Shown here: one piece after another, positions 1 to 64,000 of the stretch
Layout: every line of letters begins with the position of its first letter
Numbering within the stretch: position 1 is the first letter of the stretch
Assembly: GCA_944367565.1 (NCBI GenBank)
Contig: CALVWR010000003.1
Location: 1 to 64,000, forward strand
From: an uncultured Clostridia bacterium
GTDB lineage: Bacteria; Bacillota; Clostridia; Christensenellales; Borkfalkiaceae
Length of the DNA stretch: 64,000 nt
Direction of reading: 5' to 3'
The notes under the pieces: model-generated
What the model was told of the DNA's origin: nothing
Seen by the model: the letters and a program-made list of their open reading frames with translations, nothing else
The model's database searches: none
Made by a program: the position numbers and the translations under genes

Positions 1-407
1 GCCATGCGCAGTTGTACGCTATCAAAAGTCTGTTCGTCTATGATTGCAGGGATAGCGTTGGATATGACTGTTTCGCCAAACTTGTACTCACCGATATATT
101 TACGATTAGTGAGGATACGAAAGATTGCGTTGTAATTCAATTCATAGCCTCGATTTTTAACGCCGCGCTCTTTAAGCATTGCTACAATTTCCGTTATTTT
201 AACGCCGTCTACATACAGATTAAAGATCTCTTTTATGATCGGAGCAATCGCTACATCTATCTGATAGTGGTCAGCATCGTCCACGTAATAGCCGAAAGGC
301 GGGCGTACTCCGTTGCTCTTTGCTTTTAGCGCATTTTCAGTCATGCCGCGCTTGACCTTTTCGGACAATTCGGCGGAATAGTACTCGGCATAGCCCGTAA
401 TTTGATT
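1..407 (-). pseudogene. Remnant of a large serine recombinase (recombinase/zinc-ribbon region only)
   Basis: The minus strand is open from a stop at 408-410 to the window edge. It encodes the region typical of large serine recombinases just after the catalytic domain: an EYYSAELSEKVKRGM helix, a PPFGYYVDD stretch and the recombinase-domain pattern NYNAIFRILTNRKYIGEYKFG. The N-terminal resolvase domain with its catalytic serine is absent: a stop precedes the segment and the 150 bases upstream show no resolvase-like sequence in any frame. The 3' part runs off the window. I infer a dead recombinase left by an integrated element that may extend to the left. The plus-strand reading frame over the same bases is a shadow. 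Confidence 0.75.
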
Positions 408-518
408 TTATTTACGGGAGTCGTGTAAGTTTGAATGCCGCTGGATAAATTTTGAATTTTTAATTTATGAAGAGTTTATTTAAGTTTAATTTTTATCCCG
501 AAATATTCTTTTGCAAAA

Positions 519-559
519 AATAAAACGAACCTTGAAGAAAATTCAAGGTTCGTTTTATT
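519..559 (-). terminator. Terminator downstream of tRNA-fMet
   Basis: A perfect 18-bp inverted repeat (519-536 with 542-559) closes a 5-nt loop. On the minus strand it is followed by a T-rich run, so it ends the tRNA transcript, which itself ends at 566. Confidence 0.8.
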
Positions 560-565
560 TGCTGT

Positions 566-643
<78 letters not shown>

Positions 644-696
644 ATAGAAGCGCTCTCGAAAGCGGAACTCGCTTCTCGTTTTCAAGATGCTATATT

Positions 697-725
697 ATAA
701 TAAACAATTCTGTGCACTTTGTCAA
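697..725 (-). promoter_or_regulatory. Promoter of tRNA-fMet
   Basis: On the minus strand TTGACA (720-725) and TATTAT (697-702) are separated by 17 bp, about 50 bases before the tRNA 5' end. An overlapping TATAAT (694-699) has a 20-bp spacer and is less likely. Confidence 0.6.
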
Positions 726-781
726 ATAAAATTCGGCTTTTTCTCAAAATAAATAAAAATTTTGCAATTCTGTTTTTCTTC

Positions 782-810
782 TTGTAATTTTTCCCGATAT
801 TTGCTACAAT
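782..810 (+). promoter_or_regulatory. Promoter of tilS-hpt
   Basis: TTGTAA (782-787), 17-bp spacer, TACAAT (805-810). The expected start of transcription, about 7 nt after the -10, coincides with the tilS ATG at 817, so the message would be leaderless. No ribosome site can be seen before the ATG. Confidence 0.6.
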
Positions 811-816
811 AAATTC

Positions 817-2196
817 ATGAATGATTATTATCTCCGCTTTATCGCTCGTGGCGATAAAATTGCCGTTGCAATCAGCGGGGGGCGAGATTCCGTGGCGTTA
901 TTGCATTTTCTTCTGAACAAATCGGCGGACGGAGGATTTTCCGTTTGTGCGATTAACGTTGAACACGGCATCCGCGGCGAACGTTCTTTGCGGGATTCGG
1001 CGTTCGTGAAGGAGCTTTGCGCCGCGTGGAATGTCCCGCTTTACGCATATACCGCCGACGCGCTTTCGCGCATGAAACGGGAGGGAACATCTTTGGAGCA
1101 GGCCGCCCGTACGGAGAGATACGATATTTTTGATCGTTTTCTCGAAGAAAAGAAGGCCGATAAAATCGCCACGGCGCATCATCTCGGAGACAATGCCGAA
1201 ACGGTTCTCGAGAATCTGTTCCGGGGAGCCTCGTTGAAAGGGGCGGCGGGGATTCCGCCGCAGAGAAACGCAGTCATTCGCCCCTTCCTTCATACAAGCC
1301 GTGAAGAGATAACGGCTTATGTCGAGCAAAACGCCCTGCCGTATGTGGAAGATGAAACAAACGCGTCGTCTGTAATGACGCGAAATTTTCTCCGGCATGA
1401 AGTCATGCCGAAGCTGAAGAGCAAATTTCCGGCAGGCGAACGGGCGGTGATGCGGTTTTGCGAAATTGCGAGAGAAGAGGATAACTATCTCGACCGGGAA
1501 GCGGAAAAATTGCTTACGAAATCGGCAGGGGCTTGGTCTATTCCCGTCTCCGCGCCGCGCGTTTTATTGCGTCGCGCAACAATCCTTATAATGAAACAAT
1601 GCGGGATCGCTGCCGATTATGAATCGGTTCATGCAGACAGTGTATGCGCGCTTGTCTGCCGTGAAAACGGGACGCGGGTTTCGTTGCCCGACCGCCTCGT
1701 TGCGATACGGGAATACGACAGGATCTCGTTCTTTTTTCCGAAAGAAGAAAAATTTGCCGAAAGACCGTTTTCGGAAGGCACATACCGTTGCGGGGAATGC
1801 ATTCTTACGATAGAGGCGAGTTCGCTGACCGAAGAGCCGAAGATGCGGCAACGCGGCGCCTTTTACGTCGACGCGGATAAACTCTCCGGAGCGGTGATCC
1901 GAACACGGGAGGACGGCGATATGTTCCGCAAATTCGGCGGCGGAAGAAAAAAGCTGAAAGAATATTATATCGATCGGAAAATTCCGAGGCGGCTCAGGGA
2001 TACGCTCCTGCTGATCGCACGGGGAAAAGAAATACTGTTTTCGGGAACGGAAATATCCGAGGATGTCAGAGCGGATGAAACGACAACGCGGGCGTTCAGG
2101 ATCATCTGTAAAACCGGCGGGCAGACGATAAACGCAAAGGAGAAAGAAGATGCATCAGGATTTGGAAAAAGTTTTGGTCAGCAAGGAAGAGATTGA
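817..2196 (+). CDS. tilS: tRNA(Ile)-lysidine synthetase TilS
   Basis: TilS modifies C34 of the CAU-anticodon tRNA-Ile to lysidine using ATP and lysine, which lets it read AUA instead of AUG. The product has 459 residues, close to the usual 430-470. The PP-loop ATPase motif SGGRDS is at about residues 20-25, EHGIRG is near 50, and the C-terminal TilS domain (RTREDGDMFRKFGG) begins near residue 362. The start at 817 sits on the predicted transcription start with no Shine-Dalgarno. The last 47 bases overlap hpt in another frame, as in the common Firmicutes tilS-hpt pair (often followed by ftsH, not seen here). The final ~16 residues are probably just overlap-encoded tail. Confidence 0.95.
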   Translation: MNDYYLRFIARGDKIAVAISGGRDSVALLHFLLNKSADGGFSVCAINVEHGIRGERSLRDSAFVKELCAAWNVPLYAYTADALSRMKREGTSLEQAARTERYDIFDRFLEEKKADKIATAHHLGDNAETVLENLFRGASLKGAAGIPPQRNAVIRPFLHTSREEITAYVEQNALPYVEDETNASSVMTRNFLRHEVMPKLKSKFPAGERAVMRFCEIAREEDNYLDREAEKLLTKSAGAWSIPVSAPRVLLRRATILIMKQCGIAADYESVHADSVCALVCRENGTRVSLPDRLVAIREYDRISFFFPKEEKFAERPFSEGTYRCGECILTIEASSLTEEPKMRQRGAFYVDADKLSGAVIRTREDGDMFRKFGGGRKKLKEYYIDRKIPRRLRDTLLLIARGKEILFSGTEISEDVRADETTTRAFRIICKTGGQTINAKEKEDASGFGKSFGQQGRD

Positions 2197-2686
2197 GGCG
2201 AAAGTCAAGGAGATCGCGGCGGAACTCGATCGGGATTACGCGGGGAAACAACCGCTGATGCTGTGTATTTTAAAAGGCAGCGTCTTGTTCTTTGCCGATA
2301 TTATCCGCGCGATGAAGATTCCTCTGGAAATTGATTTTATGGCGATCTCCAGCTACGGTTCGGGGACTTCGAGCGGGGAGGTGAAACTCATTAAGGATCT
2401 GGACCGCAGCATAGAGGGAAAACACGTGGTGATCGTAGAAGACATCGTGGATACGGGGCATACGTTGTTTTATCTGAAGAGAATGCTGAGTCAAAGACAT
2501 CCCGCGTCCATCAAAATCTGCGCGCTTTTAGATAAATTCGAACGCAGAGAAGCCGATATCGTTGCGGATTACAAAGCGTTTGATATCGCCAACGAATTTG
2601 TCGTGGGATACGGTTTGGACTATGCGCAGAAATACAGAAATCTTCCGGAGATCGGCGTCTTGAAACGGGAAATTTACGAAAAATAA
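2150..2686 (+). CDS. hpt: Hypoxanthine phosphoribosyltransferase
   Basis: This purine-salvage enzyme converts hypoxanthine or guanine plus PRPP to IMP or GMP in the cytoplasm. The 178-residue length is normal. The PRPP-binding loop VVIVEDIVDTGHTL is at about residues 95-108, and the GSVLFFADIIRAM helix and late YAQKYRNLPEIGVL segment are typical of bacterial Hpt. AAAGGAGA lies 7 bases before the ATG. It overlaps the tilS end by 47 bp and is co-transcribed. A strong terminator follows. Confidence 0.95.
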   Translation: MHQDLEKVLVSKEEIEAKVKEIAAELDRDYAGKQPLMLCILKGSVLFFADIIRAMKIPLEIDFMAISSYGSGTSSGEVKLIKDLDRSIEGKHVVIVEDIVDTGHTLFYLKRMLSQRHPASIKICALLDKFERREADIVADYKAFDIANEFVVGYGLDYAQKYRNLPEIGVLKREIYEK

Positions 2687-2704
2687 GAATTTGAAACAGA
2701 GATT

Positions 2705-2748
2705 AAAAACGTCTCCGTCGCGAAACAGCGCGACGGAGACGTTTTTTA
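2705..2748 (+). terminator. Terminator after hpt
   Basis: An 18-bp perfect stem (2705-2722 with 2729-2746), 6-nt loop and a T run. It separates tilS-hpt from the glycan locus. Confidence 0.9.
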
Positions 2749-2768
2749 TAAATAAGTAAATTTAAATG

Positions 2769-2785
2769 ATATCATAATTTTAAAT
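2769..2785 (+). promoter_or_regulatory. Putative activator site shared with 17961-17977
   Basis: ATATCATAATTTTAAAT recurs with one change (ATATCATTATTTTAAAT) at 17961-17977. In both places it begins exactly 37 bp before the predicted -35 box. This fixed geometry suggests one regulator for both operons, most simply the AraC protein encoded at 20838-21689. The protein assignment is inference. Confidence 0.55.
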
Positions 2786-2805
2786 CTTTCCGTCAAATGT
2801 GCCTA

Positions 2806-2834
2806 TTTTATGCGGGGGATGCATGTGATATACT
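2806..2834 (+). promoter_or_regulatory. Promoter of the DUF4838/ABC operon
   Basis: TATACT (829-834 of this kilobase, i.e. 2829-2834) is preceded by TGA, an extended -10. The -35 position (2806-2811, TTTTAT) is poor, which fits a promoter that needs an activator. Confidence 0.5.
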
Positions 2835-2863
2835 GATTATATTCAGGAAAGGAAAAAACGGAT

Positions 2864-4657
2864 ATGTTTAAAATCAATCGGGAAAACAGTCCGACATGCC
2901 GGATTGCAATTTCCCTTTCGGCGGGAAAGGAAGAGCGCTTTGCGGCGGAAGAGCTGGCGGAAGCGATCGGGCAGATGTTCGGATTCCGACCGAGCATCAT
3001 CGGGGAAGAGAAAGATCTGAAAAACGTTATTTTTGTCGGGGAAACCGCGCGGATGAAGGAGCGGTACGGATCGGTTTATCAGTCGCTTACGGGAGATGAG
3101 AATGCCGTTGCCTGCGACGGAGATAACGTTTATTGTTTCGGCAGATCGGGTATCTTTACAAGGGCGGGAAATATTTACGCCGTATATACGTTTTTGGAAA
3201 AGTTTTTCCAAGTAAGATATCTTGCGGCCGACGAAACGGTATACCCCGAAAAGAGGGATATCGGATTTGAGAAGTTCGAACCGCAGATCGACAGGTCTGA
3301 TTTTTTCATCCGTTGGTATCTGGCTGCGGAAACGCGCGTCGATCCTGTTTTTGCCGTGCGGCGCAGAATCAAGGACGCGTATGTGCAGAACCTGCCCGGC
3401 GGCGGAGTGTATCCGGCGGTTGCGAGCGGAAATTTTCATAATTTTTACGAATATGTGCCGCCGTCGGAATATAAAGAAAAGCATTCCGACTGGTTCGACG
3501 ACAAGTCCGGGCAGCTTTGTTTTTCGAAGGAAGAGATTGCCGACGTCATCACAAAGAAACTGATCGCCGAAATCGAGGAGAATCCGGACAGCGTATATTT
3601 TGTCGTCGGGCAGAACGATACGCCCGAGCCGTGCGGATGCGAGGACTGTAAACGGCAGTATGAAAAGTACCTGCCTTCGGGGGCGCTGATCAGGCTGATC
3701 AACATCATCGCGCGAAAGGTACGGCGCTGGCAGGAAGAGCATTGTCCGCAAAGAGAGATCCGCATCGTGACGTTCGCTTATTATTTCGGGCAGCGGCCGC
3801 CGGTAAAAGAAACGGCAGAAGGGTTTGTGCCGTTGGATTTGAGCGTAGTGCCGGAAAAAAACGTATATATTTTATTTACGACCATCGATTATTGTTATTA
3901 TCACAAGCTGGAAGATAGCTCTTGCGCGTGGAACAAAGATTTCACGTTCAATTTCCGCGGCTGGAGATCCCTGGTAGGGGACAGAATGCTCGTGTGGTAT
4001 TATTCTGCGAATTATGCGCATTATCTTTATCCGTTCTGGGATTACGGCGTACTGTCGGCAAATTACCGGTTGTTTCGGGAAAGCGGAATTCGGTTTGTCA
4101 TCGATCACGGCCCGTGCGAAGCGGTGAATATGCCGTTTTCACAGTTGCAGACGTATGTGCATAGCGCATTGCTGTGGCGAGCGGACGCGGATACAAACGC
4201 GCTGCTCAAAGAATTCATTTCGGGTTATTATAAAGACTGTGCGGAAGAAGTCGGGCGGTTTTTCCGGTTGTATACGGAGCGTCTGGCGAAGCAAGACGAA
4301 AGGAAGGGGTATCATCTGAGACTGTATCATCTGCCGGAAGAGATGTTTTCGAGGGAGTTGTTTGACGCGGAATTCCTTGCGGAAGCGGAAAAGATTCTGA
4401 AGCGGGCGTACGAAACGGCGCTTGCGGCGGAGGGAGGAAACGAAGCGGGAAAACTGTGCATACGCATCGGGCAGTTGGAGGCATCGGTAAAATATCTCCG
4501 GTATATGAACGAAGTTCCGACGCGGGAGGAGGCGGAGGATTTTGTACGGCAGTGTCGCAGGTGCGGAATAACAAAATACAAAGAATACTGGGCGAACGAC
4601 GATATCATGGACGAATTGAAGGAACAGATGTTAAATGGAAAAGTGCTTGCATACTGA
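2864..4657 (+). CDS. DUF4838 family protein, cytoplasmic, probable glycan-active enzyme
   Basis: The 597-residue product belongs to the DUF4838 family, which is found in carbohydrate-utilisation loci and has an alpha-glucuronidase-like N-terminal part. Family features seen are GNIYAVYTFLEKFFQVRYLA (about 102-121), the block HSDWF near residue 208, and GQNDTPEPCGCEDCK (about 250-264) with a CxCxxC motif also present in the lipoprotein paralogue at 15153 (CTCDRC). There is no signal peptide, so it should act inside the cell on imported material. The ribosome site AGGAAAGG precedes the ATG. Its stop overlaps the next gene by 23 bp. The reaction is not known. Confidence 0.8.
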   Translation: MFKINRENSPTCRIAISLSAGKEERFAAEELAEAIGQMFGFRPSIIGEEKDLKNVIFVGETARMKERYGSVYQSLTGDENAVACDGDNVYCFGRSGIFTRAGNIYAVYTFLEKFFQVRYLAADETVYPEKRDIGFEKFEPQIDRSDFFIRWYLAAETRVDPVFAVRRRIKDAYVQNLPGGGVYPAVASGNFHNFYEYVPPSEYKEKHSDWFDDKSGQLCFSKEEIADVITKKLIAEIEENPDSVYFVVGQNDTPEPCGCEDCKRQYEKYLPSGALIRLINIIARKVRRWQEEHCPQREIRIVTFAYYFGQRPPVKETAEGFVPLDLSVVPEKNVYILFTTIDYCYYHKLEDSSCAWNKDFTFNFRGWRSLVGDRMLVWYYSANYAHYLYPFWDYGVLSANYRLFRESGIRFVIDHGPCEAVNMPFSQLQTYVHSALLWRADADTNALLKEFISGYYKDCAEEVGRFFRLYTERLAKQDERKGYHLRLYHLPEEMFSRELFDAEFLAEAEKILKRAYETALAAEGGNEAGKLCIRIGQLEASVKYLRYMNEVPTREEAEDFVRQCRRCGITKYKEYWANDDIMDELKEQMLNGKVLAY

Positions 4658-6194
4658 AGGGAAGAAACAGTCGGCAGAGATCGATTTTCTGCCGGGAGAA
4701 TATTGGTACGGCGGCGCCGTGAATGACGGATATTTGTTTCCGTTGTCGGCGTCGGACGAATATGAGATCGATATCGATACGAACGACACCTACTGCCAGA
4801 TCAATCCCGTATATCTCAGTTCTGAGGGGAGATATCTGTGGCTGGACGGCGGAAAGATCCGGTTCGGCGGCGGAAAGATTGTGCCCGAAACGAAGAAATA
4901 CGAATTATGCAGCGCGGGGAGCTGTCTGAAAGACGCGGCGCTCGCGGCGGCAAAGAAGTATTACCGTGCGGACGGCACGCTGCCGGACGCGAAGGCGTTT
5001 CAGGCGCCGCAGTTCTGCACGTGGATGGCGTTGGGGGAAAACCAGAGCGAAGAAAAGATTCTCGAATACGCAAAAAAGATTCTTGCAATGGGGATTCAGC
5101 CGGGCGTTCTGATCCTGGACGACGGCTGGCAGAAAGATTACGGGGACTGGAGATTTACCGAAAAGAGATTCCGCGATCCTGTCGGCATGATGCGCCGGCT
5201 TAAGGAGATGGGCTTCAAAGTTATGCTGTGGATCGTGCCGTATATTTCGCCGAAGACGGCGGCGTACGGCGAACTTTTGAAAAACGACGCACTGATCAGG
5301 GATGCAGACGGGAAAGTTTACATGGCGCACTGGTGGAATGCGGAGAGCGCCGTTCTCGATCTGACGACAAAACCCGCGCAGAACTGGCTGGAAGCGGAGC
5401 TGGAGCGGATTCGGGAAGAATACGGCGCGGACGGATTCAAAATGGACGGCGGCGACGCGATGTATCTTCCGAAGAATTATCCGCTGGCGAATTTGCAGAA
5501 CAAATTGTGGATCGACAGTTTTTCCGGATTGCGGGAAGGCAGAGCGTGTTATCAGCTGGGCGGAAAAGGAATCATACAGCGGCTGGCGGACAAGGCGCAC
5601 CTGTGGGGCGTTGAAACGGCGCGCTCCCCGGACGGCGAGACGTATCTGAAATACGGACTCAGCACCGTGATGCCGCAGATGCTGACGCAGGGGATCACGG
5701 GGTATCTGTACGGCTGTCCGGATATGGTCGGAGGAGGACTGCTGCCCGATCTTGCGGGAAAGAATCTCGATGCGGAGCTGGTTTTACGCAGTTGCGCGGT
5801 CTGTTCTCTGATGCCGATGATGCAGTTTTCACTGGATGTATGGGATCTGAAGGAATACGACGCCGGGGAAGTATGCAGGAAGTTTGTGGCGGAACGGGAA
5901 AAGTTCACGGAATATATCATGGAGCTTGCCGAACACGCGAGCCGGACGGGAGAGCCGATTGTGCGGTATATGGAATATGTATATCCGCACGCGGGTTTTG
6001 AAAAGGTGACCGATCAGATGATGCTGGGAGACAGGTACATGATCGCGTCGGTCACGGAGGCGGGGATGCGGAAAAAGGAAATCGTGTTCCCGAAGGGCAG
6101 ATGGAAAAATTGGTACAACGGAAAGGTATATGAACAGGGAAGGGCGGAAATCAGCTGTCCGCTCGACGAAATACCTTTGTTTGAAAAAATTTGA
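4635..6194 (+). CDS. GH31-like TIM-barrel glycoside hydrolase
   Basis: The 519-residue product is a retaining-type alpha-glycosidase by fold. ILDDGWQKDYGDW (near residue 157) and MLWIVPYISP belong to the barrel. GFKMDGGD (about 266-273) is the GH31 nucleophile strand, with Asp about 271. A later segment, RSPDGETYLKYGLSTVMPQ to CPDMVGGG (about 330-370), matches the C-terminal half of the barrel, but I could not place the general acid/base Asp with confidence. It has no signal peptide, so it should be intracellular. AAGGAACAG precedes the start, which lies inside the end of the DUF4838 gene, implying translational coupling. The substrate is unknown. Confidence 0.75.
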   Translation: MEKCLHTEGKKQSAEIDFLPGEYWYGGAVNDGYLFPLSASDEYEIDIDTNDTYCQINPVYLSSEGRYLWLDGGKIRFGGGKIVPETKKYELCSAGSCLKDAALAAAKKYYRADGTLPDAKAFQAPQFCTWMALGENQSEEKILEYAKKILAMGIQPGVLILDDGWQKDYGDWRFTEKRFRDPVGMMRRLKEMGFKVMLWIVPYISPKTAAYGELLKNDALIRDADGKVYMAHWWNAESAVLDLTTKPAQNWLEAELERIREEYGADGFKMDGGDAMYLPKNYPLANLQNKLWIDSFSGLREGRACYQLGGKGIIQRLADKAHLWGVETARSPDGETYLKYGLSTVMPQMLTQGITGYLYGCPDMVGGGLLPDLAGKNLDAELVLRSCAVCSLMPMMQFSLDVWDLKEYDAGEVCRKFVAEREKFTEYIMELAEHASRTGEPIVRYMEYVYPHAGFEKVTDQMMLGDRYMIASVTEAGMRKKEIVFPKGRWKNWYNGKVYEQGRAEISCPLDEIPLFEKI

Positions 6195-6207
6195 CGGAGG
6201 CGAAAAC

Positions 6208-7848
6208 ATGAAAAAAATTTTAACGGTATGTTTAGCGGTTTTGCTTACGGCGGGAACGTTTGCGGGATGCAGACCCACCGTGCCGAACGGCGGACAGACC
6301 ATCGATCCGAATAAGACGCAGATCTATTTCAGCGTATGGAACGGCGGATACGGCAGTCAGTGGGCGATCGACGCGGCGCAGGCATATAACGCGACCGATG
6401 CGGAATACGAGGTCATCGTAAAACCGAATAAGGACGAATGGTATTCCATCGAGGCTTCGCTGGAAGCGGGAACGAGCAGCGTCGATATTTATCTGAACAA
6501 CCCCGATTATATCAAAGCGGACGCCATGGGTTGGTTTGAAGATCTTTCCGACGTATACGAAAGCACCCCCGCGGGGGAAGAGCGGACTGTGGGAGAAAAG
6601 ATCAAGGAACGCGATAAGGATTATTTCAATCAGATCTTCAGTGTGGACGGCAAGAAATACGGGATACCGTTTTCCGACGGATTTTCGGGATTCGTATACG
6701 ATCATGAAATTTTTCTGCAGAAAGGATATTTGATCGGCGAGGACGGAAATTGTATCACGTCGCCCGATCAGCCGTTGAGCGTGGGCAGAGACGGCGTGGC
6801 GGGTACGTTTGACGACGGACATCCGAAGAACATGGCTGAATACGACAAGATGGTCACGAAGATCAGCCGGGAGATGAAGGTTTATCTCTGGGCGAGTAAA
6901 TTTCCCTATTACGTGCTGCCGATCTTCGATTCCATCGTGGCGGAATATAACGGGGAAGATGCGTATTTTATCAACTATACGCTGAGCGGTACCTATACCG
7001 AGCCGGGAACGACGACGCCCGTCCCCGTCACGCCGGACAAGGGATATGAAGTATACAAGATGAGCGGCAGGAAAATCGCCCTCGATTTTTACGACAATTA
7101 TCTGACCAATCCGGATTACTATCATCCAGAAGCGATGGCGGGGGTTGCGAGCCATACCGACGCGCAGAAATCCTTCGTATACGGCAACGCGTTTTCGGGA
7201 CTTGCGGGAACGCAGGCGGCGTTTTTGTATGAAGGTATGTGGTGGGAGAACGAAGCGCGCGCGAACTTCAATTCGCTTTCCGGCAGCGGAAACGCCGACT
7301 ATGCATACGGAACGCGCGATTATCGCATGATGATGCTTCCCCTGTTCGACGACAAGCAGCAGGACACCGGGTATTATGCCGCCACGTTCGACATGATGTC
7401 GCTTTGCGTGACGAAGCAGACCGACGCGAAGAAGCTCGAATCCATCAAAAAGTTCCTCACGTTCTTACATTCCGACGAGAATCTCGTGGCATATACGGCG
7501 ACGACGGGCGGCGTACGGCCCTTTGAATACGAAATCGGAGAAGAGCTTTCCAGACTGACCAAGTTTGCACAGAACAACTGGGAAATGTACAATTCCGAAA
7601 ACTTCCACGTCGTGCGTTACAACGTGAATTATCTGATGAGCGATACGGCGTACAACGCGGCGAAAGTGGGGGATCTGAAAGTGGCGATGAGTACGACGTA
7701 TTTCAACAACAAGGAATACGCTTACCCCACGGACGTCATGGCGAAAGGCGACGGTCTGACGACCATCGGGAACGCGCAGCAGTATTTCGACAACGCGTAT
7801 CAGTATTATAAAAACAACTGGGACAAAGTGGAAATCGTCATCGGATAA
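6208..7848 (+). CDS. ABC sugar transporter, solute-binding lipoprotein
   Basis: This is a family 1 extracellular solute-binding protein of 546 residues. The signal peptide ends in a lipobox (TFAGC, lipidated Cys near residue 20), so the protein is tethered outside the membrane. A longer in-frame start at 6130 is rejected because the perfect site GGAGG lies 8 bases before the ATG at 6208, just after the GH31-like gene stops. At 546 residues it is long for the family, as in binding proteins for large oligosaccharides or complex glycans. It is followed by two permeases of the same system. The ligand cannot be told from sequence. Confidence 0.88.
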   Translation: MKKILTVCLAVLLTAGTFAGCRPTVPNGGQTIDPNKTQIYFSVWNGGYGSQWAIDAAQAYNATDAEYEVIVKPNKDEWYSIEASLEAGTSSVDIYLNNPDYIKADAMGWFEDLSDVYESTPAGEERTVGEKIKERDKDYFNQIFSVDGKKYGIPFSDGFSGFVYDHEIFLQKGYLIGEDGNCITSPDQPLSVGRDGVAGTFDDGHPKNMAEYDKMVTKISREMKVYLWASKFPYYVLPIFDSIVAEYNGEDAYFINYTLSGTYTEPGTTTPVPVTPDKGYEVYKMSGRKIALDFYDNYLTNPDYYHPEAMAGVASHTDAQKSFVYGNAFSGLAGTQAAFLYEGMWWENEARANFNSLSGSGNADYAYGTRDYRMMMLPLFDDKQQDTGYYAATFDMMSLCVTKQTDAKKLESIKKFLTFLHSDENLVAYTATTGGVRPFEYEIGEELSRLTKFAQNNWEMYNSENFHVVRYNVNYLMSDTAYNAAKVGDLKVAMSTTYFNNKEYAYPTDVMAKGDGLTTIGNAQQYFDNAYQYYKNNWDKVEIVIG

Positions 7849-7860
7849 GGATCAATAAAA

Positions 7861-8790
7861 ATGGGATCGAAGGTATTGAAAGAACGCAAGGGAAGAAGCA
7901 TATGGAATAAACGGACGTTGTTCATTTTCTTTATGCTTCTCTATCCTTTGGCGAATTTCATCGTTTTTTACGTCGTTATCAACGTCAACTCCGTTCTGAT
8001 GGCGTTTCAGCGTACGGATTCCAAATTCAACGCGGTTTTTGCGGGGTTCGATAATTTCGCGCGCGTTTTTGAAACGCTGGGCACAAACGGCGATCTTTTG
8101 CATTATGCGGGCAATTCACTGTTCTTTTTCTGCATCACGCTCGTCATCGGACTGCCGCTCAACATGCTGTTTTCGTATATGTTTTTCATGCGGATGCGCG
8201 GTTCGGCGTTTTTTCGGTTCTGCCTGATGCTGCCCGCCATGGTTTCGGGACTCGTTACCGCCATGCTGTATTCCAAGTTCGCCGCGTACGCCCTGCCGCC
8301 TCTTTTGAAAGACTGGTTCGGCATAGAGACGCTGAGCCTTTTAAAAGACGAACGCTATAATCGCGCGTTTTTGGTGATTTATCAGCTGTTTATCGGATTT
8401 TCCTCCAACGTCATCATCTATGCCAACGCGATGAATCAGCTCGACGACGGCATCGTGGAGGCGGCGCGGGTGGACGGCGCTTCCAACCTCCGCATTTTGT
8501 GGCAGGTGGTGATGCCCATCATCTATCCCACCATCGTGACGTTCCTGGTCACGGGGGTTTCGGGCATCTTCGCGGGGGACGCGGGCGCTTACCTCTTCTA
8601 CGAGTACAGCGGACCGGCAAACATCACCACGATCGGGTATTATATCTTCCTGCTTACGAAAAACAGCACGTCGCTGGATTACTCCTTCGCCGCGGCGATC
8701 GGACTCGTGTTCACGCTGGTCACGTTTCCGCTCACCATGCTGGTCAAGTACATCCTCGACCGTATCGATCCGTTGAGGGAGGCCGTATGA
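7861..8790 (+). CDS. ABC sugar permease, MalF/UgpA type
   Basis: This CUT1 inner permease of 309 residues has six membrane segments. The first spans about residues 19-45. The EAA loop, EAARVDGASNLRILWQVVMPI (about 200-220), docks the ATPase. It lies 12 bases after the binding-protein gene and overlaps the next permease by ATGA. No gene for the ATP-hydrolysing subunit is in the window. In many Firmicutes CUT1 systems a shared MsmK/MalK-type ATPase encoded elsewhere serves this role. Confidence 0.9.
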   Translation: MGSKVLKERKGRSIWNKRTLFIFFMLLYPLANFIVFYVVINVNSVLMAFQRTDSKFNAVFAGFDNFARVFETLGTNGDLLHYAGNSLFFFCITLVIGLPLNMLFSYMFFMRMRGSAFFRFCLMLPAMVSGLVTAMLYSKFAAYALPPLLKDWFGIETLSLLKDERYNRAFLVIYQLFIGFSSNVIIYANAMNQLDDGIVEAARVDGASNLRILWQVVMPIIYPTIVTFLVTGVSGIFAGDAGAYLFYEYSGPANITTIGYYIFLLTKNSTSLDYSFAAAIGLVFTLVTFPLTMLVKYILDRIDPLREAV

Positions 8791-9704
8791 TGAAAAAGAA
8801 GATCAGAGAAAAAAGAGTACGGCTTTTTGAACGTTCCGTAATCGGAAATCTTTTCTTCGGCGTAGCGCTCGCGGCGCTCGTCGTCATCGTGTTCGCGCAG
8901 GTGTATCCGCTCTTGTGGATGATCAACACCTCGTTCAGAACGGATATCGAGGTCTACCTCAATATGTTCGGCGCTCCCGCGGCGCTGCATTTTGAAAATT
9001 ATTCTTCCGTGTGGAGCCTGATCGGCGTGGACGTATTCATGGAAGGCTACGGTTTCGTCCGTTTCAATATCGCAAACCTTCTCGGAAACAGCGTGCTTCT
9101 CGCCATCTTCCTGCCCGTCAAGGGTACGGTATCGAGCGTGATCACGGCGTATATCATCGCGAAATATAAATTTAAAGGAAGCAATATCCTCGTCTGGATC
9201 AATATTTTCGTCATGATCCTTCCGATTGTCGGTTCGCTTCCCTCTCAGCTGAAAATTTACAATCTGCTGGGAATGTACGATAATTTCGTCATGCAGACGC
9301 TTCTGGGCGCCTCTCCGTTCGGCTTCGGACTGCTCATTTATATCGGAATGTTCCGCAATGTGCCGAACGATTATCTGGAGGCAGCCCGTATCGACGGCGC
9401 GGGGCATCTGAGAACGTTTCTGCAGATCGCATTGCCCCCGGTTTTTCCCACCGTGGCGGTGTTTTACCTGCTCGCGGTGCTGGGCAGCTGGAGCGATTAT
9501 CAGACGCCGCTTTTATGGCTGCCGTCCTATCCGAACCTCGCGTACGGAATGTTTCAGTTCCAGTACGACACGGCAAAATACGCGGCGACGTTGCCGCAGG
9601 TCATGGCGGGTTTCGTGATCGTATCCATCCCGTCGATCATCTTTTATTTCAGCAACCAGAAACTCATCACGAGCAAGATGATGGTGGGCGGGCTGAAAGG
9701 ATAA
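8787..9704 (+). CDS. ABC sugar permease, MalG/UgpE type
   Basis: The 305-residue partner permease of the CUT1 system. A first membrane segment is at about 22-48, and the EAA loop YLEAARIDGAGHLRTFLQIALP is in the expected position near residue 200. It ends with the usual MMVGGLKG-like tail. The start is ATG at 8787 (overlapping the previous stop) or the adjacent ATG at 8790; GGGAGG is properly spaced for either. An upstream in-frame opening inside the previous gene is rejected. Confidence 0.9.
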   Translation: MMKKKIREKRVRLFERSVIGNLFFGVALAALVVIVFAQVYPLLWMINTSFRTDIEVYLNMFGAPAALHFENYSSVWSLIGVDVFMEGYGFVRFNIANLLGNSVLLAIFLPVKGTVSSVITAYIIAKYKFKGSNILVWINIFVMILPIVGSLPSQLKIYNLLGMYDNFVMQTLLGASPFGFGLLIYIGMFRNVPNDYLEAARIDGAGHLRTFLQIALPPVFPTVAVFYLLAVLGSWSDYQTPLLWLPSYPNLAYGMFQFQYDTAKYAATLPQVMAGFVIVSIPSIIFYFSNQKLITSKMMVGGLKG

Positions 9705-9717
9705 AAAGGAGAAGAAA

Positions 9718-10740
9718 ATGAACGTCAGAGAGAAAAAAACAAGACGGTTCTTTGCGCTATGGGCGATATGCGTCTGCTTTGCGCTTGCGTTCGCGCCGAC
9801 AACGTTCGGGGCTGCGGAACAGGCACTGCCGCAAAGCGTAAGCGCGGAGATTTCCGCGGAACGGGTATGGTTCCCGAAACTTTCGTCCGTGGCGGAAAAC
9901 GCGGCGTATAAGATCGACCTTTTTGAAAAGGACGATACCGACTATACGTCGCCGCTGAACGAAGCGGGAAAGGAGTATTATACGTTCGCGGATGTGGGCG
10001 AGTATCTGTTGCGATACACGGTGTACGACGCGGACGGAAATCCGGAAACGATCGGCATGCCTTTTTTCGTGACCGATACGACGGCGCCGTCCATGACCTT
10101 TGAAGACGACTATAATAACGTTTACGCCGTCGGGACAACGCTGGAATTTCTGCGTCCGGCGCTGACCGACAACAATCCGGCGGGAAATCCTTCCGTCACG
10201 GTGAGCGTATCGGTGAACGGCGGGGAAGAAACGATTGCGGGAGAGAGTATGGTCATTGAAGTTTCCGGCACATACGAGATCCTGTATACGGCGGCGGATA
10301 AAAGCGGAAACGAAACGACGAGGATGTTCCGTTTCGTAACGGGGCAGGCGACGTCGGAAGATACGGTAAAGCCCGTGCTGACGGTGAACGGAACGTATCC
10401 CGAAACGGCGAAAACGGGGGAGAGTCTGACGATATACGACGCGACGGTAAGCGACAATTCCGGAGAAGCGATTGAATCGGAAATCAATATTTTTCTCAAC
10501 GGCAAGCTGCTTACTGCGGAAAACGGCAAGGTGAAGCTGACGGAAGAAGGGGTCTGTACGATCCGGTATTCCGCGGCGGATTCCGCGGGAAACGAAACGA
10601 TCATGACGGTTTACGTGACGGTGCAGGCGGGAAGCGGATGTAATTGCAGCGGCACAATCGGCGCGGAAGGCGCGATCGTGTGCGCGCTGGCTCTCGCCGT
10701 CTGCGGCGCGGTCGCGGCGGGCAGAAAGCGCAGGTCGTAA
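9718..10740 (+). CDS. Surface protein with Ig-like repeats and C-terminal membrane anchor
   Basis: A 340-residue exported protein. The signal peptide ends near AFAPTTFGAA. Three beta-sandwich repeats follow, each closing with the Ig-like signature GTYEILYTAADKSGNET or a near copy. The C terminus is GCNCSG, a hydrophobic helix (about 316-333) and a short basic tail GRKRRS, which would hold it in the membrane; no LPXTG is seen. AAGGAGAAG precedes the ATG, 13 bases after the permease gene. It is probably an envelope scaffold or glycan-binding partner of the transporter. Confidence 0.7.
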   Translation: MNVREKKTRRFFALWAICVCFALAFAPTTFGAAEQALPQSVSAEISAERVWFPKLSSVAENAAYKIDLFEKDDTDYTSPLNEAGKEYYTFADVGEYLLRYTVYDADGNPETIGMPFFVTDTTAPSMTFEDDYNNVYAVGTTLEFLRPALTDNNPAGNPSVTVSVSVNGGEETIAGESMVIEVSGTYEILYTAADKSGNETTRMFRFVTGQATSEDTVKPVLTVNGTYPETAKTGESLTIYDATVSDNSGEAIESEINIFLNGKLLTAENGKVKLTEEGVCTIRYSAADSAGNETIMTVYVTVQAGSGCNCSGTIGAEGAIVCALALAVCGAVAAGRKRRS

Positions 10741-10753
10741 GGAGGGAATGGAG

Positions 10754-13700
10754 ATGACAAATACGATGAAAAAACGGATTGTTGCCGTCCTGGCGTGTAT
10801 TGCGATCGGCGTCATTGCGCCGTCGGCAGTATGGAAGTCGTTTGCGGAGAATGCGGAAAGCGCGCCGCAATACGTGTATCGGTATACCGACACTGAAGGC
10901 GCGGGAGAAGCGACGGGCGTAAAGATCACCCTTCCCGCGAAAGAGCGGACGGCGGAATATACGTTGATGAACGATGTCGATGCGGAAGATCTGGCGGAAA
11001 ACGGGCTGAAGATCCGTATGGTTCCGCAGGATTCCGCCTCGCGGGAAGCGACGTGGATGCAGGTGACGTTTACCGACGCGGTCGACGAGAGCGAATCGTT
11101 TACGTTCAATCTGGTATACGGTACGGTGTATTGGGGCTCGACTTCGGTCTACGCCACGGTCTCGTTCACCGAAGAGATGACGTTTGACAGTTACGGCTAT
11201 GCGAAGATCAGCGGCACGAATCAGTTTGCATACGGCTACGACGCCTTTACCGGCGCGGCGGCATATACCGAATTCGGCTCGTTCCCCGTCGCGGCATGGA
11301 ACGGAGACGGCGTATTTTCCGAAACGCCGTCGAGTCTTACGTTCCACTACGACGCGGCGACGAAGGTTGCGGGCATCAACGACAGCCTCGTAAAGACAAT
11401 AGCGGATCTTGACAATGCGGACTTTCTGCGGCTTTCTTCCAAGGATCTGCCGAACGGCGAAGCGTATGCGGCGCTGAGAGAAAAGTATACGCAGGAATAT
11501 GCAGAGGGGCTTTTTTCTTCCGGGAAAGTCAGAATCAGTCTGCGGTTCGGAAACGTTTCGGGAGAGTCGGTATCTTTTCTGGTCGAATCGGTCGGCGGGA
11601 AGAGTTGGGCGGATCTGACGGAAATCGCGGACGAAAGCGGACCGGCGATCGTTGCGGAACAGAAAACGGCGGCGCTCAGAAATTTTGAATATGTTCTTCC
11701 CGTGCCGGAGATCCGCGACAACGTAGACGGGACCGTCGCGGAATACGGCGTGGCGGTGAAATCTCCCGAGGGAGAAAAAATAAGCGAAAACGAGAGCGGA
11801 TTTATTCCCGAAACAGCGGGGACGTACACGGTGGTTTACAGCGCGACGGACGCCGCGGGAAACAGAACCGAAAAGCAGATTGCGGTGGAGTGCTACGCCG
11901 TGGCGCCGCCGGTAACGTTCGGCAAGATATCGGGGGAAGAACCCGCCGCGGTGTATGAAACGTACGATACCGTACGTCTGCCGGGGTATCGCGCCGTATC
12001 CGATCTGAGTTTCGGCGCAAATATGGATGTGCTCGTCACCGTCGTGAAAGACGGCGTCACGCTGAAAACGTTTGAAGACGGCGGAAAGGAAAGCGAATAT
12101 TATGCGGAAACGGCGGGCGATTATGAGGTGATCTATACTGCCGTAAACGCGTACGGGCTGAACGTTTCGCGCACGATGTACGAATTTGTCGTGGAAGAAA
12201 AGATCAACCTGCTTATGCCGGAAGGCGCGGAAACGGTGCGTTGCGGAAGCACATATACCGTACCGAAAGTGCTGGGCGTATACCGGAACGACTATGTTCC
12301 CGCAACGTTCGACGTCGTATCGCCGTCGGGCAAGCGGGTGGACGTGAAGGACGACAGAACGTTTACGGCGGACGAACTCGGGGAATATGTGATCACCTAC
12401 AGGCACGAAGCGGACGGGAAAGCCGCCGTCGACACCTATATCGTGACGGCGGTATACACCAATGCGGAACTTTTTGTCGGAAAAGATCTGACCGTGACCG
12501 ACCACTATACCATTCCGGATTTTGCGGAACAGGCGGGGGAGACGGGCGTATTTATCAGCACTGCTTCCACGGAAGAGTTTCTGTTCGCCAACCATGTGGA
12601 CGTAAACGATATGACGAAGAACGATCTGCTGCTGCAGTTCATCCCGTATGCGGACAGCGACGTGTATGCGGAATTTGCCCTGAGTATCATCCTGACGGAT
12701 CTTTATGACGCGAGCAATAAAGTGACCATCAACGTGCATCCGCATCCGGAACAGAACGGCAACGCGACCTGGACGTATTCGTATGTAAATTACGACGGAC
12801 GGCCTTTGGCGTTCAGTTCGGAAAGCAACGATATCATGGAATCGTCGATGTACGGATGTCTGATGCTGAACAGTATGGGCGGCGGCAAGGGAATGTTTAC
12901 CAACGTGAAGCCGATTTCCTTCGGGTATGACGCTTCGGAGAAGGCCGTGTATGTCAATACCAATTTTGCGGCGGATCCCTGGTGCCTGTTGGATCTGGAT
13001 AAGATCGAACATGTCGGCGCGGGACGGGAATGGAAAGGATTCACGACCGGTGAGGTAAAATTGTCGTTCCGGGTGGAAAGCATCCGCGGAAAGGCCGCCG
13101 GCTTCATCGTTACGCAAGTGGCGGGGCACGACGTAAGCGGCGAGAGCTTGGCGCACGATTCGGTGCCGACGATTTATCCGGAAGAAAACGAGTATTTTGA
13201 GATCGTAAACGGGTTTGCGCCCGTGGCGGAAGTCGGTACGGCGTATCCGCTGATCGGCGCGCGTGCGCACGACGAACTGTTCGGAGAGGTGGCGTGCGTA
13301 TATTCCTTAAAGAAACAGGGGGCGGAAGAGGAATTATATAACAAGGTGGAAAACGGAGCGTTCACGCCGGAAGAGACGGGAATTTACGAATATACGATCA
13401 CGGCGACGAACGAATACGGTGCGAAGGCAACGTACGGGTATACGTTTGAAGTAAAAAGCACGGTGGAAGATCTCGGGTTTGCCTTTGCAACGCAGCCGGA
13501 GCAGGTGACGGCGGGAACGTGGTACACCATTCCCGCAATCGTCGTGACGGGCGGAAGCGGCAAGAAACTGACACAATATCGGGCGACGCTCAACGGGGAA
13601 GAGCTGGATATCGATGCGTTGGGCGAAGTGTATCTGTATGAAACGGGAGAATTGTCAATTCATTTAAGCGCAACGGATTTCCTCGGATCGGCAATGAAAA

Positions 13701-15151
13701 ACGATACGCTTACCGTTGCGGTAACGGGCGGGAGCGAACCGGTGATGGAAATCGCGGGCGTACCGAACGCGGCGCTGAAGGGACAGAACCTGATATTGCC
13801 CGATTTTACCGCCATGCAGTACGGAGACGGTCCGCAATCCGGCGGGACGGACGTTTACAGGGAGATCCGCGTGAACGGAGAGCGTATATTCTGGGGAACG
13901 GGAGAACAGACGGAAGGCTCCTTAATATACGGCGTGCAGGGAAGCGGATCGCTGAACGTGACCTATGCGGCGGGAACCGGAGAAGACGGGATTCTCGTGC
14001 GCGAAACGTATGTTTTGCAGATCGTGGAGGGTAATCTCGACGCCTATTTCCTGCCGTATGATCAGAGCGGCGCATACGATCCCGCGGGGGTGACGGCTTT
14101 GGTGACCGAATCCGACGTCCGCTTTACCGTTACGGAAGATAAAATCTTCCGATTTGCAAATCCCCTTGCAGCGGAAGGACTGGTGATGGAATTCGGAACT
14201 TTGGGAGAAAATTCCGCGCAGCGCGTCACGCTTGTTCTGGAAGATTATGAAGACGCGCGTCAGGTACTCCGTCTGACCTTTTATACGGAAAACGGCAAGA
14301 CCTATCTGAAAGTGAACGACGGCAGCGTGCCGATTCCGCTGAGCGGAACGCTGGGCGGGGAAAACGGAAGCGTGTATTTCCGGCTTTCCAATTTTGACAG
14401 AAAACTTTACAACAGCCTGAGCAACCTGATAACCGATCTTTCGTCGTTTGCAAACACAATGGCGTTTGAAGGATTTACGTCCGGAAAGGTGCGCGTATCG
14501 TTTGAGACGGGAGCGGGATCGCTCAGGATCGTGCGGATGGGAAATCAGTCGTTTGCGGGTGCGCAAAACGGATTTACGGATACCGTTGCGCCGCAGATCG
14601 TGTTGGCAGAGGAAATGCCCTTCTCCATGGACGCGCAGATCGATCAGGAAGTCAGGATTCCCGCGGCGGTCGCGGCGGACGTTCTGGCGAGCGAAGCGAC
14701 GGTGACGCTGACGGTGATGAGTCCTGCGGGAATGATCGTGGACGGATTGTCCGGCGTACCGTGCGACGAGGCGAGGACCGTACGGTTCGGACAGTACGGA
14801 GCATATTATATCGTTTATACGATGAGGGCGGGCAACACGACGGAAAATTACCGTTGTATTGTCAACGTACGCGACAAAGTGGCACCGGAGATCCATGTGG
14901 ACGGCGAACCGGGGACTGTGGGCAAGGTCGGCGAAGCGTTTGCGGTGCCGACGGCGCAGGTGACGGATAATCATTCCGAAACGCAACTCTTTGTATTTGT
15001 GAAGAGACCGGACGGGAAACTGGATGTTGTGACGGCGGGGGGAAGCTACACCTTTGTGCAGGCCGGCGCGCACAAACTCATCTATTACGCTTATGACGCG
15101 GAATACAACGTGAGCGTTTGCGAATACGCGATGGAGGTTTCGGAGGGATAA
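10754..15151 (+). CDS. Very large secreted modular protein with three copies of a novel module
   Basis: About 1465 residues. The start at 10754 is chosen because AGGAGG at 10740-10745 is too close to the ATG at 10748; 10766 is a further option. A signal peptide (about 1-35) is followed by module A (about 39-276), Ig-like domains, module B (about 575-790), more Ig-like domains, module C (about 1100-1270) and a final Ig-like domain. Each module contains a strand like LVLEDYEDARQVLRL and ends in FTSGKVRVSFE...MGNQSF-type sequence; two more copies occur in the protein at 18229. There is no LPXTG, SLH or C-terminal membrane helix, so it is secreted or held non-covalently. A role in glycan binding is inference from the operon. 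Confidence 0.7.
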   Translation: MTNTMKKRIVAVLACIAIGVIAPSAVWKSFAENAESAPQYVYRYTDTEGAGEATGVKITLPAKERTAEYTLMNDVDAEDLAENGLKIRMVPQDSASREATWMQVTFTDAVDESESFTFNLVYGTVYWGSTSVYATVSFTEEMTFDSYGYAKISGTNQFAYGYDAFTGAAAYTEFGSFPVAAWNGDGVFSETPSSLTFHYDAATKVAGINDSLVKTIADLDNADFLRLSSKDLPNGEAYAALREKYTQEYAEGLFSSGKVRISLRFGNVSGESVSFLVESVGGKSWADLTEIADESGPAIVAEQKTAALRNFEYVLPVPEIRDNVDGTVAEYGVAVKSPEGEKISENESGFIPETAGTYTVVYSATDAAGNRTEKQIAVECYAVAPPVTFGKISGEEPAAVYETYDTVRLPGYRAVSDLSFGANMDVLVTVVKDGVTLKTFEDGGKESEYYAETAGDYEVIYTAVNAYGLNVSRTMYEFVVEEKINLLMPEGAETVRCGSTYTVPKVLGVYRNDYVPATFDVVSPSGKRVDVKDDRTFTADELGEYVITYRHEADGKAAVDTYIVTAVYTNAELFVGKDLTVTDHYTIPDFAEQAGETGVFISTASTEEFLFANHVDVNDMTKNDLLLQFIPYADSDVYAEFALSIILTDLYDASNKVTINVHPHPEQNGNATWTYSYVNYDGRPLAFSSESNDIMESSMYGCLMLNSMGGGKGMFTNVKPISFGYDASEKAVYVNTNFAADPWCLLDLDKIEHVGAGREWKGFTTGEVKLSFRVESIRGKAAGFIVTQVAGHDVSGESLAHDSVPTIYPEENEYFEIVNGFAPVAEVGTAYPLIGARAHDELFGEVACVYSLKKQGAEEELYNKVENGAFTPEETGIYEYTITATNEYGAKATYGYTFEVKSTVEDLGFAFATQPEQVTAGTWYTIPAIVVTGGSGKKLTQYRATLNGEELDIDALGEVYLYETGELSIHLSATDFLGSAMKNDTLTVAVTGGSEPVMEIAGVPNAALKGQNLILPDFTAMQYGDGPQSGGTDVYREIRVNGERIFWGTGEQTEGSLIYGVQGSGSLNVTYAAGTGEDGILVRETYVLQIVEGNLDAYFLPYDQSGAYDPAGVTALVTESDVRFTVTEDKIFRFANPLAAEGLVMEFGTLGENSAQRVTLVLEDYEDARQVLRLTFYTENGKTYLKVNDGSVPIPLSGTLGGENGSVYFRLSNFDRKLYNSLSNLITDLSSFANTMAFEGFTSGKVRVSFETGAGSLRIVRMGNQSFAGAQNGFTDTVAPQIVLAEEMPFSMDAQIDQEVRIPAAVAADVLASEATVTLTVMSPAGMIVDGLSGVPCDEARTVRFGQYGAYYIVYTMRAGNTTENYRCIVNVRDKVAPEIHVDGEPGTVGKVGEAFAVPTAQVTDNHSETQLFVFVKRPDGKLDVVTAGGSYTFVQAGAHKLIYYAYDAEYNVSVCEYAMEVSEG

Positions 15152-15152
15152 G

Positions 15153-17114
15153 ATGAAAAAACTGATTGCTTTGGCGTTGGCGGGAATGATGCTGTTTTCC
15201 GTCGGATGCAAGAAAGACGAATCGGAACAGGGCGGCACGGGAAATTACAACGAATCTCACGGGATCGACAAGGAAGAAACGGTTGCCTATATCGTGGAGG
15301 ACGGCGTATCGGCTTATAAAATCGTTCTGCCGGACGAAACCGACGAATGTCTGGAATACGCAGGAAAGGAATTACAGAAATACCTCGAAGAGGTTTCCGG
15401 CGCGCGGCTGCCCGTCGTGAAGGAGTCGGCAACGGGCGGGCTGAAGGACATGAAATATATTTCCCTCGGGCAGACGAAACTGTTTGAGGATTGCGGATTC
15501 GGCGTGGATTTTTCGGCGTTGAACGACGTGGGGTTTGTGATGAAGCAACTCGGCAACGCGCTTTACATTGCGGGACCGGGAAGTGAAGGAACGCTCTACG
15601 GCGTGTATGATTTTTGCGAACAGATTTTGGACATTCGTTTTCTTACGCCCGAGGTCACGGTGACGGAAGAGAAAGCGACGGTTCCGCTGTATAAGATCGA
15701 CAGAACGGAGGTCCCGGCGTTCCGCGGGCGCGATTACATGGCGCAGCAGTCGATGCAGCTTAAGGATTTCACGGCGCGGCTGAAGATGAACAGCACATAC
15801 GGCGAAGTGAAGGAACAGTACGGCAACGGCGGGCGCGGGAGTTATTATGCGGGGGACGGGCATACGAACCTCGAGGTGATGCTGCCGGTCGACGAATACG
15901 GGGATACGCATCCGGACTGGTATAACAGTTCCAAAACGGAGCTTTGTTATACGAACGGGATTACGGACGACGGCGAATACGACGAGAACGATCCGGACAG
16001 CATGGTGAACGGGATGCTGGAGCGGAGCAAGGAGATCATCCTTGCAAATACGACCGACGCGAAATATCTGATGCTGGGGCAGCCCGACAACAGCGCGTGG
16101 TGCACCTGCGACAGGTGTCGGGCAAGCGATGCGAAATACGGAAAAAGCGGCACGCTGATGATCTTTATCAATACCATTGCCGAGCAGTTGGAAAAGTGGA
16201 AAAACGAAAACGGGATCGATAAGGAAATCAACGTCGTGACGTTTGCGTACTGGAAGACCATCGCGCCGCCCACGAAGGTGGAAAACGGAAAGCTCGTGCT
16301 GCGCGACGAAAAGGTCAGGGCGCGGGACAACGTGGTGGTGAAGATCGCGCATATGTCGTGTAATTACCATGCACTGTTCGATGAAGACTGCACGACCAAC
16401 GCGGAATTCAGAAATTATTTCGAAGGCTGGTCGATGGTGACGGATCGGTTCCTGATCTGGGATTATGCCACGAATTTTTCCAATCATCTGTTCTGGTATC
16501 CGAATTTCGGCAGTCTGAAAGAAAATTATCTCTACTATAAAAGCATCGGGGTGGAAGGCGTTATGACGCAGGGCGCGCCGCATGTGCATCAGTACTATCA
16601 GGCGCATCTTGAAAATTATATCGTTGCGAAACTGCTCTGGAATCCCGAAAGGGATGTAAATGCTCTCGTCGAAGAGTTCAATGCCGCTTATTTCGGCGAT
16701 TCCGCCGCGGTAGTGAACGAATTCGTGGACAGAATGAACTATCATTATGCCACGCTCGGCGGGGAAAATCATACGTTCCACACCGAACTTTACGATACGC
16801 AAGGATTTTTGTACGCGGAAAATTATCCGAAAGGACTGCTTGAAGGCGTGATGAAGCTGATCGAAGACGAGATGACGCGGGTGGAAAATACAAGCATGAC
16901 GCAGGAAGAAAAAGAGGAAAGAAACCGCAGACTGCTGGAAGTTTATATCCAGCCGCAGTATATGTATCTGTATAATTACGAAACGTACAGCGATCCCACC
17001 ACGAAACGGGATTATGCGGTGGAATTTTTCGAAAATGCCGATCGGCTCGGAATTCAGTATTACAGCGAAGGCGGCAGCATACAGAGTCTGAAACAGCAAT
17101 ATTCTATCTCGTAA
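15153..17114 (+). CDS. DUF4838 lipoprotein, extracellular paralogue of the protein at 2864
   Basis: 653 residues. The lipoprotein signal ends in FSVGC (Cys about 19). DUF4838 features are THPDWYNSSKTELCYTNG (about 252-269), LGQPDNSAWCTCDRC (about 308-322; CxCxxC) and INVVTFAYWKTIAPP. It resembles the cytoplasmic protein at 2864 over most of its length. The pair suggests one enzyme acting at the surface and one after uptake. The start follows the previous stop by one base, with GGAGG upstream. An N-terminal alpha-glucuronidase-like domain (GTLYGVYDFCEQILDIRF) precedes the DUF4838 barrel. Confidence 0.82.
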   Translation: MKKLIALALAGMMLFSVGCKKDESEQGGTGNYNESHGIDKEETVAYIVEDGVSAYKIVLPDETDECLEYAGKELQKYLEEVSGARLPVVKESATGGLKDMKYISLGQTKLFEDCGFGVDFSALNDVGFVMKQLGNALYIAGPGSEGTLYGVYDFCEQILDIRFLTPEVTVTEEKATVPLYKIDRTEVPAFRGRDYMAQQSMQLKDFTARLKMNSTYGEVKEQYGNGGRGSYYAGDGHTNLEVMLPVDEYGDTHPDWYNSSKTELCYTNGITDDGEYDENDPDSMVNGMLERSKEIILANTTDAKYLMLGQPDNSAWCTCDRCRASDAKYGKSGTLMIFINTIAEQLEKWKNENGIDKEINVVTFAYWKTIAPPTKVENGKLVLRDEKVRARDNVVVKIAHMSCNYHALFDEDCTTNAEFRNYFEGWSMVTDRFLIWDYATNFSNHLFWYPNFGSLKENYLYYKSIGVEGVMTQGAPHVHQYYQAHLENYIVAKLLWNPERDVNALVEEFNAAYFGDSAAVVNEFVDRMNYHYATLGGENHTFHTELYDTQGFLYAENYPKGLLEGVMKLIEDEMTRVENTSMTQEEKEERNRRLLEVYIQPQYMYLYNYETYSDPTTKRDYAVEFFENADRLGIQYYSEGGSIQSLKQQYSIS

Positions 17115-17118
17115 TCGT

Positions 17119-17146
17119 TTGACAGAAAAAAATAAAAGAGTATGAT
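17119..17146 (+). promoter_or_regulatory. Promoter of the SGNH hydrolase gene
   Basis: TTGACA (17119-17124), 16-bp spacer, TATGAT (17141-17146). It gives this gene transcription independent of the upstream operon. Confidence 0.7.
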
Positions 17147-17179
17147 AACAGATGCGAAGCATTCCGCTTCGCATCTGTT
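17147..17179 (+). promoter_or_regulatory. Near-perfect palindrome over the transcription start: operator or mRNA hairpin
   Basis: A 14-bp inverted repeat (17147-17160 with 17166-17179, 5-nt centre) begins directly after the -10 box and ends 20 bases before the ATG. No T run follows, so it is not a standard terminator. A repressor operator at +1 or a structure that shields the message end are both possible. Confidence 0.5.
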
Positions 17180-17198
17180 GTATATCGGGAGGAAGAAA

Positions 17199-17852
17199 AT
17201 GGAACTCAAAGGGAAAAAGATCGTGTTTTTGGGCGATTCGATTACGGAGGGCGCCTGCGCGAGCGAACAGGATAAGAATTTCGTTTCGCTGACGGGGCGT
17301 ATGTGCGGGGCAGACGTCGTCAATCTGGGCGTCGGAGGAACGCGGATTTCCAGACAGGAACGGGCGTCCGCCTGTCCGGCGTTTGACGAGGACTTTCTTC
17401 GCCGCGCAGACAAGATCGGGAAGGATGCGGACGTGATCGTCGTTTTCGGCGGAACCAACGATTACGGACACGGGGACGCGTCGCTCGGCAGTGCCGGCGA
17501 CAAGACGCCGTATACCTTTTACGGTGCGTGCAATCTTTTGTTTGAGAAGCTGAAAAATGATTTTCCGAACGCGCAGAAAGTCGTGATTACCCCTCTTCGG
17601 CGCGCCAACGAGGACGATCCTCTGGGAGATCATGTAAGGGAATTCGCCACGGCGCCGCTGCCCGTTTACGTGGCGATCGTCAAGGCCGCGGCGAAGGCAT
17701 ACGGCTATCCCGTGCTGGATCTTTACAACCTTTTCGAAACGGACGAAGAATTGCGGGAAACTTTCCGGCGGAGTGCGGACGGGTTGCATCCGGACGATTT
17801 CGGACACGCCGTCCTTGCGAAAAAAATCGTTCTTTTTTTGCAGGAATTATGA
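17199..17852 (+). CDS. SGNH/GDSL hydrolase, cytoplasmic
   Basis: 217 residues with the SGNH blocks in order: FLGDSITEG (catalytic Ser about 14), NLGVGGTRI, VFGGTNDYG, and DGLHPDDFGHA carrying the Asp-His pair. There is no signal peptide, so it acts in the cytoplasm. In a glycan locus such an enzyme is usually a carbohydrate deacetylase, but lipase or other esterase activity is possible. GGGAGGAAG precedes the ATG at 17199; a longer in-frame start at 17142 is rejected because it falls in the -10 region. A strong terminator follows. Confidence 0.85.
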   Translation: MELKGKKIVFLGDSITEGACASEQDKNFVSLTGRMCGADVVNLGVGGTRISRQERASACPAFDEDFLRRADKIGKDADVIVVFGGTNDYGHGDASLGSAGDKTPYTFYGACNLLFEKLKNDFPNAQKVVITPLRRANEDDPLGDHVREFATAPLPVYVAIVKAAAKAYGYPVLDLYNLFETDEELRETFRRSADGLHPDDFGHAVLAKKIVLFLQEL

Positions 17853-17886
17853 TCCGAGGAGATAAACGAAGCAGATAAGTCGGGAG

Positions 17887-17930
17887 GAAAAAGCCCCGCG
17901 CGTTTTTCAAAAAACGCGCGGGGCTTTTTC
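17887..17930. terminator. Terminator after the SGNH hydrolase gene
   Basis: A 21-bp perfect stem (17887-17907 with 17910-17930), GC-rich in the middle with A and T runs on the flanks. The plus strand ends in CTTTTTC. Confidence 0.85.
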
Positions 17931-17960
17931 CTGTTTTCGGGAAGAGTGCGTTTTTAAAAT

Positions 17961-18026
17961 ATATCATTATTTTAAATGTTTTAGTAGGTATATTCCATTG
18001 AATTGACAAAATAACGATGATACAAT
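17961..18026 (+). promoter_or_regulatory. Shared activator site plus promoter of the peptide/surface-protein operon
   Basis: ATATCATTATTTTAAAT (17961-17977) repeats the motif at 2769 with one mismatch. The -35 TTGAAT (17998-18003), 17-bp spacer and -10 TACAAT (18021-18026, preceded by TGA) follow, with the same 37-bp motif-to-promoter distance as at 2769. A TTGACA at 18003-18008 is too close to the -10 to be the -35. Confidence 0.6.
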
Positions 18027-18079
18027 TTAAACAAATCGAGATACGGCAGACGTCGTATCAAAGAGAGATGGAGGTTAAG

Positions 18080-18214
18080 ATGAAAGAATACTTCGCGCCG
18101 GAATTGAACCTGTTTCGTTTTGCGAAAGACGTAGTACTTGACAGTACGGGAGATCCGGAAGACAACAACGGATCCTATAACGATTGGGAAGACGGGCCTT
18201 TCGGAACTCGGTAA
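18080..18214 (+). CDS. 44-residue acidic peptide, first gene of the surface-protein operon
   Basis: The peptide begins MKEYFAPELNLFRFAKD, an amphipathic start, and continues with an acidic, Asp/Asn/Gly-rich C-terminal half (DSTGDPEDNNG...). There is no Cys, signal peptide or membrane helix. GGAGG lies 6 bases before the ATG, its own promoter is 60 bases upstream, and the next gene starts 14 bases after its stop, so it is very likely translated. From memory, peptides beginning MKKYE.PE are common in gut Clostridia and lack a known role; that likeness has not been checked. A signalling, chaperone or modified-peptide role are all guesses. Confidence 0.7.
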   Translation: MKEYFAPELNLFRFAKDVVLDSTGDPEDNNGSYNDWEDGPFGTR

Positions 18215-18228
18215 AAAGGAGAGTAAAA

Positions 18229-20742
18229 ATGGATAAGGGAATGAAAAGAAGGTGGATTTTGTTTTTTGTTGCCGTAATGGTGTGTTCCATGCTGTTCGGG
18301 TCGATGGTTTCGGTCGGCGCGGCGGGCTATGAAACGGAGGCCTTTTTCACGGCGGAGGGCGGCACGCTGACCGTTACGGAAGATTATGATTCCGGGGTGA
18401 CGGAGGGTGTAAAACTCGCCGTCACGGACGCGGGGAGCAACGGCACGGCAACGATAAAATACAACGACGTGATCTCCGCTTCCGCGCTGGGAAGCGCCGC
18501 GGTGTTTCAGGTGCTGCCTGCGGCGGCGGAGCAGGCGGATTTCGGCGCGGTGCAGATTCTTCTCCGCGACAGTGAAGACGCTTCGAAAGTCCTGTCCGTA
18601 CTGATTCAGGTCGGGGAATTTTCGGGGAGCAGAAATACCGTAGGGTTTGCGTTTTTGGAAGAGGACTTCACCAGGAACAATTACGGCGCCGCATGGTATA
18701 AGACCGCGCAGGCGGACAAACAGAGAATCTACGGCAAAGACTGGTGGATCGGAAGCGGAAGCGATACCGACCGTTATTGCGAGGACGGTACGCTGAATCT
18801 CGGTACATGGAATACGCATTATCCTTTGCTGGCGGCAGAGGAAACGACGGATACGGACGTTAAGACCTCTTTGATCACGGTATCGTATCAGGAAGCCGTC
18901 GCGTCGGTGAACGGCATAGTCCTTGCGGAACTGAAGAACGATTTTTATCAGAGCCTGAATCAGCAGAATCTGGATCCGTCGGAAGACGCATCCGTCATTG
19001 CGAAGCTGAACGACGCATACGTGGACGGTTTGTTTTCTTCCGGAAAGGTCAGCGCAGAGCTGAGATTTTTCGATATCTATAACGGATCGTTTGCCTTGAA
19101 TCTCGTGCAGCTCGGCGAACGCGTCTTTGCGAAAAGTTACGAAAACAATTTTGAAAGCACGGAAGAAATCAATTGGGATACGCAGGAAACGCAACAGGTC
19201 ACGGGGACGAAGTTTACTATTACCGACGCCCCTCTCGAACTGGGAACGATCCCCGTTTCCGCTCTCGGGAACGCGGTAACCTTCCAGCTTTTGCCGAACG
19301 GAACGGGTGACGACCTCGCTGCCGAAAACGTACTGATCACGCTGAGAGACAGCGCGGACAGAACAAAATCCGTCACCGTCATTATCGAAAAGGCGACGCT
19401 CTGGTGGGGAACCATGCACACGGCGGGATTTGTTTCGCTGGAAGAAAATACCGTGCGAGTGGGCGAAGGATGGAGAGAGTTGTCCGCGAATTCAAAACAG
19501 AAAGCCGTCGCGTATGACGGATGGCAGGGTAAGGGATATTCCGATTACGGCACGATTTATCTGGGTGCAGGCTGGGGGACGTATTATCCTTTCCTCGGCG
19601 CGGCGGAAGGTCGCTATACCAAAACCATGACGGTGTCGTATACGGGATCGCAGATTAAGATGAACGATACGCTGCTTGCCGATCTGAAGGACGACACGTT
19701 CCAGTTGAAGTCTACGGAATATCTCGATCCGACGGCGAATGCCGACATCATTGCGAAATATACCGACGAATACGTCGACAATCTGTTCTCTTCCGGCGAA
19801 GTGATCGTGGAACTTCGTTTTGAAGGGGCGATCAACGGCAGCGTGAACGTCATCTCGCTCGGCGGGGAACCGGCGGCGAATATGCAGTTCGGAGCGCTCG
19901 GCGGCAAAGATACCCTCGCTCCGACGATCACGTCGGTGACCGGCGCGGCGTATGACGCCGAAGAAAAGAGCTTCACGGTAAAGCGGGGAGAAGCCTATGC
20001 GGTCAATGCGCTCGCCACGGTTGCGGCGACGGATAACATGGACGCCGCTCCCGTTACCGGCGTGGAGGTTTACAGCGCGGCGGGCGTGAAATACGAAACG
20101 GAAACCGTTACGTTTGCGGACGGCGATTATGTGATCCTCTATGCGGTCGACGCCGACGGCAACCGCGCAGAACTGCGTGCGGCGATCGAATTTCTGCCCA
20201 CATACAGCGTGACGTATACGGACAATTCGGGTGAAAACGCCGTCGTTTCGGAAGGGGATGCTTATGTGTTCGGTACGGCGGAAAAAGAAGATCTGGTGTT
20301 TGCCGGTTGGGTGCTGGAAGGAAAACTTTATCCTGCCGGGTATGAAATCACGGTGACGGGGAATGTGGAAGTTTCCGCGCTCTTCCTCGACTTTGCAACG
20401 GCAAATGCGGAAAAGGTCGGGGAGAACACGATCCGCTACTTTACATGGATTGCCGAAGAGGATTATGCGGAACTCGAAGCGCTTGCCGAAAATCTGCAAT
20501 TCGGTACGGTGATCACCTGCGACACGAAGGCGGGACATCTCGATATTCAGACGAAAGTCTGGGCGAGCGAAAGTTCCGTTGCGGGGAGCAAAGAATACCG
20601 CGCGGCGTTCAACGATATTCCCGGAAGCATGTATGACGCGGCATTCACCGCGACGGGATATGTGATCGTAACGTATGCGAACAACGCTGCGGAGATCGTT
20701 CTGGCAAACGGGTATACCGTTTCCGTCAATCAGGCGGCATAA
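18229..20742 (+). CDS. Large secreted protein with two copies of the novel module and an InlB-like repeat
   Basis: 837 residues from the ATG at 18229 (AAAAGGAGAG upstream). A signal peptide ends near SVGAAG (about 30). Two copies of the module also found in the protein at 10754 follow (about 38-303 and 304-555), each with LRDSEDASKVLSV- or LRDSADRTKSVTV-type and YVDGLFSSGKVSAELRF- or YVDNLFSSGEVIVELRF-type sequence. Then come an Ig-like domain (about 562-655), an InlB B-repeat-like segment with FAGWVLEGKLYPAGYEITVTG (about 658-722), and a C-terminal domain containing FGTVITCDTK. No anchor is visible. It is probably a secreted binding protein of the same system. Confidence 0.72.
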   Translation: MDKGMKRRWILFFVAVMVCSMLFGSMVSVGAAGYETEAFFTAEGGTLTVTEDYDSGVTEGVKLAVTDAGSNGTATIKYNDVISASALGSAAVFQVLPAAAEQADFGAVQILLRDSEDASKVLSVLIQVGEFSGSRNTVGFAFLEEDFTRNNYGAAWYKTAQADKQRIYGKDWWIGSGSDTDRYCEDGTLNLGTWNTHYPLLAAEETTDTDVKTSLITVSYQEAVASVNGIVLAELKNDFYQSLNQQNLDPSEDASVIAKLNDAYVDGLFSSGKVSAELRFFDIYNGSFALNLVQLGERVFAKSYENNFESTEEINWDTQETQQVTGTKFTITDAPLELGTIPVSALGNAVTFQLLPNGTGDDLAAENVLITLRDSADRTKSVTVIIEKATLWWGTMHTAGFVSLEENTVRVGEGWRELSANSKQKAVAYDGWQGKGYSDYGTIYLGAGWGTYYPFLGAAEGRYTKTMTVSYTGSQIKMNDTLLADLKDDTFQLKSTEYLDPTANADIIAKYTDEYVDNLFSSGEVIVELRFEGAINGSVNVISLGGEPAANMQFGALGGKDTLAPTITSVTGAAYDAEEKSFTVKRGEAYAVNALATVAATDNMDAAPVTGVEVYSAAGVKYETETVTFADGDYVILYAVDADGNRAELRAAIEFLPTYSVTYTDNSGENAVVSEGDAYVFGTAEKEDLVFAGWVLEGKLYPAGYEITVTGNVEVSALFLDFATANAEKVGENTIRYFTWIAEEDYAELEALAENLQFGTVITCDTKAGHLDIQTKVWASESSVAGSKEYRAAFNDIPGSMYDAAFTATGYVIVTYANNAAEIVLANGYTVSVNQAA

Positions 20743-20753
20743 ATAAAAAAATC

Positions 20754-20795
20754 AAGCGCGGGCGTCCGCATCGGGACGCCCGCGCTTTTTTATTA
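20754..20795 (+). terminator. Terminator after the large secreted protein gene
   Basis: A 14-bp GC-rich stem (20754-20767 with 20774-20787), 6-nt loop and T run. Confidence 0.9.
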
Positions 20796-20837
20796 TTTTT
20801 GTCGTTCCGATACGGAGCATCTTGTACGGGAGCGACG

Positions 20838-21689
20838 TTATTTTTGTTTTCGCAGATTTTTCAGATGTTGCCGCGGCGAAACCAGATTCTGCTTTTTAAA
20901 TACGGTGGAAAAATAGTACGGATCGGAAAATCCCGTCATGTCCGCGACTTCTTTGATGGAATAATTTCCCTGTTCAAAGAGTTCCACCGCTTTATTGATG
21001 CGCTTTCTCCGCAGATAGTCCGTGAAGGTCGAGCCCAGATGCTTGGCAAAAAGCCGGGAAAGATATTCGCTGCTGATGCCGATCTGAAATGCAAGCATCT
21101 TCAGATTGAATTCGGGATCGCAAAAATTGTTTTCGATAATTTCAAGCGCCTGTCCGATAATGTTCATGCGCGGGCTCCGCTCGCCCGATTCGTTCGCCCC
21201 GCCGTTCTGAATGGCGATCTGGGCGATGATCTTGTAAAAGTAAGAAATGGAAATCAGGTCGGATTCGTTGACGTGATTTTTACATTCCGAGACGTTGTTC
21301 ATGAACAGCTTCCCGATGCCCGGATCGGTGATGCGTAAAATCGGATGTTCGGGATCTACATGAATGCTTTTCAGAATCTCATTGACTTTCGTCCCGAAAA
21401 AGTCGATCCAGGAATACTTCCAAGGCGTTTTTTTGTTGGGATAATACACGATTTTCATTGCGGGAAAAAAGAAAAACATCTCGTTTTTGTGTACTTCGTA
21501 AATCTTGTCGTTCAGTTCGTAAAATCCGCTCCCGGAAAAAACGTAGTGCATGGAGTATCCGCCGAAATCCATCAGTATCCGCGGTTCTTTCTTGCCGGTC
21601 GTCTTTTCATAACCTGCGTTGAAAACCTGAATTTCCGAAAGCGACGAACTCTTGATATGATTATATTCAAAAAGTCTTTTTGTTTCCAT
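20838..21689 (-). CDS. AraC-family regulator of the glycan locus
   Basis: 283 residues. The N-terminal cupin-like sensor domain contains MHYVFSGSGFYELNDKIY (about 47-64) and a PWKYSWIDFFG block (about 89-99). The C-terminal two-HTH AraC domain (about 180-280) contains FQIGISSEYLSRLFAKHLG and the signature IKEVADMTGFSDPYYFSTVFKK. Such proteins bind a sugar and activate catabolic promoters. It is convergent with the secreted-protein operon and is the best candidate to bind the shared site at 2769 and 17961 (inference from position). Confidence 0.9.
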   Translation of the reverse strand: METKRLFEYNHIKSSSLSEIQVFNAGYEKTTGKKEPRILMDFGGYSMHYVFSGSGFYELNDKIYEVHKNEMFFFFPAMKIVYYPNKKTPWKYSWIDFFGTKVNEILKSIHVDPEHPILRITDPGIGKLFMNNVSECKNHVNESDLISISYFYKIIAQIAIQNGGANESGERSPRMNIIGQALEIIENNFCDPEFNLKMLAFQIGISSEYLSRLFAKHLGSTFTDYLRRKRINKAVELFEQGNYSIKEVADMTGFSDPYYFSTVFKKQNLVSPRQHLKNLRKQK

Positions 21690-21753
21690 AATTCCCCTTT
21701 CAGGAAAAGCGTACTTTTCCGATTTTTAAAAAACAAACTTTTTATTATTTTAA

Positions 21754-21783
21754 ATTATATCATGTTTTGAGAAATACTGTCAA
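21754..21783 (-). promoter_or_regulatory. Promoter of the first AraC gene
   Basis: On the minus strand TTGACA (21778-21783), 18-bp spacer, TATAAT (21754-21759) preceded by TGA. It looks strong and constitutive. Confidence 0.7.
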
Positions 21784-21888
21784 TGCATCTTCGTCGGTTT
21801 AAGGACGCTTTTGTGATATTTTATTCTGCGTTCATTCCGCCGCGTCGGCAACCTCCGTGCGGATATTCGGGCGGAACGGGCCGCTTTT

Positions 21889-21953
21889 AGCAACCGGAAG
21901 GCAAAATAAAGCAACCGAAAATCATTTACATTCTTTTCCGGTTTGATTAAAAT
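21889..21953 (+). promoter_or_regulatory. Direct-repeat AraC-type operator and promoter of the sialidase/PnuC operon
   Basis: AGCAACCG occurs at 21889-21896 and 21910-21917, a 21-bp step (two helical turns). TTTACA (21925-21930), 17-bp spacer and TAAAAT (21948-21953) follow. The second GCAAC begins 14 bp before the -35. The same arrangement precedes the AraC gene at 24339, so that protein is the likely activator. Confidence 0.68.
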
Positions 21954-21985
21954 AAAAACAGCAAAAAATCTCGGAGGATCAACGG

Positions 21986-23305
21986 ATGCGATTGAAAATC
22001 GGCGAACCGAGCGTCATCATGCAGGGCGGGAAATGTGAAGACGTTCCCTGGGGGTTTTATCAGTTTCCGAAGCTGTTTAAGGGAGAAGACGGCATTTACG
22101 CCTGCGTGCATGTGGAAGACGACAGTCCGGACTGTTACGGGCTGCCTGAAAAATGGTTTCTATCCCGTGATGAGGGAAATCATTGGGAAGAAACGGAGGA
22201 AAGCGCGCGTTTTTACTGCGGTACGCGGCTGAAAAACGGGGAATATCTCCGCGCCGAACCCTGCGCCGTTCTCGACGTTACCGATCTGAACGTGCCGCCT
22301 TTTCGCGCGGGCAATTATTTTCTGCCTTCCGACGAAAATCCCATGCGCGCGAAGGGAGGAGAAAATACGCCGTTTCCCGAGGGATTGGGGCGGTTTGTGG
22401 ACGCATTCGGGCAGATTTACCGCATTTACGAAATCGACGCGCTGCCGCGTGGACTCGTGAAGAAAAGCTGGCGATTCACGCGCTATAATCCCGTCACGGG
22501 CAAAAGCGCGGAAGAATACGCGAAGGTAGAACGTCCGCATATGTCGGTATTTACCTATGCGGGGGAGAACGGTGTCATCCGGCTCAACGTTCCGAATCCG
22601 TGGGGCAACATCCGCGTGGCGCCCGACGGCGCGTTATGGCTGCCTACATACGAGATGTTCGGCGCTTCGCCGGTCAACGGCGCGCATTATCTTTATTCCG
22701 CGGCGTATTTTTATAAATCGGAGGATCACGGGCGCAGCTGGAAATATGTCAGTCATATTCCTTATCTTCCCGATCCCGACGAAGATCCCGCGGCGTTTTA
22801 CTGCGACGGATTCACCGAGCCGGACATCGAGTTCATGCCGGACGGATCGATCGTTGTGCTTTTGCGTACGGCGGGAGTGTTTCACGGCGCGCAGGAATGG
22901 GGCAAAAGCTATATCGCGCGGTCTGCGGACGGAGGAAAGACGTGGACGAAGCCGCAGGTATTCGATCGGCGCGGCGTGATTCCGCAGATCGTGCGTTTGA
23001 ATTGCGGCGTGACGCTGGCGGTTTACGGCAGACCGGGCATCTATGTACGCGCCGCCCGCGGCAATGCGGAAAACTGGGAGGACCCGGTGGAAATCATGAC
23101 GGAAAAAGACAGAAGCGTTCTGATGAACGAACGCCCCGCGCGGCCTAATTTCCATCAGTGGGCGGGAAGTTGCTGTAACATGTCGGTTCTGCCGATCGGC
23201 GATACCCGTCTGCTCATCGCCTATTCGGATTTTTACGTTCCCGACGCAAAGGGCGTAAAACGCAAAACCTGTCTGACGCGCGTCGTGGAAGTGGAAGATG
23301 ACTGA
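21986..23305 (+). CDS. Sialidase-superfamily (BNR/Asp-box) protein, cytoplasmic
   Basis: 439 residues of six-bladed propeller type. Three Asp-box motifs are visible: SRDEGNHW (about 57), SEDHGRSW (about 247) and SADGGKTW (about 313). Late Arg-containing strands (ARPNFHQWAG, TRLLIAYSD) fit the family. There is no signal peptide, so if it is a glycosidase it works on imported fragments. An intact Arg triad cannot be established by eye, so the name sialidase is by fold only. GGAGG lies 7 bases before the ATG. The last 8 bases overlap the PnuC-like gene. Confidence 0.75.
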   Translation: MRLKIGEPSVIMQGGKCEDVPWGFYQFPKLFKGEDGIYACVHVEDDSPDCYGLPEKWFLSRDEGNHWEETEESARFYCGTRLKNGEYLRAEPCAVLDVTDLNVPPFRAGNYFLPSDENPMRAKGGENTPFPEGLGRFVDAFGQIYRIYEIDALPRGLVKKSWRFTRYNPVTGKSAEEYAKVERPHMSVFTYAGENGVIRLNVPNPWGNIRVAPDGALWLPTYEMFGASPVNGAHYLYSAAYFYKSEDHGRSWKYVSHIPYLPDPDEDPAAFYCDGFTEPDIEFMPDGSIVVLLRTAGVFHGAQEWGKSYIARSADGGKTWTKPQVFDRRGVIPQIVRLNCGVTLAVYGRPGIYVRAARGNAENWEDPVEIMTEKDRSVLMNERPARPNFHQWAGSCCNMSVLPIGDTRLLIAYSDFYVPDAKGVKRKTCLTRVVEVEDD

Positions 23306-24020
23306 AACAAAAACACGGCGCTTCGATCTTTTCAACTATGTGCTTCTGGCGGTATGCTTTGTAGCGATTTTAACGCTCGGTATCCTTTCGGGACAGAAAT
23401 GGTTCAAGATGCTGCCCGCGCTCGTTTCGCCGGCGGTGATGCTGCTCAATTCCCGCGTGAACCGTCTCGGATTCCTCATCGGCGGATTGAACGCATTGCT
23501 TTACGCCGTCGGCTATTTTGCCGAAGGTCTGTACGGGTTGGCAATTCAGGCGAGCGCCGTGAGCGCGCCCGTGCAGCTTGTCACCTTCGCGCGGTGGAAA
23601 AAACACGCTTACGGGAAGGCGACAATCTTAAAAAGGCTGTCCTTAAAACGGAACGCCGTTCTGATCCTGGCGACGGCGGCGGTTTGGGCGGCGGCGTTCT
23701 TCATCCTCAGCAATATCGCGGGGGCGAATCAGTCGGCGCTCGACGTAACGTGTCTGGTGTTCGGCACGGCGGCGACTTTCTTAACGATGTTCGCCCTGAT
23801 GGAAACGCTGGTATTTCAAGTCGTCAATATTTCAGCCACCCTCGCCATCTGGTGTATACAGCTCGCACAGGGGGAATTTGCGGAGATCACCTATTTTATC
23901 GGCGCGCTCTACAGCGCGTACTGTACGGCGGTGCTGTGCGTCAATTGGCATAAACTCTATAGAAAACAGCGCTCGGAAACAACGGACGGACAACATACGC
24001 AAAAAAGCGAAGCAACGTAA
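23298..24020 (+). CDS. PnuC-like vitamin (nicotinamide riboside type) permease
   Basis: 240 residues with about seven membrane segments, the PnuC architecture. QLVTFARWKKHAYG (about 94-107) corresponds to the family's cytoplasmic loop, and a further polar motif, NWHKLYR, closes the last segment. Family members carry nicotinamide riboside or thiamine by facilitated diffusion, with trapping by phosphorylation. It is translationally coupled to the sialidase-like gene (8-bp overlap), an unexpected partner. No NAD or thiamine salvage gene is nearby, so the substrate is open. Confidence 0.7.
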   Translation: MTETKTRRFDLFNYVLLAVCFVAILTLGILSGQKWFKMLPALVSPAVMLLNSRVNRLGFLIGGLNALLYAVGYFAEGLYGLAIQASAVSAPVQLVTFARWKKHAYGKATILKRLSLKRNAVLILATAAVWAAAFFILSNIAGANQSALDVTCLVFGTAATFLTMFALMETLVFQVVNISATLAIWCIQLAQGEFAEITYFIGALYSAYCTAVLCVNWHKLYRKQRSETTDGQHTQKSEAT

Positions 24021-24059
24021 AGACAACTGAATTTAATCCGAAACAACCGCGCGGATCCT

Positions 24060-24098
24060 GCCTGAAAACGTCGAAAAAAACGTTTTTAGGCTTTTTTT
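24060..24098 (+). terminator. Terminator after the PnuC-like gene
   Basis: GCCTGAAAACG pairs with CGTTTTTAGGC around a 10-nt loop, followed by seven T. The stretch 24099-24237 before the next operator is AT-rich with no gene. Confidence 0.75.
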
Positions 24099-24237
24099 AT
24101 GTGAAAAAGACTAAAAAACAAGTATTTTTTAATAAAAAATGTACGTTTTAATTTTGATTTTAAGAACAATACTATTTTTTGTCAGGAGACGGAGATCTTT
24201 CCGAAAAGAGCTTTTTGTTGCTGAAATATTTTCAAAA

Positions 24238-24302
24238 AGCAACATATGGATAACAAGTGGCAACAAAGGGATATTTACTTAACGTATGAAACAACTTAAA
24301 AT
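24238..24302 (+). promoter_or_regulatory. Direct-repeat operator and promoter of the second AraC gene
   Basis: AGCAACA (24238-24244) and GGCAACA (24259-24265) place two GCAAC cores 21 bp apart. TTTACT (24274-24279), 17-bp spacer and TAAAAT (24297-24302) follow. Core-to--35 distance is 14 bp, identical to the promoter at 21925. This implies autoregulation. An inverted GTTGC lies further upstream near 24217. Confidence 0.68.
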
Positions 24303-24338
24303 AAAGCTATAGACGAAGGATGCGCGGGAGACGGGACG

Positions 24339-25199
24339 ATGATACGGTCTAAGGAATTTATCTATCGGGCGATAGAAGAGAGCGAATATTATAAAGTAGA
24401 TTTTACGCAATTCGGCTGGCAGAAATTCACGCCGGAAACGGAGGTTTCGCCTTGCGTGAAGAAGGATTACGTGCTGCACTTTGTGGTTTCCGGCAAAGGC
24501 ACGTACATTGCGGGAGGCCGCACGATGAGCGTGGAGAAAAATCAGATGTTTCTGCTGCGTCCCGGGGAACATGTCTTTTATTATTACAACAAATTTTTCC
24601 CTTGGGAATATTATTGGATCGGTTTCAACGGCGAAGATGCCGCCCGCCTGACTTCGGAGTTGGGATTCGGCGCAAACAAACTGGTTCTGGGCGTAAACAA
24701 CATGGACGCGGTGGTATCGATCGTGAAAGAGCTTTGTCAGCCGGACTGCGAGGATGCCGGTCCGTTTTACAGGAAGAGTCGTTTTTTCGCATTGCTGGAA
24801 ATTCTTTTTTCCAATGTGAAGAAGGAAAGCGGGCTGGAGATTACCGACAGCATGGAGCTTTACGACGCGGTGGATTACATCAAAAAGAACGTATCGGAAA
24901 ACATCACGGTGGCGACTTTGAGCAACGAGCTGTCCGTGGACAGGACGTGGCTGTTTCGGATCTTCAAGAAAAAGTACGGCGTATCGCCGAGCGAATACAT
25001 CGCGTCGTATAAACTTGAACTTGCAAAGGAATATCTCGGGGAAACGCAACTGCCCATCAAAGCCATCGCGCAGAATTTAGGCTATGAAAATTATGTAACA
25101 TTTTCCAAAGCGTATAAGAAGAAATACGGAATTTCCGCAAAGGAATACCGTGCGGAAACGATCAAATTGAGGAGCGGGAATGAAGAAGGACAGGGATAA
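24339..25199 (+). CDS. AraC-family regulator, probable activator of the sialidase/PnuC operon
   Basis: 286 residues. The N-terminal cupin sensor contains LHFVVSGKGTYIAGG (about 46-60), FLLRPGEHVFYYY and PWEYYWIGFNG (about 88-98). The C-terminal double HTH (about 185-275) contains LSNELSVDRTWLFRIFKKKYG and IKAIAQNLGYENYVTFSKAYKKKYG. It resembles the protein at 20838 in layout but not closely in sequence. Matching operators sit before its own gene and before 21986. A small ORF overlaps its last 20 bases. Confidence 0.9.
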   Translation: MIRSKEFIYRAIEESEYYKVDFTQFGWQKFTPETEVSPCVKKDYVLHFVVSGKGTYIAGGRTMSVEKNQMFLLRPGEHVFYYYNKFFPWEYYWIGFNGEDAARLTSELGFGANKLVLGVNNMDAVVSIVKELCQPDCEDAGPFYRKSRFFALLEILFSNVKKESGLEITDSMELYDAVDYIKKNVSENITVATLSNELSVDRTWLFRIFKKKYGVSPSEYIASYKLELAKEYLGETQLPIKAIAQNLGYENYVTFSKAYKKKYGISAKEYRAETIKLRSGNEEGQG

Positions 25200-25362
25200 G
25201 ATATTGGATCTGGGTTTCTGGGGAAATTTGAAGCAAACCTTTTACGAGTTGCGGCGTAAGCTCATGCCGAAACCGATCAGACGCGGCAATGGATCCATGA
25301 AAAAGGGGATGTGGGCGTTTTCCTATGCCGTGTGGGCATTGCCGTTTTGGAGGGAATCTTGA
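25180..25362 (+). pseudogene. Possible 5' remnant of a gene cut by a deletion
   Basis: A reading frame of 60 codons starts inside the end of the AraC gene with GAGGAG before its ATG. The first ~45 codons (KILDLGFWGNLKQTFYELRR...) look like normal coding sequence and match nothing I recognise. The end runs antisense into the YeiH-like remnant, so this is probably the start of a gene whose 3' part was deleted. It could also be chance. Confidence 0.35.
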
Positions 25363-25778
25363 GGATTTTACAGAGGACGAAAGCCGTGAGCAGCGCGGTG
25401 GAAATCGTGGAAAGAATGATGAGCAGGGAATTGCCGCCGACTTCCAGCACGGTGACGAAGTTCATGTTGAAACCGATAAAGACGATGCTTGCCTGCAGAA
25501 TTTTTTTGGAACTGAAGCGAATCCCTTTTTCCAGCCATGTCGGGCGGCGGAAAAAGGCGAGGATCATGCCGAAGAGAATGGCAAAAAACCGCGCTTCCCA
25601 CGACGGGGACGAGTTGTCCCAAAAACCAGGACGGCAATGCGATGACAATGCAAAGACACAGGCCCGGCAAGGTGTTTTTCAGCCATAAACCGATGCTCCT
25701 GCAGGGGGGGTTACGCTGTTTTTCCGTAGCGGGGACAACAAATTCTTCTTCGGTTTCGGGTAATTTTTTTTCTTCCAC
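25330..25778 (-). pseudogene. Frameshifted and truncated YeiH-type putative sulfate exporter
   Basis: On the minus strand a GTG start at 25778 (AGGAGA upstream) opens a protein whose helix TLPGLCLCIVIALPSWFLG belongs to the YeiH/UPF0324 family. The frame then shifts: an A6 run on the plus strand (25584-25589) has one base too many. In the next frame the family sequence continues as AILFGMILAFF and FSSKKILQASIVFIGFNMNF up to KIPSKTA near 25340, where homology stops. The expected GGSAI(A) core and the C-terminal half, about two thirds of the protein, are gone. The gene is dead. Confidence 0.8.
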
Positions 25779-25802
25779 GGTGTCTCCTGCACGTTGTTTG
25801 CC

Positions 25803-26903
25803 TTACACGTTGAAGCGGAACAAAACGACGTCTCCGTCTTTGATGACGTAATCCTTTCCTTCCGAACGGACTTTTCCCTTTTCCTTGCAGGCGTTGAAGC
25901 TGCCCAGTTCCGCCAGCGTGTCGTAATCTACGATCTCCGCGCGGATGAATCCCTTTTCAAAATCGGAATGAATCTTACCCGCCGCCTGCGGCGCTTTGGT
26001 GCCTTCCCGTATCGTCCACGCGCGCACTTCCTTTTCACCCGCGGTCAGATAGGAGATGAGTCCGAGCAGACGGTACGACGCCTTGATCAGACGGTTCAAC
26101 CCGCTTTCTTTGAGGCCGAGTTCCGTCAGAAACAGCGCCTGTTCTTCCGGTTCGAGGGTGGAAAGTTCCTCCTCCGTCCTGGCGCAGATGACGAGGTATT
26201 CGCTGCCTTCGTTTTCGGCGAATTCCTTGACCTTTTTCGCGTGAGGAATGTCGTCTGCGTCCTTTCCCATATCCGCTTCCCCGATGTTGGCGGCGTAGAT
26301 CACCGGTTTGTTGGTAAGAAGGAAAAGCGAATCGAAATATTCCTTTTCTTCTTCGCTTTCCGTGGGGACGGTACGGGCGGCTTTTCCGCTTTCCAGATGT
26401 TTTTTCAGCTTTTCCAGCCGTTCCGCTTCGATCTTGTATTTTTTATCGCCCGTCTTGATCATGCTGAAGGCTTTGTCGTAGCGTTTGGTCACGCTTTCAA
26501 GGTCGGCAAAGATCAGTTCCAGGTCGATGGTTTCAATATCTCTGAGCGGATCGACGGTGCTTTCCACATGGGTCACGTTTTCGTCGTCGAAACAGCGGAC
26601 CACGTGCACGATGGCGTCACATTCGCGGATATTCGCAAGAAATTTGTTGCCGAGACCTTCGCCTTTCGACGCGCCTTTCACCAATCCCGCGATGTCGACG
26701 AATTCCACGACGGCGGGGGTGATTTTTTTCGTATTGTACAGTTTGCCGAGAACGCCGAGCCGTTCGTCCGGAACGGCGACGACGCCCACATTCGGTTCTA
26801 TGGTGCAGAAGGGATAATTCGCACATTCCGCACCCGCGTGCGTGATCGCGTTGAAGAGGGTGGATTTACCTACGTTCGGTAATCCCACAACGCCGAGTTT
26901 CAT
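25803..26903 (-). CDS. ychF: Redox-regulated ATPase YchF (OLA1 family)
   Basis: 366 residues, the family length. The P-loop GLPNVGKST is at about 7-15, the switch region [13 protein letters not shown] follows near 36, and the usual GTPase NKxD is replaced by an N..E-type motif, which explains ATP preference. The C-terminal TGS domain starts around [15 protein letters not shown]. It binds ribosomes and acts in stress response. The start MKLGVVG at 26903 has AAGGAGCG upstream; a longer in-frame start is rejected. It is divergent from argS. Confidence 0.95.
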
Positions 26904-26951
26904 ATTTTTCGCTCCTTTTTCCCGCAAAAGGGAACAGTCTTTCGGCTATCC

Positions 26952-26980
26952 ATTATAGCGCAAAACGGCTCAAATGACAA
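26952..26980 (-). promoter_or_regulatory. Promoter of ychF
   Basis: On the minus strand TTGTCA (26975-26980), 17-bp spacer, TATAAT (26952-26957). Confidence 0.7.
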
Positions 26981-26988
26981 GTTTTTTG

Positions 26989-27051
26989 ATTTGCAAACCG
27001 TAAAATTTATAGCGATATAAATTTGCAAAGCGTTAAAATTTATGATAATAT
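26989..27051 (+). promoter_or_regulatory. Duplicated promoter-like repeat before argS
   Basis: ATTTGCAAACCGTAAAATTT (from 26989) recurs as ATTTGCAAAGCGTTAAAATT (from 27021). The downstream copy supplies TTGCAA (27023-27028), 17-bp spacer and TAATAT (27046-27051). The upstream copy could act similarly with GATATA. No T-box structure is visible, although argS is a synthetase gene. Confidence 0.5.
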
Positions 27052-27097
27052 AGATAGGAAAGAAAAGAATAAGCGCACGTGCGCGGGAAAGAAAGGA

Positions 27098-28780
27098 ATG
27101 GATTACAGAACATATATTGCGGAGAAACTGAAGATCGGAACGCTGAGCACGGAGGAAGTCGCTTCCATGCTGGAAGTGCCGCCGACGAGCGATATGGGAG
27201 ATTATGCGCTGCCGTGTTTCCGGCTGGCAAAGACGTTGCGCAAGGCGCCGCCGATCATTGCCGAAACGCTGAAAAACAGCTTCACCGAGGACGAAGTGGT
27301 CTGCGGCGTCACGGTTGTCGGCGGATACCTCAATTTTAAGATCAACAGGCTGCGTTTTGCGGAAGAAACGCTGAAAGAAATTCTGGAAAAAGGGGAAAAA
27401 TACGGTTCGTCCCGTCTGGGAGAGGGAAAAACGATCTGTATCGATTATTCTTCCGTCAATATCGCAAAGCCCTTTCACATCGGGCACCTGTCCACCACGG
27501 TCATCGGAGGCGCGCTCTATAAAATCCTGGGTTTTCTCGGCTATAAAGTCGTCGGGATCAACCATCTCGGGGATTACGGCACGCAGTTCGGCAAGCTGAT
27601 CGTCGCGTATAAGCGTTGGGGCGATAAGGAAAAGATTGAAAGCGGCAAGCTGAGAGAGCTGATGAAGATCTATGTGAAATTCCACGAGGAAGCGGAAAAA
27701 GATCCCGAGCTCGAAGAGGAAGCGCGGCATTATTTCAAACTGATCGAAGAGGGGGATCGGGAATCGAACGAACTCTTTGCGTGGTTCAAGGAGATCACGC
27801 TCAAGGAGGTGCAGAAGATCTATGACCGGCTGAACGTGAAATTCGATTCCTATGCGGGGGAAAGTTTTTATAACGACAAGATGCAGCCCGTTATCGACGA
27901 ACTGAAGGAAAAAGGACTTTTGCAATACAGCGACGGAGCGGCGATCGTCGATCTGGAGAAATACGGGATGCCGCCCTGTCTGATTCTGAAAAAGGACGGC
28001 TCCTCGCTCTATGCCACGCGGGATATGGCGGCGGCGGTGTATCGGAAAAAAACATATGATTTTTATAAATGCCTCTATGTGGTCGCCTATCAGCAGGATC
28101 TGCATTTCAGACAGTTTTTCAAGGTTCTCGAACTGATGGGAAAGGAGTGGGCGAAGGATCTCGTCCACGTTTCCTACGGCATGGTATCCATGGAAGACGG
28201 CGCGATGAGCACCCGTACGGGAAAAGTCGTGTTCTTGGAAGACGTGCTGGATAAATGCGTGGAAAAAGCGGCGCGCATCATCGAGGAGAAGAACGAAAAA
28301 CTCGACAATAAAGAGGAAGTGGCGCGCCAGGTCGGCACGGGAGCGGTGATTTTCGGCGCGCTGTATAACAACAAGATCAAGGATATTGTGTTCAGTTTCG
28401 ATAAGGTGCTGAATTTTGACGGCGAAACCTGTCCTTACGTGCAGTATACGGGCGCGCGTTGCAACAGCGTGCTGAAAAAAGGCGGGGAGATCGGAGCGTA
28501 TTCCGTTCCGTCGCTTACGGAAGAGGAATATGCCGTTGTCGCGTTGCTCGGCGCTTTTCCCGACGTCGTGAGGGAAGCCGGAGAAAAATACGAGCCGTCC
28601 TTTGTCACCCGCTTTGCGGTGGAACTTGCAAAGGCGTACAATAAATTTTATATTGCAAACAAGATCATCGGAAGCGAGGAATCGGTGAAAAATTTCCGCC
28701 TTGCGCTGACGAAGGCGACGCATACCGTTCTGAAAACCTCTTTCCGTCTGCTCGGGATCGAAATTCCCGATCAGATGTGA
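27098..28780 (+). CDS. argS: Arginyl-tRNA synthetase
   Basis: Class I synthetase charging tRNA-Arg, 560 residues. The N-terminal Add1 domain (about 1-90) is followed by the Rossmann core with HIGH (KPFHIGHLS, about 125-133). The KMSKS loop appears as MSTRTGK (about 369-375), as is usual for some ArgS. The C-terminal anticodon-binding domain contains CPYVQYTGARCNS and ends ...GIEIPDQM. GAAAGGA precedes the ATG at 27098; the in-frame ATG at 27023 lies in the promoter and is rejected. Confidence 0.95.
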   Translation: MDYRTYIAEKLKIGTLSTEEVASMLEVPPTSDMGDYALPCFRLAKTLRKAPPIIAETLKNSFTEDEVVCGVTVVGGYLNFKINRLRFAEETLKEILEKGEKYGSSRLGEGKTICIDYSSVNIAKPFHIGHLSTTVIGGALYKILGFLGYKVVGINHLGDYGTQFGKLIVAYKRWGDKEKIESGKLRELMKIYVKFHEEAEKDPELEEEARHYFKLIEEGDRESNELFAWFKEITLKEVQKIYDRLNVKFDSYAGESFYNDKMQPVIDELKEKGLLQYSDGAAIVDLEKYGMPPCLILKKDGSSLYATRDMAAAVYRKKTYDFYKCLYVVAYQQDLHFRQFFKVLELMGKEWAKDLVHVSYGMVSMEDGAMSTRTGKVVFLEDVLDKCVEKAARIIEEKNEKLDNKEEVARQVGTGAVIFGALYNNKIKDIVFSFDKVLNFDGETCPYVQYTGARCNSVLKKGGEIGAYSVPSLTEEEYAVVALLGAFPDVVREAGEKYEPSFVTRFAVELAKAYNKFYIANKIIGSEESVKNFRLALTKATHTVLKTSFRLLGIEIPDQM

Positions 28781-28820
28781 AAATACGCGCGTTTTCCTTC
28801 CGCAGCGGGATTTTCGGGTC

Positions 28821-28849
28821 AAAAAAATCCCCGTCCGGAGACGGGGATT
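28821..28849. terminator. Bidirectional terminator between argS and the DUF2188 gene
   Basis: A 10-bp stem (28826-28835 with 28840-28849) with CGGA loop. The minus strand continues into seven T, so it mainly ends the minus-strand gene; the plus-strand T tract is poor. Confidence 0.8.
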
Positions 28850-28862
28850 CGGTTTGCCGATT

Positions 28863-29591
28863 TTATTCTTCTTCGTTGCGTTTCTGATTTTTAGAGGACG
28901 TTTCGGGCAATTTTTCCTTCAGCTTGCGGATCTGTCCCGTAACTTTGTGAACCACCACCGATCCGTCGCAGTTGTCGGCGAGCTTGCGCGCAAATGCGGC
29001 GGCTTCCGCCTGCGTGTCAAACAGTTTGATCGCCTTCGCGCCTTTCGCGTACTTGACCTGCCATTTTCCGTCGTCTTTACGGCGCGTCACATGGTAAATG
29101 GCGGAATGTTCGGTCTTCTTTGCCGCGGGCTTTTCTTCCGCAGCGGATTCTGTCTTCTGTTTCTTCACCGTGTTTTTCACCTCCGTATTTTTTGCGGCGG
29201 GTTGTTCAAACGTTTCGTTCTCCCGCTTGGAAATCGGCTCGTCCGTTGCGGATTCCGCTAATGCCGGCGCGGACGTTTCCTCTTCGGCCTGCGTTTCCTG
29301 CGCGATGTCCGTTGCGGATTCCGCTAATGCCGGCGCGGTCGTTTCCTTTTCGGCCTGCGTTTCCTGCGCGATGTCCGTTACCGGATTTTCACCGTTTTGT
29401 TCCGACCCGTTCGCTTTCTCATCCGAAATCTTGTCATCCGCCGTGTTTTTTTTCTTTTTCGACACGACGCATCCCACGACGATTGCGATGATAATGACAA
29501 GCAGCACGCCGCCGACGGCATAGAAATATCCGGGAGTTTCATTCCAGGTTTTTACAAAAAAATCGCCTACCTGTGCAAAAAATTCACTCAT
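28863..29591 (-). CDS. Single-pass membrane protein with C-terminal DUF2188 domain
   Basis: 242 residues. A membrane helix spans about 18-40 and is followed by a lysine stop-transfer patch. A long charged linker contains a 22-residue tandem repeat (ETQAE..T.APALAESATDIAQ) and a Lys/Glu-rich stretch. The C-terminal domain from YHVTRRKDDGKWQVKYAKG to VVVHKVTGQIRK (about 176-230) matches DUF2188, a small beta domain of unknown role. Start MSEFFAQ at 29591 has AAAGGAGCG upstream; a longer in-frame start is rejected. The C-terminal part faces the cytoplasm if the positive-inside rule holds. Confidence 0.75.
   Translation of the reverse strand: MSEFFAQVGDFFVKTWNETPGYFYAVGGVLLVIIIAIVVGCVVSKKKKNTADDKISDEKANGSEQNGENPVTDIAQETQAEKETTAPALAESATDIAQETQAEEETSAPALAESATDEPISKRENETFEQPAAKNTEVKNTVKKQKTESAAEEKPAAKKTEHSAIYHVTRRKDDGKWQVKYAKGAKAIKLFDTQAEAAAFARKLADNCDGSVVVHKVTGQIRKLKEKLPETSSKNQKRNEEE
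29241..29372 (-). repeat. 66-bp tandem repeat, two copies, inside the DUF2188 gene
   Basis: GTCCGTTGCGGATTCCGCTA begins copies at 29241 and 29307, and GTCCGTTA begins a partial third at 29373. Copies differ at only a few bases, so the duplication is recent. Each encodes 22 residues, keeping the frame. Confidence 0.85.
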
Positions 29592-29641
29592 AAATCGCTC
29601 CTTTTTTCCGTACCGCGGCACTGCGGCCTTCTTATGGTTTC

Positions 29642-29670
29642 ATTATATAACATAAAACAGAATAAGTCAA
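29642..29670 (-). promoter_or_regulatory. Promoter of the DUF2188 gene
   Basis: On the minus strand TTGACT (29665-29670), 17-bp spacer, TATAAT (29642-29647). Confidence 0.7.
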
Positions 29671-29755
29671 TAAGAAAAAACATGGCTTTTTTAAGTTTTT
29701 TTACGGAAAAGAGCAAGGAAAAGAAGGAAAAATCCTTTTTTCGGGAAGGTGTTTC

Positions 29756-30958
29756 ATGGATAAATTATATCACACGCTGATCGTAGGCGGCGGTGCCGCC
29801 GGATTGATCGCGGCGGCGCGCCTTGCAGATCGGTACGGCGGCGAGATCGCCGTAGCGGAACGGGGCGAACGGCTGGGGCGAAAACTGTCCCTGTCGGGGA
29901 ACGGACAGGGAAATCTGACGAACAGCGACGTATCGCCCGCACATTACAGGAGCGGGGAAAAGGCATTTCCCGCCGTCGCGCTGAAGGAGTTTCCGTTTGA
30001 AAGTGCGGAACGTTTTTATCGGACTTTGGGGATCTTTCTGACGCGGGAAGCGGGGAAAAAATATCCGCTGTCGAAGCAGGCGTCGGCGGTGACCGACGCG
30101 CTTCGCTGTGCGCTTGAAAGGGAAAAAGTCGTCACAAAGACGGGGTTTTGTGCGTTAAAGGCGGAAAAGCAAAGAGGCGTTTTTACGGTGACGGCGGAGG
30201 ACGGAAGAAGACTGTCGGCAAAGCATCTGATCCTGGCGTTCGGGGGAAAGGCGGCCAAACATCTGGGAACGGACGGCACGTCGTACGCTCTGGCGGAAGG
30301 GTTCGGACATCGGATTACGGCGGTTTATCCCGCACTGGTGCAGCTGACCACGCAGACCGAACCGATCCGGGGGCTGAAGGGGATCAAGGCGGAGGCGACG
30401 GTTTTTGCAGAAGGACGTTACCGTGCCGAAAGCCGCGGAGAAGTGCTGTTTACCGATTACGGGGTGTCCGGTTCGGCGATTTTTTCCGTTTCCGGCGCGG
30501 TTTCCGGCGGGGGAAGGATCGAGATCGGTTTCCTGCCGGAAGTTTCCGAACAGGAGCTGATCAAAATGCTGAAGGCGCGTGCGGCGCTCGGCTTGCCGCT
30601 TGCGGGCGGGATTGTGCACAATCAGCTGGCGCGCGTTCTGGAAAAACAGGCGAGAGGAGAGATCGGAAAGCTGGCTTCGCTCATAAAAAAATTTTCGTTG
30701 CCGGTGACCGGCTCGCTGGGGTTTGACGCGGCGCAGGTAAGCGCGGGCGGCGTGGACGTGCGCGACATCGACGCAAGGACGATGGAAAGCAAGCTCGTGC
30801 GCGGACTTTATTTTGCGGGCGAGGCGATGGACGTCGACGGGGATTGCGGCGGCTATAATCTGCATTGGGCGTACGCATCGGCTTCGGCGGCGGCAGCGCA
30901 TCTTCTGCAAAACGGGGAAACGGCGAATGGGAAAACGGGAGAGGAAGACGGAGCATGA
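29756..30958 (+). CDS. BaiN/HI0933-type flavoprotein oxidoreductase
   Basis: 400 residues. The FAD dinucleotide fold begins LIVGGGAAGLIAA (about 8-20), followed by the family signature GRKLSLSGNGQGNLTN (about 41-56). A second motif, LILAFGGKAA, lies near 158-167. The end has the conserved GLYFAGEAMDVDGDCGGYNL (about 350-369) and WAYASA. BaiN proteins are named for bile-acid dehydroxylation in Clostridium, but the family is widespread and its usual reaction is unsure. It overlaps the next gene by ATGA, so the two are co-expressed. Confidence 0.88.
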   Translation: MDKLYHTLIVGGGAAGLIAAARLADRYGGEIAVAERGERLGRKLSLSGNGQGNLTNSDVSPAHYRSGEKAFPAVALKEFPFESAERFYRTLGIFLTREAGKKYPLSKQASAVTDALRCALEREKVVTKTGFCALKAEKQRGVFTVTAEDGRRLSAKHLILAFGGKAAKHLGTDGTSYALAEGFGHRITAVYPALVQLTTQTEPIRGLKGIKAEATVFAEGRYRAESRGEVLFTDYGVSGSAIFSVSGAVSGGGRIEIGFLPEVSEQELIKMLKARAALGLPLAGGIVHNQLARVLEKQARGEIGKLASLIKKFSLPVTGSLGFDAAQVSAGGVDVRDIDARTMESKLVRGLYFAGEAMDVDGDCGGYNLHWAYASASAAAAHLLQNGETANGKTGEEDGA

Positions 30959-31833
30959 AGAAGGGAATCATAGCGGTCAACGGATATTTTGAAAACACGG
31001 CGATGCGTCTGCAGCGGGAAAAACTGAAGAAGGCGTTTTCGGAGCTGGACGTACGGACGGAGATCGTAAAGACGAACAGCCTGATCGCGGGCATCCGCGG
31101 CGATCGCGCATATGCTTCGCTGCCGCCCTGCGATTTCTGTATCTATCTCGACAAGGACGTCACGGTGGCGCTCATGCTGGAAAAATGCGGCGCGATTTTG
31201 TTTAACAGTGCGGAATCCATTCGCCTTTGCGACGATAAAATGCTGACGCTGATCGCCGTTTCGGGCGCGGGGATTCCCATGCCGGAGAGCATTGCATCGC
31301 CGCTGATGTACAGCGAAAGCGAAGATAAAGCGTTTCTCGACGGCGTGGAACGGCGCCTGGGGTATCCGATCGTCGTAAAAAAGGCATACGGATCGATGGG
31401 AACGGGGGTTTATCTGGCGAACGACCGCGCGGAGCTGGAAACATATTTCCGCGCACTCAGACTCGTGCCGCATCTGTATCAGAAACGGATCGGCAGGGGC
31501 GGCGAAGATATCCGCGTCACGACGATCGGGGGGAAAGCCGTCGCCGCGATGCGTAGGAAAAACGACGGGGATTTTCGCTCCAACATCGAACGCGGAGGAA
31601 AAGGGGAAGCCGTCGTGCTGACAAAAAGACAAAAAGCCATTGCGGAAAAGGCGAGCGCGCTGCTGAAACTCGAATACGCGGGCGTGGATCTGCTTGCCGA
31701 CGAAGAAGGGGATTATCTTTGCGAAGTCAATTCCAACGCGTTTTTTGAAGGGATAGAACGGGCGACGGGCGTCGATGTGGCGCAAGGATATGCAGAGCGC
31801 GTTTACGACAGGATTTATCGCGGAAAGAGGTGA
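30955..31833 (+). CDS. RimK-like ATP-grasp ligase
   Basis: 292 residues. The ATP-grasp fold is shown by CDDKMLTLIAVSGAGIPMPES (first Lys region, about 96-115), YPIVVKKAYGSMGTGVYL (glycine-rich loop, about 138-155), IRVTTIGGKAVAAMRR, and EYAGVDLLADEEGDYLCEVN with the metal-binding Glu/Asn. Such enzymes join an amine or amino acid to a carboxylate (RimK, LysX, GshF-like), and the substrate here is unknown. The ATG overlaps the previous stop. Confidence 0.85.
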   Translation: MKKGIIAVNGYFENTAMRLQREKLKKAFSELDVRTEIVKTNSLIAGIRGDRAYASLPPCDFCIYLDKDVTVALMLEKCGAILFNSAESIRLCDDKMLTLIAVSGAGIPMPESIASPLMYSESEDKAFLDGVERRLGYPIVVKKAYGSMGTGVYLANDRAELETYFRALRLVPHLYQKRIGRGGEDIRVTTIGGKAVAAMRRKNDGDFRSNIERGGKGEAVVLTKRQKAIAEKASALLKLEYAGVDLLADEEGDYLCEVNSNAFFEGIERATGVDVAQGYAERVYDRIYRGKR

Positions 31834-31839
31834 AATTTG

Positions 31840-31868
31840 TTGAACGATCCGCAAGATTATGTTATAAT
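31840..31868 (+). promoter_or_regulatory. Promoter of rho-radA
   Basis: TTGAAC (31840-31845), 17-bp spacer, TATAAT (31863-31868). Confidence 0.75.
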
Positions 31869-31936
31869 GAGCGCATAAAACACGGGAATTCAAGATATTT
31901 TTTGCAGAAATGCAAAACAGACAGGGGAAGACGGAC

Positions 31937-33382
31937 ATGAATAAAAGAATGAGAATATTTACGGAAAAGGAACTCGGAGAGCTGCATTTGTCCATGCTCA
32001 GGGAAGTGGGCGCGCAGATCGGCGTGAAGGCGCCCACCGCGCTTTCCAAGGGGGATTTGATCAAAGAAATCCTCGACATTCAGCGCGGGGTAAGCGATCC
32101 CGTTGCGCCCTCGGGGCGCGGTGCGCCGCGGAAAATTCAGATGGATCTCGAGCCGTGGATGGAAGAATTCGATTCCGAAAAATACGATCCCGAAAATCCG
32201 TACCGTTGCAGGAGCGGAGAATCGTCCTGGACGCTGAACGATCATACCGCAGACGAATTCGAAACGGAAGGGATCCTCGACGTCAAGCCGGACGGATACG
32301 GCTTTATCCGCGCGAATTATTATGAAAGTTCGTCGAAGGACGTATACGTTTCCGCGCAAAACGTGCGCCGTTACAACCTGCGCAGCGGGGACAAAGTGTG
32401 TGCCCGGGCGAAAGCGGCAAAGGGAAACGGAAATTCCGCGGCGTTGCAGGAGGTGATTTCCGTCAACGATCTTTCGCCGGAGGTATTCAGGAGCCGTGCG
32501 AAGTTCGACGAACTAATTCCCTGCTATCCCACGCGCAGAATGCGTCTGGAGCGGAAAGAGGAAAAGGAGATTGCGCTCCGGCTGATGGACATTTTCACGC
32601 CGCTCGGATTCGGACAGCGCGGACTGCTGGTCGCGCCGCCGAAAGCGGGGAAAACGACGCTGCTGAAAACGCTTGCGAAATCCATCGAGGACAATTATCC
32701 CGACGTCAAACTGTTCGTGCTACTCATCGACGAACGTCCGGAAGAGGTCACGGATATGCAGCGGAGCGTCAACGGAGAAGTTTGTTATTCCACGTTTGAC
32801 GAGAGGGCGGTGAATCATACGCGCGTGGCGGAGCTGGTGCTCAACCGTGCGAAACGCATGGTGGAAGCGGGAAGGGACGTGGTGATCCTGATGGACAGCA
32901 TCACGCGGCTTGCGCGGGCATATAATGCCGTGACCGAAAGTTCCGGCCGGACGCTTGCGGGAGGGGTGGATCCCGTCGCGCTGGAAGGCGCGAAGAAATT
33001 TTTCGGAGCGGCGCGGAATATCGAGGAAGGCGGATCGCTGACCATCATTTCTACGGCGCTTGTGGAAACGGGCAATCGCATGGACGACGTCATTTTTGAA
33101 GAGTTCAAAGGGACGGGGAACATGGAGATTCATTTATCCCGCGCGCTTGCGGACCGCAGGATTTTCCCCGCGTTCGATCTTGTGAAATCGGGAACGAGAA
33201 AGGAAGAGCTTCTGCTCAGCGAACAGGAAAGAAACATCCAGTACGCACTGCGCAAGATCCTGGCGGAACGGCAGGACGCCTACATGAATCTCGTGGCAAT
33301 GATGAAAAAGACGCAGGATAACGCCGAATTTCTCAAAAAGGCGGACGCCTGGGTGAAACTGTACGAAAAGGCGCAGAAATAA
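31937..33382 (+). CDS. rho: Transcription termination factor Rho
   Basis: Hexameric RNA-dependent ATPase, 481 residues. The N-terminal Rho_N helix bundle (about 9-45) is followed by a linker and the cold-shock RNA-binding domain (EGILDVKPDGYGFIRANYY, about 112-130). Walker A is APPKAGKTTLLK (about 233-244) and Walker B VVILMDSITRLARAYN near 318. The linker after Rho_N is longer than in E. coli Rho (419 residues), a common trait in Clostridia. The ATG at 31937 is preceded only by a weak GGGGAAGACGGAC site. radA follows after one base. Confidence 0.95.
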   Translation: MNKRMRIFTEKELGELHLSMLREVGAQIGVKAPTALSKGDLIKEILDIQRGVSDPVAPSGRGAPRKIQMDLEPWMEEFDSEKYDPENPYRCRSGESSWTLNDHTADEFETEGILDVKPDGYGFIRANYYESSSKDVYVSAQNVRRYNLRSGDKVCARAKAAKGNGNSAALQEVISVNDLSPEVFRSRAKFDELIPCYPTRRMRLERKEEKEIALRLMDIFTPLGFGQRGLLVAPPKAGKTTLLKTLAKSIEDNYPDVKLFVLLIDERPEEVTDMQRSVNGEVCYSTFDERAVNHTRVAELVLNRAKRMVEAGRDVVILMDSITRLARAYNAVTESSGRTLAGGVDPVALEGAKKFFGAARNIEEGGSLTIISTALVETGNRMDDVIFEEFKGTGNMEIHLSRALADRRIFPAFDLVKSGTRKEELLLSEQERNIQYALRKILAERQDAYMNLVAMMKKTQDNAEFLKKADAWVKLYEKAQK

Positions 33383-33383
33383 T

Positions 33384-34760
33384 ATGGCAAAGAACTTGAC
33401 GGCATATGTCTGCAGCGAATGCGGAACGGTCAGTCCGAAATGGCTGGGGAAATGTCCCGGATGCGGCGCTTGGAACAGTTTTGTCGAAGAACCGGTCGCG
33501 CAGCAAACGCAGAAGAGCGAAAAACCCGTCCGCTTTGAACGTCCCCGTCCGCTGAGCGAGATCGAAGAAGAACATTTTTGCAGAATAAAATCCGGAAGCG
33601 AGGAGCTTGACCGCGTCCTCGGCGGAGGCATCGTCCCCGCGTCCATGGTGCTTCTCGGCGGCGATCCCGGAATCGGCAAATCCACGCTGCTCACCGAAGT
33701 GGCGGGCAGACTTTCCGAAGACAAAACCGTGCTTTACGTTTCCGCGGAAGAAAGCGTGTCGCAGCTGAAACTCCGTTGCAACCGTCTGAAAGTCCGTTCG
33801 CAGAAACTTTTGGTCATGAACGAAACGGTGCTCGAGCATATAGAAGACTGTCTGGAAAACGTAGAGATCCTGATCGTCGATTCCATCCAGGCGGTCTACC
33901 TCGAATCGATGTCTTCGTCGGCGGGGAGCGTCGGTCAGGTACGGGAATGTGCGTCGCGGCTGATGCGCGTCGCAAAGGCGAAGGGCATCACGGTGTTTCT
34001 GGTCGGACACGTCACGAAAGAAGGTTCGCTCGCCGGTCCGAAAGTGCTGGAACATATCATGGACACCGTTTTGTATTTTGAGGGGGATGCGGAAAACAAT
34101 TACCGCATTTTGCGGGCGGTGAAAAACCGCTTCGGCTCGGTCAACGAGGTGGGCGTATTCGAGATGCGCGAGAGCGGGCTTGTCGGCGTAAAGGATTACT
34201 CGGGCATTTTCATGAGCGAGGCGCGCGGCGAAAATGCCGGCAGCGTGGTCACACCCTTCTTTTCAGGGAACAGGAGCGTGCTGGTGGAAGTGCAGGGGCT
34301 GGTCTCCAAAACGGTGTTCGGGATGCCCCGAAGAATGAGTCTCGGCATCGATTACAATAAGATGGTGCTGATGCTGGCGGTGCTGGAGAAAAAAGCGGGA
34401 TTGCCGTTTTTTTCGCAGGACGTCTATCTCAACGCGATGGGCGGAATCAAGCTGAGCGAACCGGCGGTGGACCTGGCGGTGCTGCTTTCGCTTGCGAGCG
34501 CGTATACCGGCGTGGCGGTGGACGCGGCTACGGCGTGCTTCGGAGAGGTGGGACTCACCGGCGAAGTGCGCGGCGTCGCCCATGCCGAAACGCGGGTGCG
34601 CGAATGTATCAATGCGGGATTCCGTCGCGTCATTCTGCCGCGGAGCAACCTGCGCGCCGTTGCAAACATGAAAGAGAAAATCGAACTCGTCCCCGTGGCA
34701 TATGTGTCGCAGGCGGTGAAGGAAATCGTAAAAAAAGAGAAAAAAGCCGCGCCGGACTGA
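33384..34760 (+). CDS. radA: DNA repair protein RadA (Sms)
   Basis: 458 residues. The zinc finger has Cys 10, 13, 24 and 27 (CSEC...CPGC). The RecA-like ATPase has GGDPGIGKSTLL (about 92-103) and the RadA-specific KNRFGSVNEVGVF motif (about 248-260). The C-terminal Lon-like domain ends the protein. It promotes branch migration in recombinational repair. The ATG is one base after the rho stop, with no strong separate ribosome site, suggesting coupling. disA, a frequent neighbour in Firmicutes, is absent. Confidence 0.95.
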   Translation: MAKNLTAYVCSECGTVSPKWLGKCPGCGAWNSFVEEPVAQQTQKSEKPVRFERPRPLSEIEEEHFCRIKSGSEELDRVLGGGIVPASMVLLGGDPGIGKSTLLTEVAGRLSEDKTVLYVSAEESVSQLKLRCNRLKVRSQKLLVMNETVLEHIEDCLENVEILIVDSIQAVYLESMSSSAGSVGQVRECASRLMRVAKAKGITVFLVGHVTKEGSLAGPKVLEHIMDTVLYFEGDAENNYRILRAVKNRFGSVNEVGVFEMRESGLVGVKDYSGIFMSEARGENAGSVVTPFFSGNRSVLVEVQGLVSKTVFGMPRRMSLGIDYNKMVLMLAVLEKKAGLPFFSQDVYLNAMGGIKLSEPAVDLAVLLSLASAYTGVAVDAATACFGEVGLTGEVRGVAHAETRVRECINAGFRRVILPRSNLRAVANMKEKIELVPVAYVSQAVKEIVKKEKKAAPD

Positions 34761-34788
34761 TCGGGAAACGGCGCGGAAAATAAACGGG

Positions 34789-34821
34789 AAACGGCGCGGA
34801 AAAATTCGGCGCCGTTTTTTT
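34789..34821 (+). terminator. Terminator after radA
   Basis: AAACGGCGC (34789-34797) pairs with GCGCCGTTT (34809-34817), followed by T. The sequence CGGGAAACGGCGCGGAAAA appears twice here (from 34762 and 34785), so half of the stem is duplicated. Confidence 0.8.
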
Positions 34822-34863
34822 GTGCCGGGCGGCGGATAAATACACCTGTTTGCGGAGGAGAGG

Positions 34864-35694
34864 TTAATCCCGCTTGCCGGCGTTGAAGTCGCCGGAAAAA
34901 AGCGTCTGATCGGGCGTGCCTTCGGAAAAAGCCCTGATGAGGAAAACGGATCGGTTCACCGCTTCGTCGAAGAGTTCGTACACCGATTTCTGTCCGCCTT
35001 TGCCGTCGGGCAGGGACGCGAAGGCGGCGTCGGGCGTTTCGCGGATGCAGAGATACGAGAGGATGTGCGGCAGTCCGAAGGCGTTTTCGAGCGCATAGAT
35101 GTTTTTTCGGCGGTTGCTTTGCGGTCTGGAAAAAAAACGCTGCCGTCGCGGAAAGGAAAGAAGACATCTTTTGAGCGCGGCGCGGGAAAGGTCGACGGAA
35201 AACGCCTTCTTTGCCGCATAGGCGAGAAGCGCGCAGATCGCGCGGCTCTCTTTTTCCGTGAGCACGGGCGGATAAAGTTCCGTTTCGCCGTTCGCGTAAC
35301 GGTCTGCGAGAAGTTTGTCGATGTCGCTTTCGATGAGAAAATGGACTTTGTCTTTCTTTCTCCGCTCGGGGAGTTTGTCGAGAAGCGCGTACTCCGCCGC
35401 ATATACGAAGGGATGAAACACGATATCCGTCGCATAATGCGTGATGTATCCGTAAAGATAGGAAAAATCTCCGTTGCGCTCGGCATATTCCTTTGCCGCC
35501 GAGAAAAATCCGTAAACATTTTTTCGGTGCAGCCAGCGTCCCAGGTTGTATCCTTTTTTCCTTAGAGGTCGGTAAAGAAAAAACGCGTCACCTCCCGCCG
35601 CGCCGGCAAAAAACGGCGCGGGAGCGGGAGCTTCGTCTCCCAGCAGCGTATACACCTTCTTTGCGATAAGATAATGCGTCAGATAGGATGCCAT
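34864..35694 (-). CDS. Zinc-dependent phospholipase C-like protein
   Basis: 276 residues. His/Asp positions typical of the zinc-dependent PLC fold are seen: SYLTHYLIAKKVY near the N terminus (THY), GAAGGDAFF, and GYITHYATDIVFHPFVYAAE (about 87-106). There is no signal peptide, unlike secreted phospholipases, and cytoplasmic members have no known reaction. The start is the ATG at 35694; a TTG 21 bases upstream is less likely. It is convergent with rho-radA. Upstream, 35695-35891 holds no gene. Confidence 0.7.
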   Translation of the reverse strand: MASYLTHYLIAKKVYTLLGDEAPAPAPFFAGAAGGDAFFLYRPLRKKGYNLGRWLHRKNVYGFFSAAKEYAERNGDFSYLYGYITHYATDIVFHPFVYAAEYALLDKLPERRKKDKVHFLIESDIDKLLADRYANGETELYPPVLTEKESRAICALLAYAAKKAFSVDLSRAALKRCLLSFPRRQRFFSRPQSNRRKNIYALENAFGLPHILSYLCIRETPDAAFASLPDGKGGQKSVYELFDEAVNRSVFLIRAFSEGTPDQTLFSGDFNAGKRD

Positions 35695-35891
35695 TTCGGT
35701 TACTCCGTTTCTCAATGGTTTCGTTTCTGATTATAGTATAGCACATCCGCAGAAAAAATGACAGATATTCTTTTTTGCGTTTGCAAAACGCGCCGAAACA
35801 CAAGATGCAGAGGGCGTGTGCCGCGGAAATACAATTTTCGGAAAATTGACGAAAAAAGCCTGAAAAACCCCGAAAAACCGCAAAAAAACGC

Positions 35892-35920
35892 TTGACATTG
35901 ATTTTGATACATGGTAAAAT
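35892..35920 (+). promoter_or_regulatory. Promoter of rpmG-secE-nusG-rplKA
   Basis: TTGACA (35892-35897), 17-bp spacer, TAAAAT (35915-35920), about 60 bases before rpmG. Confidence 0.8.
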
Positions 35921-35979
35921 AATTGAGCACTCCGGAAAGTACAGGGGTGTTAATTTTTTGATTACGGAAGGGAATGAAC

Positions 35980-36144
35980 ATGGCGGCGAAGGGAGTCAGA
36001 AATAAAATCACGTTGGCTTGCACGGAATGCAAGAACAGAAATTACGATACATTCAAGAACAAGAAGAACGATCCCGACAGAATCGAACTCAGCAAATACT
36101 GCCCGCACTGCAAAAAGCATACCGTGCATAAGGAAACGAAGTAA
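35980..36144 (+). CDS. rpmG: 50S ribosomal protein L33
   Basis: 54 residues, zinc-binding form: CTEC (Cys 14 and 17) and CPHC (Cys 41 and 44) are kept. [20 protein letters not shown] and the KHTVHKETK end are typical. The start at 35980 follows AGGGA by 6 bases; the in-frame ATG at 35974 is too near the ribosome site. It heads the classic rpmG-secE-nusG block. Confidence 0.93.
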
Positions 36145-36183
36145 TCGCACCGGGAAGGTAGCAGGATAAGGTAAGGAGAAAAA

Positions 36184-36459
36184 ATGGCGAAAACGGATGC
36201 AAATGTTCCGGTAAACGAAGCGGAAGCTGCGGCGAAACCGGCAAAAAAGAGCAAACCTGCGAATAAAAAACCCAACATTTTCAAACGGTTCGGAAAGAAA
36301 TGCAAGGAAGTATTCGCAGAACTGAAGAAAGTTACGTGGCCATCTTTCGGCAAAGTGGTCAAGCATACGGGCGTAGTGCTTGCGGTGGTGGCGATTTTCC
36401 TCGTTGTATTCATGGTGATCGACTGGGGTTTGTCCGCATTGTTGCAACTTCTCGGTTAA
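36184..36459 (+). CDS. secE: Preprotein translocase subunit SecE
   Basis: 91 residues. A lysine/alanine-rich cytoplasmic N terminus precedes the amphipathic SecE helix (ELKKVTWPSFGKVVKHT, about 46-62) and one membrane segment (about 63-88). SecE clamps SecY in the translocon. The extended N terminus is longer than in Bacillus (about 60 residues). AAGGAG precedes the ATG. Confidence 0.93.
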   Translation: MAKTDANVPVNEAEAAAKPAKKSKPANKKPNIFKRFGKKCKEVFAELKKVTWPSFGKVVKHTGVVLAVVAIFLVVFMVIDWGLSALLQLLG

Positions 36460-36469
36460 GGAGCGCGCT

Positions 36470-37027
36470 ATGGCTGAAGAACAGGCGAAATGGTATGTAA
36501 TTCACACGTACTCGGGATACGAGGCGATGGTGAAAGACAATCTGGAAAAGCTGATCGAAAACAATAATCTGCAAGATCACATCACGGATATACAGATCCC
36601 CACGGAAGAGACGCTGGAAGAGAAGGCGAACGGCAAGAAAAAGCTGGTGGAGCGGAAAAAATTTCCCTGCTATGTGTTTCTGAAGATGATCTATTCGAAC
36701 GACATCTGGTATCTTGTGACGAATACGCGCGGCGTGACGGGATTTGTCGGTCCGCAGGGCAGACCGCTGCCGCTGACGGAAGAGGAAATTGCGCGGTTAG
36801 GCATTGAAAAGGTCGCGGTAAACATCGATTATGCGGTGGGAGATACGGTACAGGTGATCTCCGGACCGTTGGAATCGTTTACCGGCGTGATCGTCGAACT
36901 CAACGAATCGTTGCAGAAAGCGAAAGTCAACGTGACGATGTTCGGAAGAACCACGGAAGTGGATCTCGATTTCGTGCAGATCAAGAAAGTGAATGTGGAA
37001 AAGGCGGAAGAAGAAAGTCTTTCGTAA
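36470..37027 (+). CDS. nusG: Transcription elongation/antitermination factor NusG
   Basis: 185 residues. The NGN domain (WYVIHTYSGYEAMVKDNLEK, with CYVFLKM near 62) binds RNA polymerase. The C-terminal KOW domain (GDTVQVISGPLESFTGVI, about 124-141) contacts Rho or S10. It lies 10 bases after secE. A small hairpin at 37047-37062 (GTCCGC/GCGGAC) sits in the gap to rplK. Confidence 0.95.
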   Translation: MAEEQAKWYVIHTYSGYEAMVKDNLEKLIENNNLQDHITDIQIPTEETLEEKANGKKKLVERKKFPCYVFLKMIYSNDIWYLVTNTRGVTGFVGPQGRPLPLTEEEIARLGIEKVAVNIDYAVGDTVQVISGPLESFTGVIVELNESLQKAKVNVTMFGRTTEVDLDFVQIKKVNVEKAEEESLS

Positions 37028-37076
37028 AAAGGAGCAGGCATCGTCTGTCCGCAAATGCGGACGAGGCGCTTGAATA

Positions 37077-37120
37077 AGTGGGAGTTGCGTAAATTTAGGC
37101 TGCGCGACGACGGCACCACA
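37077..37120 (+). ncRNA. Putative ribosomal protein L1-binding leader before rplK
   Basis: GTGGGAG (37078-37084) and GCACCAC (37113-37119) flank an inner stem, GTTGCG with CGCGAC (37084-37089, 37103-37108). 23S rRNA uses GGUGGGAG opposite an AxxACCACC strand at the L1 site, so this looks like a mimic used for feedback by L1. The ribosome site of rplK follows at once. Mimicry is judged by eye. Confidence 0.6.
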
Positions 37121-37137
37121 AGATGGAGGAACATAAA

Positions 37138-37563
37138 ATGGCTAAGAAAGTAACAGCGGTTGTAAAATTGCAGTTGCCGGCAGGCAAGGCAACGCCGGGT
37201 CCCCCGGTAGGATCCACGCTCGGACCGCACGGGATCAATATACCGGGATTTACGAAGGAATTCAATGCGAAGACGCAGGATCAGGCAGGACTGATCATTC
37301 CTGTCGTGATGACGATTTATCAGGATCGTTCGTTCACGTTCGTTCTGAAAACGCCTCCCGCACCGGTACTGATCAAGAAGGCGTGCGGCATCGAGAGCGG
37401 CAGCGCGAAACCCAACAAGGATAAAGTTGCGAAAATCACCAGAGCACAGGTTGAGGAAATCGCCAAACAGAAGATGGCGGATCTCAATGCGAACACACTC
37501 GAAGCGGCGGCGAGCATGATTGCCGGCACGGCGAGAAGCATGGGCGTTCAGGTGGTCGACTGA
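37138..37563 (+). CDS. rplK: 50S ribosomal protein L11
   Basis: 141 residues, normal length. [20 protein letters not shown] (about 8-27) and [12 protein letters not shown] are the conserved N-terminal block, and the C-terminal rRNA-binding domain ends [17 protein letters not shown] lies before the ATG at 37138. Confidence 0.96.
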
Positions 37564-37575
37564 GTTCATAAGGGC

Positions 37576-37605
37576 AGGTGGGAGAGAGTATCTCGTTAGC
37601 ACCAC
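37576..37605 (+). ncRNA. Second putative L1-binding leader, before rplA
   Basis: GGTGGGAG (37577-37584), a short GAGA/TCTC stem and GTTAGCACCAC (37595-37605) repeat the layout seen before rplK, including the shared decamer GCACCACAAG. AAGGAGG of rplA follows directly, so L1 binding would block its own translation. Confidence 0.62.
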
Positions 37606-37620
37606 AAGGAGGTAAAAAGA

Positions 37621-38307
37621 ATGAAACACGGTAAACAGTATAAAGAAAGCGCAAAGCTGATAGAGAAGACCAGGCTTTACGAAGCGGGCGAGGCTGTGGA
37701 AGCGGTCCTTGCGACGGCGAAAGCGAAGTTTGACGAAACGGTGGAACTGCACGTAAGGCTCGGCGTGGATCCGAAACAGGCGGATCAGCAGGTCCGCGGC
37801 GTATTGGTTCTGCCGAACGGAACCGGTAAAACGGTGAGAGTTCTCGTTCTTGCGAAGGGCGAGAAAGCCGACCAGGCAAAGGCGGCGGGAGCGGACTATG
37901 TCGGAGCGGAAGAGCTGGTGCAGAAGATCCAGACGGAAAACTGGTTTGACTTCGACGTAATCATCACCACGCCCGATATGATGGGCGTCGTAGGGCGGAT
38001 CGGTAAGATCCTCGGACCGAAAGGGTTGATGCCGAACCCGAAGAGCGGTACGGTGACCATGGACGTTGTCAAAGCCATCAACGATACGAAAGCCGGTAAG
38101 GTGGAGTACAGACTCGATAAGAGCGCCATCATCCACTGCCCGATCGGGAAGAAGAGCTTCGGAAAGGAAAAACTTCTGGAAAACTACGAAGCGCTGATCG
38201 ACGCGATCGTGAAGGCGAAGCCGGCCGCGGCGAAAGGACAGTATCTGAAGAGCATCACGCTTGCCAGCACGATGGGTCCCGGCGTAAAAGTAGCGGCGAA
38301 AAATTAA
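37621..38307 (+). CDS. rplA: 50S ribosomal protein L1
   Basis: 228 residues. The conserved [16 protein letters not shown] (about 130-145) and the C-terminal [17 protein letters not shown] are present. L1 forms the stalk at the ribosomal E site and represses its operon through leader mimics, two of which seem to lie upstream. AAGGAGG is well placed before the ATG. Confidence 0.96.
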
Positions 38308-38322
38308 AGTGCGTCAAAACGG

Positions 38323-38351
38323 TTGACAAAACCGACGGAATCGGTTACAAT
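38323..38351 (+). promoter_or_regulatory. Promoter of rplJ-rplL
   Basis: TTGACA (38323-38328), 17-bp spacer, TACAAT (38346-38351). Confidence 0.8.
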
Positions 38352-38364
38352 GTCAAACGGAAAA

Positions 38365-38420
38365 CGAAATCACCGAAGACAGCAGGTGTTAACTGTGCAG
38401 ACAGACCTGCCGAGGTAACG
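38365..38420 (+). ncRNA. L10 leader RNA
   Basis: CCGAAGACAGCAGGTG and, on the far side of the hairpin, CCTGCCGAGGTAA match the conserved core of the bacterial L10 leader, the site bound by the L10(L12)4 complex. It lies between the rplJ promoter and an intrinsic terminator. Confidence 0.85.
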
Positions 38421-38445
38421 ATAGATCAAGAAAGTTCTATTATCG

Positions 38446-38487
38446 GGCTTTCGCATCGTTGCCGCGGTGCGAAAGCCTTTTGTTTTC
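38446..38487 (+). terminator. Attenuator of rplJ-rplL
   Basis: GGCTTTCGCA (38446-38455) pairs with TGCGAAAGCC (38468-38477), then TTTTGTTTT. It lies before the rplJ start, so excess L10 would trigger early termination. Confidence 0.8.
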
Positions 38488-38513
38488 GGAATCAGGAAAG
38501 GAGGTAAAGACAA

Positions 38514-39014
38514 GTGTCGGCAAATCTGGAACTTAAAAAACAGGTCGTGGATGAAATTTCCGAAAAAATCAAATCCGCGAAGTCGGTAGTTCTCGTCGCA
38601 TATACGGGATTGTCGGTCGCGGAAGACACCGAACTGCGTCACGAATTCAGAAAGCAGAACGTCGATTATAAGGTGTATAAAAACACGCTGATCAAAAAGG
38701 CGTTCGACGCGATGAACGTGAAGGACTTCGACGCGGATCTCAACGGTCCCACGGCTGTGGCGTTTGCGCCGGATGAAACCAGCGCATGTAAAATCATCGT
38801 CGACGCGGCGAAAAAGTATACCGACAAAATCGCCATGAAAAGCGGTTATGTGGACGGAGCGTACGTCGATAAGAACGGGCTTTCCGCTCTGGCGGCAATC
38901 CCCTCGAAACCCGAGCTTTATTCGATGTTGGCAGGTACGCTGTCCGGCTTCGTGAGAAGTCTCGCCGTAGCGCTGAATGCGGTAGCGGAAAAGAAAGCGG
39001 AAAATCCCGCGTAA
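38514..39014 (+). CDS. rplJ: 50S ribosomal protein L10
   Basis: 166 residues with a GTG start after AGGAAAGGAGG. The N-terminal rRNA-binding part (KKQVVDEISEKIKSAKSVVLV...YTGLSV, YKVYKNTLIKKAF) is typical. The C-terminal helix carries the L7/L12 dimers. It is controlled by the leader and attenuator upstream. Confidence 0.95.
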   Translation: MSANLELKKQVVDEISEKIKSAKSVVLVAYTGLSVAEDTELRHEFRKQNVDYKVYKNTLIKKAFDAMNVKDFDADLNGPTAVAFAPDETSACKIIVDAAKKYTDKIAMKSGYVDGAYVDKNGLSALAAIPSKPELYSMLAGTLSGFVRSLAVALNAVAEKKAENPA

Positions 39015-39045
39015 AAAACAAATATAAATCAAGGAGAAAAGAAAA

Positions 39046-39414
39046 ATGGCTGATATTGCAAAAATGATCGAAGAAATCAAAACCATGACGGTGATGGAAC
39101 TCAACAGTCTCGTCAAGGCGATCGAAGAAGAATTCGGCGTAAGCGCGGCTGCTCCGGTAGCGGTTGTGGGCGCTGCGCCTGCGGCTGCGGAAGCGGTGGA
39201 AGAAAAGACGGAATTCAAGGTGTCCTTGAAAGACGCCGGCGGCAACAAGATCGCGGCGATCAAAGCGGTGCGTGAATTCACCGGTCTCGGACTCGTGGAA
39301 GCGAAAGCGCTCGTGGAGAAACTCGGCGTGATCAAGGAAAACGCCACCAAGGAAGAAGCGGACAAGATCGTGGCGGCTTTCAAAGAGATCGGCGCTACGG
39401 CGGTTGCGGAATAA
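39046..39414 (+). CDS. rplL: 50S ribosomal protein L7/L12
   Basis: 122 residues. The N-terminal dimer helix is joined by an Ala-rich hinge (about 33-55) to the C-terminal domain with [20 protein letters not shown] and [17 protein letters not shown], which recruits translation factors. Unusually, rpoB and rpoC do not follow; a terminator and a lipoprotein gene do. Confidence 0.96.
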
Positions 39415-39475
39415 TTTCGGCAGGACGGAGAAACTTTCTGCGGCAGCGGGTTTTTTCTCAATTTGCGAAAAAAGG

Positions 39476-39508
39476 AAAGCGGGGTGGAGAATACTCCGCT
39501 TTTTTTGC
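39476..39508 (+). terminator. Terminator after rplL
   Basis: AAAGC and GGAG pair with CTCC and GCTTT (one-sided bulge), followed by a T run. Confidence 0.75.
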
Positions 39509-39526
39509 TTATTCTGCGCAAAAAAA

Positions 39527-39555
39527 TTGACAAAACCTCGATTTCTTAGTAAAAT
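39527..39555 (+). promoter_or_regulatory. Promoter of the cyclophilin-like lipoprotein gene
   Basis: TTGACA (39527-39532), 17-bp spacer, TAAAAT (39550-39555). Confidence 0.75.
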
Positions 39556-39612
39556 AAAGAAAGAACCATATCGGGAAATCATGCCGAACAAGTCGGCTTA
39601 CGGAGTGAATGA

Positions 39613-40455
39613 ATGAAAAAAGTAATTATCGGGATTCTGACGTTTGTCCTTGCTTTTGCAACGCTTTTCACCATGACGGCGTGCGACAAAATCGTGAAGT
39701 TGGAAATATCCCTTTCGGTTTATAATGCAGACGCATCGACGTCGGAAGAAAAAACCATTACCTTTGATATGTATGAAAATCTCGCTTCCGATGCGGTGAA
39801 CGCCGTGCGCGACGCGGTCAACGGCGGCGCATATGACGATTGCGTATTCTATGTGCAGTCGAAAGACAGAGGCGTCACCATTTCCGACCAGTTGATGTTC
39901 GGCGGACTGAAAAAGAGCGGCAACAGCTATGTGAAGGTGGAACAGGCGTCTGTTCCCGGCGCGGAATTTCTTAAAAACGGCATAGAAGGCAGCAATCTTA
40001 AGAACGTAAAGGGGTATCTCGGGCTCTGGAGAGGTTGGGATTCCTGGAAGGGGTATTCCACGTCGGGATTTGAACGCTCTTATGCGACGGTCTTTATGCC
40101 TACGGTGGACAGTATTTCTTCTTACGACGGAAATTTCTGCGTGTTTGCGAAATACTCCACGGAGGACGATCTCGCCGTGATCGAAAGCGTGATCGCACTT
40201 CTGAGCAATGCGGACAATTATACGGAATATACTTGTTATTATTCCGCGAATGCCGACGGAACGCTGAAGCTCGACGCGCAGAACGAACCGATCTGGAACA
40301 TCGTGCTGACGGAGAATTTTGACGAAGCGGAGAACGTATACGACAGCGCGGAGGACGACGGAAACGCCGATCCCGTCGATACGCAGTACGATTCTTACAC
40401 GGTAAAGATTCTCAACGCAAACAGATTGAGTATTACCGGGATCAAAATCAAATAA
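39613..40455 (+). CDS. Lipoprotein with degenerate cyclophilin-like domain
   Basis: 280 residues. The signal ends in TMTAC (lipidated Cys about 24). The rest follows the order of a cyclophilin: ITFDMYENLASDAVNAVRDAV then GGAYDDCVFYV, later GYLGLWRGWDSWKGYSTSGFE, and YDGNFCVFAKYSTEDDLAVIESV. The usual catalytic motifs (FHR, QxxxxS) are not recognisable, so prolyl isomerase activity is doubtful. Possible roles are an extracytoplasmic chaperone or a binding protein. GGAG precedes the ATG. Confidence 0.5.
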   Translation: MKKVIIGILTFVLAFATLFTMTACDKIVKLEISLSVYNADASTSEEKTITFDMYENLASDAVNAVRDAVNGGAYDDCVFYVQSKDRGVTISDQLMFGGLKKSGNSYVKVEQASVPGAEFLKNGIEGSNLKNVKGYLGLWRGWDSWKGYSTSGFERSYATVFMPTVDSISSYDGNFCVFAKYSTEDDLAVIESVIALLSNADNYTEYTCYYSANADGTLKLDAQNEPIWNIVLTENFDEAENVYDSAEDDGNADPVDTQYDSYTVKILNANRLSITGIKIK

Positions 40456-40492
40456 AACAGCGGATTTGAAATGAAATAAAAAGACAGCTTGA

Positions 40493-40536
40493 AATACGCC
40501 GCCGGCGGCATCGTACGATGCCGCCGGCGGCGTATT
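40493..40536. terminator. 44-bp perfect palindrome between convergent genes
   Basis: A perfect 22-bp inverted repeat with no spacer and a very GC-rich core (GCCGCCGGCGGC), centred at 40514/40515. It is probably a bidirectional terminator, though T tracts are short on both sides. Confidence 0.6.
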
Positions 40537-40624
40537 ATATTTTCCGGCGATTCCGTATTTCCGAAATCGCAAGATTGTTTATTGAATGTGCGGATTTGTT
40601 TATAAATCGACGGCAGAAACGGCG

Positions 40625-41323
40625 TTATTGATCGCCGCGCGTCCCGATGAAAAGGTCGCAGATCTCCGCACAGGTCAGATTCGTTGCGCCCGGAACGGCG
40701 GCGAGGCGCGCAAAGACTCGTTCCGCCCGATTCCAGCCGTCGTCGAAGTCCAGTTCAAACGAATGTCCCCAGACCAGGAGCAGGCAGTCCGTCTGCGATC
40801 GCTCGAATTCGTCCAGCAGGGAGGGCAGGCGTTCGCTCAGAATATGCGCGGAAGGATTCCATGCGAGAAAATCGTCGGGAAAGGCAAGGCTATTGCAGTC
40901 CGCCGCGGTGCGCGCATAGCGTACGGAAGTATAGTTTTTCAGCGTTTCCACGGCAAGTCTGTCATAATTTTCCCCGCCCCACGCGTATGCCAATCCCCGC
41001 ACGGAACGTCTGAACAGGTCGCTTAAGCGCATATAGTCGGGAACGACTTCTTCGACGATATCCTTTGGGGGAAGAAGCTTCAGACAGCTGTGCGTACGCG
41101 TATGCGCCGCAACTTCGAAATCGCGATAAAGTGCAACGGCGCGCTCTTCGGAAAGTCGGGTATGGACGACGTGATGACCGTTCATGTCGAAGGAATACGA
41201 AGTCCCGAACATGGCGGAATTCAAGTTAAAAGTTGCGCAAAGCCGGTATTTTTTCAAAAGGGAAACGAGTTTTTCATCCTGCACCGTTCCGTCGTCAAAG
41301 CTGAAAGCAAAAATCTTTTTCAT
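40625..41323 (-). CDS. Polysaccharide deacetylase-family protein
   Basis: 232 residues. NodB-type motifs are visible: FSFDDGTVQD with the Asp pair (about 7-16), AAHTRTHS with the two metal His (about 70-77), and a late LLVWGHSFELDF His motif. There is no signal peptide, so it is cytoplasmic or acts on a soluble N-acyl sugar or amide. AGAGG precedes the ATG. It lies 41 bases after the YugP-type gene on the same strand and may share its transcript. Confidence 0.8.
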   Translation of the reverse strand: MKKIFAFSFDDGTVQDEKLVSLLKKYRLCATFNLNSAMFGTSYSFDMNGHHVVHTRLSEERAVALYRDFEVAAHTRTHSCLKLLPPKDIVEEVVPDYMRLSDLFRRSVRGLAYAWGGENYDRLAVETLKNYTSVRYARTAADCNSLAFPDDFLAWNPSAHILSERLPSLLDEFERSQTDCLLLVWGHSFELDFDDGWNRAERVFARLAAVPGATNLTCAEICDLFIGTRGDQ

Positions 41324-41364
41324 ATGTTCGCCTCTGCAATATTTCCGTAAAAAATTCCGATGGC

Positions 41365-42084
41365 TCAGTTTCTTCTTCGGAATTGAGAAATGATGAGAAG
41401 AAACCGCAGGAAATACAGCAGGGAAACGGCAAGCCCGGCAAAATAAGTCAACGCCGCGGCATTCAGCACTTTCCGTGCTTTTTTGATCTCCTGCGCATTG
41501 AGCACTCCCGTTTCGGCAAGCATTTTTCTTGCGCGACGGGAAGCGTCGATCTCCACCGGTATGGTGATCAGGGAAAAAAGCGTGGCGAGGGAATAGCAAA
41601 TGATTCCGAGGGAAATAAAGATCGATCCGACGGTGGCGGAAGAAGCGATGAGCCATTCCAGAAGGAGCCCGATGATGACGAGAGGGATGGCAATATATGT
41701 TCCCACGTTCACGACGGGAACGATGACGGAACGCAATTTCAGCAAAAAAAAGCCCTCTTCGTGTTGTACGGCGTGTCCCACTTCGTGCGCCGCCACGCCG
41801 AGCGCGGCGAGGGAAGTGGAGGAATAGGTCGATTCGGAAAGAGACAATACGCCGGTCTGCGGATTGTAATTATCGCTGAGCTTGCCCGCCGTCTGCTGTA
41901 CAACGACGTTGCAACCGTATTTTTCCAGCATCATTCTGGACATATCGCTTGCGGTCCAGTCGGATTCGGACGGAACTTTGTCGTATTTCGCAAAGACCGT
42001 GCTGACGCGGATCTGCGCCCATATGGCGAACAGAATTCCGGGAACGACGATGATATAACCGTACCAATAATAGTAAAAGAACAC
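41365..42084 (-). CDS. YugP-type membrane zinc metallopeptidase
   Basis: 239 residues with a GTG start behind GGAGG. An N-terminal membrane helix is followed by the zinc motif HEVGHAVQHEEG (about 101-112), and two or three further helices (about 120-165 and 205-230) complete the fold. The family (Zn_peptidase_2) is common in Firmicutes; substrates are unknown, and membrane-protein quality control is a guess. Confidence 0.88.
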   Translation of the reverse strand: MFFYYYWYGYIIVVPGILFAIWAQIRVSTVFAKYDKVPSESDWTASDMSRMMLEKYGCNVVVQQTAGKLSDNYNPQTGVLSLSESTYSSTSLAALGVAAHEVGHAVQHEEGFFLLKLRSVIVPVVNVGTYIAIPLVIIGLLLEWLIASSATVGSIFISLGIICYSLATLFSLITIPVEIDASRRARKMLAETGVLNAQEIKKARKVLNAAALTYFAGLAVSLLYFLRFLLIISQFRRRN

Positions 42085-42108
42085 AGGATTTCCTCCTTAC
42101 ACGGTTTT

Positions 42109-42137
42109 ATTGTAGCACAAAAAGAATGTGTTCACAA
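42109..42137 (-). promoter_or_regulatory. Promoter of the YugP-type gene
   Basis: On the minus strand TTGTGA (42132-42137), 17-bp spacer, TACAAT (42109-42114). Confidence 0.6.
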
Positions 42138-42157
42138 GTTATATTACCTCATTCGGA

Positions 42158-43063
42158 TTAAATTAAAGTTAAATTTACGATTTTTCCGTTCAGAATTTCG
42201 CATTTCAAAGATTTCGTGCGGTAAATGTTTTCCTTTACGGGGTAGAGAAGGGCGGGAAGAATATCGTTTTCGCGTCTCGGCGGCGGAAAGACTCCCGAAT
42301 AATTACCGAGATAATCGCGAAGAAAACGGGCGTTCGGCAAAAGATCGGGCGCAAGAAAGGGGGCGAGATCATCGCCCGCAAGCACCGCTTCCGCAAAGGC
42401 GTAAGGCAGAATTTCGTCGCAGAGCGGATGCTTTACGACGGACGGCGTCGTTTCCGCACGGCGCGGACGGAACGAATCCCCTTCATATTCCCATTCCGTA
42501 CGAATCAGGCGCGGCGTTCCGCCGAGGACGGTTTCCGTAACAAAATCCCCGTCGAAAAAATAGCTTTCCGCAGGTTTGTCGAAAACCGTCCGCAGATCTT
42601 CGCCGGATAGGCAGATCAACCGTTTTTTTTCGGTATATGCGTAGAAAAAACGGTGCGATGAAAGATAAAATTCACCGATCGCGTCGATCTTTTCTTTCAG
42701 GGAAAGAATACGGTAGTTTCCCGGGATTTCGACGGAAAATTTATAACAGCCGTCGCTGAACGCCGTCAAAAGCGCGTCCTGCAGTTTTTTCTGATCCAGC
42801 ACTGCGAACCCGACGGGATTTGCGCTTTTTTCAAATTGAAGCGCCGCCCCGTTCTTCATGAGCACTTTGACCACGTCCGGCGAACTCAGAGAGAAGAACC
42901 TTTCGTCCGGGACGAACGCGCGCACGGGGGAACCGTCAAGCGGAAGCAGTTCCACAAGACGGTTATTTTCCACGCGCAGATCGCATCGACGCACGTTTTT
43001 AAAAAGCATATTTCTTTCCGCTCTGAGCGCAAAGGGAAATTCGGCAAAAATGTAAAGATTCAT
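42158..43063 (-). CDS. Protein of unknown function, 301 residues
   Basis: I do not recognise a family. The protein is soluble, without signal peptide, membrane helix or Cys-rich motif, and has balanced codon use like its neighbours. It alternates short strands (FKNVRRCDLRVENNRLVELL, NLTLI end) suggesting a beta-rich N terminus; YFFDGDFVTETVLGG lies in the middle. No Shine-Dalgarno is obvious before the ATG, and a TTGACA about 40 bases upstream suggests a very short leader. It is divergent from the gene at 43133. Confidence 0.6.
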   Translation of the reverse strand: MNLYIFAEFPFALRAERNMLFKNVRRCDLRVENNRLVELLPLDGSPVRAFVPDERFFSLSSPDVVKVLMKNGAALQFEKSANPVGFAVLDQKKLQDALLTAFSDGCYKFSVEIPGNYRILSLKEKIDAIGEFYLSSHRFFYAYTEKKRLICLSGEDLRTVFDKPAESYFFDGDFVTETVLGGTPRLIRTEWEYEGDSFRPRRAETTPSVVKHPLCDEILPYAFAEAVLAGDDLAPFLAPDLLPNARFLRDYLGNYSGVFPPPRRENDILPALLYPVKENIYRTKSLKCEILNGKIVNLTLI

Positions 43064-43132
43064 AAATTATTTAAGTATATGTATAGAACAAAAAAAATAT
43101 GTCAATCATCGAAGCGTAAGGAGGTGATCGTT

Positions 43133-43825
43133 ATGGATAAAATTTACGGTTTCAGGCAGAAAGATATCGAGCAATTGATCGAACGTCTTGAAAACAGAAA
43201 AGGCAGACCTTTAAGCCGCGTGTTTGAAGAGTTTGCAAACGAAACGGGGAAAAGCAAAGGCACGGTGCGCAATATGTATTATGCGCTGGCACGCAAAAGC
43301 AGGGAAGATGAAAACTTCACCGAAAAATATCTGGCCGGAAAGCCCATAACCGTGCAGAAAATTTCGGAATTTGCGGAAAGCGAGGAGAGGGAACTTGTCA
43401 AACGCGTCCTGCTCGGAAGAAAGGAAGGAAAATCCGCGCGGCGCATCATCCGCGAACTGGCGGACGGGGATGAAAAGAAAGCGCTGCGGTTTCAGAACAA
43501 GTATCGCAACGTGCTGAAACGCAATCAGCCGCTTTTGGGCGAACTTTCGGAGGAGATCCGCGCGGAAAGCGGCGTTTCTCCGGAAACGATTGGGATCCGA
43601 AGCAATACGAAAATCGTTTCCGACGTGATGCTCCGCCGTTTACAAAACGAGATCAACGCGCTGATCGAACGGATTTCCGGCAAACTGAAAAGGGAAAACG
43701 CCTGTCTGCGCAGTCGGCTGGGAGAACTGGAAGTGGAAAACATGAGATTGCGCAATATTTTATACGGAGAAGGCAAAGCCGCCCGTTATTTTACCAAGAA
43801 CGAAGAGGAAAAATTGATGCATTGA
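43133..43825 (+). CDS. Putative HTH-containing protein with C-terminal coiled coil
   Basis: 230 residues. The N-terminal part (GFRQKDIEQLIERLENRKGR, then ETGKSKGTVRNMYYALARKS, about 1-60) looks like a helix-turn-helix. A second helical domain repeats the idea (LLGRKEGKSARRIIRELADG and ALRFQNKYRNVLKRN), and residues 165-210 form a coiled coil. The ribosome site AAGGAGGTGATC is a perfect match to 16S rRNA, implying high expression. From memory, similar proteins occur in gut Clostridia without assigned role; sporulation or chromosome binding are guesses. Confidence 0.65.
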   Translation: MDKIYGFRQKDIEQLIERLENRKGRPLSRVFEEFANETGKSKGTVRNMYYALARKSREDENFTEKYLAGKPITVQKISEFAESEERELVKRVLLGRKEGKSARRIIRELADGDEKKALRFQNKYRNVLKRNQPLLGELSEEIRAESGVSPETIGIRSNTKIVSDVMLRRLQNEINALIERISGKLKRENACLRSRLGELEVENMRLRNILYGEGKAARYFTKNEEEKLMH

Positions 43826-43870
43826 CGGCGTAACGGACAAAGGATGCGTTTTTTCCTTTGCGTATAACAG

Positions 43871-43899
43871 TTGACAAAAAACCTCTGTTTATGTAAAAT
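43871..43899 (+). promoter_or_regulatory. Promoter of the SPT-like gene
   Basis: TTGACA (43871-43876), 17-bp spacer, TAAAAT (43894-43899). Confidence 0.75.
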
Positions 43900-43956
43900 A
43901 AATTCGTTCGTGTTTTTTTATAAAACAGGAAACTCGGAAATAAGGCAGAGGAAAAT

Positions 43957-45144
43957 ATGAAGATTTTTGAAAAATGCGAAAGACTCGCGAACGTGGAACA
44001 GGCAAAGGAATGGGGGCTTTATCCTTATTTTCATGTGCTCAACACCCGTCAGGATACCGAAGTAAAGATGGAAGGGCGGGATATGTTGATGCTGGGAAGC
44101 AACAATTATCTCGGATTGACGTCCGATGAGCGCGTCATCGCCGCAGGGAAGGACGCGCTCGATCGGTACGGAAGCGGCTGCTCGGGCAGTCGGTTTCTGA
44201 ACGGAACGCTGGAAACGCACGTCGCGCTGGAAAAGGAACTCGCGTCTTTTCTGAAAAAAGAAGGCGCGGTGACGTTTTCCACAGGATTCCAGTCGAATCT
44301 CGGAATCATCAGCGCGGTGGCGGGCAGAACGGATTTCATTCTCTGCGATAAGGAAAACCATGCCAGCATCTACGACGGGTGTCGGTTATCCTTTGCAAAG
44401 ATGATACGTTACAATCATTCGGATATGGAGGACCTCGAAGCGAAACTGCGCACGATCGATCCCGCCGTCAACGGCGCGCTCATCGTTACCGACGGCGTGT
44501 TCAGCATGAGCGGCGAGATCTGTAAATTACCCGAAATCGTCGCGCTGGCGAAAAAGTACGGCGCCGGCGTCATGGTGGACGACGCGCACGGACTCGGCGT
44601 CCTCGGCGAACACGGCAGGGGTACCGCGGAATACTTCGGTTTAGAGGACGAGGTGGATATTTATATGGGAACTTTCTCAAAATCCCTCGCGTCCCTCGGC
44701 GGCTATATGGCGGCTAACGCCAAAATCTGCGAATACGTACGCCATACGTCCCGCCCCTTTATCTTCAGCGCCAGCATCACACCCGCTTCCGTGGCGTGCG
44801 CCCGCGCTTCTTTGGAAATTCTCAGAAACGAACCGCAACGCGTAAAACGCCTGCGCGAAGTTTCCGATTATATGCGTAAAGCCCTCGTATCGCGCGGCGT
44901 GAAAATCGTGGAAAGCACCACGCCCATCATCCCCATCTATACCTACGAGGATAAAACGACGTTCGAAGCGTGCACCATGCTCTTCGATGCCGGCGTTTAC
45001 GTCAATCCCGTCGTCAGTCCCGCTACGCCCGTCGGACAGAGTCTGCTGCGTACGAGCTATACCGCTACCCACACCTTTGAACAGCTCGATCGGGCGGCGG
45101 ATATCATCCGGAGCGTACTCAAAAAACTCAATGTCATCGGATAA
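43957..45144 (+). CDS. Alpha-oxoamine synthase, serine palmitoyltransferase-like
   Basis: 395 residues, PLP enzyme of fold type I. YGSGCSGSRFLNGTLETH (about 71-88), DKENHASIYDG (about 131-141), VMVDDAHGLGVLGEHGRG and the PLP lysine in GTFSKSLASLGG (about 238-249) place it among KBL, BioF and SPT. GTFSKSLAS, the YPYF start and the VNPVVSPATPVGQSLLR stretch are, as I recall them, nearer to bacterial serine palmitoyltransferases than to KBL or BioF. No biotin or threonine-degradation genes flank it. The acyl donor is unproven. Confidence 0.75.
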   Translation: MKIFEKCERLANVEQAKEWGLYPYFHVLNTRQDTEVKMEGRDMLMLGSNNYLGLTSDERVIAAGKDALDRYGSGCSGSRFLNGTLETHVALEKELASFLKKEGAVTFSTGFQSNLGIISAVAGRTDFILCDKENHASIYDGCRLSFAKMIRYNHSDMEDLEAKLRTIDPAVNGALIVTDGVFSMSGEICKLPEIVALAKKYGAGVMVDDAHGLGVLGEHGRGTAEYFGLEDEVDIYMGTFSKSLASLGGYMAANAKICEYVRHTSRPFIFSASITPASVACARASLEILRNEPQRVKRLREVSDYMRKALVSRGVKIVESTTPIIPIYTYEDKTTFEACTMLFDAGVYVNPVVSPATPVGQSLLRTSYTATHTFEQLDRAADIIRSVLKKLNVIG

Positions 45145-45173
45145 TCTTCGGTGATTGCGCCGATTCTTAAATG

Positions 45174-45200
45174 GCGGGGAAAATTTCCCCGCTTTTTTTT
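45174..45200 (+). terminator. Terminator after the SPT-like gene
   Basis: GCGGGG pairs with CCCCGC around an AT loop, then eight T. Confidence 0.85.
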
Positions 45201-45211
45201 GCGTAAAAAAG

Positions 45212-45262
45212 TTGACAGATCGAATTCCGCGTACTATAATACAATTGCTACTAAAAAGGTAG
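45212..45262 (+). promoter_or_regulatory. Promoter and autoregulatory dyad of the Rrf2-iscSU operon
   Basis: TTGACA (45212-45217), 17-bp spacer, TATAAT (45235-45240). The dyad CTAC-N7-GTAG (45248-45262) covers the transcription start, the usual place for an Rrf2/IscR repressor site. Confidence 0.65.
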
Positions 45263-45286
45263 GAATTAAAAAAGGACGAAAAGACG

Positions 45287-45682
45287 ATGAAACTTTCTTC
45301 CAAAGCACATTACGGATTGCAGGCTTGTCAGATCCTGGCGGAAGCGTATGACGGATCGGTTTCGGCGACGGAGCTGGAAGAGAAGGTCGGGGTATCGGGA
45401 AAATATCTGGAAAAGATCATGCGGATTCTGACGGGCAACGGCATAGTGGCGGCGCGGCGCGGGGCGCAAGGCGGTTATTATCTGGCGAAGGCGCCGGAGC
45501 GGGTCACGGTAGGAGAGATCACGCGCGCGCTGGAAGACGATATGAAGATCGTGCATTGCGTTCATTCGGCGTGTGAGAAATGCGAATGTAAATCCGGGAA
45601 GATATGGCGTTCTTTGGTGAAGAAGATGAATGAATTTTTGGATTCGATCACGCTTGCGGATATGTTGAAAGAGGATTTTTGA
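45287..45682 (+). CDS. Rrf2/IscR-family Fe-S regulator
   Basis: 131 residues. The winged helix is clear: SSKAHYGLQACQILAE, VSGKYLEKIMRILTGNGIV and RRGAQGGYYLAK. Cys 91, 96, 99 and 101 (CVHSACEKCEC) would bind an Fe-S cluster, as in IscR. It is placed directly before iscS and iscU, so it probably senses cluster supply and represses this operon through the dyad at 45248. Confidence 0.92.
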   Translation: MKLSSKAHYGLQACQILAEAYDGSVSATELEEKVGVSGKYLEKIMRILTGNGIVAARRGAQGGYYLAKAPERVTVGEITRALEDDMKIVHCVHSACEKCECKSGKIWRSLVKKMNEFLDSITLADMLKEDF

Positions 45683-45684
45683 AG

Positions 45685-46872
45685 ATGGAAAGGAAGATTT
45701 ATTTTGATCATGCGGCGACGACGCCGGTGAGGAAAGAAGTATTGGAGAAGATGCTGCCTTATTTTTCGGAAATATACGGAAATGCGAATTCGCAGCATAT
45801 GTTCGGCAGGGAAGCGGTGAAGGCGGTTGACGAGGCGCGGGATACGATTGCGCGGCTGATCAACGCGAAACCGAGCGAGATTTATTTTACGTCGGGCGGA
45901 ACGGAGTCGGACAACTGGGCGTTGCGCGGCACGGCGAGAGCGCAGAAAGCGAAGGGAAAGCATCTGATTATCAGCAGCGTCGAACATCCGGCGATGATCG
46001 CCACGGCGAAGCAGCTGGAGAAAGACGGATATGACGTGACATATCTGCCGGTCGACGAAACGGGAACGGTTTCGCCGGAGAGCGTAAAGGCGGCGATCCG
46101 CGACGATACGATCTTTGTCGGCGTGATGACGGCGAACAACGAAGTGGGAACCATTCAGCCGATTCAGGAAATCGCGTCGATCGTGAAAGAGAGAAAGATC
46201 ACGATGTTTACCGATGCGGTACAGGCGGCGGGAGTTCTGAAACTGGACGTGCAGGAGCTGGGCGTCGACATGATGTCCTTTTCGGGACATAAATTTTACG
46301 GACCGAAGGGGATCGGCGTTTTATATATCCGGAGCGGAACGAAGATCGATCCGGTGATGACGGGCGGACATCAGGAACGCATGAAGCGCGGCGGAACGAC
46401 CAACGTGCCGGCGATTGTGGGGATGGCGGAAGCGTTTCGTCTTGCCAACGAGGAGCGGGAAAAGAACGCGGCATACGTCAAGGGCCTGCGCGACAGGTTT
46501 ATCCGCGAGGTCGAGGAACGGATCCCGGACGTCAGACTCAACGGACACAGGGTGAACCGTCTGCCTGCCAATGCCGATTTTTCCTTCAGATATATCGAAG
46601 GGGAATCGATTCTGTTTCACCTCGATCTGGCGGGGATCGCGGTGTCAAGCGGTTCGGCGTGTTCGTCGGGATCGCTGGAGCCGTCCCACGTATTGCTTGC
46701 GATGGGCGTTCCGGAAGAAACCGCGCACGGATCCATCCGCTTTACGTTCGGCACGGATAACACCGAAGAAGAAGTCGATTATGCGGTGGACGTGTTGGCG
46801 GAAACGGTAAAAAAACTCAGGGCGATGTCGCCGCTGTTCAAAATGACAGAAGGAGAAAAACAGTATGTATAA
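45685..46872 (+). CDS. iscS: Cysteine desulfurase
   Basis: 395 residues, NifS/IscS class. YFDHAATTPV starts the protein, TSGGTESDNWAL (about 70-81) follows, the PLP lysine is in SFSGHKFYGPKG (about 198-209) and the catalytic Cys in SSGSACSSGSLEPSH (about 322-336). It supplies sulfur for clusters and tRNA thiolation. Two bases separate it from the regulator. The ATG at 45685 is preferred over a TTG two codons earlier. Its end overlaps iscU by 8 bp. Confidence 0.95.
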   Translation: MERKIYFDHAATTPVRKEVLEKMLPYFSEIYGNANSQHMFGREAVKAVDEARDTIARLINAKPSEIYFTSGGTESDNWALRGTARAQKAKGKHLIISSVEHPAMIATAKQLEKDGYDVTYLPVDETGTVSPESVKAAIRDDTIFVGVMTANNEVGTIQPIQEIASIVKERKITMFTDAVQAAGVLKLDVQELGVDMMSFSGHKFYGPKGIGVLYIRSGTKIDPVMTGGHQERMKRGGTTNVPAIVGMAEAFRLANEEREKNAAYVKGLRDRFIREVEERIPDVRLNGHRVNRLPANADFSFRYIEGESILFHLDLAGIAVSSGSACSSGSLEPSHVLLAMGVPEETAHGSIRFTFGTDNTEEEVDYAVDVLAETVKKLRAMSPLFKMTEGEKQYV

Positions 46873-47236
46873 CGAAAAAGTGATGAAGGTTTTTCAGAAT
46901 CCGAAAAACGTGGGTGAAGTGGAAAATTACGACGCGATCGGCACGGTTGGGAATGCGTCCTGCGGCGATATCATGCAGATCACTTTGAAGATCGATAACG
47001 ATATTATCACCGACGCGAAATTCAAAACGTTCGGTTGTGCGGCGGCGATTGCGACGTCGTCCACGGCGACGGAAATGATCAAGGGAAAAACCCTCGACGA
47101 AGCGATGAAAATCACCAACAAGCAGGTTGTGGAGGAGCTGGAGGGACTGCCGCCTCAGAAACTACACTGTTCCGTGCTGGCGGAAGAGGCGATCCGCGCC
47201 GCAATCGAGGATTACCGCAAAAAACGGGGCGCATAA
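46865..47236 (+). CDS. iscU: Fe-S cluster assembly scaffold IscU/NifU-type
   Basis: 123 residues. The three ligand Cys are 33 (NASCGD), 58 (FGCAAAI) and 102 (LHCSVLA), with Asp 35 also kept. It accepts sulfur from the desulfurase encoded just upstream and builds [2Fe-2S] clusters. AGAAGGAG precedes the overlapping ATG. No hscBA or fdx genes follow, as is normal in Clostridia. Confidence 0.94.
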   Translation: MYNEKVMKVFQNPKNVGEVENYDAIGTVGNASCGDIMQITLKIDNDIITDAKFKTFGCAAAIATSSTATEMIKGKTLDEAMKITNKQVVEELEGLPPQKLHCSVLAEEAIRAAIEDYRKKRGA

Positions 47237-47279
47237 GAACGAAAAAACGGGACATAATATTCTTCGGGGAGGAGAGATT

Positions 47280-47438
47280 ATGGACGATAAATTTTTTGTC
47301 GGCGTGATTCTGGGAATGATCGGCGGCGCGGTGCTGGCGACCAATTCCGCGAAAGCGCGTCAGGCAGTCAAAAAGGGACAGGAGCAGGTTCTCGAAAAGG
47401 CCGAATCCATGAAGAAAAAGTCTCAGGAAAAGGAATAA
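47280..47438 (+). CDS. Small YtxH-like membrane protein
   Basis: 52 residues: one glycine-rich membrane helix (FFVGVILGMIGGAVLATNSA, about 5-24) followed by a Lys/Glu/Gln amphipathic helix (about 25-52). This is the layout of YtxH-type envelope-stress proteins. GGGGAGGAG precedes the ATG. It ends the Fe-S operon; a terminator follows. The function is unknown. Confidence 0.65.
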   Translation: MDDKFFVGVILGMIGGAVLATNSAKARQAVKKGQEQVLEKAESMKKKSQEKE

Positions 47439-47456
47439 TTTCCGATAAAATTTTAT

Positions 47457-47504
47457 AAAAATACGGGCAGGACGGAAATTTTTGCCGTTTCGCCCGTATT
47501 TTTA
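47457..47504 (+). terminator. Terminator after the small membrane protein gene
   Basis: AAAAATACGGGC pairs with GCCCGTATTTTT. The loop holds a small ACGG/CCGT stem. A T run ends it. Confidence 0.85.
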
Positions 47505-47533
47505 TTGTAAAGCGGGCGAAGATGTGGTAAGAT
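47505..47533 (+). promoter_or_regulatory. Promoter of ruvX-DUF1292
   Basis: TTGTAA (47505-47510), 17-bp spacer, TAAGAT (47528-47533). Confidence 0.5.
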
Positions 47534-47578
47534 ATACCTGCCGGGAGAAACGCTGCGGAAATTTCCGGGAGAAAGACC

Positions 47579-48010
47579 ATGAAAAAAATTCTTGCGCTCG
47601 ATATCGGATCCAAACGGATCGGCATTGCGATTACCGATCCCTTCGGCAGTTACGCCTTGCCGGTCGGAACGTATGTGCGGAAAAATTTGAAAACCGATCT
47701 GATGAATCTTTCCGCGCTGATCCGGGAACGGAACGCGGAAGAAGTCGTATGCGGACTTCCGTTGAATTTTGACGGGAGTCGCAGTGCGCAGACGGAATAT
47801 ACGGAGGTTTTTATCGACGCGTTGCGCAAGGTTCTGGATATACCGATCGTGACGAGCGACGAGCGTTGTACGACGGCGGAGGCGCATAAGACGCTGATCG
47901 AGGGGAACAAGCGCAGGGAAGAGAGAAAGAAGTATGTGGACGCGCTTGCGGCGGCGTACATCCTGGAAGGTTATTTGCAAACAATTAAAAATAAAGGAGA
48001 AAGGCAATGA
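47579..48010 (+). CDS. ruvX: RuvX/YqgF family Holliday-junction resolvase-like nuclease
   Basis: 143 residues of RNase H fold. LALDIGSKRIGIAITDP (about 5-21) carries the first acidic residue, VVCGLPLNFDGSRSAQ (about 58-73) follows, and DERCTTAEAH plus YVDALAAAYILEGYL give the others. In E. coli YqgF matures 16S rRNA ends; DNA junction activity is reported in other bacteria. It overlaps the DUF1292 gene by ATGA, the usual Firmicutes pairing. Confidence 0.93.
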   Translation: MKKILALDIGSKRIGIAITDPFGSYALPVGTYVRKNLKTDLMNLSALIRERNAEEVVCGLPLNFDGSRSAQTEYTEVFIDALRKVLDIPIVTSDERCTTAEAHKTLIEGNKRREERKKYVDALAAAYILEGYLQTIKNKGERQ

Positions 48011-48465
48011 AGGAAGAAGAGAAAAAGACCTGCGGATGCGGGCATAAGAAAGGGGAAGGCGAAGGAAACTGCGAACACAAGCACGAACACGGCGAGGGCT
48101 GCTGCGGTCATAAACACGAGCACGAACACGGCGGTTGTTGCGATCACGATCACGATTGCGAATGCGGTTGTGAAGAACCCGATATCGTGGAACTGACCGA
48201 TGAAAACGGCAAGGCGATGAAGTTTTATCATCTCGGCACGATCGAGTTCAAGAACGCGTATTACGCGGCGTTTCAGGCGGCGGAGGAGATCGAGGGCGTG
48301 GATGACGACGAACTGATCATCTTTGAAGTCGGAGACGGAGAAGGGGAGGAGAGCGATCTGCTGCCCATCGAAGATCAGGATCTGCTCGACGAGGTATATG
48401 AAGAATTCTGCCGCGTATTCGACGAAGATTACGACGAAGACGAAGAGCCGGAAGAAGAATTTTAA
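48007..48465 (+). CDS. DUF1292 protein with Cys/His-rich N-terminal extension
   Basis: 152 residues. The C-terminal part (IVELTDENGKAMKFYHLGTIEF, then DELIIFEVGDGEGEESDLLPIED) is DUF1292, a short acidic family usually 80-100 residues long. Before it lie 55 residues with 10 Cys and 10 His in HxH, CC and CxCxC arrangements, strongly suggesting metal binding (Zn, Ni or Cu). This head is not part of the usual YrzB protein. The ATG overlaps the ruvX stop. Confidence 0.82.
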   Translation: MKEEEKKTCGCGHKKGEGEGNCEHKHEHGEGCCGHKHEHEHGGCCDHDHDCECGCEEPDIVELTDENGKAMKFYHLGTIEFKNAYYAAFQAAEEIEGVDDDELIIFEVGDGEGEESDLLPIEDQDLLDEVYEEFCRVFDEDYDEDEEPEEEF

Positions 48466-48470
48466 GGGAT

Positions 48471-48500
48471 AACCGTCCGCGGAAAGCGGGCGGTTTTTTA
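48471..48500 (+). terminator. Terminator after the DUF1292 gene
   Basis: AACCGTCCGC pairs with GCGGGCGGTT, loop GGAAA, then T. Confidence 0.85.
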
Positions 48501-48529
48501 TTGACGAACCGCGGAAAATGCGGTATAAT
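48501..48529 (+). promoter_or_regulatory. Promoter of the BFD-like gene
   Basis: TTGACG (48501-48506), 17-bp spacer, TATAAT (48524-48529), abutting the previous terminator. Confidence 0.75.
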
Positions 48530-48577
48530 CGAAAAAGAAAAAGAAAAGCGGACGGAAAATGCCCGCGGGAGGAACAT

Positions 48578-48775
48578 ATGAAAGCAAATTATATGGTATG
48601 CAACTGTAAGCAGGTGAGTTACAACAACATAGCCGACGCGTTGGAAGGGCACAGCAAGTTTGAAGATGTGCTTGCGCTGTTCGACGAAGTGCAGAAAATC
48701 ACGCATTGCTCCACGGGATGCGGCGGTTGTCACGATAAGGTTCTGGAAGTGATTTCCGAGATCATGATGGGATGA
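48578..48775 (+). CDS. BFD-like [2Fe-2S]-binding small protein
   Basis: 65 residues. VCNCKQVSYNNI (Cys 8 and 10) and THCSTGCGGCHDKV (Cys 44, 48, 51) match the bacterioferritin-associated ferredoxin fold, in which four Cys hold a [2Fe-2S] cluster. Stand-alone BFD proteins serve in iron release or electron transfer. No bacterioferritin or nitrite reductase gene is near. GGGAGGA lies before the ATG. Confidence 0.82.
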   Translation: MKANYMVCNCKQVSYNNIADALEGHSKFEDVLALFDEVQKITHCSTGCGGCHDKVLEVISEIMMG

Positions 48776-48788
48776 AAAAGTCTCAATA

Positions 48789-48831
48789 ATAACGCAAAGG
48801 CGGCGTCAAAAAGACGCCGCCTTTGCGTTAT
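48789..48831. terminator. Bidirectional hairpin between the BFD-like and Ca2+-ATPase genes
   Basis: A 19-bp perfect stem (48789-48807 with 48813-48831) and A5 loop, placed between convergent genes. T tracts are short. Confidence 0.75.
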
Positions 48832-48841
48832 CGGTTTGCAA

Positions 48842-51490
48842 TCAGTGATGATGTTTTTTGATGAGCCCTACGGCTTTACTGATTTCCATGACGGGAATGG
48901 GAACGAGCGCCAGACCGAGTCCGACGAGGTATGCCCACCACTGGGGGAAATAGATCATGCCGAATGCGCCGTTCACGCCGGGAACAAAGAGGACGAAAGC
49001 CACCATGACCAGTGAAACGACGGCGGCGAAGTTGAGCATTTTATTGCCGAAAACGCCGATGCTGAAAATGGAATGGGAGGAGCGCATATTGTAGGACTGA
49101 ACCACCTGGCACAGCGCCAGCACCATAAACGCCAGCGTGGAGCCCGCTTTGGAGCAGTCCTCCGCGCTCATGCCCGCGAGGGAACCGAAGTAGCTGCCGA
49201 GGTGCAACGCGCCGAGCGTGAGGGCGGCGAACATCAGTCCCTGAATGGCCACCTTGATGCCCAGACCGTGTGCGAAGATCCCTTCGTTTTTCGGCTTCGG
49301 GGGATGATCCATGATATCTTTTTCCACTTTTTCCATGCCGAGTGCGATGGCGGGCAGGGAGTCGGTCACGAGGTTGATCCAAAGAAGCTGAATGGAGATA
49401 AACGGGGAGATCTGCCAGATGATCATCGCAAAGAACACCGTCAGCACCTCGCCGATATTCGTGCCGAGCAGATAGCCCACCACTTTTTTAATATTCGCAT
49501 AGATACCGCGTCCTTCCCTGACCGCATCCACGATGGTGGCGAAGTTGTCGTCGGTGAGCGTCATGTCCGCCGCGCCCTTCGCAACGTCGGTACCCGTAAT
49601 GCCCATCGCGCAGCCGATGTCTGCCGCTTTGAGTGCGGGGGCGTCGTTTACGCCGTCGCCCGTCATCGATACCACCTGTCCTTTTTTCTGCCATGCTTTT
49701 ACGATGCGGATCTTGTTTTCGGGGGATACGCGCGCATAGACCGCGATGTTTTCCACTTCCTTATCGAGCGTCGCGTCGTCCATCTGATCGAGCTGCGCGC
49801 CCGTGATCGCTTTGTCTTGATCCGTCAGGATTCCGAGATCTCTCGCAATAGCCGACGCCGTCACGACGTGATCGCCCGTGATCATGACGGGTTTGATGCC
49901 CGCCTTGCGGCAAAGCGCAACCGCTTCTTTCGCTTCGGGGCGGGGCGGGTCGATCATGCCGACGAGTCCCATGAAAGTCAGGTCGCTTTCCAGCGCCTCG
50001 AAAGAAACTTCTTCGGGAGCTTTGTCGAGCACTTTGTACGCCACCGCGAGGACGCGCAGGGCGTTTTTACTCATTTCTTCATTGACGATACGCGCTTTTT
50101 CCGTGTCGCCTTTCACGCATTTGTCGAAGAGAATGTCGCACGCACCTTTCGTGATTACGACGTATTTGCCGTCCATTTCGTTGACCGTCGTCATCAGTTT
50201 CCGGTCGGAATCGAAGGGCAGTTCCGCAATCCGCGGATAGGTCGAGTTCAGTTGATCTTTGCTGTATCCGTTGCGGAGCGCCGCATATACGATGGACGTC
50301 TCCGTCGGGTCACCGATGTGCTGCTGTTCGCCGTTTTCTCCGATCGTCACCGAACCGTCGGAACAAAGGGTGCCGTAAATCAGCAGTTTCCTGATCGCTT
50401 CGCCGTTATTGTCGGAAATTTCCGTCAGCTCCCCGCCGTCGGGGTAGGCTTTGACCAGCGTCATGCGGTTCTGGGTCAGCGTCCCCGTTTTATCCGAACA
50501 GATGACCGATGCGCTGCCCAGCGTTTCCACGGCGGGCAGCCGCTTGATGATGGCGTTTTTCTTTACCATACGCGTCACGCCGATGGACAGCACGATGGTG
50601 ACGATCGCCGGCAGACCTTCGGGAATGGCGGATACCGCCAGCGATACCGCCGTCATGAACATTTCCATCGGATCCATCTTGTCGATCAGTCCCACGATGA
50701 AGATGATCGCGCACGCCGCCAGCGCCATGATTCCCAGCATTTTTCCCAGCTTGGAAAGTTTCTGCTGTAAGGGCGTCGCCGTTTCCTTTTCGCCGCTGAG
50801 AAGATCTGCGATCTTGCCCATTTCGGTATTCATGCCCGTGCCGGTGACCACAGCCGTAGCCGTGCCGTATGTAACGGAACAGCCGGAATAGACCATATTG
50901 CTCCGATCGCCCAACGGCGCGTTTTCCGCAACCTCCGAAAGGGCGTCCTTTTCCGCGGGAACCGATTCTCCCGTCAGCGCCGACTCTTCCGATTTCAGGT
51001 TGACGCTTTTGATGAGCCGCGCATCCGCGGGAACAAAATCTCCCGCTTCCAGGCGGATGATGTCTCCCGGAACGATCTCCGCCGAATTGATGAGCATTTC
51101 CTTGCCGTTGCGAATGACGCGGGCGTGGGGCGCCGACATGTTTTTGAGCGCTTCGAGCGCCTTTTCCGCTTTGCTTTCCTGCGCCACGCCGATGACGGCG
51201 TTCAGAATAACGATGAGAAGTATCAGCGCCGGTTCGATGAATTCTTTCGGATTGGCTTCCACGCACGCCATCACGAAGGAAATCACTGCGGCGAGCAACA
51301 GGATGATGATCATCATGTCTTTGAACTGTTCAAAGAAGCGTACCGCAAGGCTCTTTTTCTTTTTTTCCCGCAGACGGTTTTCTCCGTATTGCGCTCTGCG
51401 GGCGAGAACTTCTTCATCGCTCAATCCGGTTTCTGCGCTGACGTTCAGTTCTTTCAGAACATCGTCCGCCTTCTTGCCGTAAGGTGTCAA
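48842..51490 (-). CDS. Calcium-translocating P-type ATPase (SERCA/PMR1 type)
   Basis: About 882 residues. The cation ATPase N-terminal domain is followed by TGES (SALTGESVPAEKDA), the phosphorylation motif CSDKTGTLTQN (Asp about 333), the hinge MTGDGVNDAPALKAADIGCAMG and ten membrane segments. PEGL (AIPEGLPAIV) in segment M4 marks a Ca2+/Mn2+ pump. The start is best placed at TTG 51490, after GGAGG; a TTG at 51508 overlaps that ribosome site. It exports Ca2+ from the cytoplasm. The C terminus ends in three His. Confidence 0.93.
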   Translation of the reverse strand: MTPYGKKADDVLKELNVSAETGLSDEEVLARRAQYGENRLREKKKKSLAVRFFEQFKDMMIIILLLAAVISFVMACVEANPKEFIEPALILLIVILNAVIGVAQESKAEKALEALKNMSAPHARVIRNGKEMLINSAEIVPGDIIRLEAGDFVPADARLIKSVNLKSEESALTGESVPAEKDALSEVAENAPLGDRSNMVYSGCSVTYGTATAVVTGTGMNTEMGKIADLLSGEKETATPLQQKLSKLGKMLGIMALAACAIIFIVGLIDKMDPMEMFMTAVSLAVSAIPEGLPAIVTIVLSIGVTRMVKKNAIIKRLPAVETLGSASVICSDKTGTLTQNRMTLVKAYPDGGELTEISDNNGEAIRKLLIYGTLCSDGSVTIGENGEQQHIGDPTETSIVYAALRNGYSKDQLNSTYPRIAELPFDSDRKLMTTVNEMDGKYVVITKGACDILFDKCVKGDTEKARIVNEEMSKNALRVLAVAYKVLDKAPEEVSFEALESDLTFMGLVGMIDPPRPEAKEAVALCRKAGIKPVMITGDHVVTASAIARDLGILTDQDKAITGAQLDQMDDATLDKEVENIAVYARVSPENKIRIVKAWQKKGQVVSMTGDGVNDAPALKAADIGCAMGITGTDVAKGAADMTLTDDNFATIVDAVREGRGIYANIKKVVGYLLGTNIGEVLTVFFAMIIWQISPFISIQLLWINLVTDSLPAIALGMEKVEKDIMDHPPKPKNEGIFAHGLGIKVAIQGLMFAALTLGALHLGSYFGSLAGMSAEDCSKAGSTLAFMVLALCQVVQSYNMRSSHSIFSIGVFGNKMLNFAAVVSLVMVAFVLFVPGVNGAFGMIYFPQWWAYLVGLGLALVPIPVMEISKAVGLIKKHHH

Positions 51491-51524
51491 TTTAACCCCT
51501 ACCTCCAAAATAAAATTTTCTTTT

Positions 51525-51553
51525 ATGATACATTACCGTGAAAATTTTGTCAA
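51525..51553 (-). promoter_or_regulatory. Promoter of the Ca2+-ATPase gene
   Basis: On the minus strand TTGACA (51548-51553), 17-bp spacer, TATCAT (51525-51530). Confidence 0.7.
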
Positions 51554-51661
51554 CCGAGAGAAAGCCGTCGCGCAAGAATTTTTTCCGTTTGCCGGAATAC
51601 GTCGGAAAAAGGGAATGATGGATAAAATTCTCTCACTTTCGCGGAAAATGCTTTAAATTCC

Positions 51662-51810
51662 TTGCAAAATCCCGCAAGCTATGGTAAAATAAATCAGCTA
51701 TGGAAAATTCGCACCCGCGTTCTTCGGCGTTCGTTGTTCCGTAAATCTTTTCATGCGGAATCTCAGCCGTGCTTAAAAGGGCGTGGGGAGGAAAAAACGG
51801 AGGAATCAAA
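51662..51810 (+). promoter_or_regulatory. Promoter and ~110-nt leader of rpsB-tsf
   Basis: TTGCAA (51662-51667), 17-bp spacer, TAAAAT (51685-51690). The leader to the rpsB ATG is long and GC-rich and could hold an S2 feedback site; I see no hairpin I can match to a known leader. The stretch 51554-51661 shows nothing else. Confidence 0.55.
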
Positions 51811-52593
51811 ATGGCAGTTATTTCAATGAAGCAGTTGCTCGAAGCCGGCGTACATTTCGGGCATCAGACGAGAAGATGGAACCCCAAAATGAAGAAATAC
51901 ATTTACGGGGAAAGAAACGGAATTCACATCATCAACCTCGAACAGACCGTGGACCTTATCGAGAACGATGCGTATAAATTCGTCGTCGATTCGGTCAAAG
52001 CAGGCAAGAGCGTTCTCTTTGTCGGAACGAAGAAACAGGCGCAGGAAGCGGTAAAGCAGGAAGCGGAACGTTGCGGAATGTACTACATCAATTCCAGATG
52101 GCTGGGCGGCACGCTGACCAACTTCAAGACCATCCGCAGCAGAGTGGATCGCCTGAATAAACTCAACAACATGGAAAAGATGGGCGAATTCGACCTTCTT
52201 CCCAAAAAAGAAGTGATGGGACTCAAGGCGGAACGCGACAAGCTGGAAGCCAATCTCGGCGGCATCAAGGAAATGCGCAATCTGCCGGGAGTGATGTTCA
52301 TCGTCGATCCCAGCCATGAAAACATCGCCGTGCAGGAAGCGAGAAAACTCAATATCCCCATTGTAGCGATCACCGACACGAATTGCGATCCCGATCTGGT
52401 CGACCATGTGATCCCCGGAAACGACGACGCGATCCGCGCGGTAAAACTGATTGCGTCGGTCATCGCCAACGCGGTCATCGAAGCCAACCAGGGCGAGGAA
52501 TATTCCATTCCCGAGGAACAGGCAGAGGAAGTAAAGGAAGAAAATACGGAAAAAGCGGCGGAAGAATCCGCGGAAAATAAAACGGAAGAATAA
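51811..52593 (+). CDS. rpsB: 30S ribosomal protein S2
   Basis: 260 residues. [22 protein letters not shown] starts the protein; [17 protein letters not shown] (about 92-108) and [19 protein letters not shown] are conserved. The C-terminal tail after about 228 is Glu-rich and variable. AACGGAGGA lies before the ATG. It heads the rpsB-tsf-pyrH-frr operon. Confidence 0.96.
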
Positions 52594-52627
52594 ATTCCGG
52601 AAAGAATCAATGCGAGGAGGAAAGGTA

Positions 52628-53509
52628 ATGTTTACAGGCAGTGATGTTGTGGCGCTCCGTCAGAAGACCGGCGCCGGGATTTTGGATTGTAAAAAAGCGC
52701 TTACGGAAACGGACGGCGATATGGATAAGGCGATCGATTACCTGAGAGAAAAAGGAATCGCGACGGCGGCGAAGAAGGCTTCGAGGATCGCGGCGGAAGG
52801 GATCGTTGCGGCGAAGATCGAAGGCAACGTGGGCGCAATGGTGGAAGTCAATTGCGAAACCGATTTCGTGGCAAAGGGCGATCAGTACAAGGCTTTCGTG
52901 GACGACGTGGTCGATTATGTGCTTCACAACGACGTTAAGGACGCCGACGCGCTGATCGCGGCGAAGCACGACGAAACGGTAGCCGCTACGGCGAAGATCG
53001 GCGAAAAGATCGCGATCCGCCGTTTTGAAAAGTACGTTGCGGAAAACGGCATGGTGGAAAGTTACATTCACATGGGCGGCAAAGTCGGCGTGCTCGTGGA
53101 GATCGAGGCGGCGAACGTGACCGACGAGGTGAAGGCGTTCGCGCACGACGTTGCGCTGCAGATCGCCGCGGCGAAGCCGTTCTACGTCAATAAGGAAGAC
53201 GTTCCCGCGGAAGTTCTGGAACACGAAAAGGAAATTCTTCGCGCGCAGGCGCTCAACGAAGGCAAGCCCGAGAAGATTATCGAAAGAATGGTGGAAGGCA
53301 GGATCGTGAAGTATTACGAAGATTTCTGTCTGCTTTTCCAGAAATTCGTCAAGGATCCCGACAAGACCATCGCACAGGTGGAAAAGGAAGTTTCCGCAAA
53401 AGCCGGCGGCGTGAAGGTGAAGCGTTTTGCACGTTTCGAGATGGGCGAAGGGTTGGAAAAGAAATCCAACGATTTTGCCGCGGAAGTCGAAGCGCAGATG
53501 AAAAAATAA
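52628..53509 (+). CDS. tsf: Translation elongation factor Ts
   Basis: 293 residues, nucleotide exchange factor for EF-Tu. [19 protein letters not shown] (about 7-25) is the N-terminal signature and NCETDFVAK (about 77-85) the core contact. AGGAGGAAAGG precedes the ATG at 52628, 34 bases after rpsB. Confidence 0.96.
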
Positions 53510-53609
53510 TTGAATTTTACGGCGGAAAACCGAAAACTGAAAAGGAACACTTTGATTTAAGTGTTTCTTTTGGTATTACGGGAATACTTTTAAACCAAAG
53601 GAGAAAGGT

Positions 53610-54317
53610 ATGGCGAAGGCGAAGTACGGCAGAGTGGTGATCAAACTTTCGGGCGAGGCGCTCGCGGGAGAAGCGGGATTCGGACTCGATGAAAAGGTGA
53701 TTGCGCAGGTAGTGGACCAGATAGCGGAAGTCAAGGCGATGGGCGTGGAGATCGGCATCATCATCGGCGGGGGCAATTTCTGGCGCGGCAGGGAAGGAAA
53801 GGAAATGGACCGTACGACGGCGGATCATATGGGAATGCTGGCAACGGTGATCAATTCGCTTGCATTGCAGGACGCTCTGGAAAGGCGCGGGCTGGAAACG
53901 CGGGTACAGACGGCGCTTACCATCACGCGGGTTGCGGAACCGTACATTTTGAGAAAAGCGCTGTCGCATCTGGAAAAGGGACGTATCGTCATTTTCGCGT
54001 GCGGCACGGGCAATCCGTATTTTTCCACGGATACCGGCGCGGCGCTCAGAACGGCGGAGATTAACGCGGATATTCTTCTTCTGGCGAAGAACGTGGACGG
54101 TATCTACGATTCCGATCCCAAACTCAACCCGCACGCGGTCAAAATCGAAGAGATCACGCATATGGAGTTTATCAACCGCAATCTGAAGGCGATGGATACC
54201 ACGGCGATCACGATCTGTATGGAAAACGACATTCCCGTGCTTGCGTTCGGACTGTTTGAAAAGGACGCCATCAAGCGCGCGGTGATGGGGGAAAAGATCG
54301 GCACGATCATAAAATAG
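53610..54317 (+). CDS. pyrH: Uridylate kinase
   Basis: 235 residues. VVIKLSGEALAGEAGFGLD (about 9-27), IIIGGGNFWRG and LLLAKNVDGIYDSDP (about 151-165) mark the hexameric bacterial UMP kinase. It makes UDP for pyrimidine nucleotides and cell-wall precursors. The 100-base gap after tsf holds a weak hairpin (AACACTT/AAGTGTT), which may reduce read-through. Confidence 0.96.
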   Translation: MAKAKYGRVVIKLSGEALAGEAGFGLDEKVIAQVVDQIAEVKAMGVEIGIIIGGGNFWRGREGKEMDRTTADHMGMLATVINSLALQDALERRGLETRVQTALTITRVAEPYILRKALSHLEKGRIVIFACGTGNPYFSTDTGAALRTAEINADILLLAKNVDGIYDSDPKLNPHAVKIEEITHMEFINRNLKAMDTTAITICMENDIPVLAFGLFEKDAIKRAVMGEKIGTIIK

Positions 54318-54372
54318 AAGGTTACGGCATTTTGCCGATATGCAAACAACAAGGAAAAAGGAGGAAAAGGAA

Positions 54373-54948
54373 ATGGCATTTGAAAACGAACAGGTGGAAA
54401 TGATCATACTCGATGCGGAAGAGCGCATGGAAAAAACGGTTTCCGTGCTGAAAGCCGATTATGCGGTATTGCGCGCGGGAAGAGCGAATCCGCATATTCT
54501 CGACAAAGTGCTGGTGGATTATTACGGCACGCCGACGCCCATCAATCAGGTGGGAAATCTGTCGGTGAGCGATGCGCGTTGCCTTGTGATCGCGCCGTGG
54601 GACAATTCCATGCTGAAAGTCATCGAAAAACAGCTTCTGGCGGAGAACATCGGCATCACTCCGACCAACGACGGAAAAGTGATCCGGCTGGTTTTTCCGC
54701 AACTGACGGAAGAGAGAAGAAAAGAACTCGTCAAACAGGTCAAGAAGATGGCGGAAGACGCGAAAGTGGCGGTCAGGAACGTACGCCGCGACTGTATGGA
54801 CGAACTGAAAAAACTCAAGAACAACAAGGAAATTTCCGAAGACGAACAGACACAGGCGGAGAAGGAAGCGGAAAAAGTCGTTACCAAGACCATAGCCGCC
54901 ATCGACGCGGCAGCCGCGGAAAAAGAAAAGGACGTCCTTTCGGTCTGA
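54373..54948 (+). CDS. frr: Ribosome recycling factor
   Basis: 191 residues, slightly longer than the common 185. RMEKTVSVLKADYAVLRAGRANPHILDKV and DYYGTPTPINQVGNLSV give the three-helix bundle and beta domain; IGITPTNDGKVIRLVFPQLTEERRK is highly conserved. The ATG at 54373 follows AAAGGAGGAAAAGG. It splits post-termination ribosomes with EF-G. Confidence 0.95.
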   Translation: MAFENEQVEMIILDAEERMEKTVSVLKADYAVLRAGRANPHILDKVLVDYYGTPTPINQVGNLSVSDARCLVIAPWDNSMLKVIEKQLLAENIGITPTNDGKVIRLVFPQLTEERRKELVKQVKKMAEDAKVAVRNVRRDCMDELKKLKNNKEISEDEQTQAEKEAEKVVTKTIAAIDAAAAEKEKDVLSV

Positions 54949-54949
54949 T

Positions 54950-55639
54950 ATGGAAGGAAACAATATCCCCTTGCATGTGGGCATTATCATGGACGGGAAC
55001 GGACGTTGGGCGCAAAAGCGCGGAAAAGAGCGTTCGTACGGACATAAAGCGGGATCGGCGAACGTCGATCGTATCGTGGAACACGCCTTTACGATCGGCG
55101 TGAAGAGCGTCACGCTTTATGCGTTTTCCTCGGAAAATTGGGCGCGTCCGGCGGAAGAAGTGCAGCAGTTGATGAAACTGCTCGCGCACTATCTGAAAAA
55201 GCTGACGGCGAAGGCGGTAAAAAAACAGATCAGGCTGAACGTACTCGGGGCGAAAGAGCGGCTTTCGGCGGATCTCAATGCGGTCATTGAAAAATATACG
55301 GCGAAAACGGCGATGTTTACCGAACGCAACCTCAATGTTCTCGTGGATTACGGCGGGCGGGGCGAGATCGTCCGCGCGGCGAGACGGGCGGCGGAAAAAG
55401 GGGAGATTACGGAAGAAAGCCTTGCGGAAAATCTGTATACGGCGGGACAGCCGGAACTCGATCTGATCATCCGCACGGGAGGAGAGATCCGTCTTTCCAA
55501 TTTTCTCTTATATCAGGCGGCGTATGCCGAACTTTATTTTACCGACGTTCTTTGGCCCGATTTTGACGAAGCGGAATTCGACAAGGCCATTGAAAATTAT
55601 TCCAAAAGAAAGCGCAGATACGGGAAAGTGGAATGTTAA
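54950..55639 (+). CDS. uppS: Isoprenyl (undecaprenyl diphosphate) synthase
   Basis: 229 residues. HVGIIMDGNGRWAQKRG (about 8-24) holds the catalytic Asp, followed by GHKAG. TLYAFSSENWARP (about 56-68) and DLIIRTGGEIRLSNFLLYQAAYAELYF (about 172-198) bind the substrate. It makes the lipid carrier for peptidoglycan. It starts one base after the frr stop region and overlaps cdsA by 7 bp. Confidence 0.95.
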   Translation: MEGNNIPLHVGIIMDGNGRWAQKRGKERSYGHKAGSANVDRIVEHAFTIGVKSVTLYAFSSENWARPAEEVQQLMKLLAHYLKKLTAKAVKKQIRLNVLGAKERLSADLNAVIEKYTAKTAMFTERNLNVLVDYGGRGEIVRAARRAAEKGEITEESLAENLYTAGQPELDLIIRTGGEIRLSNFLLYQAAYAELYFTDVLWPDFDEAEFDKAIENYSKRKRRYGKVEC

Positions 55640-56463
55640 AAAGAACGATATCCGGAGCGGTTTTTATCGCTTTGATTACGGGATTTTTTTTCTTACGAGA
55701 ATATGTCGACGCGAGATTGTTTAATGTTCTCGTGTGGTTTTTCTCGTTGGTCGGGACCTTCGAGGTCTGGCGCGCGCTGAAACACAGCGAAACGTACGGC
55801 AAAGCGTTCGCCGGGAGAAGCGGCGTTGCGGCGAGCGTTTTTGTCTGGATCGGGGCGATTGCGCTGGTTCCCGTAGTTACCTTTTTCGGGCTGAGTTGGG
55901 GATCTGTCGTCCTTGTAATCTGCGGCGCGGGTGCGGTGCTTGCACGCGCGTTTGCAAAAGAGGACTTCGGGTTCAATGCCGGCGTTTGCCTGCTGCCGGT
56001 TTATTATCCCGACGCATTGCTGTTCGGAATGCTCGCCGCAAATACCTACGGCGAGGACGCCTTGCTTGCGCTTTTGCTGATTTTCGTCACCTCGCCCCTC
56101 GCGGATACCTTCGCTTACCTCGTGGGCAGTCTGATCGGCGGCAAAAAACTCTGCCCGTCGGTCAGTCCCAACAAGACGGTTTCCGGCGCGATCGGCGGAC
56201 TCGTCGGCGGCGCGATCGGCGCGCTGATTCTGTATTTTATTTTCCTGCCGGAACTTCCCGTCGGCTGGTTGATTTTCCTTGCGATCGGATTTTTCGCCGC
56301 GTTTTTTACCGAACTCGGCGATCTGTTCGAAAGCTGGCTCAAACGCCGCGTCGGGATCAAGGATATGGGAAAGATCATGCCCGGTCACGGCGGCGTGATG
56401 GACAGAATAGACGGTATTTCGTTTTGCGCGGTGTTTATCGCATTGATCTTTCTTGCCGTCTGA
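55633..56463 (+). CDS. cdsA: Phosphatidate cytidylyltransferase
   Basis: 276 residues with about eight membrane segments. LVGSLIGGKKLCPSVSPNKTVSGAIGG (about 159-185) and the signature LKRRVGIKDMGKIMPGHGGVMDRIDG (about 237-262) are complete. It makes CDP-diacylglycerol, the branch point of phospholipid synthesis. It overlaps the end of uppS. Confidence 0.95.
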   Translation: MLKRTISGAVFIALITGFFFLREYVDARLFNVLVWFFSLVGTFEVWRALKHSETYGKAFAGRSGVAASVFVWIGAIALVPVVTFFGLSWGSVVLVICGAGAVLARAFAKEDFGFNAGVCLLPVYYPDALLFGMLAANTYGEDALLALLLIFVTSPLADTFAYLVGSLIGGKKLCPSVSPNKTVSGAIGGLVGGAIGALILYFIFLPELPVGWLIFLAIGFFAAFFTELGDLFESWLKRRVGIKDMGKIMPGHGGVMDRIDGISFCAVFIALIFLAV

Positions 56464-56538
56464 AAAGAGGAAGGGACGTTCTCGGAAAAAACGAAGTTTT
56501 TTACGGTTCGCGGTTTTCCGGTATAAAAACCGCCTTGG

Positions 56539-57747
56539 ATGAATATGATAAAAATAGCACTTCTCGGAAGCACGGGTTCCATCGGCGTTCAGACGCTGGA
56601 GATCGTCGCGCGGCATCGGGACGAATTCGAAATCGTTTCCCTTGCGGCGGGCGGAAATGTCCGCGCTTTTTTTCAACAGGCGGAAACGTTCCGCCCGCGC
56701 GTCGCCACGTTGGCGCGCGACAGGGATGACATCGCCTGCCCCGCGGTGAAGAAAGATGAAAACGGCTTTTATTATGACTACGGGGACGCAACGCGTTGTG
56801 CGCTTTATTTCGGGGAAGACGCATATCTGGAAGCGATCATCCGGGAGGCGGACGTCGTAGTGGTCGCGCTTGTCGGGTTTATCGGCGTACGCGCGGTGCT
56901 GAAGGCGGCGCGCATGAAAAAGAAGATCGCGCTTGCCAATAAGGAGAGCCTTGTCGTCGGCGGCTCGCTCGTGATTCCCGCGGTGGAAAAGGCGGGGGTG
57001 GAGCTTGCGCCGATCGACAGCGAACATTCCGCGATCTGGCAGGCGTTGGGATTCGACCGCCACGCGCCTTACGAGAAGATCATCCTGACGGCGTCCGGGG
57101 GCGCGTTCCGCGACAAGAGCGCGGAAGAACTCCGATCGGTCACGGCGGAAGAAGCGTTGCAGCATCCGAACTGGAATATGGGCGGGCGGATCACCGTCGA
57201 TTGCGCCACCATGGTCAATAAGGCGTTCGAGGTGATGGAAGCGATGTGGCTTTACGGTGCGAAAGCCGAACAGGTGGAAGCGGTGATTCATCCGCAGAGC
57301 ATCATACATTCCATGGTCGAAATGAAGGACGGCGCGGTGATCGCGCAGCTCGGCGTTCCCACCATGGAAGTTCCCATACAGCTTGCGCTGACCGCGCCGC
57401 GGCGGCTCGGGACGTCGGCAAAGAAGCTCGATTTCAAGTCGATCGGCGCGCTGACGTTTCAGCCGGTGAATCGGGAAAAATACCCGTGTTTCTTCATTGC
57501 GCTGAAGAGTATGGAAATGGGAGATAATTATCCGTGCGCGCTCAATGCGGCGGACGAGGTCGCCGTGGCGGCTTTTCTGAAAGGAGAACTTTGCTTTACG
57601 GACATTGCGCAGGTGTTGGAAAAAACGTTGCAACGCACGGAGCGCGTTGTCATAGACGGGGAAGAAACGCTGGTCGGCGAAGATAAAAAAGCGCGGAAAC
57701 TGGCGAAAGAGATTATCGCGGAGCTGAATGGAAAACCTACTGCTTAG
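56539..57747 (+). CDS. dxr: 1-deoxy-D-xylulose 5-phosphate reductoisomerase
   Basis: 402 residues, first committed step of the MEP isoprenoid pathway. LLGSTGSIGVQTL (about 8-20) binds NADPH, ALANKESLVVGG (about 133-144) and APIDSEHSAIWQ (about 156-167) form the active site, and NWNMGGRITVDCATMVNKAFEV is conserved. The start is ATG 56539 or 56545; the ribosome site is weak. It overlaps rseP by 20 bp, as often seen. Confidence 0.95.
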   Translation: MNMIKIALLGSTGSIGVQTLEIVARHRDEFEIVSLAAGGNVRAFFQQAETFRPRVATLARDRDDIACPAVKKDENGFYYDYGDATRCALYFGEDAYLEAIIREADVVVVALVGFIGVRAVLKAARMKKKIALANKESLVVGGSLVIPAVEKAGVELAPIDSEHSAIWQALGFDRHAPYEKIILTASGGAFRDKSAEELRSVTAEEALQHPNWNMGGRITVDCATMVNKAFEVMEAMWLYGAKAEQVEAVIHPQSIIHSMVEMKDGAVIAQLGVPTMEVPIQLALTAPRRLGTSAKKLDFKSIGALTFQPVNREKYPCFFIALKSMEMGDNYPCALNAADEVAVAAFLKGELCFTDIAQVLEKTLQRTERVVIDGEETLVGEDKKARKLAKEIIAELNGKPTA

Positions 57748-58807
57748 TTTTACAAGCGTAATGCAGAATATTCTGTATATTTTACTGGCCGTCGTGGTAT
57801 TGCTGGTGATGATCACCGTGCATGAATTCGGACATTATACGGCGGGCAGAATTTTTCATTTTAAAATCAACGAGTTTGCCATCGGATTCGGACCGAAACT
57901 TTTTTCCCGCACGGCGAAGAACGGGGAAATTTTTTCCGTAAGGGCGTTGCCCCTCGGCGGATTCTGCGCGTTTGCGGGAGAAGACGAGGAGGACGCTTCG
58001 CCCGATTCCTTCAACAATAAGAAGCCGTGGCAGAGGATCATCGTGCTGATCAGCGGCGCGCTGATGAATTATCTGCTTGCCGTGCTGCTCATCGTTTTGA
58101 TGTTTGCCGTATACGGGCAGCCGGCGTACCGCATACACGAACTGTCGGATCCGACAGCCGCCGTCGGAGAGATGTTACGGGTTGACGACGTGATCTTAAA
58201 CATCAACGGTCGTCGGATCTATATGGCGACGGATATTATGAAATCCATCGATGAGCTTTCCGCCGGCGACGTGATTCCCGTAACGGTCCTCAGAGAAGGG
58301 GAGAAGATGGAGCTTCTCGTTACGTTAAAGAGCGACGGCGATTTTGTCAATATCGAGGATACGAATACCCTCCTGAAGGCGCTCGGATGCAAAAGTTTAT
58401 ATGCCGTAAACGTCCGTACGGGTTTCTGGAGTGTGCTCGGCGGCAGTTTTGAATATTCTTTCCGCGTGGCGGGAACGATCTTCACGGTACTCGGTCAGCT
58501 GCTTACGGGAAAACTCGGACTGTCCTCGTTGGGAGGGACCATTACCACCGTCACGGTGACCGCAAACGCCATCAAGACGGGGGGATTGAACTATCTTCTG
58601 ATGATTTCGTCCTTCATCGGCGTGAATCTTGCGGTCTTCAACCTTCTGCCTATACCCGCGCTCGACGGCAGCCGCGTCATTTTTACGCTGATCGAATGGA
58701 TCCGCAAAAAACCTGTCAACCGCAAGGTGGAGGGCGCGATTCATTTTGCGGGACTGATTTTCCTCGTCGGATTCGCCGTTCTGGTGGATGTATTGCAACT
58801 GTTCTGA
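57728..58807 (+). CDS. rseP: RIP metalloprotease RseP/RasP
   Basis: 359 residues. The site-2 protease zinc motif HEFGH is in the first membrane segment (about 36-40). A PDZ domain follows (about 125-200) and LLPIPALDGSRV (about 302-313) supplies the third ligand. It cuts membrane-bound anti-sigma factors and signal peptide remnants. It closes the operon before a very strong terminator; ispG and proS or polC, which often follow, are absent. Confidence 0.94.
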   Translation: MENLLLSFTSVMQNILYILLAVVVLLVMITVHEFGHYTAGRIFHFKINEFAIGFGPKLFSRTAKNGEIFSVRALPLGGFCAFAGEDEEDASPDSFNNKKPWQRIIVLISGALMNYLLAVLLIVLMFAVYGQPAYRIHELSDPTAAVGEMLRVDDVILNINGRRIYMATDIMKSIDELSAGDVIPVTVLREGEKMELLVTLKSDGDFVNIEDTNTLLKALGCKSLYAVNVRTGFWSVLGGSFEYSFRVAGTIFTVLGQLLTGKLGLSSLGGTITTVTVTANAIKTGGLNYLLMISSFIGVNLAVFNLLPIPALDGSRVIFTLIEWIRKKPVNRKVEGAIHFAGLIFLVGFAVLVDVLQLF

Positions 58808-58858
58808 GGTCGGTTTCCGAAAAGAAATGCCGAAAATCGCAAACGTCGGAAATTTTCT

Positions 58859-58911
58859 GCTTAAAAAACAGCTCCCCGCCGCACGATGCGGCGGGGAGCT
58901 GTTTTTTAAGC
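58859..58911. terminator. Bidirectional terminator between rseP and the acyltransferase gene
   Basis: A 25-bp perfect stem (58859-58883 with 58887-58911), 3-nt loop, A6 and T6 runs inside the stem ends. Confidence 0.93.
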
Positions 58912-58923
58912 AACTTTTCCTTT

Positions 58924-60201
58924 TTATACGTTTTTCTTTTCGTTTCTGAACGCATAAATCGCGTCGGTGGCGAGGGAGATCTCGGTGATGACGTCTCTCG
59001 CGTGCACGGGCATCAGATAATAACTTTCATCCTGCGTGTAGAGAATCACGCTGTCGGTATAATCGTTGTTCTTGATGGGGTATTCGATGTGGACGCCGTC
59101 CTGGATCTTGGAGTCGAAATATAAATCGACGTCTTCGTCGTAAACGTGTCCCGTAAAGTGAAATCCCGAAATATCGTGAACGAGTCTGCCGTTGGGATGT
59201 CGGTACATATGCTGCGCGTTGGGCATGGTCTTGACTCTCACTTCGTCCTCAAAGCGGTAGGTGCCTTCCCGTACGCGCCGTTCGACGTCCGCTTTTTCCC
59301 AGTCAAACCAGTCGGGAATATGGGAAAATTCCGTTTCGCCTTCCAGCGCTTTCAGTTCTCCGAGCGGCGTCATTTCCCAAACTTTTCCGCAGGATTCGCA
59401 CGTCAGATTAATGCCCTCGCCTTTCATTTTATGCGCCGTGCCGCAATGCGGGCATTTGTACAGGATGCGGTTAAGTCCCTGCGCCCGATAGGGAACGTCG
59501 ATAATCACGTTATTGTCCTTTTGCCACTTGAAATCGTCGTATTTGAAATTGTCTACGATTTTTTTCTGCAATTCTTCTTCCGAAAGATTCTTCACGTCCT
59601 CCGCCGTACACGTCTGCGTGACGAGCGCTTCGATCTTCGGATGCTTATTGTAGATTTTATGCCATTGCGGGGCGTTGACATAGCATCCGCTCAGATGACA
59701 GGATACCACCGGCACGCCGAGAAATTTCGCCAGCTTTCCGAGCGTCGGCGGCAGATACGACGTTGCGCCCTGCAGCGAATATTTCGCTTCCGGATACATC
59801 ATCAGGATCGCGTCCTTGCATTTCGTCACGACATATTTCATGTTCTTGATCAGCGCGAGATCCTTAATGAATTTCCGCTTCGCGATGGTCCCGATGCTCC
59901 GCATCAGCGGTTCGGTAAAATCGTACAGCCCGTCGAGTGCGACGACGTTATACGTCCGATGCGGATAGTTGACCAGCATACTCGTCGCCATATCGAATAC
60001 CGACGCGTGATTCGCCAGCATGAAATAGGGCGGCTTCAGTCCGTCCATGTTGACGCGGCGGATCGTTACGTCGCCGCCGCGCAGAAATATTTTCCCCACC
60101 AGATACGCAATATGCCGCATCGGCGAAAAATAATACGGCTTTTTTACGAAATCAAAACGCTTGATCCTGTTTTTCTTCATAGGCTTATCAACGGTTTTCA
60201 T
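58924..60201 (-). CDS. PlsC-like acyltransferase with internal zinc ribbon and extra C-terminal domain
   Basis: 425 residues. The lysophospholipid acyltransferase motif HX4D is NHASVFD (His 65, Asp 70), and YPEAKYS stands where PEGTRS is usual. A zinc ribbon (YKCPHC ... LTCESCG, about 246-270) follows the catalytic domain, and about 150 more residues form a C-terminal domain I do not recognise (FHFTGHVYDEDVDLYFDSK, YYLMPVHARDVITEI). AAAGGAGC precedes the ATG at 60201. No strong N-terminal membrane helix is seen. The acceptor lipid is unknown. Confidence 0.78.
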   Translation of the reverse strand: MKTVDKPMKKNRIKRFDFVKKPYYFSPMRHIAYLVGKIFLRGGDVTIRRVNMDGLKPPYFMLANHASVFDMATSMLVNYPHRTYNVVALDGLYDFTEPLMRSIGTIAKRKFIKDLALIKNMKYVVTKCKDAILMMYPEAKYSLQGATSYLPPTLGKLAKFLGVPVVSCHLSGCYVNAPQWHKIYNKHPKIEALVTQTCTAEDVKNLSEEELQKKIVDNFKYDDFKWQKDNNVIIDVPYRAQGLNRILYKCPHCGTAHKMKGEGINLTCESCGKVWEMTPLGELKALEGETEFSHIPDWFDWEKADVERRVREGTYRFEDEVRVKTMPNAQHMYRHPNGRLVHDISGFHFTGHVYDEDVDLYFDSKIQDGVHIEYPIKNNDYTDSVILYTQDESYYLMPVHARDVITEISLATDAIYAFRNEKKNV

Positions 60202-60248
60202 ATTCGTGCTCCTTTTTGTTGGCTGCAAAGCCGTTACGCTTTTTTTTC

Positions 60249-60277
60249 AGTATAGCATATTTCTTTCCCGATGACAA
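60249..60277 (-). promoter_or_regulatory. Promoter of the acyltransferase gene
   Basis: On the minus strand TTGTCA (60272-60277), 17-bp spacer, TATACT (60249-60254). Confidence 0.7.
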
Positions 60278-60380
60278 GTCCGCTTACCCAAAAAGACGTT
60301 TTTCGGACAAAAAATCGAGAAGTATAAGGCGTGATAATATTTTCTATAAATATTTATCTGGATTTCTTTGATCATAAAAG

Positions 60381-60409
60381 TTGTCAATTAAAAAAAGTTG
60401 TGCTAAAAT
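60381..60409 (+). promoter_or_regulatory. Promoter of gdhA
   Basis: TTGTCA (60381-60386), 17-bp spacer, TAAAAT (60404-60409). A small hairpin (CTGCC/GGCAG) follows in the leader at about 60425-60438. Confidence 0.7.
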
Positions 60410-60448
60410 AAATCTGTAAAAAATCTGCCGGTCGGCAGGGTAACATAA

Positions 60449-61807
<1,359 letters not shown>

Positions 61808-61833
61808 TAAAAGCGTTTCACTTAAAACGGTTG

Positions 61834-61868
61834 AAAGCGGTTTGCCGTCGGGCAGACCGCTTTTTGAT
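61834..61868 (+). terminator. Terminator after gdhA
   Basis: AAAGCGGTTTGCC pairs with GGCAGACCGCTTT (one mismatch), loop GTCG, short T tail. Confidence 0.8.
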
Positions 61869-61938
61869 TAAGCGGAAAAAACTGCTCGTTTTCTGCGCCG
61901 AAAATCGATCATAACGCAAGCGAGTGGCAGTTAAATTC

Positions 61939-61968
61939 TTTACATACTGAGAAAAATTGTGTTATAAT
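61939..61968 (+). promoter_or_regulatory. Promoter of the MFS transporter gene
   Basis: TTTACA (61939-61944), 18-bp spacer, TATAAT (61963-61968) with an upstream TG. Confidence 0.65.
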
Positions 61969-61999
61969 TAAAAAAACTGAATGATCGGTCGAAAAGAAG

Positions 62000-63268
62000 A
62001 TGCAAAATTTCAGAACGGCAAAGGCTGCCGCGTATATCACCAATATTTCCATGTCCGCTGTTGCGACGATTTCTCCGCTGCTTTTTTCCACATTCTATAC
62101 GCACTACGGAATTTCATACAGTCTGCTCGGCTTGCTCGTGCTTGTGAACTTCTGCACGCAGCTTGCCATCGATCTGATTTTTTCGTTCTATTCGCATAAG
62201 TTCAATCTCAAACTGACGATCAGGATCATGCCCGTTCTGACGGCGGTCGGGTTTGCGGTTTATGCCACGCTGCCGATGCTCTTTCCGCAGGCGGCATATT
62301 GGGGACTTGTGGCGGGAACGATGATTTTTGCCCTTTCCGGCGGTCTGGCGGAAGTTCTCATCAGTCCGCTGATCGCCGCGATGCCTTCCGAACATCCGGA
62401 ACGGGAAATGAGCAAACTTCACTCCGTGTACGCATGGGGCGTCGTTGCGATCGTATTGGCGAGCAGCGGAATCCTGTATCTGATCGGAAAGGAAAATTGG
62501 TATTGGCTGGCGTTGGGACTGACGGCGATCCCCGTTGTGGCGGCGGGATTGTTTTTTTTCGCGCCCATGCCCGAAATGGAAACTCCGCAAAAGACGTCCG
62601 GCGCGGTGAAGCTGTTTACGGATAAATCCCTGATTCTCTGTATTTTATGTATTTTCTTCGGGGGAGCAAGCGAAAACATCATGTCGCAATGGTGTTCCGG
62701 ATATCTGGAACAGGCGCTCGGGATTTCCAAACTTCTGGGGGATATTTTCGGCGTGGCAATGTTCGCGTTCATGCTCGGACTCGGAAGAACGATTTACGCG
62801 CTTTGCGGTAAGAGCATCTATCGCTTTCTCATTGCGGGAGCCTGCGGCGCGATCGTGTGTTATGTGGTTGCGGCGGTAACGTCTCTGCCCGTTCTCGGAT
62901 TGATTGCCTGTGCGCTTACGGGATTCTGTACGTCGATGCTCTGGCCGGGCAGCCTGATTGCAACTTCCGATTTTTTCCCGCACGCCAATGTGGCTGTTTT
63001 TGCGCTTATGGCGGCCGGAGGGGATCTCGGTGCCTCCGTCGGCCCGCAGCTCATCGGACTGATTGCGGACGCGATCATCCTGAACCCCGACGCGGCGGGT
63101 CTTGCCTCGTCGCTTCAGCTTACCGTCGAGCAGCTCGGCATGAAAGCCGGCGTTTTGTTCGCCGCAATCTTTCCCGTTTTGGCGGCGGTGTGTTTCGGAA
63201 TCCTTTATAAATTGTCAAAAAAGAAAAAAGCGGTACTGCTGAACGGAACGGAAAGCAAACTGCAATAA
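62000..63268 (+). CDS. Major facilitator superfamily transporter
   Basis: 422 residues with twelve predicted membrane segments in two halves. FYTHYGISYSLLGLLVLVNFCTQL, GLAEVLISPLIAAMP and the second-half start LILCILCIFFGGASENIMSQWCSGYLE fit the sugar/fucose-permease side of the superfamily, with VYAWGVVAIVLASS before the central loop. The substrate is not predictable. The ribosome site (GAAAAGAAG) is weak. It is transcribed alone. Confidence 0.85.
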   Translation: MQNFRTAKAAAYITNISMSAVATISPLLFSTFYTHYGISYSLLGLLVLVNFCTQLAIDLIFSFYSHKFNLKLTIRIMPVLTAVGFAVYATLPMLFPQAAYWGLVAGTMIFALSGGLAEVLISPLIAAMPSEHPEREMSKLHSVYAWGVVAIVLASSGILYLIGKENWYWLALGLTAIPVVAAGLFFFAPMPEMETPQKTSGAVKLFTDKSLILCILCIFFGGASENIMSQWCSGYLEQALGISKLLGDIFGVAMFAFMLGLGRTIYALCGKSIYRFLIAGACGAIVCYVVAAVTSLPVLGLIACALTGFCTSMLWPGSLIATSDFFPHANVAVFALMAAGGDLGASVGPQLIGLIADAIILNPDAAGLASSLQLTVEQLGMKAGVLFAAIFPVLAAVCFGILYKLSKKKKAVLLNGTESKLQ

Positions 63269-63322
63269 TTTCGGCACAAACCTTTGCGGGTAAGACCCCG
63301 TCGGATCAACGATGCAATGATG

Positions 63323-63354
63323 AAGGGGGCGAAGTTTCAAAACTTCGCCCCCTT
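63323..63354 (+). terminator. Terminator after the MFS gene
   Basis: A 15-bp perfect stem (63323-63337 with 63340-63354) with a GC-rich core, then TTGTTGTT. Confidence 0.85.
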
Positions 63355-63356
63355 GG

Positions 63357-63643
63357 TTGTTGTTCAATAAAATTCAGTGCGATGTGCCTTTGAAAATGTC
63401 CGACTTCCGCAATGCGGATTTTTGGTCGGCGTATTTTGCGTTCCGTTCGGAAAAACCGAAGAAAAAATCAGATCAGTTCCGCCTGTTTTACGGAATTTTC
63501 AATCCGGAAACCGGGGTGTGCCGCCGCAGGAAACGGAACTTCGGTCCGAAAAAGGGCAACAGATTAAAAACAGCCGCTCTCTTGATCGGAAAGATCGGCG
63601 TGTTTGCGGCGTGTTGAGAAATTTACAGGGCTGCAAAGGGAAT
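63357..63643. other. Region without a supportable gene
   Basis: Two overlapping plus-strand frames (63357-63617 and 63377-63655) run through this stretch. Neither has a ribosome site, a recognised domain or a promoter, and they share the same bases in different frames. One contains FRNADFWSAYFAFRSEK, which could be a decayed fragment. I call no gene. Confidence 0.5.
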
Positions 63644-63985
63644 TCATTCTTTTGAAAACGCTTTTTTCGCCTTGGTATATTCCTTCAGCAAGCGGTAAAT
63701 CACTTCGCGTTCGCGATTGTCGGTCTGTTGTAGAATTTCCAGAATATCGGCAATGTCTTTCTGCGGGTTATAAACGTAATTATTGTCGATGTTTGTACGC
63801 CCGATGAGATAGTCCACGGATACGTCGAAATAATCGGCGATCTGGATCAGTTGTTCAAAAGACGGAGCGGTTCTTCCGTTTTCCCAGCTGCTGATCGTAG
63901 CCTGCGTCACGCGGAACTGCGCGGCAAGCGCCTTTTGATTGACTTGTGCTTCGTTGCGAAGATTTTTTAAATTATTTCCAAACAT
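63644..63985 (-). CDS. XRE-family HTH regulator
   Basis: 113 residues. The Cro/C1-type HTH (about 5-60) contains LKNLRNEAQVNQKALAAQF and VTQATISSWENGRTAPSFEQL. YFDVSVDYLIGRT is the usual exit from the domain. A C-terminal helical part (IADILEILQQTDNREREVIYRLLKEY) may form dimers. Its promoter lies at or beyond the right edge. The target is unknown. Confidence 0.9.
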   Translation of the reverse strand: MFGNNLKNLRNEAQVNQKALAAQFRVTQATISSWENGRTAPSFEQLIQIADYFDVSVDYLIGRTNIDNNYVYNPQKDIADILEILQQTDNREREVIYRLLKEYTKAKKAFSKE

Positions 63986-64000
63986 AGTCCTTTACCTTGC

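Follow-up and report, generated by a model that had tools for sequence, protein, structure and literature searches.

An unnamed, predicted all-beta module in exported giant proteins of putative Gram-positive PUL-type operons from uncultured Clostridia

Genes and features of the locus

The window analysed here, 64,000 nucleotides of an uncultured Clostridia bacterium (contig CALVWR010000003.1, positions 1 to 64,000), holds an operon that encodes, in order, a DUF4838 protein, a GH31 enzyme, a carbohydrate ABC substrate-binding protein (SBP), two permeases, a membrane-anchored Ig-like protein, the giant protein A, a DUF4838 lipoprotein and a GDSL esterase (Table 1). The second giant protein, B, is encoded alone in a transcription unit that lacks transporter genes and ends in its own terminator at 20754-20787. 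An AraC-type regulator lies at 24339-25199, several genes away. The presence of one DUF4838 protein with no signal (2864-4657) and another that is a lipoprotein (15153-17114) suggests intracellular and surface versions of one enzyme type; in the literature searched, one paper mentions DUF4838, incidentally, and no activity for it was found there or is known to us. Eleven DUF4838 match segments were counted in the 1.8 Mb genome.

The start assigned to protein A in the earlier note, the ATG at 10754, is still the best choice, with AGGAGG (10740-10745) sitting 8 nt upstream, and an alternative in-frame ATG at 10748 has poorer spacing to this sequence. From A2 onward protein A is co-linear with relatives of ~1,000 residues (type1-Ig x3-type2-Ig x2), relative to which its N-terminal type0-Ig x3 is extra. 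The last ~150 residues of B (IRYFTWIAEEDYAELEALAENLQFGTVIT...GYVIVTYANN) look like a separate unnamed domain, for which a Pfam search returned no match. Just upstream of B, a 44-residue ORF with its own start (18080-18211, MKEYFAPELNLFRFAKDVVLDSTGD...) ends near the ribosome-binding site of B; an NCBIfam search gave no match for this ORF, which may encode a small peptide on the same transcript as B. Downstream of B, a 439-residue protein (21986-23305) has a weak BNR_2 (sialidase-like) match.

Module proteins here and in relatives carry N-terminal signal sequences, and a C-terminal anchor was absent in all but one of those examined, with no SLH or LPXTG-type anchor seen at their ends; for A, we infer retention at the cell surface. 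The exception (L053:12793-17343) has a C-terminal transmembrane (TM) segment with a basic tail; its gene precedes that of the SBP, and the operon encodes a soluble module protein as well. The DUF4838 partners are mostly lipoproteins, and the loci encode a second surface protein, in some cases upstream, as an Ig protein with a C-terminal TM anchor, and in others downstream, as a Big_2 lipoprotein. Big_2 lipoproteins follow DUF4838 at L042:2499-6323, L043:13173-15551, L051:2-2263, L052:10813-14004, L056:10432-13761, L057:1-3090 and L060:11652-13232, and such operons had no upstream anchored Ig protein within the stretch read. The tail of the Ig-like protein at 9718-10740 consists of a Cys-rich CNCSGTIG, a hydrophobic stretch and RKRRS; similar CNSS, GCGSS or CSGGCSG tails occur in loci L044, L063, L064, L066 and L069, and the Cys-rich tail of these proteins may be a sorting signal.

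Table 1. Coordinates of the operon, of proteins A and B, and of their domains within the window
Feature	Position	Strand	Remarks
DUF4838 protein	2864..4657	+	PF16126 E 6.6e-50; no signal peptide
GH31 enzyme	4635..6194	+	best PDB match GH31 alpha-galactosidase 8j53, E 1e-107
Carbohydrate ABC substrate-binding protein	6208..7848	+	TIGR03850 E 2e-15, below cut-off; start inferred
Sugar ABC permease 1	7861..8790	+	PF00528
Sugar ABC permease 2 (ORF)	8499..9704	+	PF00528; true start probably near 8800
Ig-like surface protein, C-terminal membrane anchor	9718..10740	+	PF16403 E 7e-10; hydrophobic tail, then RKRRS
Protein A	10754..15151	+	exported; type0-Ig x3-type1-Ig x3-type2-Ig x2; no C-terminal anchor
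Module copy A1	10868..11641	+	subtype 0
Ig-like spacers of A, first block	11642..12448	+	weak PF16403/PF18981/OmpL47-type matches; co-linear with relatives' PF16403 matches
Module copy A2	12449..13159	+	subtype 1; strand order in model
Ig-like spacers of A, second block	13160..14020	+	all-beta in model; co-linear with relatives
Module copy A3	14021..14593	+	subtype 2, short; relatives-only profile E 6e-9
Two Ig-like domains, C-terminus of A	14594..15148	+	
DUF4838 lipoprotein, GH67-like N-terminal domain	15153..17114	+	PF16126 E 2e-52; PF03648 above cut-off; FSVGC lipobox
GDSL esterase/lipase, final operon gene	17142..17852	+	PF13472 E 3e-22
Strong intrinsic terminator between operon and B	17886..17931	+	
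Protein B	18229..20742	+	exported; type0-type0-Ig-like-other domains; own short transcription unit
Module copy B1	18319..19137	+	subtype 0; 18319..19125 without the overlap with B2
Module copy B2	19126..19923	+	subtype 0; structure modelled

Homology, subtypes and predicted fold of the module

We delimited five module copies in the window, A1, A2 and A3 in protein A and B1 and B2 in protein B, with lengths of 191-273 residues, flanks included. When A was compared with B by blastp, A1 plus Ig matched B2 plus Ig at E 9e-19. Leave-one-out profiles, built from the remaining window copies only and tested against 5,000 shuffled decoys, recovered B2 (E 3.9e-32), B1 (1.1e-17), A1 (2.5e-12) and A2 (2.7e-5), with the best decoy in these tests at E 0.002-0.05. 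A3 was missed by the profile of window copies (E 0.094 vs 0.026 for the decoy) and was recovered at E 6.1e-9 by a profile made from other genomes only. This relatives-only profile was weak on B2 (E 0.04) and A1 (0.01), so the family is joined by chains of similarity and not by all pairs. Profile-profile comparison linked subtype 1 both to subtype 2 (95.4%, E 1.8e-8) and to subtype 0 (95.3%, E 2.3e-8), the direct comparison of subtypes 0 and 2 being weak (29%). The five copies are one domain family, and the recurrence of a module in two giant proteins, as the earlier note had claimed, is borne out by the leave-one-out tests, the recovery of A3 and the profile-profile links. The shared motifs it described are approximate: the DxxD hairpin and the F-S/T-S/T-G-K/E-V strand occur in 5/5 copies, whereas the closing R-x-E is not in all of them.

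A tree of 51 modules falls into three groups, subtypes 0, 1 and 2, which hold fixed positions within proteins of 840-1,520 residues. Subtype 2 comprises A3 and 19 relatives and is always the last module (support 100/99), subtype 0 comprises A1, B1, B2 and two relatives (support 99/83), and subtype 1, A2 included, is the rest of the tree, on a weakly supported branch. By this grouping, subtypes 1 and 2 had separated before the genera sampled did, which supports the suggestion that the copies are diverged and therefore old; B1 and B2 arose more recently, by tandem duplication. The Trp content is 1.7-1.9% in subtypes 0 and 1 and 0.5% in subtype 2. The very Trp-poor composition of subtype 2 speaks against an aromatic binding face of the classical kind there, and this subtype may be a structural or docking domain.

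The description of the module as unrecognised holds, with no match in Pfam-A, NCBIfam, PHROGs or, by sequence, the PDB. Searches with a profile of the five copies turned up additional module proteins, both elsewhere in the window's own genome and in other genomes from its genus and family. Pfam CBM models did not match the module, nor did the Pfam models of concanavalin-A-like member families (LamG, GH16, DUF1080, legume lectin) match any of 21 modules, and no Ig-type profile (PF16403, Big_2, HYR, PKD) matched over the module, Ig matches being confined to the spacers. PF16403/OmpL47-type Ig domains make up the spacers between modules and the neighbouring anchored protein; the module is two to three times longer, has other conserved residues and does not match them.

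Structure prediction for B2 from 21 sequences (AlphaFold2, mean pLDDT 68.9, pTM 0.74) gave an essentially all-beta model, with a predicted sandwich of about 13 strands, core strands at pLDDT 84-95 and a disordered insert of about 50 residues (110-162). The model of A 565-1467 is low overall (pTM 0.32), and A3 within it has a B2-like strand order around the DxxD hairpin (strands 595-602 and 609-617 in the numbering of this model), with the long insert absent. In a Foldseek search of the B2 model against the PDB nothing reached E<=0.001. The best match was a 3-keto-glycoside hydratase (E 0.013, probability 0.20, TM 0.21), and the weak top matches were mostly concanavalin-A-like, namely BT2157-type 3-keto-glycoside hydratases, a GH16 endoglucanase, xyloglucanases and legume/L-type lectins. 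A search of a viral structure library gave nothing significant. The fold comparison that had been proposed thus yielded an all-beta prediction in keeping with the guess of a beta-sandwich, and a strand order shared by A3, but no significant match to a known fold.

We consider the fold class of the module probably concanavalin-A-like, as the predicted sandwich and most weak top matches suggest; unlike LamG, legume lectin, GH16 or BT2157, the module has a disordered insert and its own DxxD hairpin signature, and it matched none of them significantly. Because it did not fall within any existing family by sequence and its Foldseek match was not significant, we assigned the module to no existing family, and judged by its sequence it is a new domain family. 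The strongest conserved residues (the Asp-x-x-Asp hairpin, Gly and Phe) look structural more than sugar-site-like; neither a binding site nor a conserved aromatic platform stood out, and the only acidic residues shared without exception by the subtypes are those of the Asp hairpin. In types 0 and 1, large variable loops with aromatics sit on the sandwich core. When the A 565-1467 model was searched with Foldseek, generic multi-Ig and S-layer chains alone were returned, which do not inform the module itself.

Distribution and conserved gene order

With a 21-copy profile, the module was found in 18 of 396 sampled genomes of the same order. The window's own genome was the single match in both the phylum sample (398 genomes) and the class sample (371), in which the module-bearing genomes of the order sample are few or absent. 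Within the genomes sampled, the module family is lineage-restricted.

When module loci were mapped by homology to the window genes, permeases stood just upstream and DUF4838 next downstream in all 20. The usual order is SBP, permease, permease, module protein, DUF4838 and often then GH31, from which the window departs in that a single gene, for an anchored Ig protein, separates permease 2 from A. The exceptions are few: permease 2 is uncalled in L066, a 246-residue ORF intervenes in L050, the contig ends before the SBP in L062, and in L053 additional module proteins are encoded ahead of the SBP. By the coordinates of the whole-genome search, 32 of 40 module genes are followed by DUF4838 on the same strand, and several of the remainder either lie on contigs where DUF4838 had no match or are the second module gene of a locus. 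DUF4838 occurs in 17 of the 18 module genomes and in 60 of the 396 overall (hypergeometric 2e-14, a value inflated by shared ancestry). The gene order itself is direct evidence of the association, and this genomic context is the result that tells most about the module.

Two features by which Gram-positive PULs (gpPULs) are recognised, transport and a degrading enzyme, were looked for in these loci. For a third, a co-located regulator, the window offers the AraC-type gene that lies several genes away. Permeases stand beside the module genes in all loci examined, and an SBP was present wherever the contig reaches; the SBPs resemble TIGR03850/TIGR03851, below cut-off. Predicted degrading enzymes are GH31 in the window and GH20, GH2, GH38 and GH112 in relatives, the last as a galacto/lacto-N-biose phosphorylase (TIGR02336, 953 bits vs a cut-off of 560). 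We find it plausible that the system is a Gram-positive PUL-type operon with a new domain family.

Possible roles of the module proteins

Placement in a conserved sugar-import gene set suggests that the module is probably a surface hook for glycans, and glycan capture leads as an explanation on the strength of known ABC sugar importers and glycosidase operons together with the neighbour genes. We lean, by a modest degree, towards the reading that the module is an unnamed extracellular all-beta domain and that, within a Gram-positive PUL-type operon, the giant proteins serve as an exported component that captures glycans without being an enzyme. The guess that the module binds carbohydrate is plausible, given the sugar importer and glycosidases of the operon and the weak concanavalin-A-like lectin and glucanase neighbours of the predicted fold.

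Under this proposal, modules spaced by Ig-like domains would, close to the cell surface, hold on to a large or branched glycan, which the DUF4838 lipoprotein encoded directly downstream, plus other enzymes, would trim. The lipid-anchored binding protein and two permeases would import the fragments, and intracellular GH31, GH112, GH20 and GH38-type enzymes of the same operons could complete the breakdown. Most of the binding would fall to modules of types 0 and 1, and the short, Trp-poor type 2 may have a structural role or contact a partner protein. A more specific version, in which the modules are a new sugar-binding family and the multi-module proteins act as dedicated surface receptors that supply ABC importers with glycan, their subtypes fixed for capture and DUF4838 docking, is tentative, and we place it somewhat short of even.

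The alternative that survives best, although we judge it fairly unlikely, is that the module binds partner proteins (the DUF4838 lipoprotein, the anchored Ig protein and the SBP) and assembles a surface complex with no glycan contact. Such a scaffold would account for the tight one-to-one gene pairing with DUF4838, for the Ig-rich architecture and recurring second surface protein, and for the fixed positions of subtypes 1 and 2 with their Trp-poor type 2. Lectins often carry large variable loops on a sandwich core, however, and the aromatic-containing loops of type 0 and 1 modules resemble these; moreover, B, whose gene lies away from any DUF4838 gene, has two copies of subtype 0.

It is improbable that the proteins are adhesins or surface-layer-like structural proteins that sit in sugar operons by happenstance. 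They form long Ig-rich rods, and the longer model matched generic multi-Ig and S-layer proteins, but the strict co-occurrence with transporter and DUF4838 genes is unlike a general adhesin, as is the lack of an SLH or LPXTG-type anchor at their ends. Least probable of all is a new glycanase or 3-keto-glycoside-hydratase-like catalytic domain of concanavalin-A-like fold, which the BT2157-type and GH16 structural matches and export within a glycan operon would favour, but the active-site motif of GH16, E-[hydrophobic]-D-x-x-E, occurs in 0 of 51 modules (a loose ExDxxE once), which rejects GH16-type catalysis, and invariant acidic residues are confined to the Asp hairpin.

The glycan-capture reading can be set beside known systems. 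gpPULs, exemplified by the Blautia producta mixed-linkage glucan locus, are without dedicated surface glycan-binding proteins, a role often filled by CBMs on endo-acting enzymes (PMC10318527). The module operons likewise combine an ABC sugar transporter and its binding protein with glycosidases in one locus; they differ in that a separate exported protein, which has several modules and lacks a recognised enzyme domain, is a fixed part of the locus. An operon of this kind, found lineage-wide and coding for a large exported protein of several modules that is apparently not an enzyme, would be a testable exception to the description of gpPULs (PMC10318527). The proposed multi-domain, non-enzymatic capture of glycans at the surface, beside a transporter, resembles the surface glycan-binding proteins (SGBPs) of Bacteroidota (PMC10318527), whereas the module loci lack SusC/SusD, belong to another lineage with another transporter type, and show no sequence relation, the module having no Pfam match. 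If true, the giant proteins would be a Gram-positive counterpart of Bacteroidota SGBPs in uncultured gut Clostridia.

As a substrate class, we infer N-acetylhexosamine-containing host-type glycans; this hint comes from the neighbouring GH31, GH20, GH112, GH2 and GH38 genes and not from the module itself. Through its GH112, GH20, GH38 and GH31 neighbours, the finding may be relevant to how uncultured gut Clostridia use mucin. The module operon would also offer a first functional handle on DUF4838 and on MAG-only genomes. In another species of the genus, an in-frame TAG splits the DUF4838 gene (L050:7446-9470), which may reflect a sequencing error, a pseudogene or readthrough.
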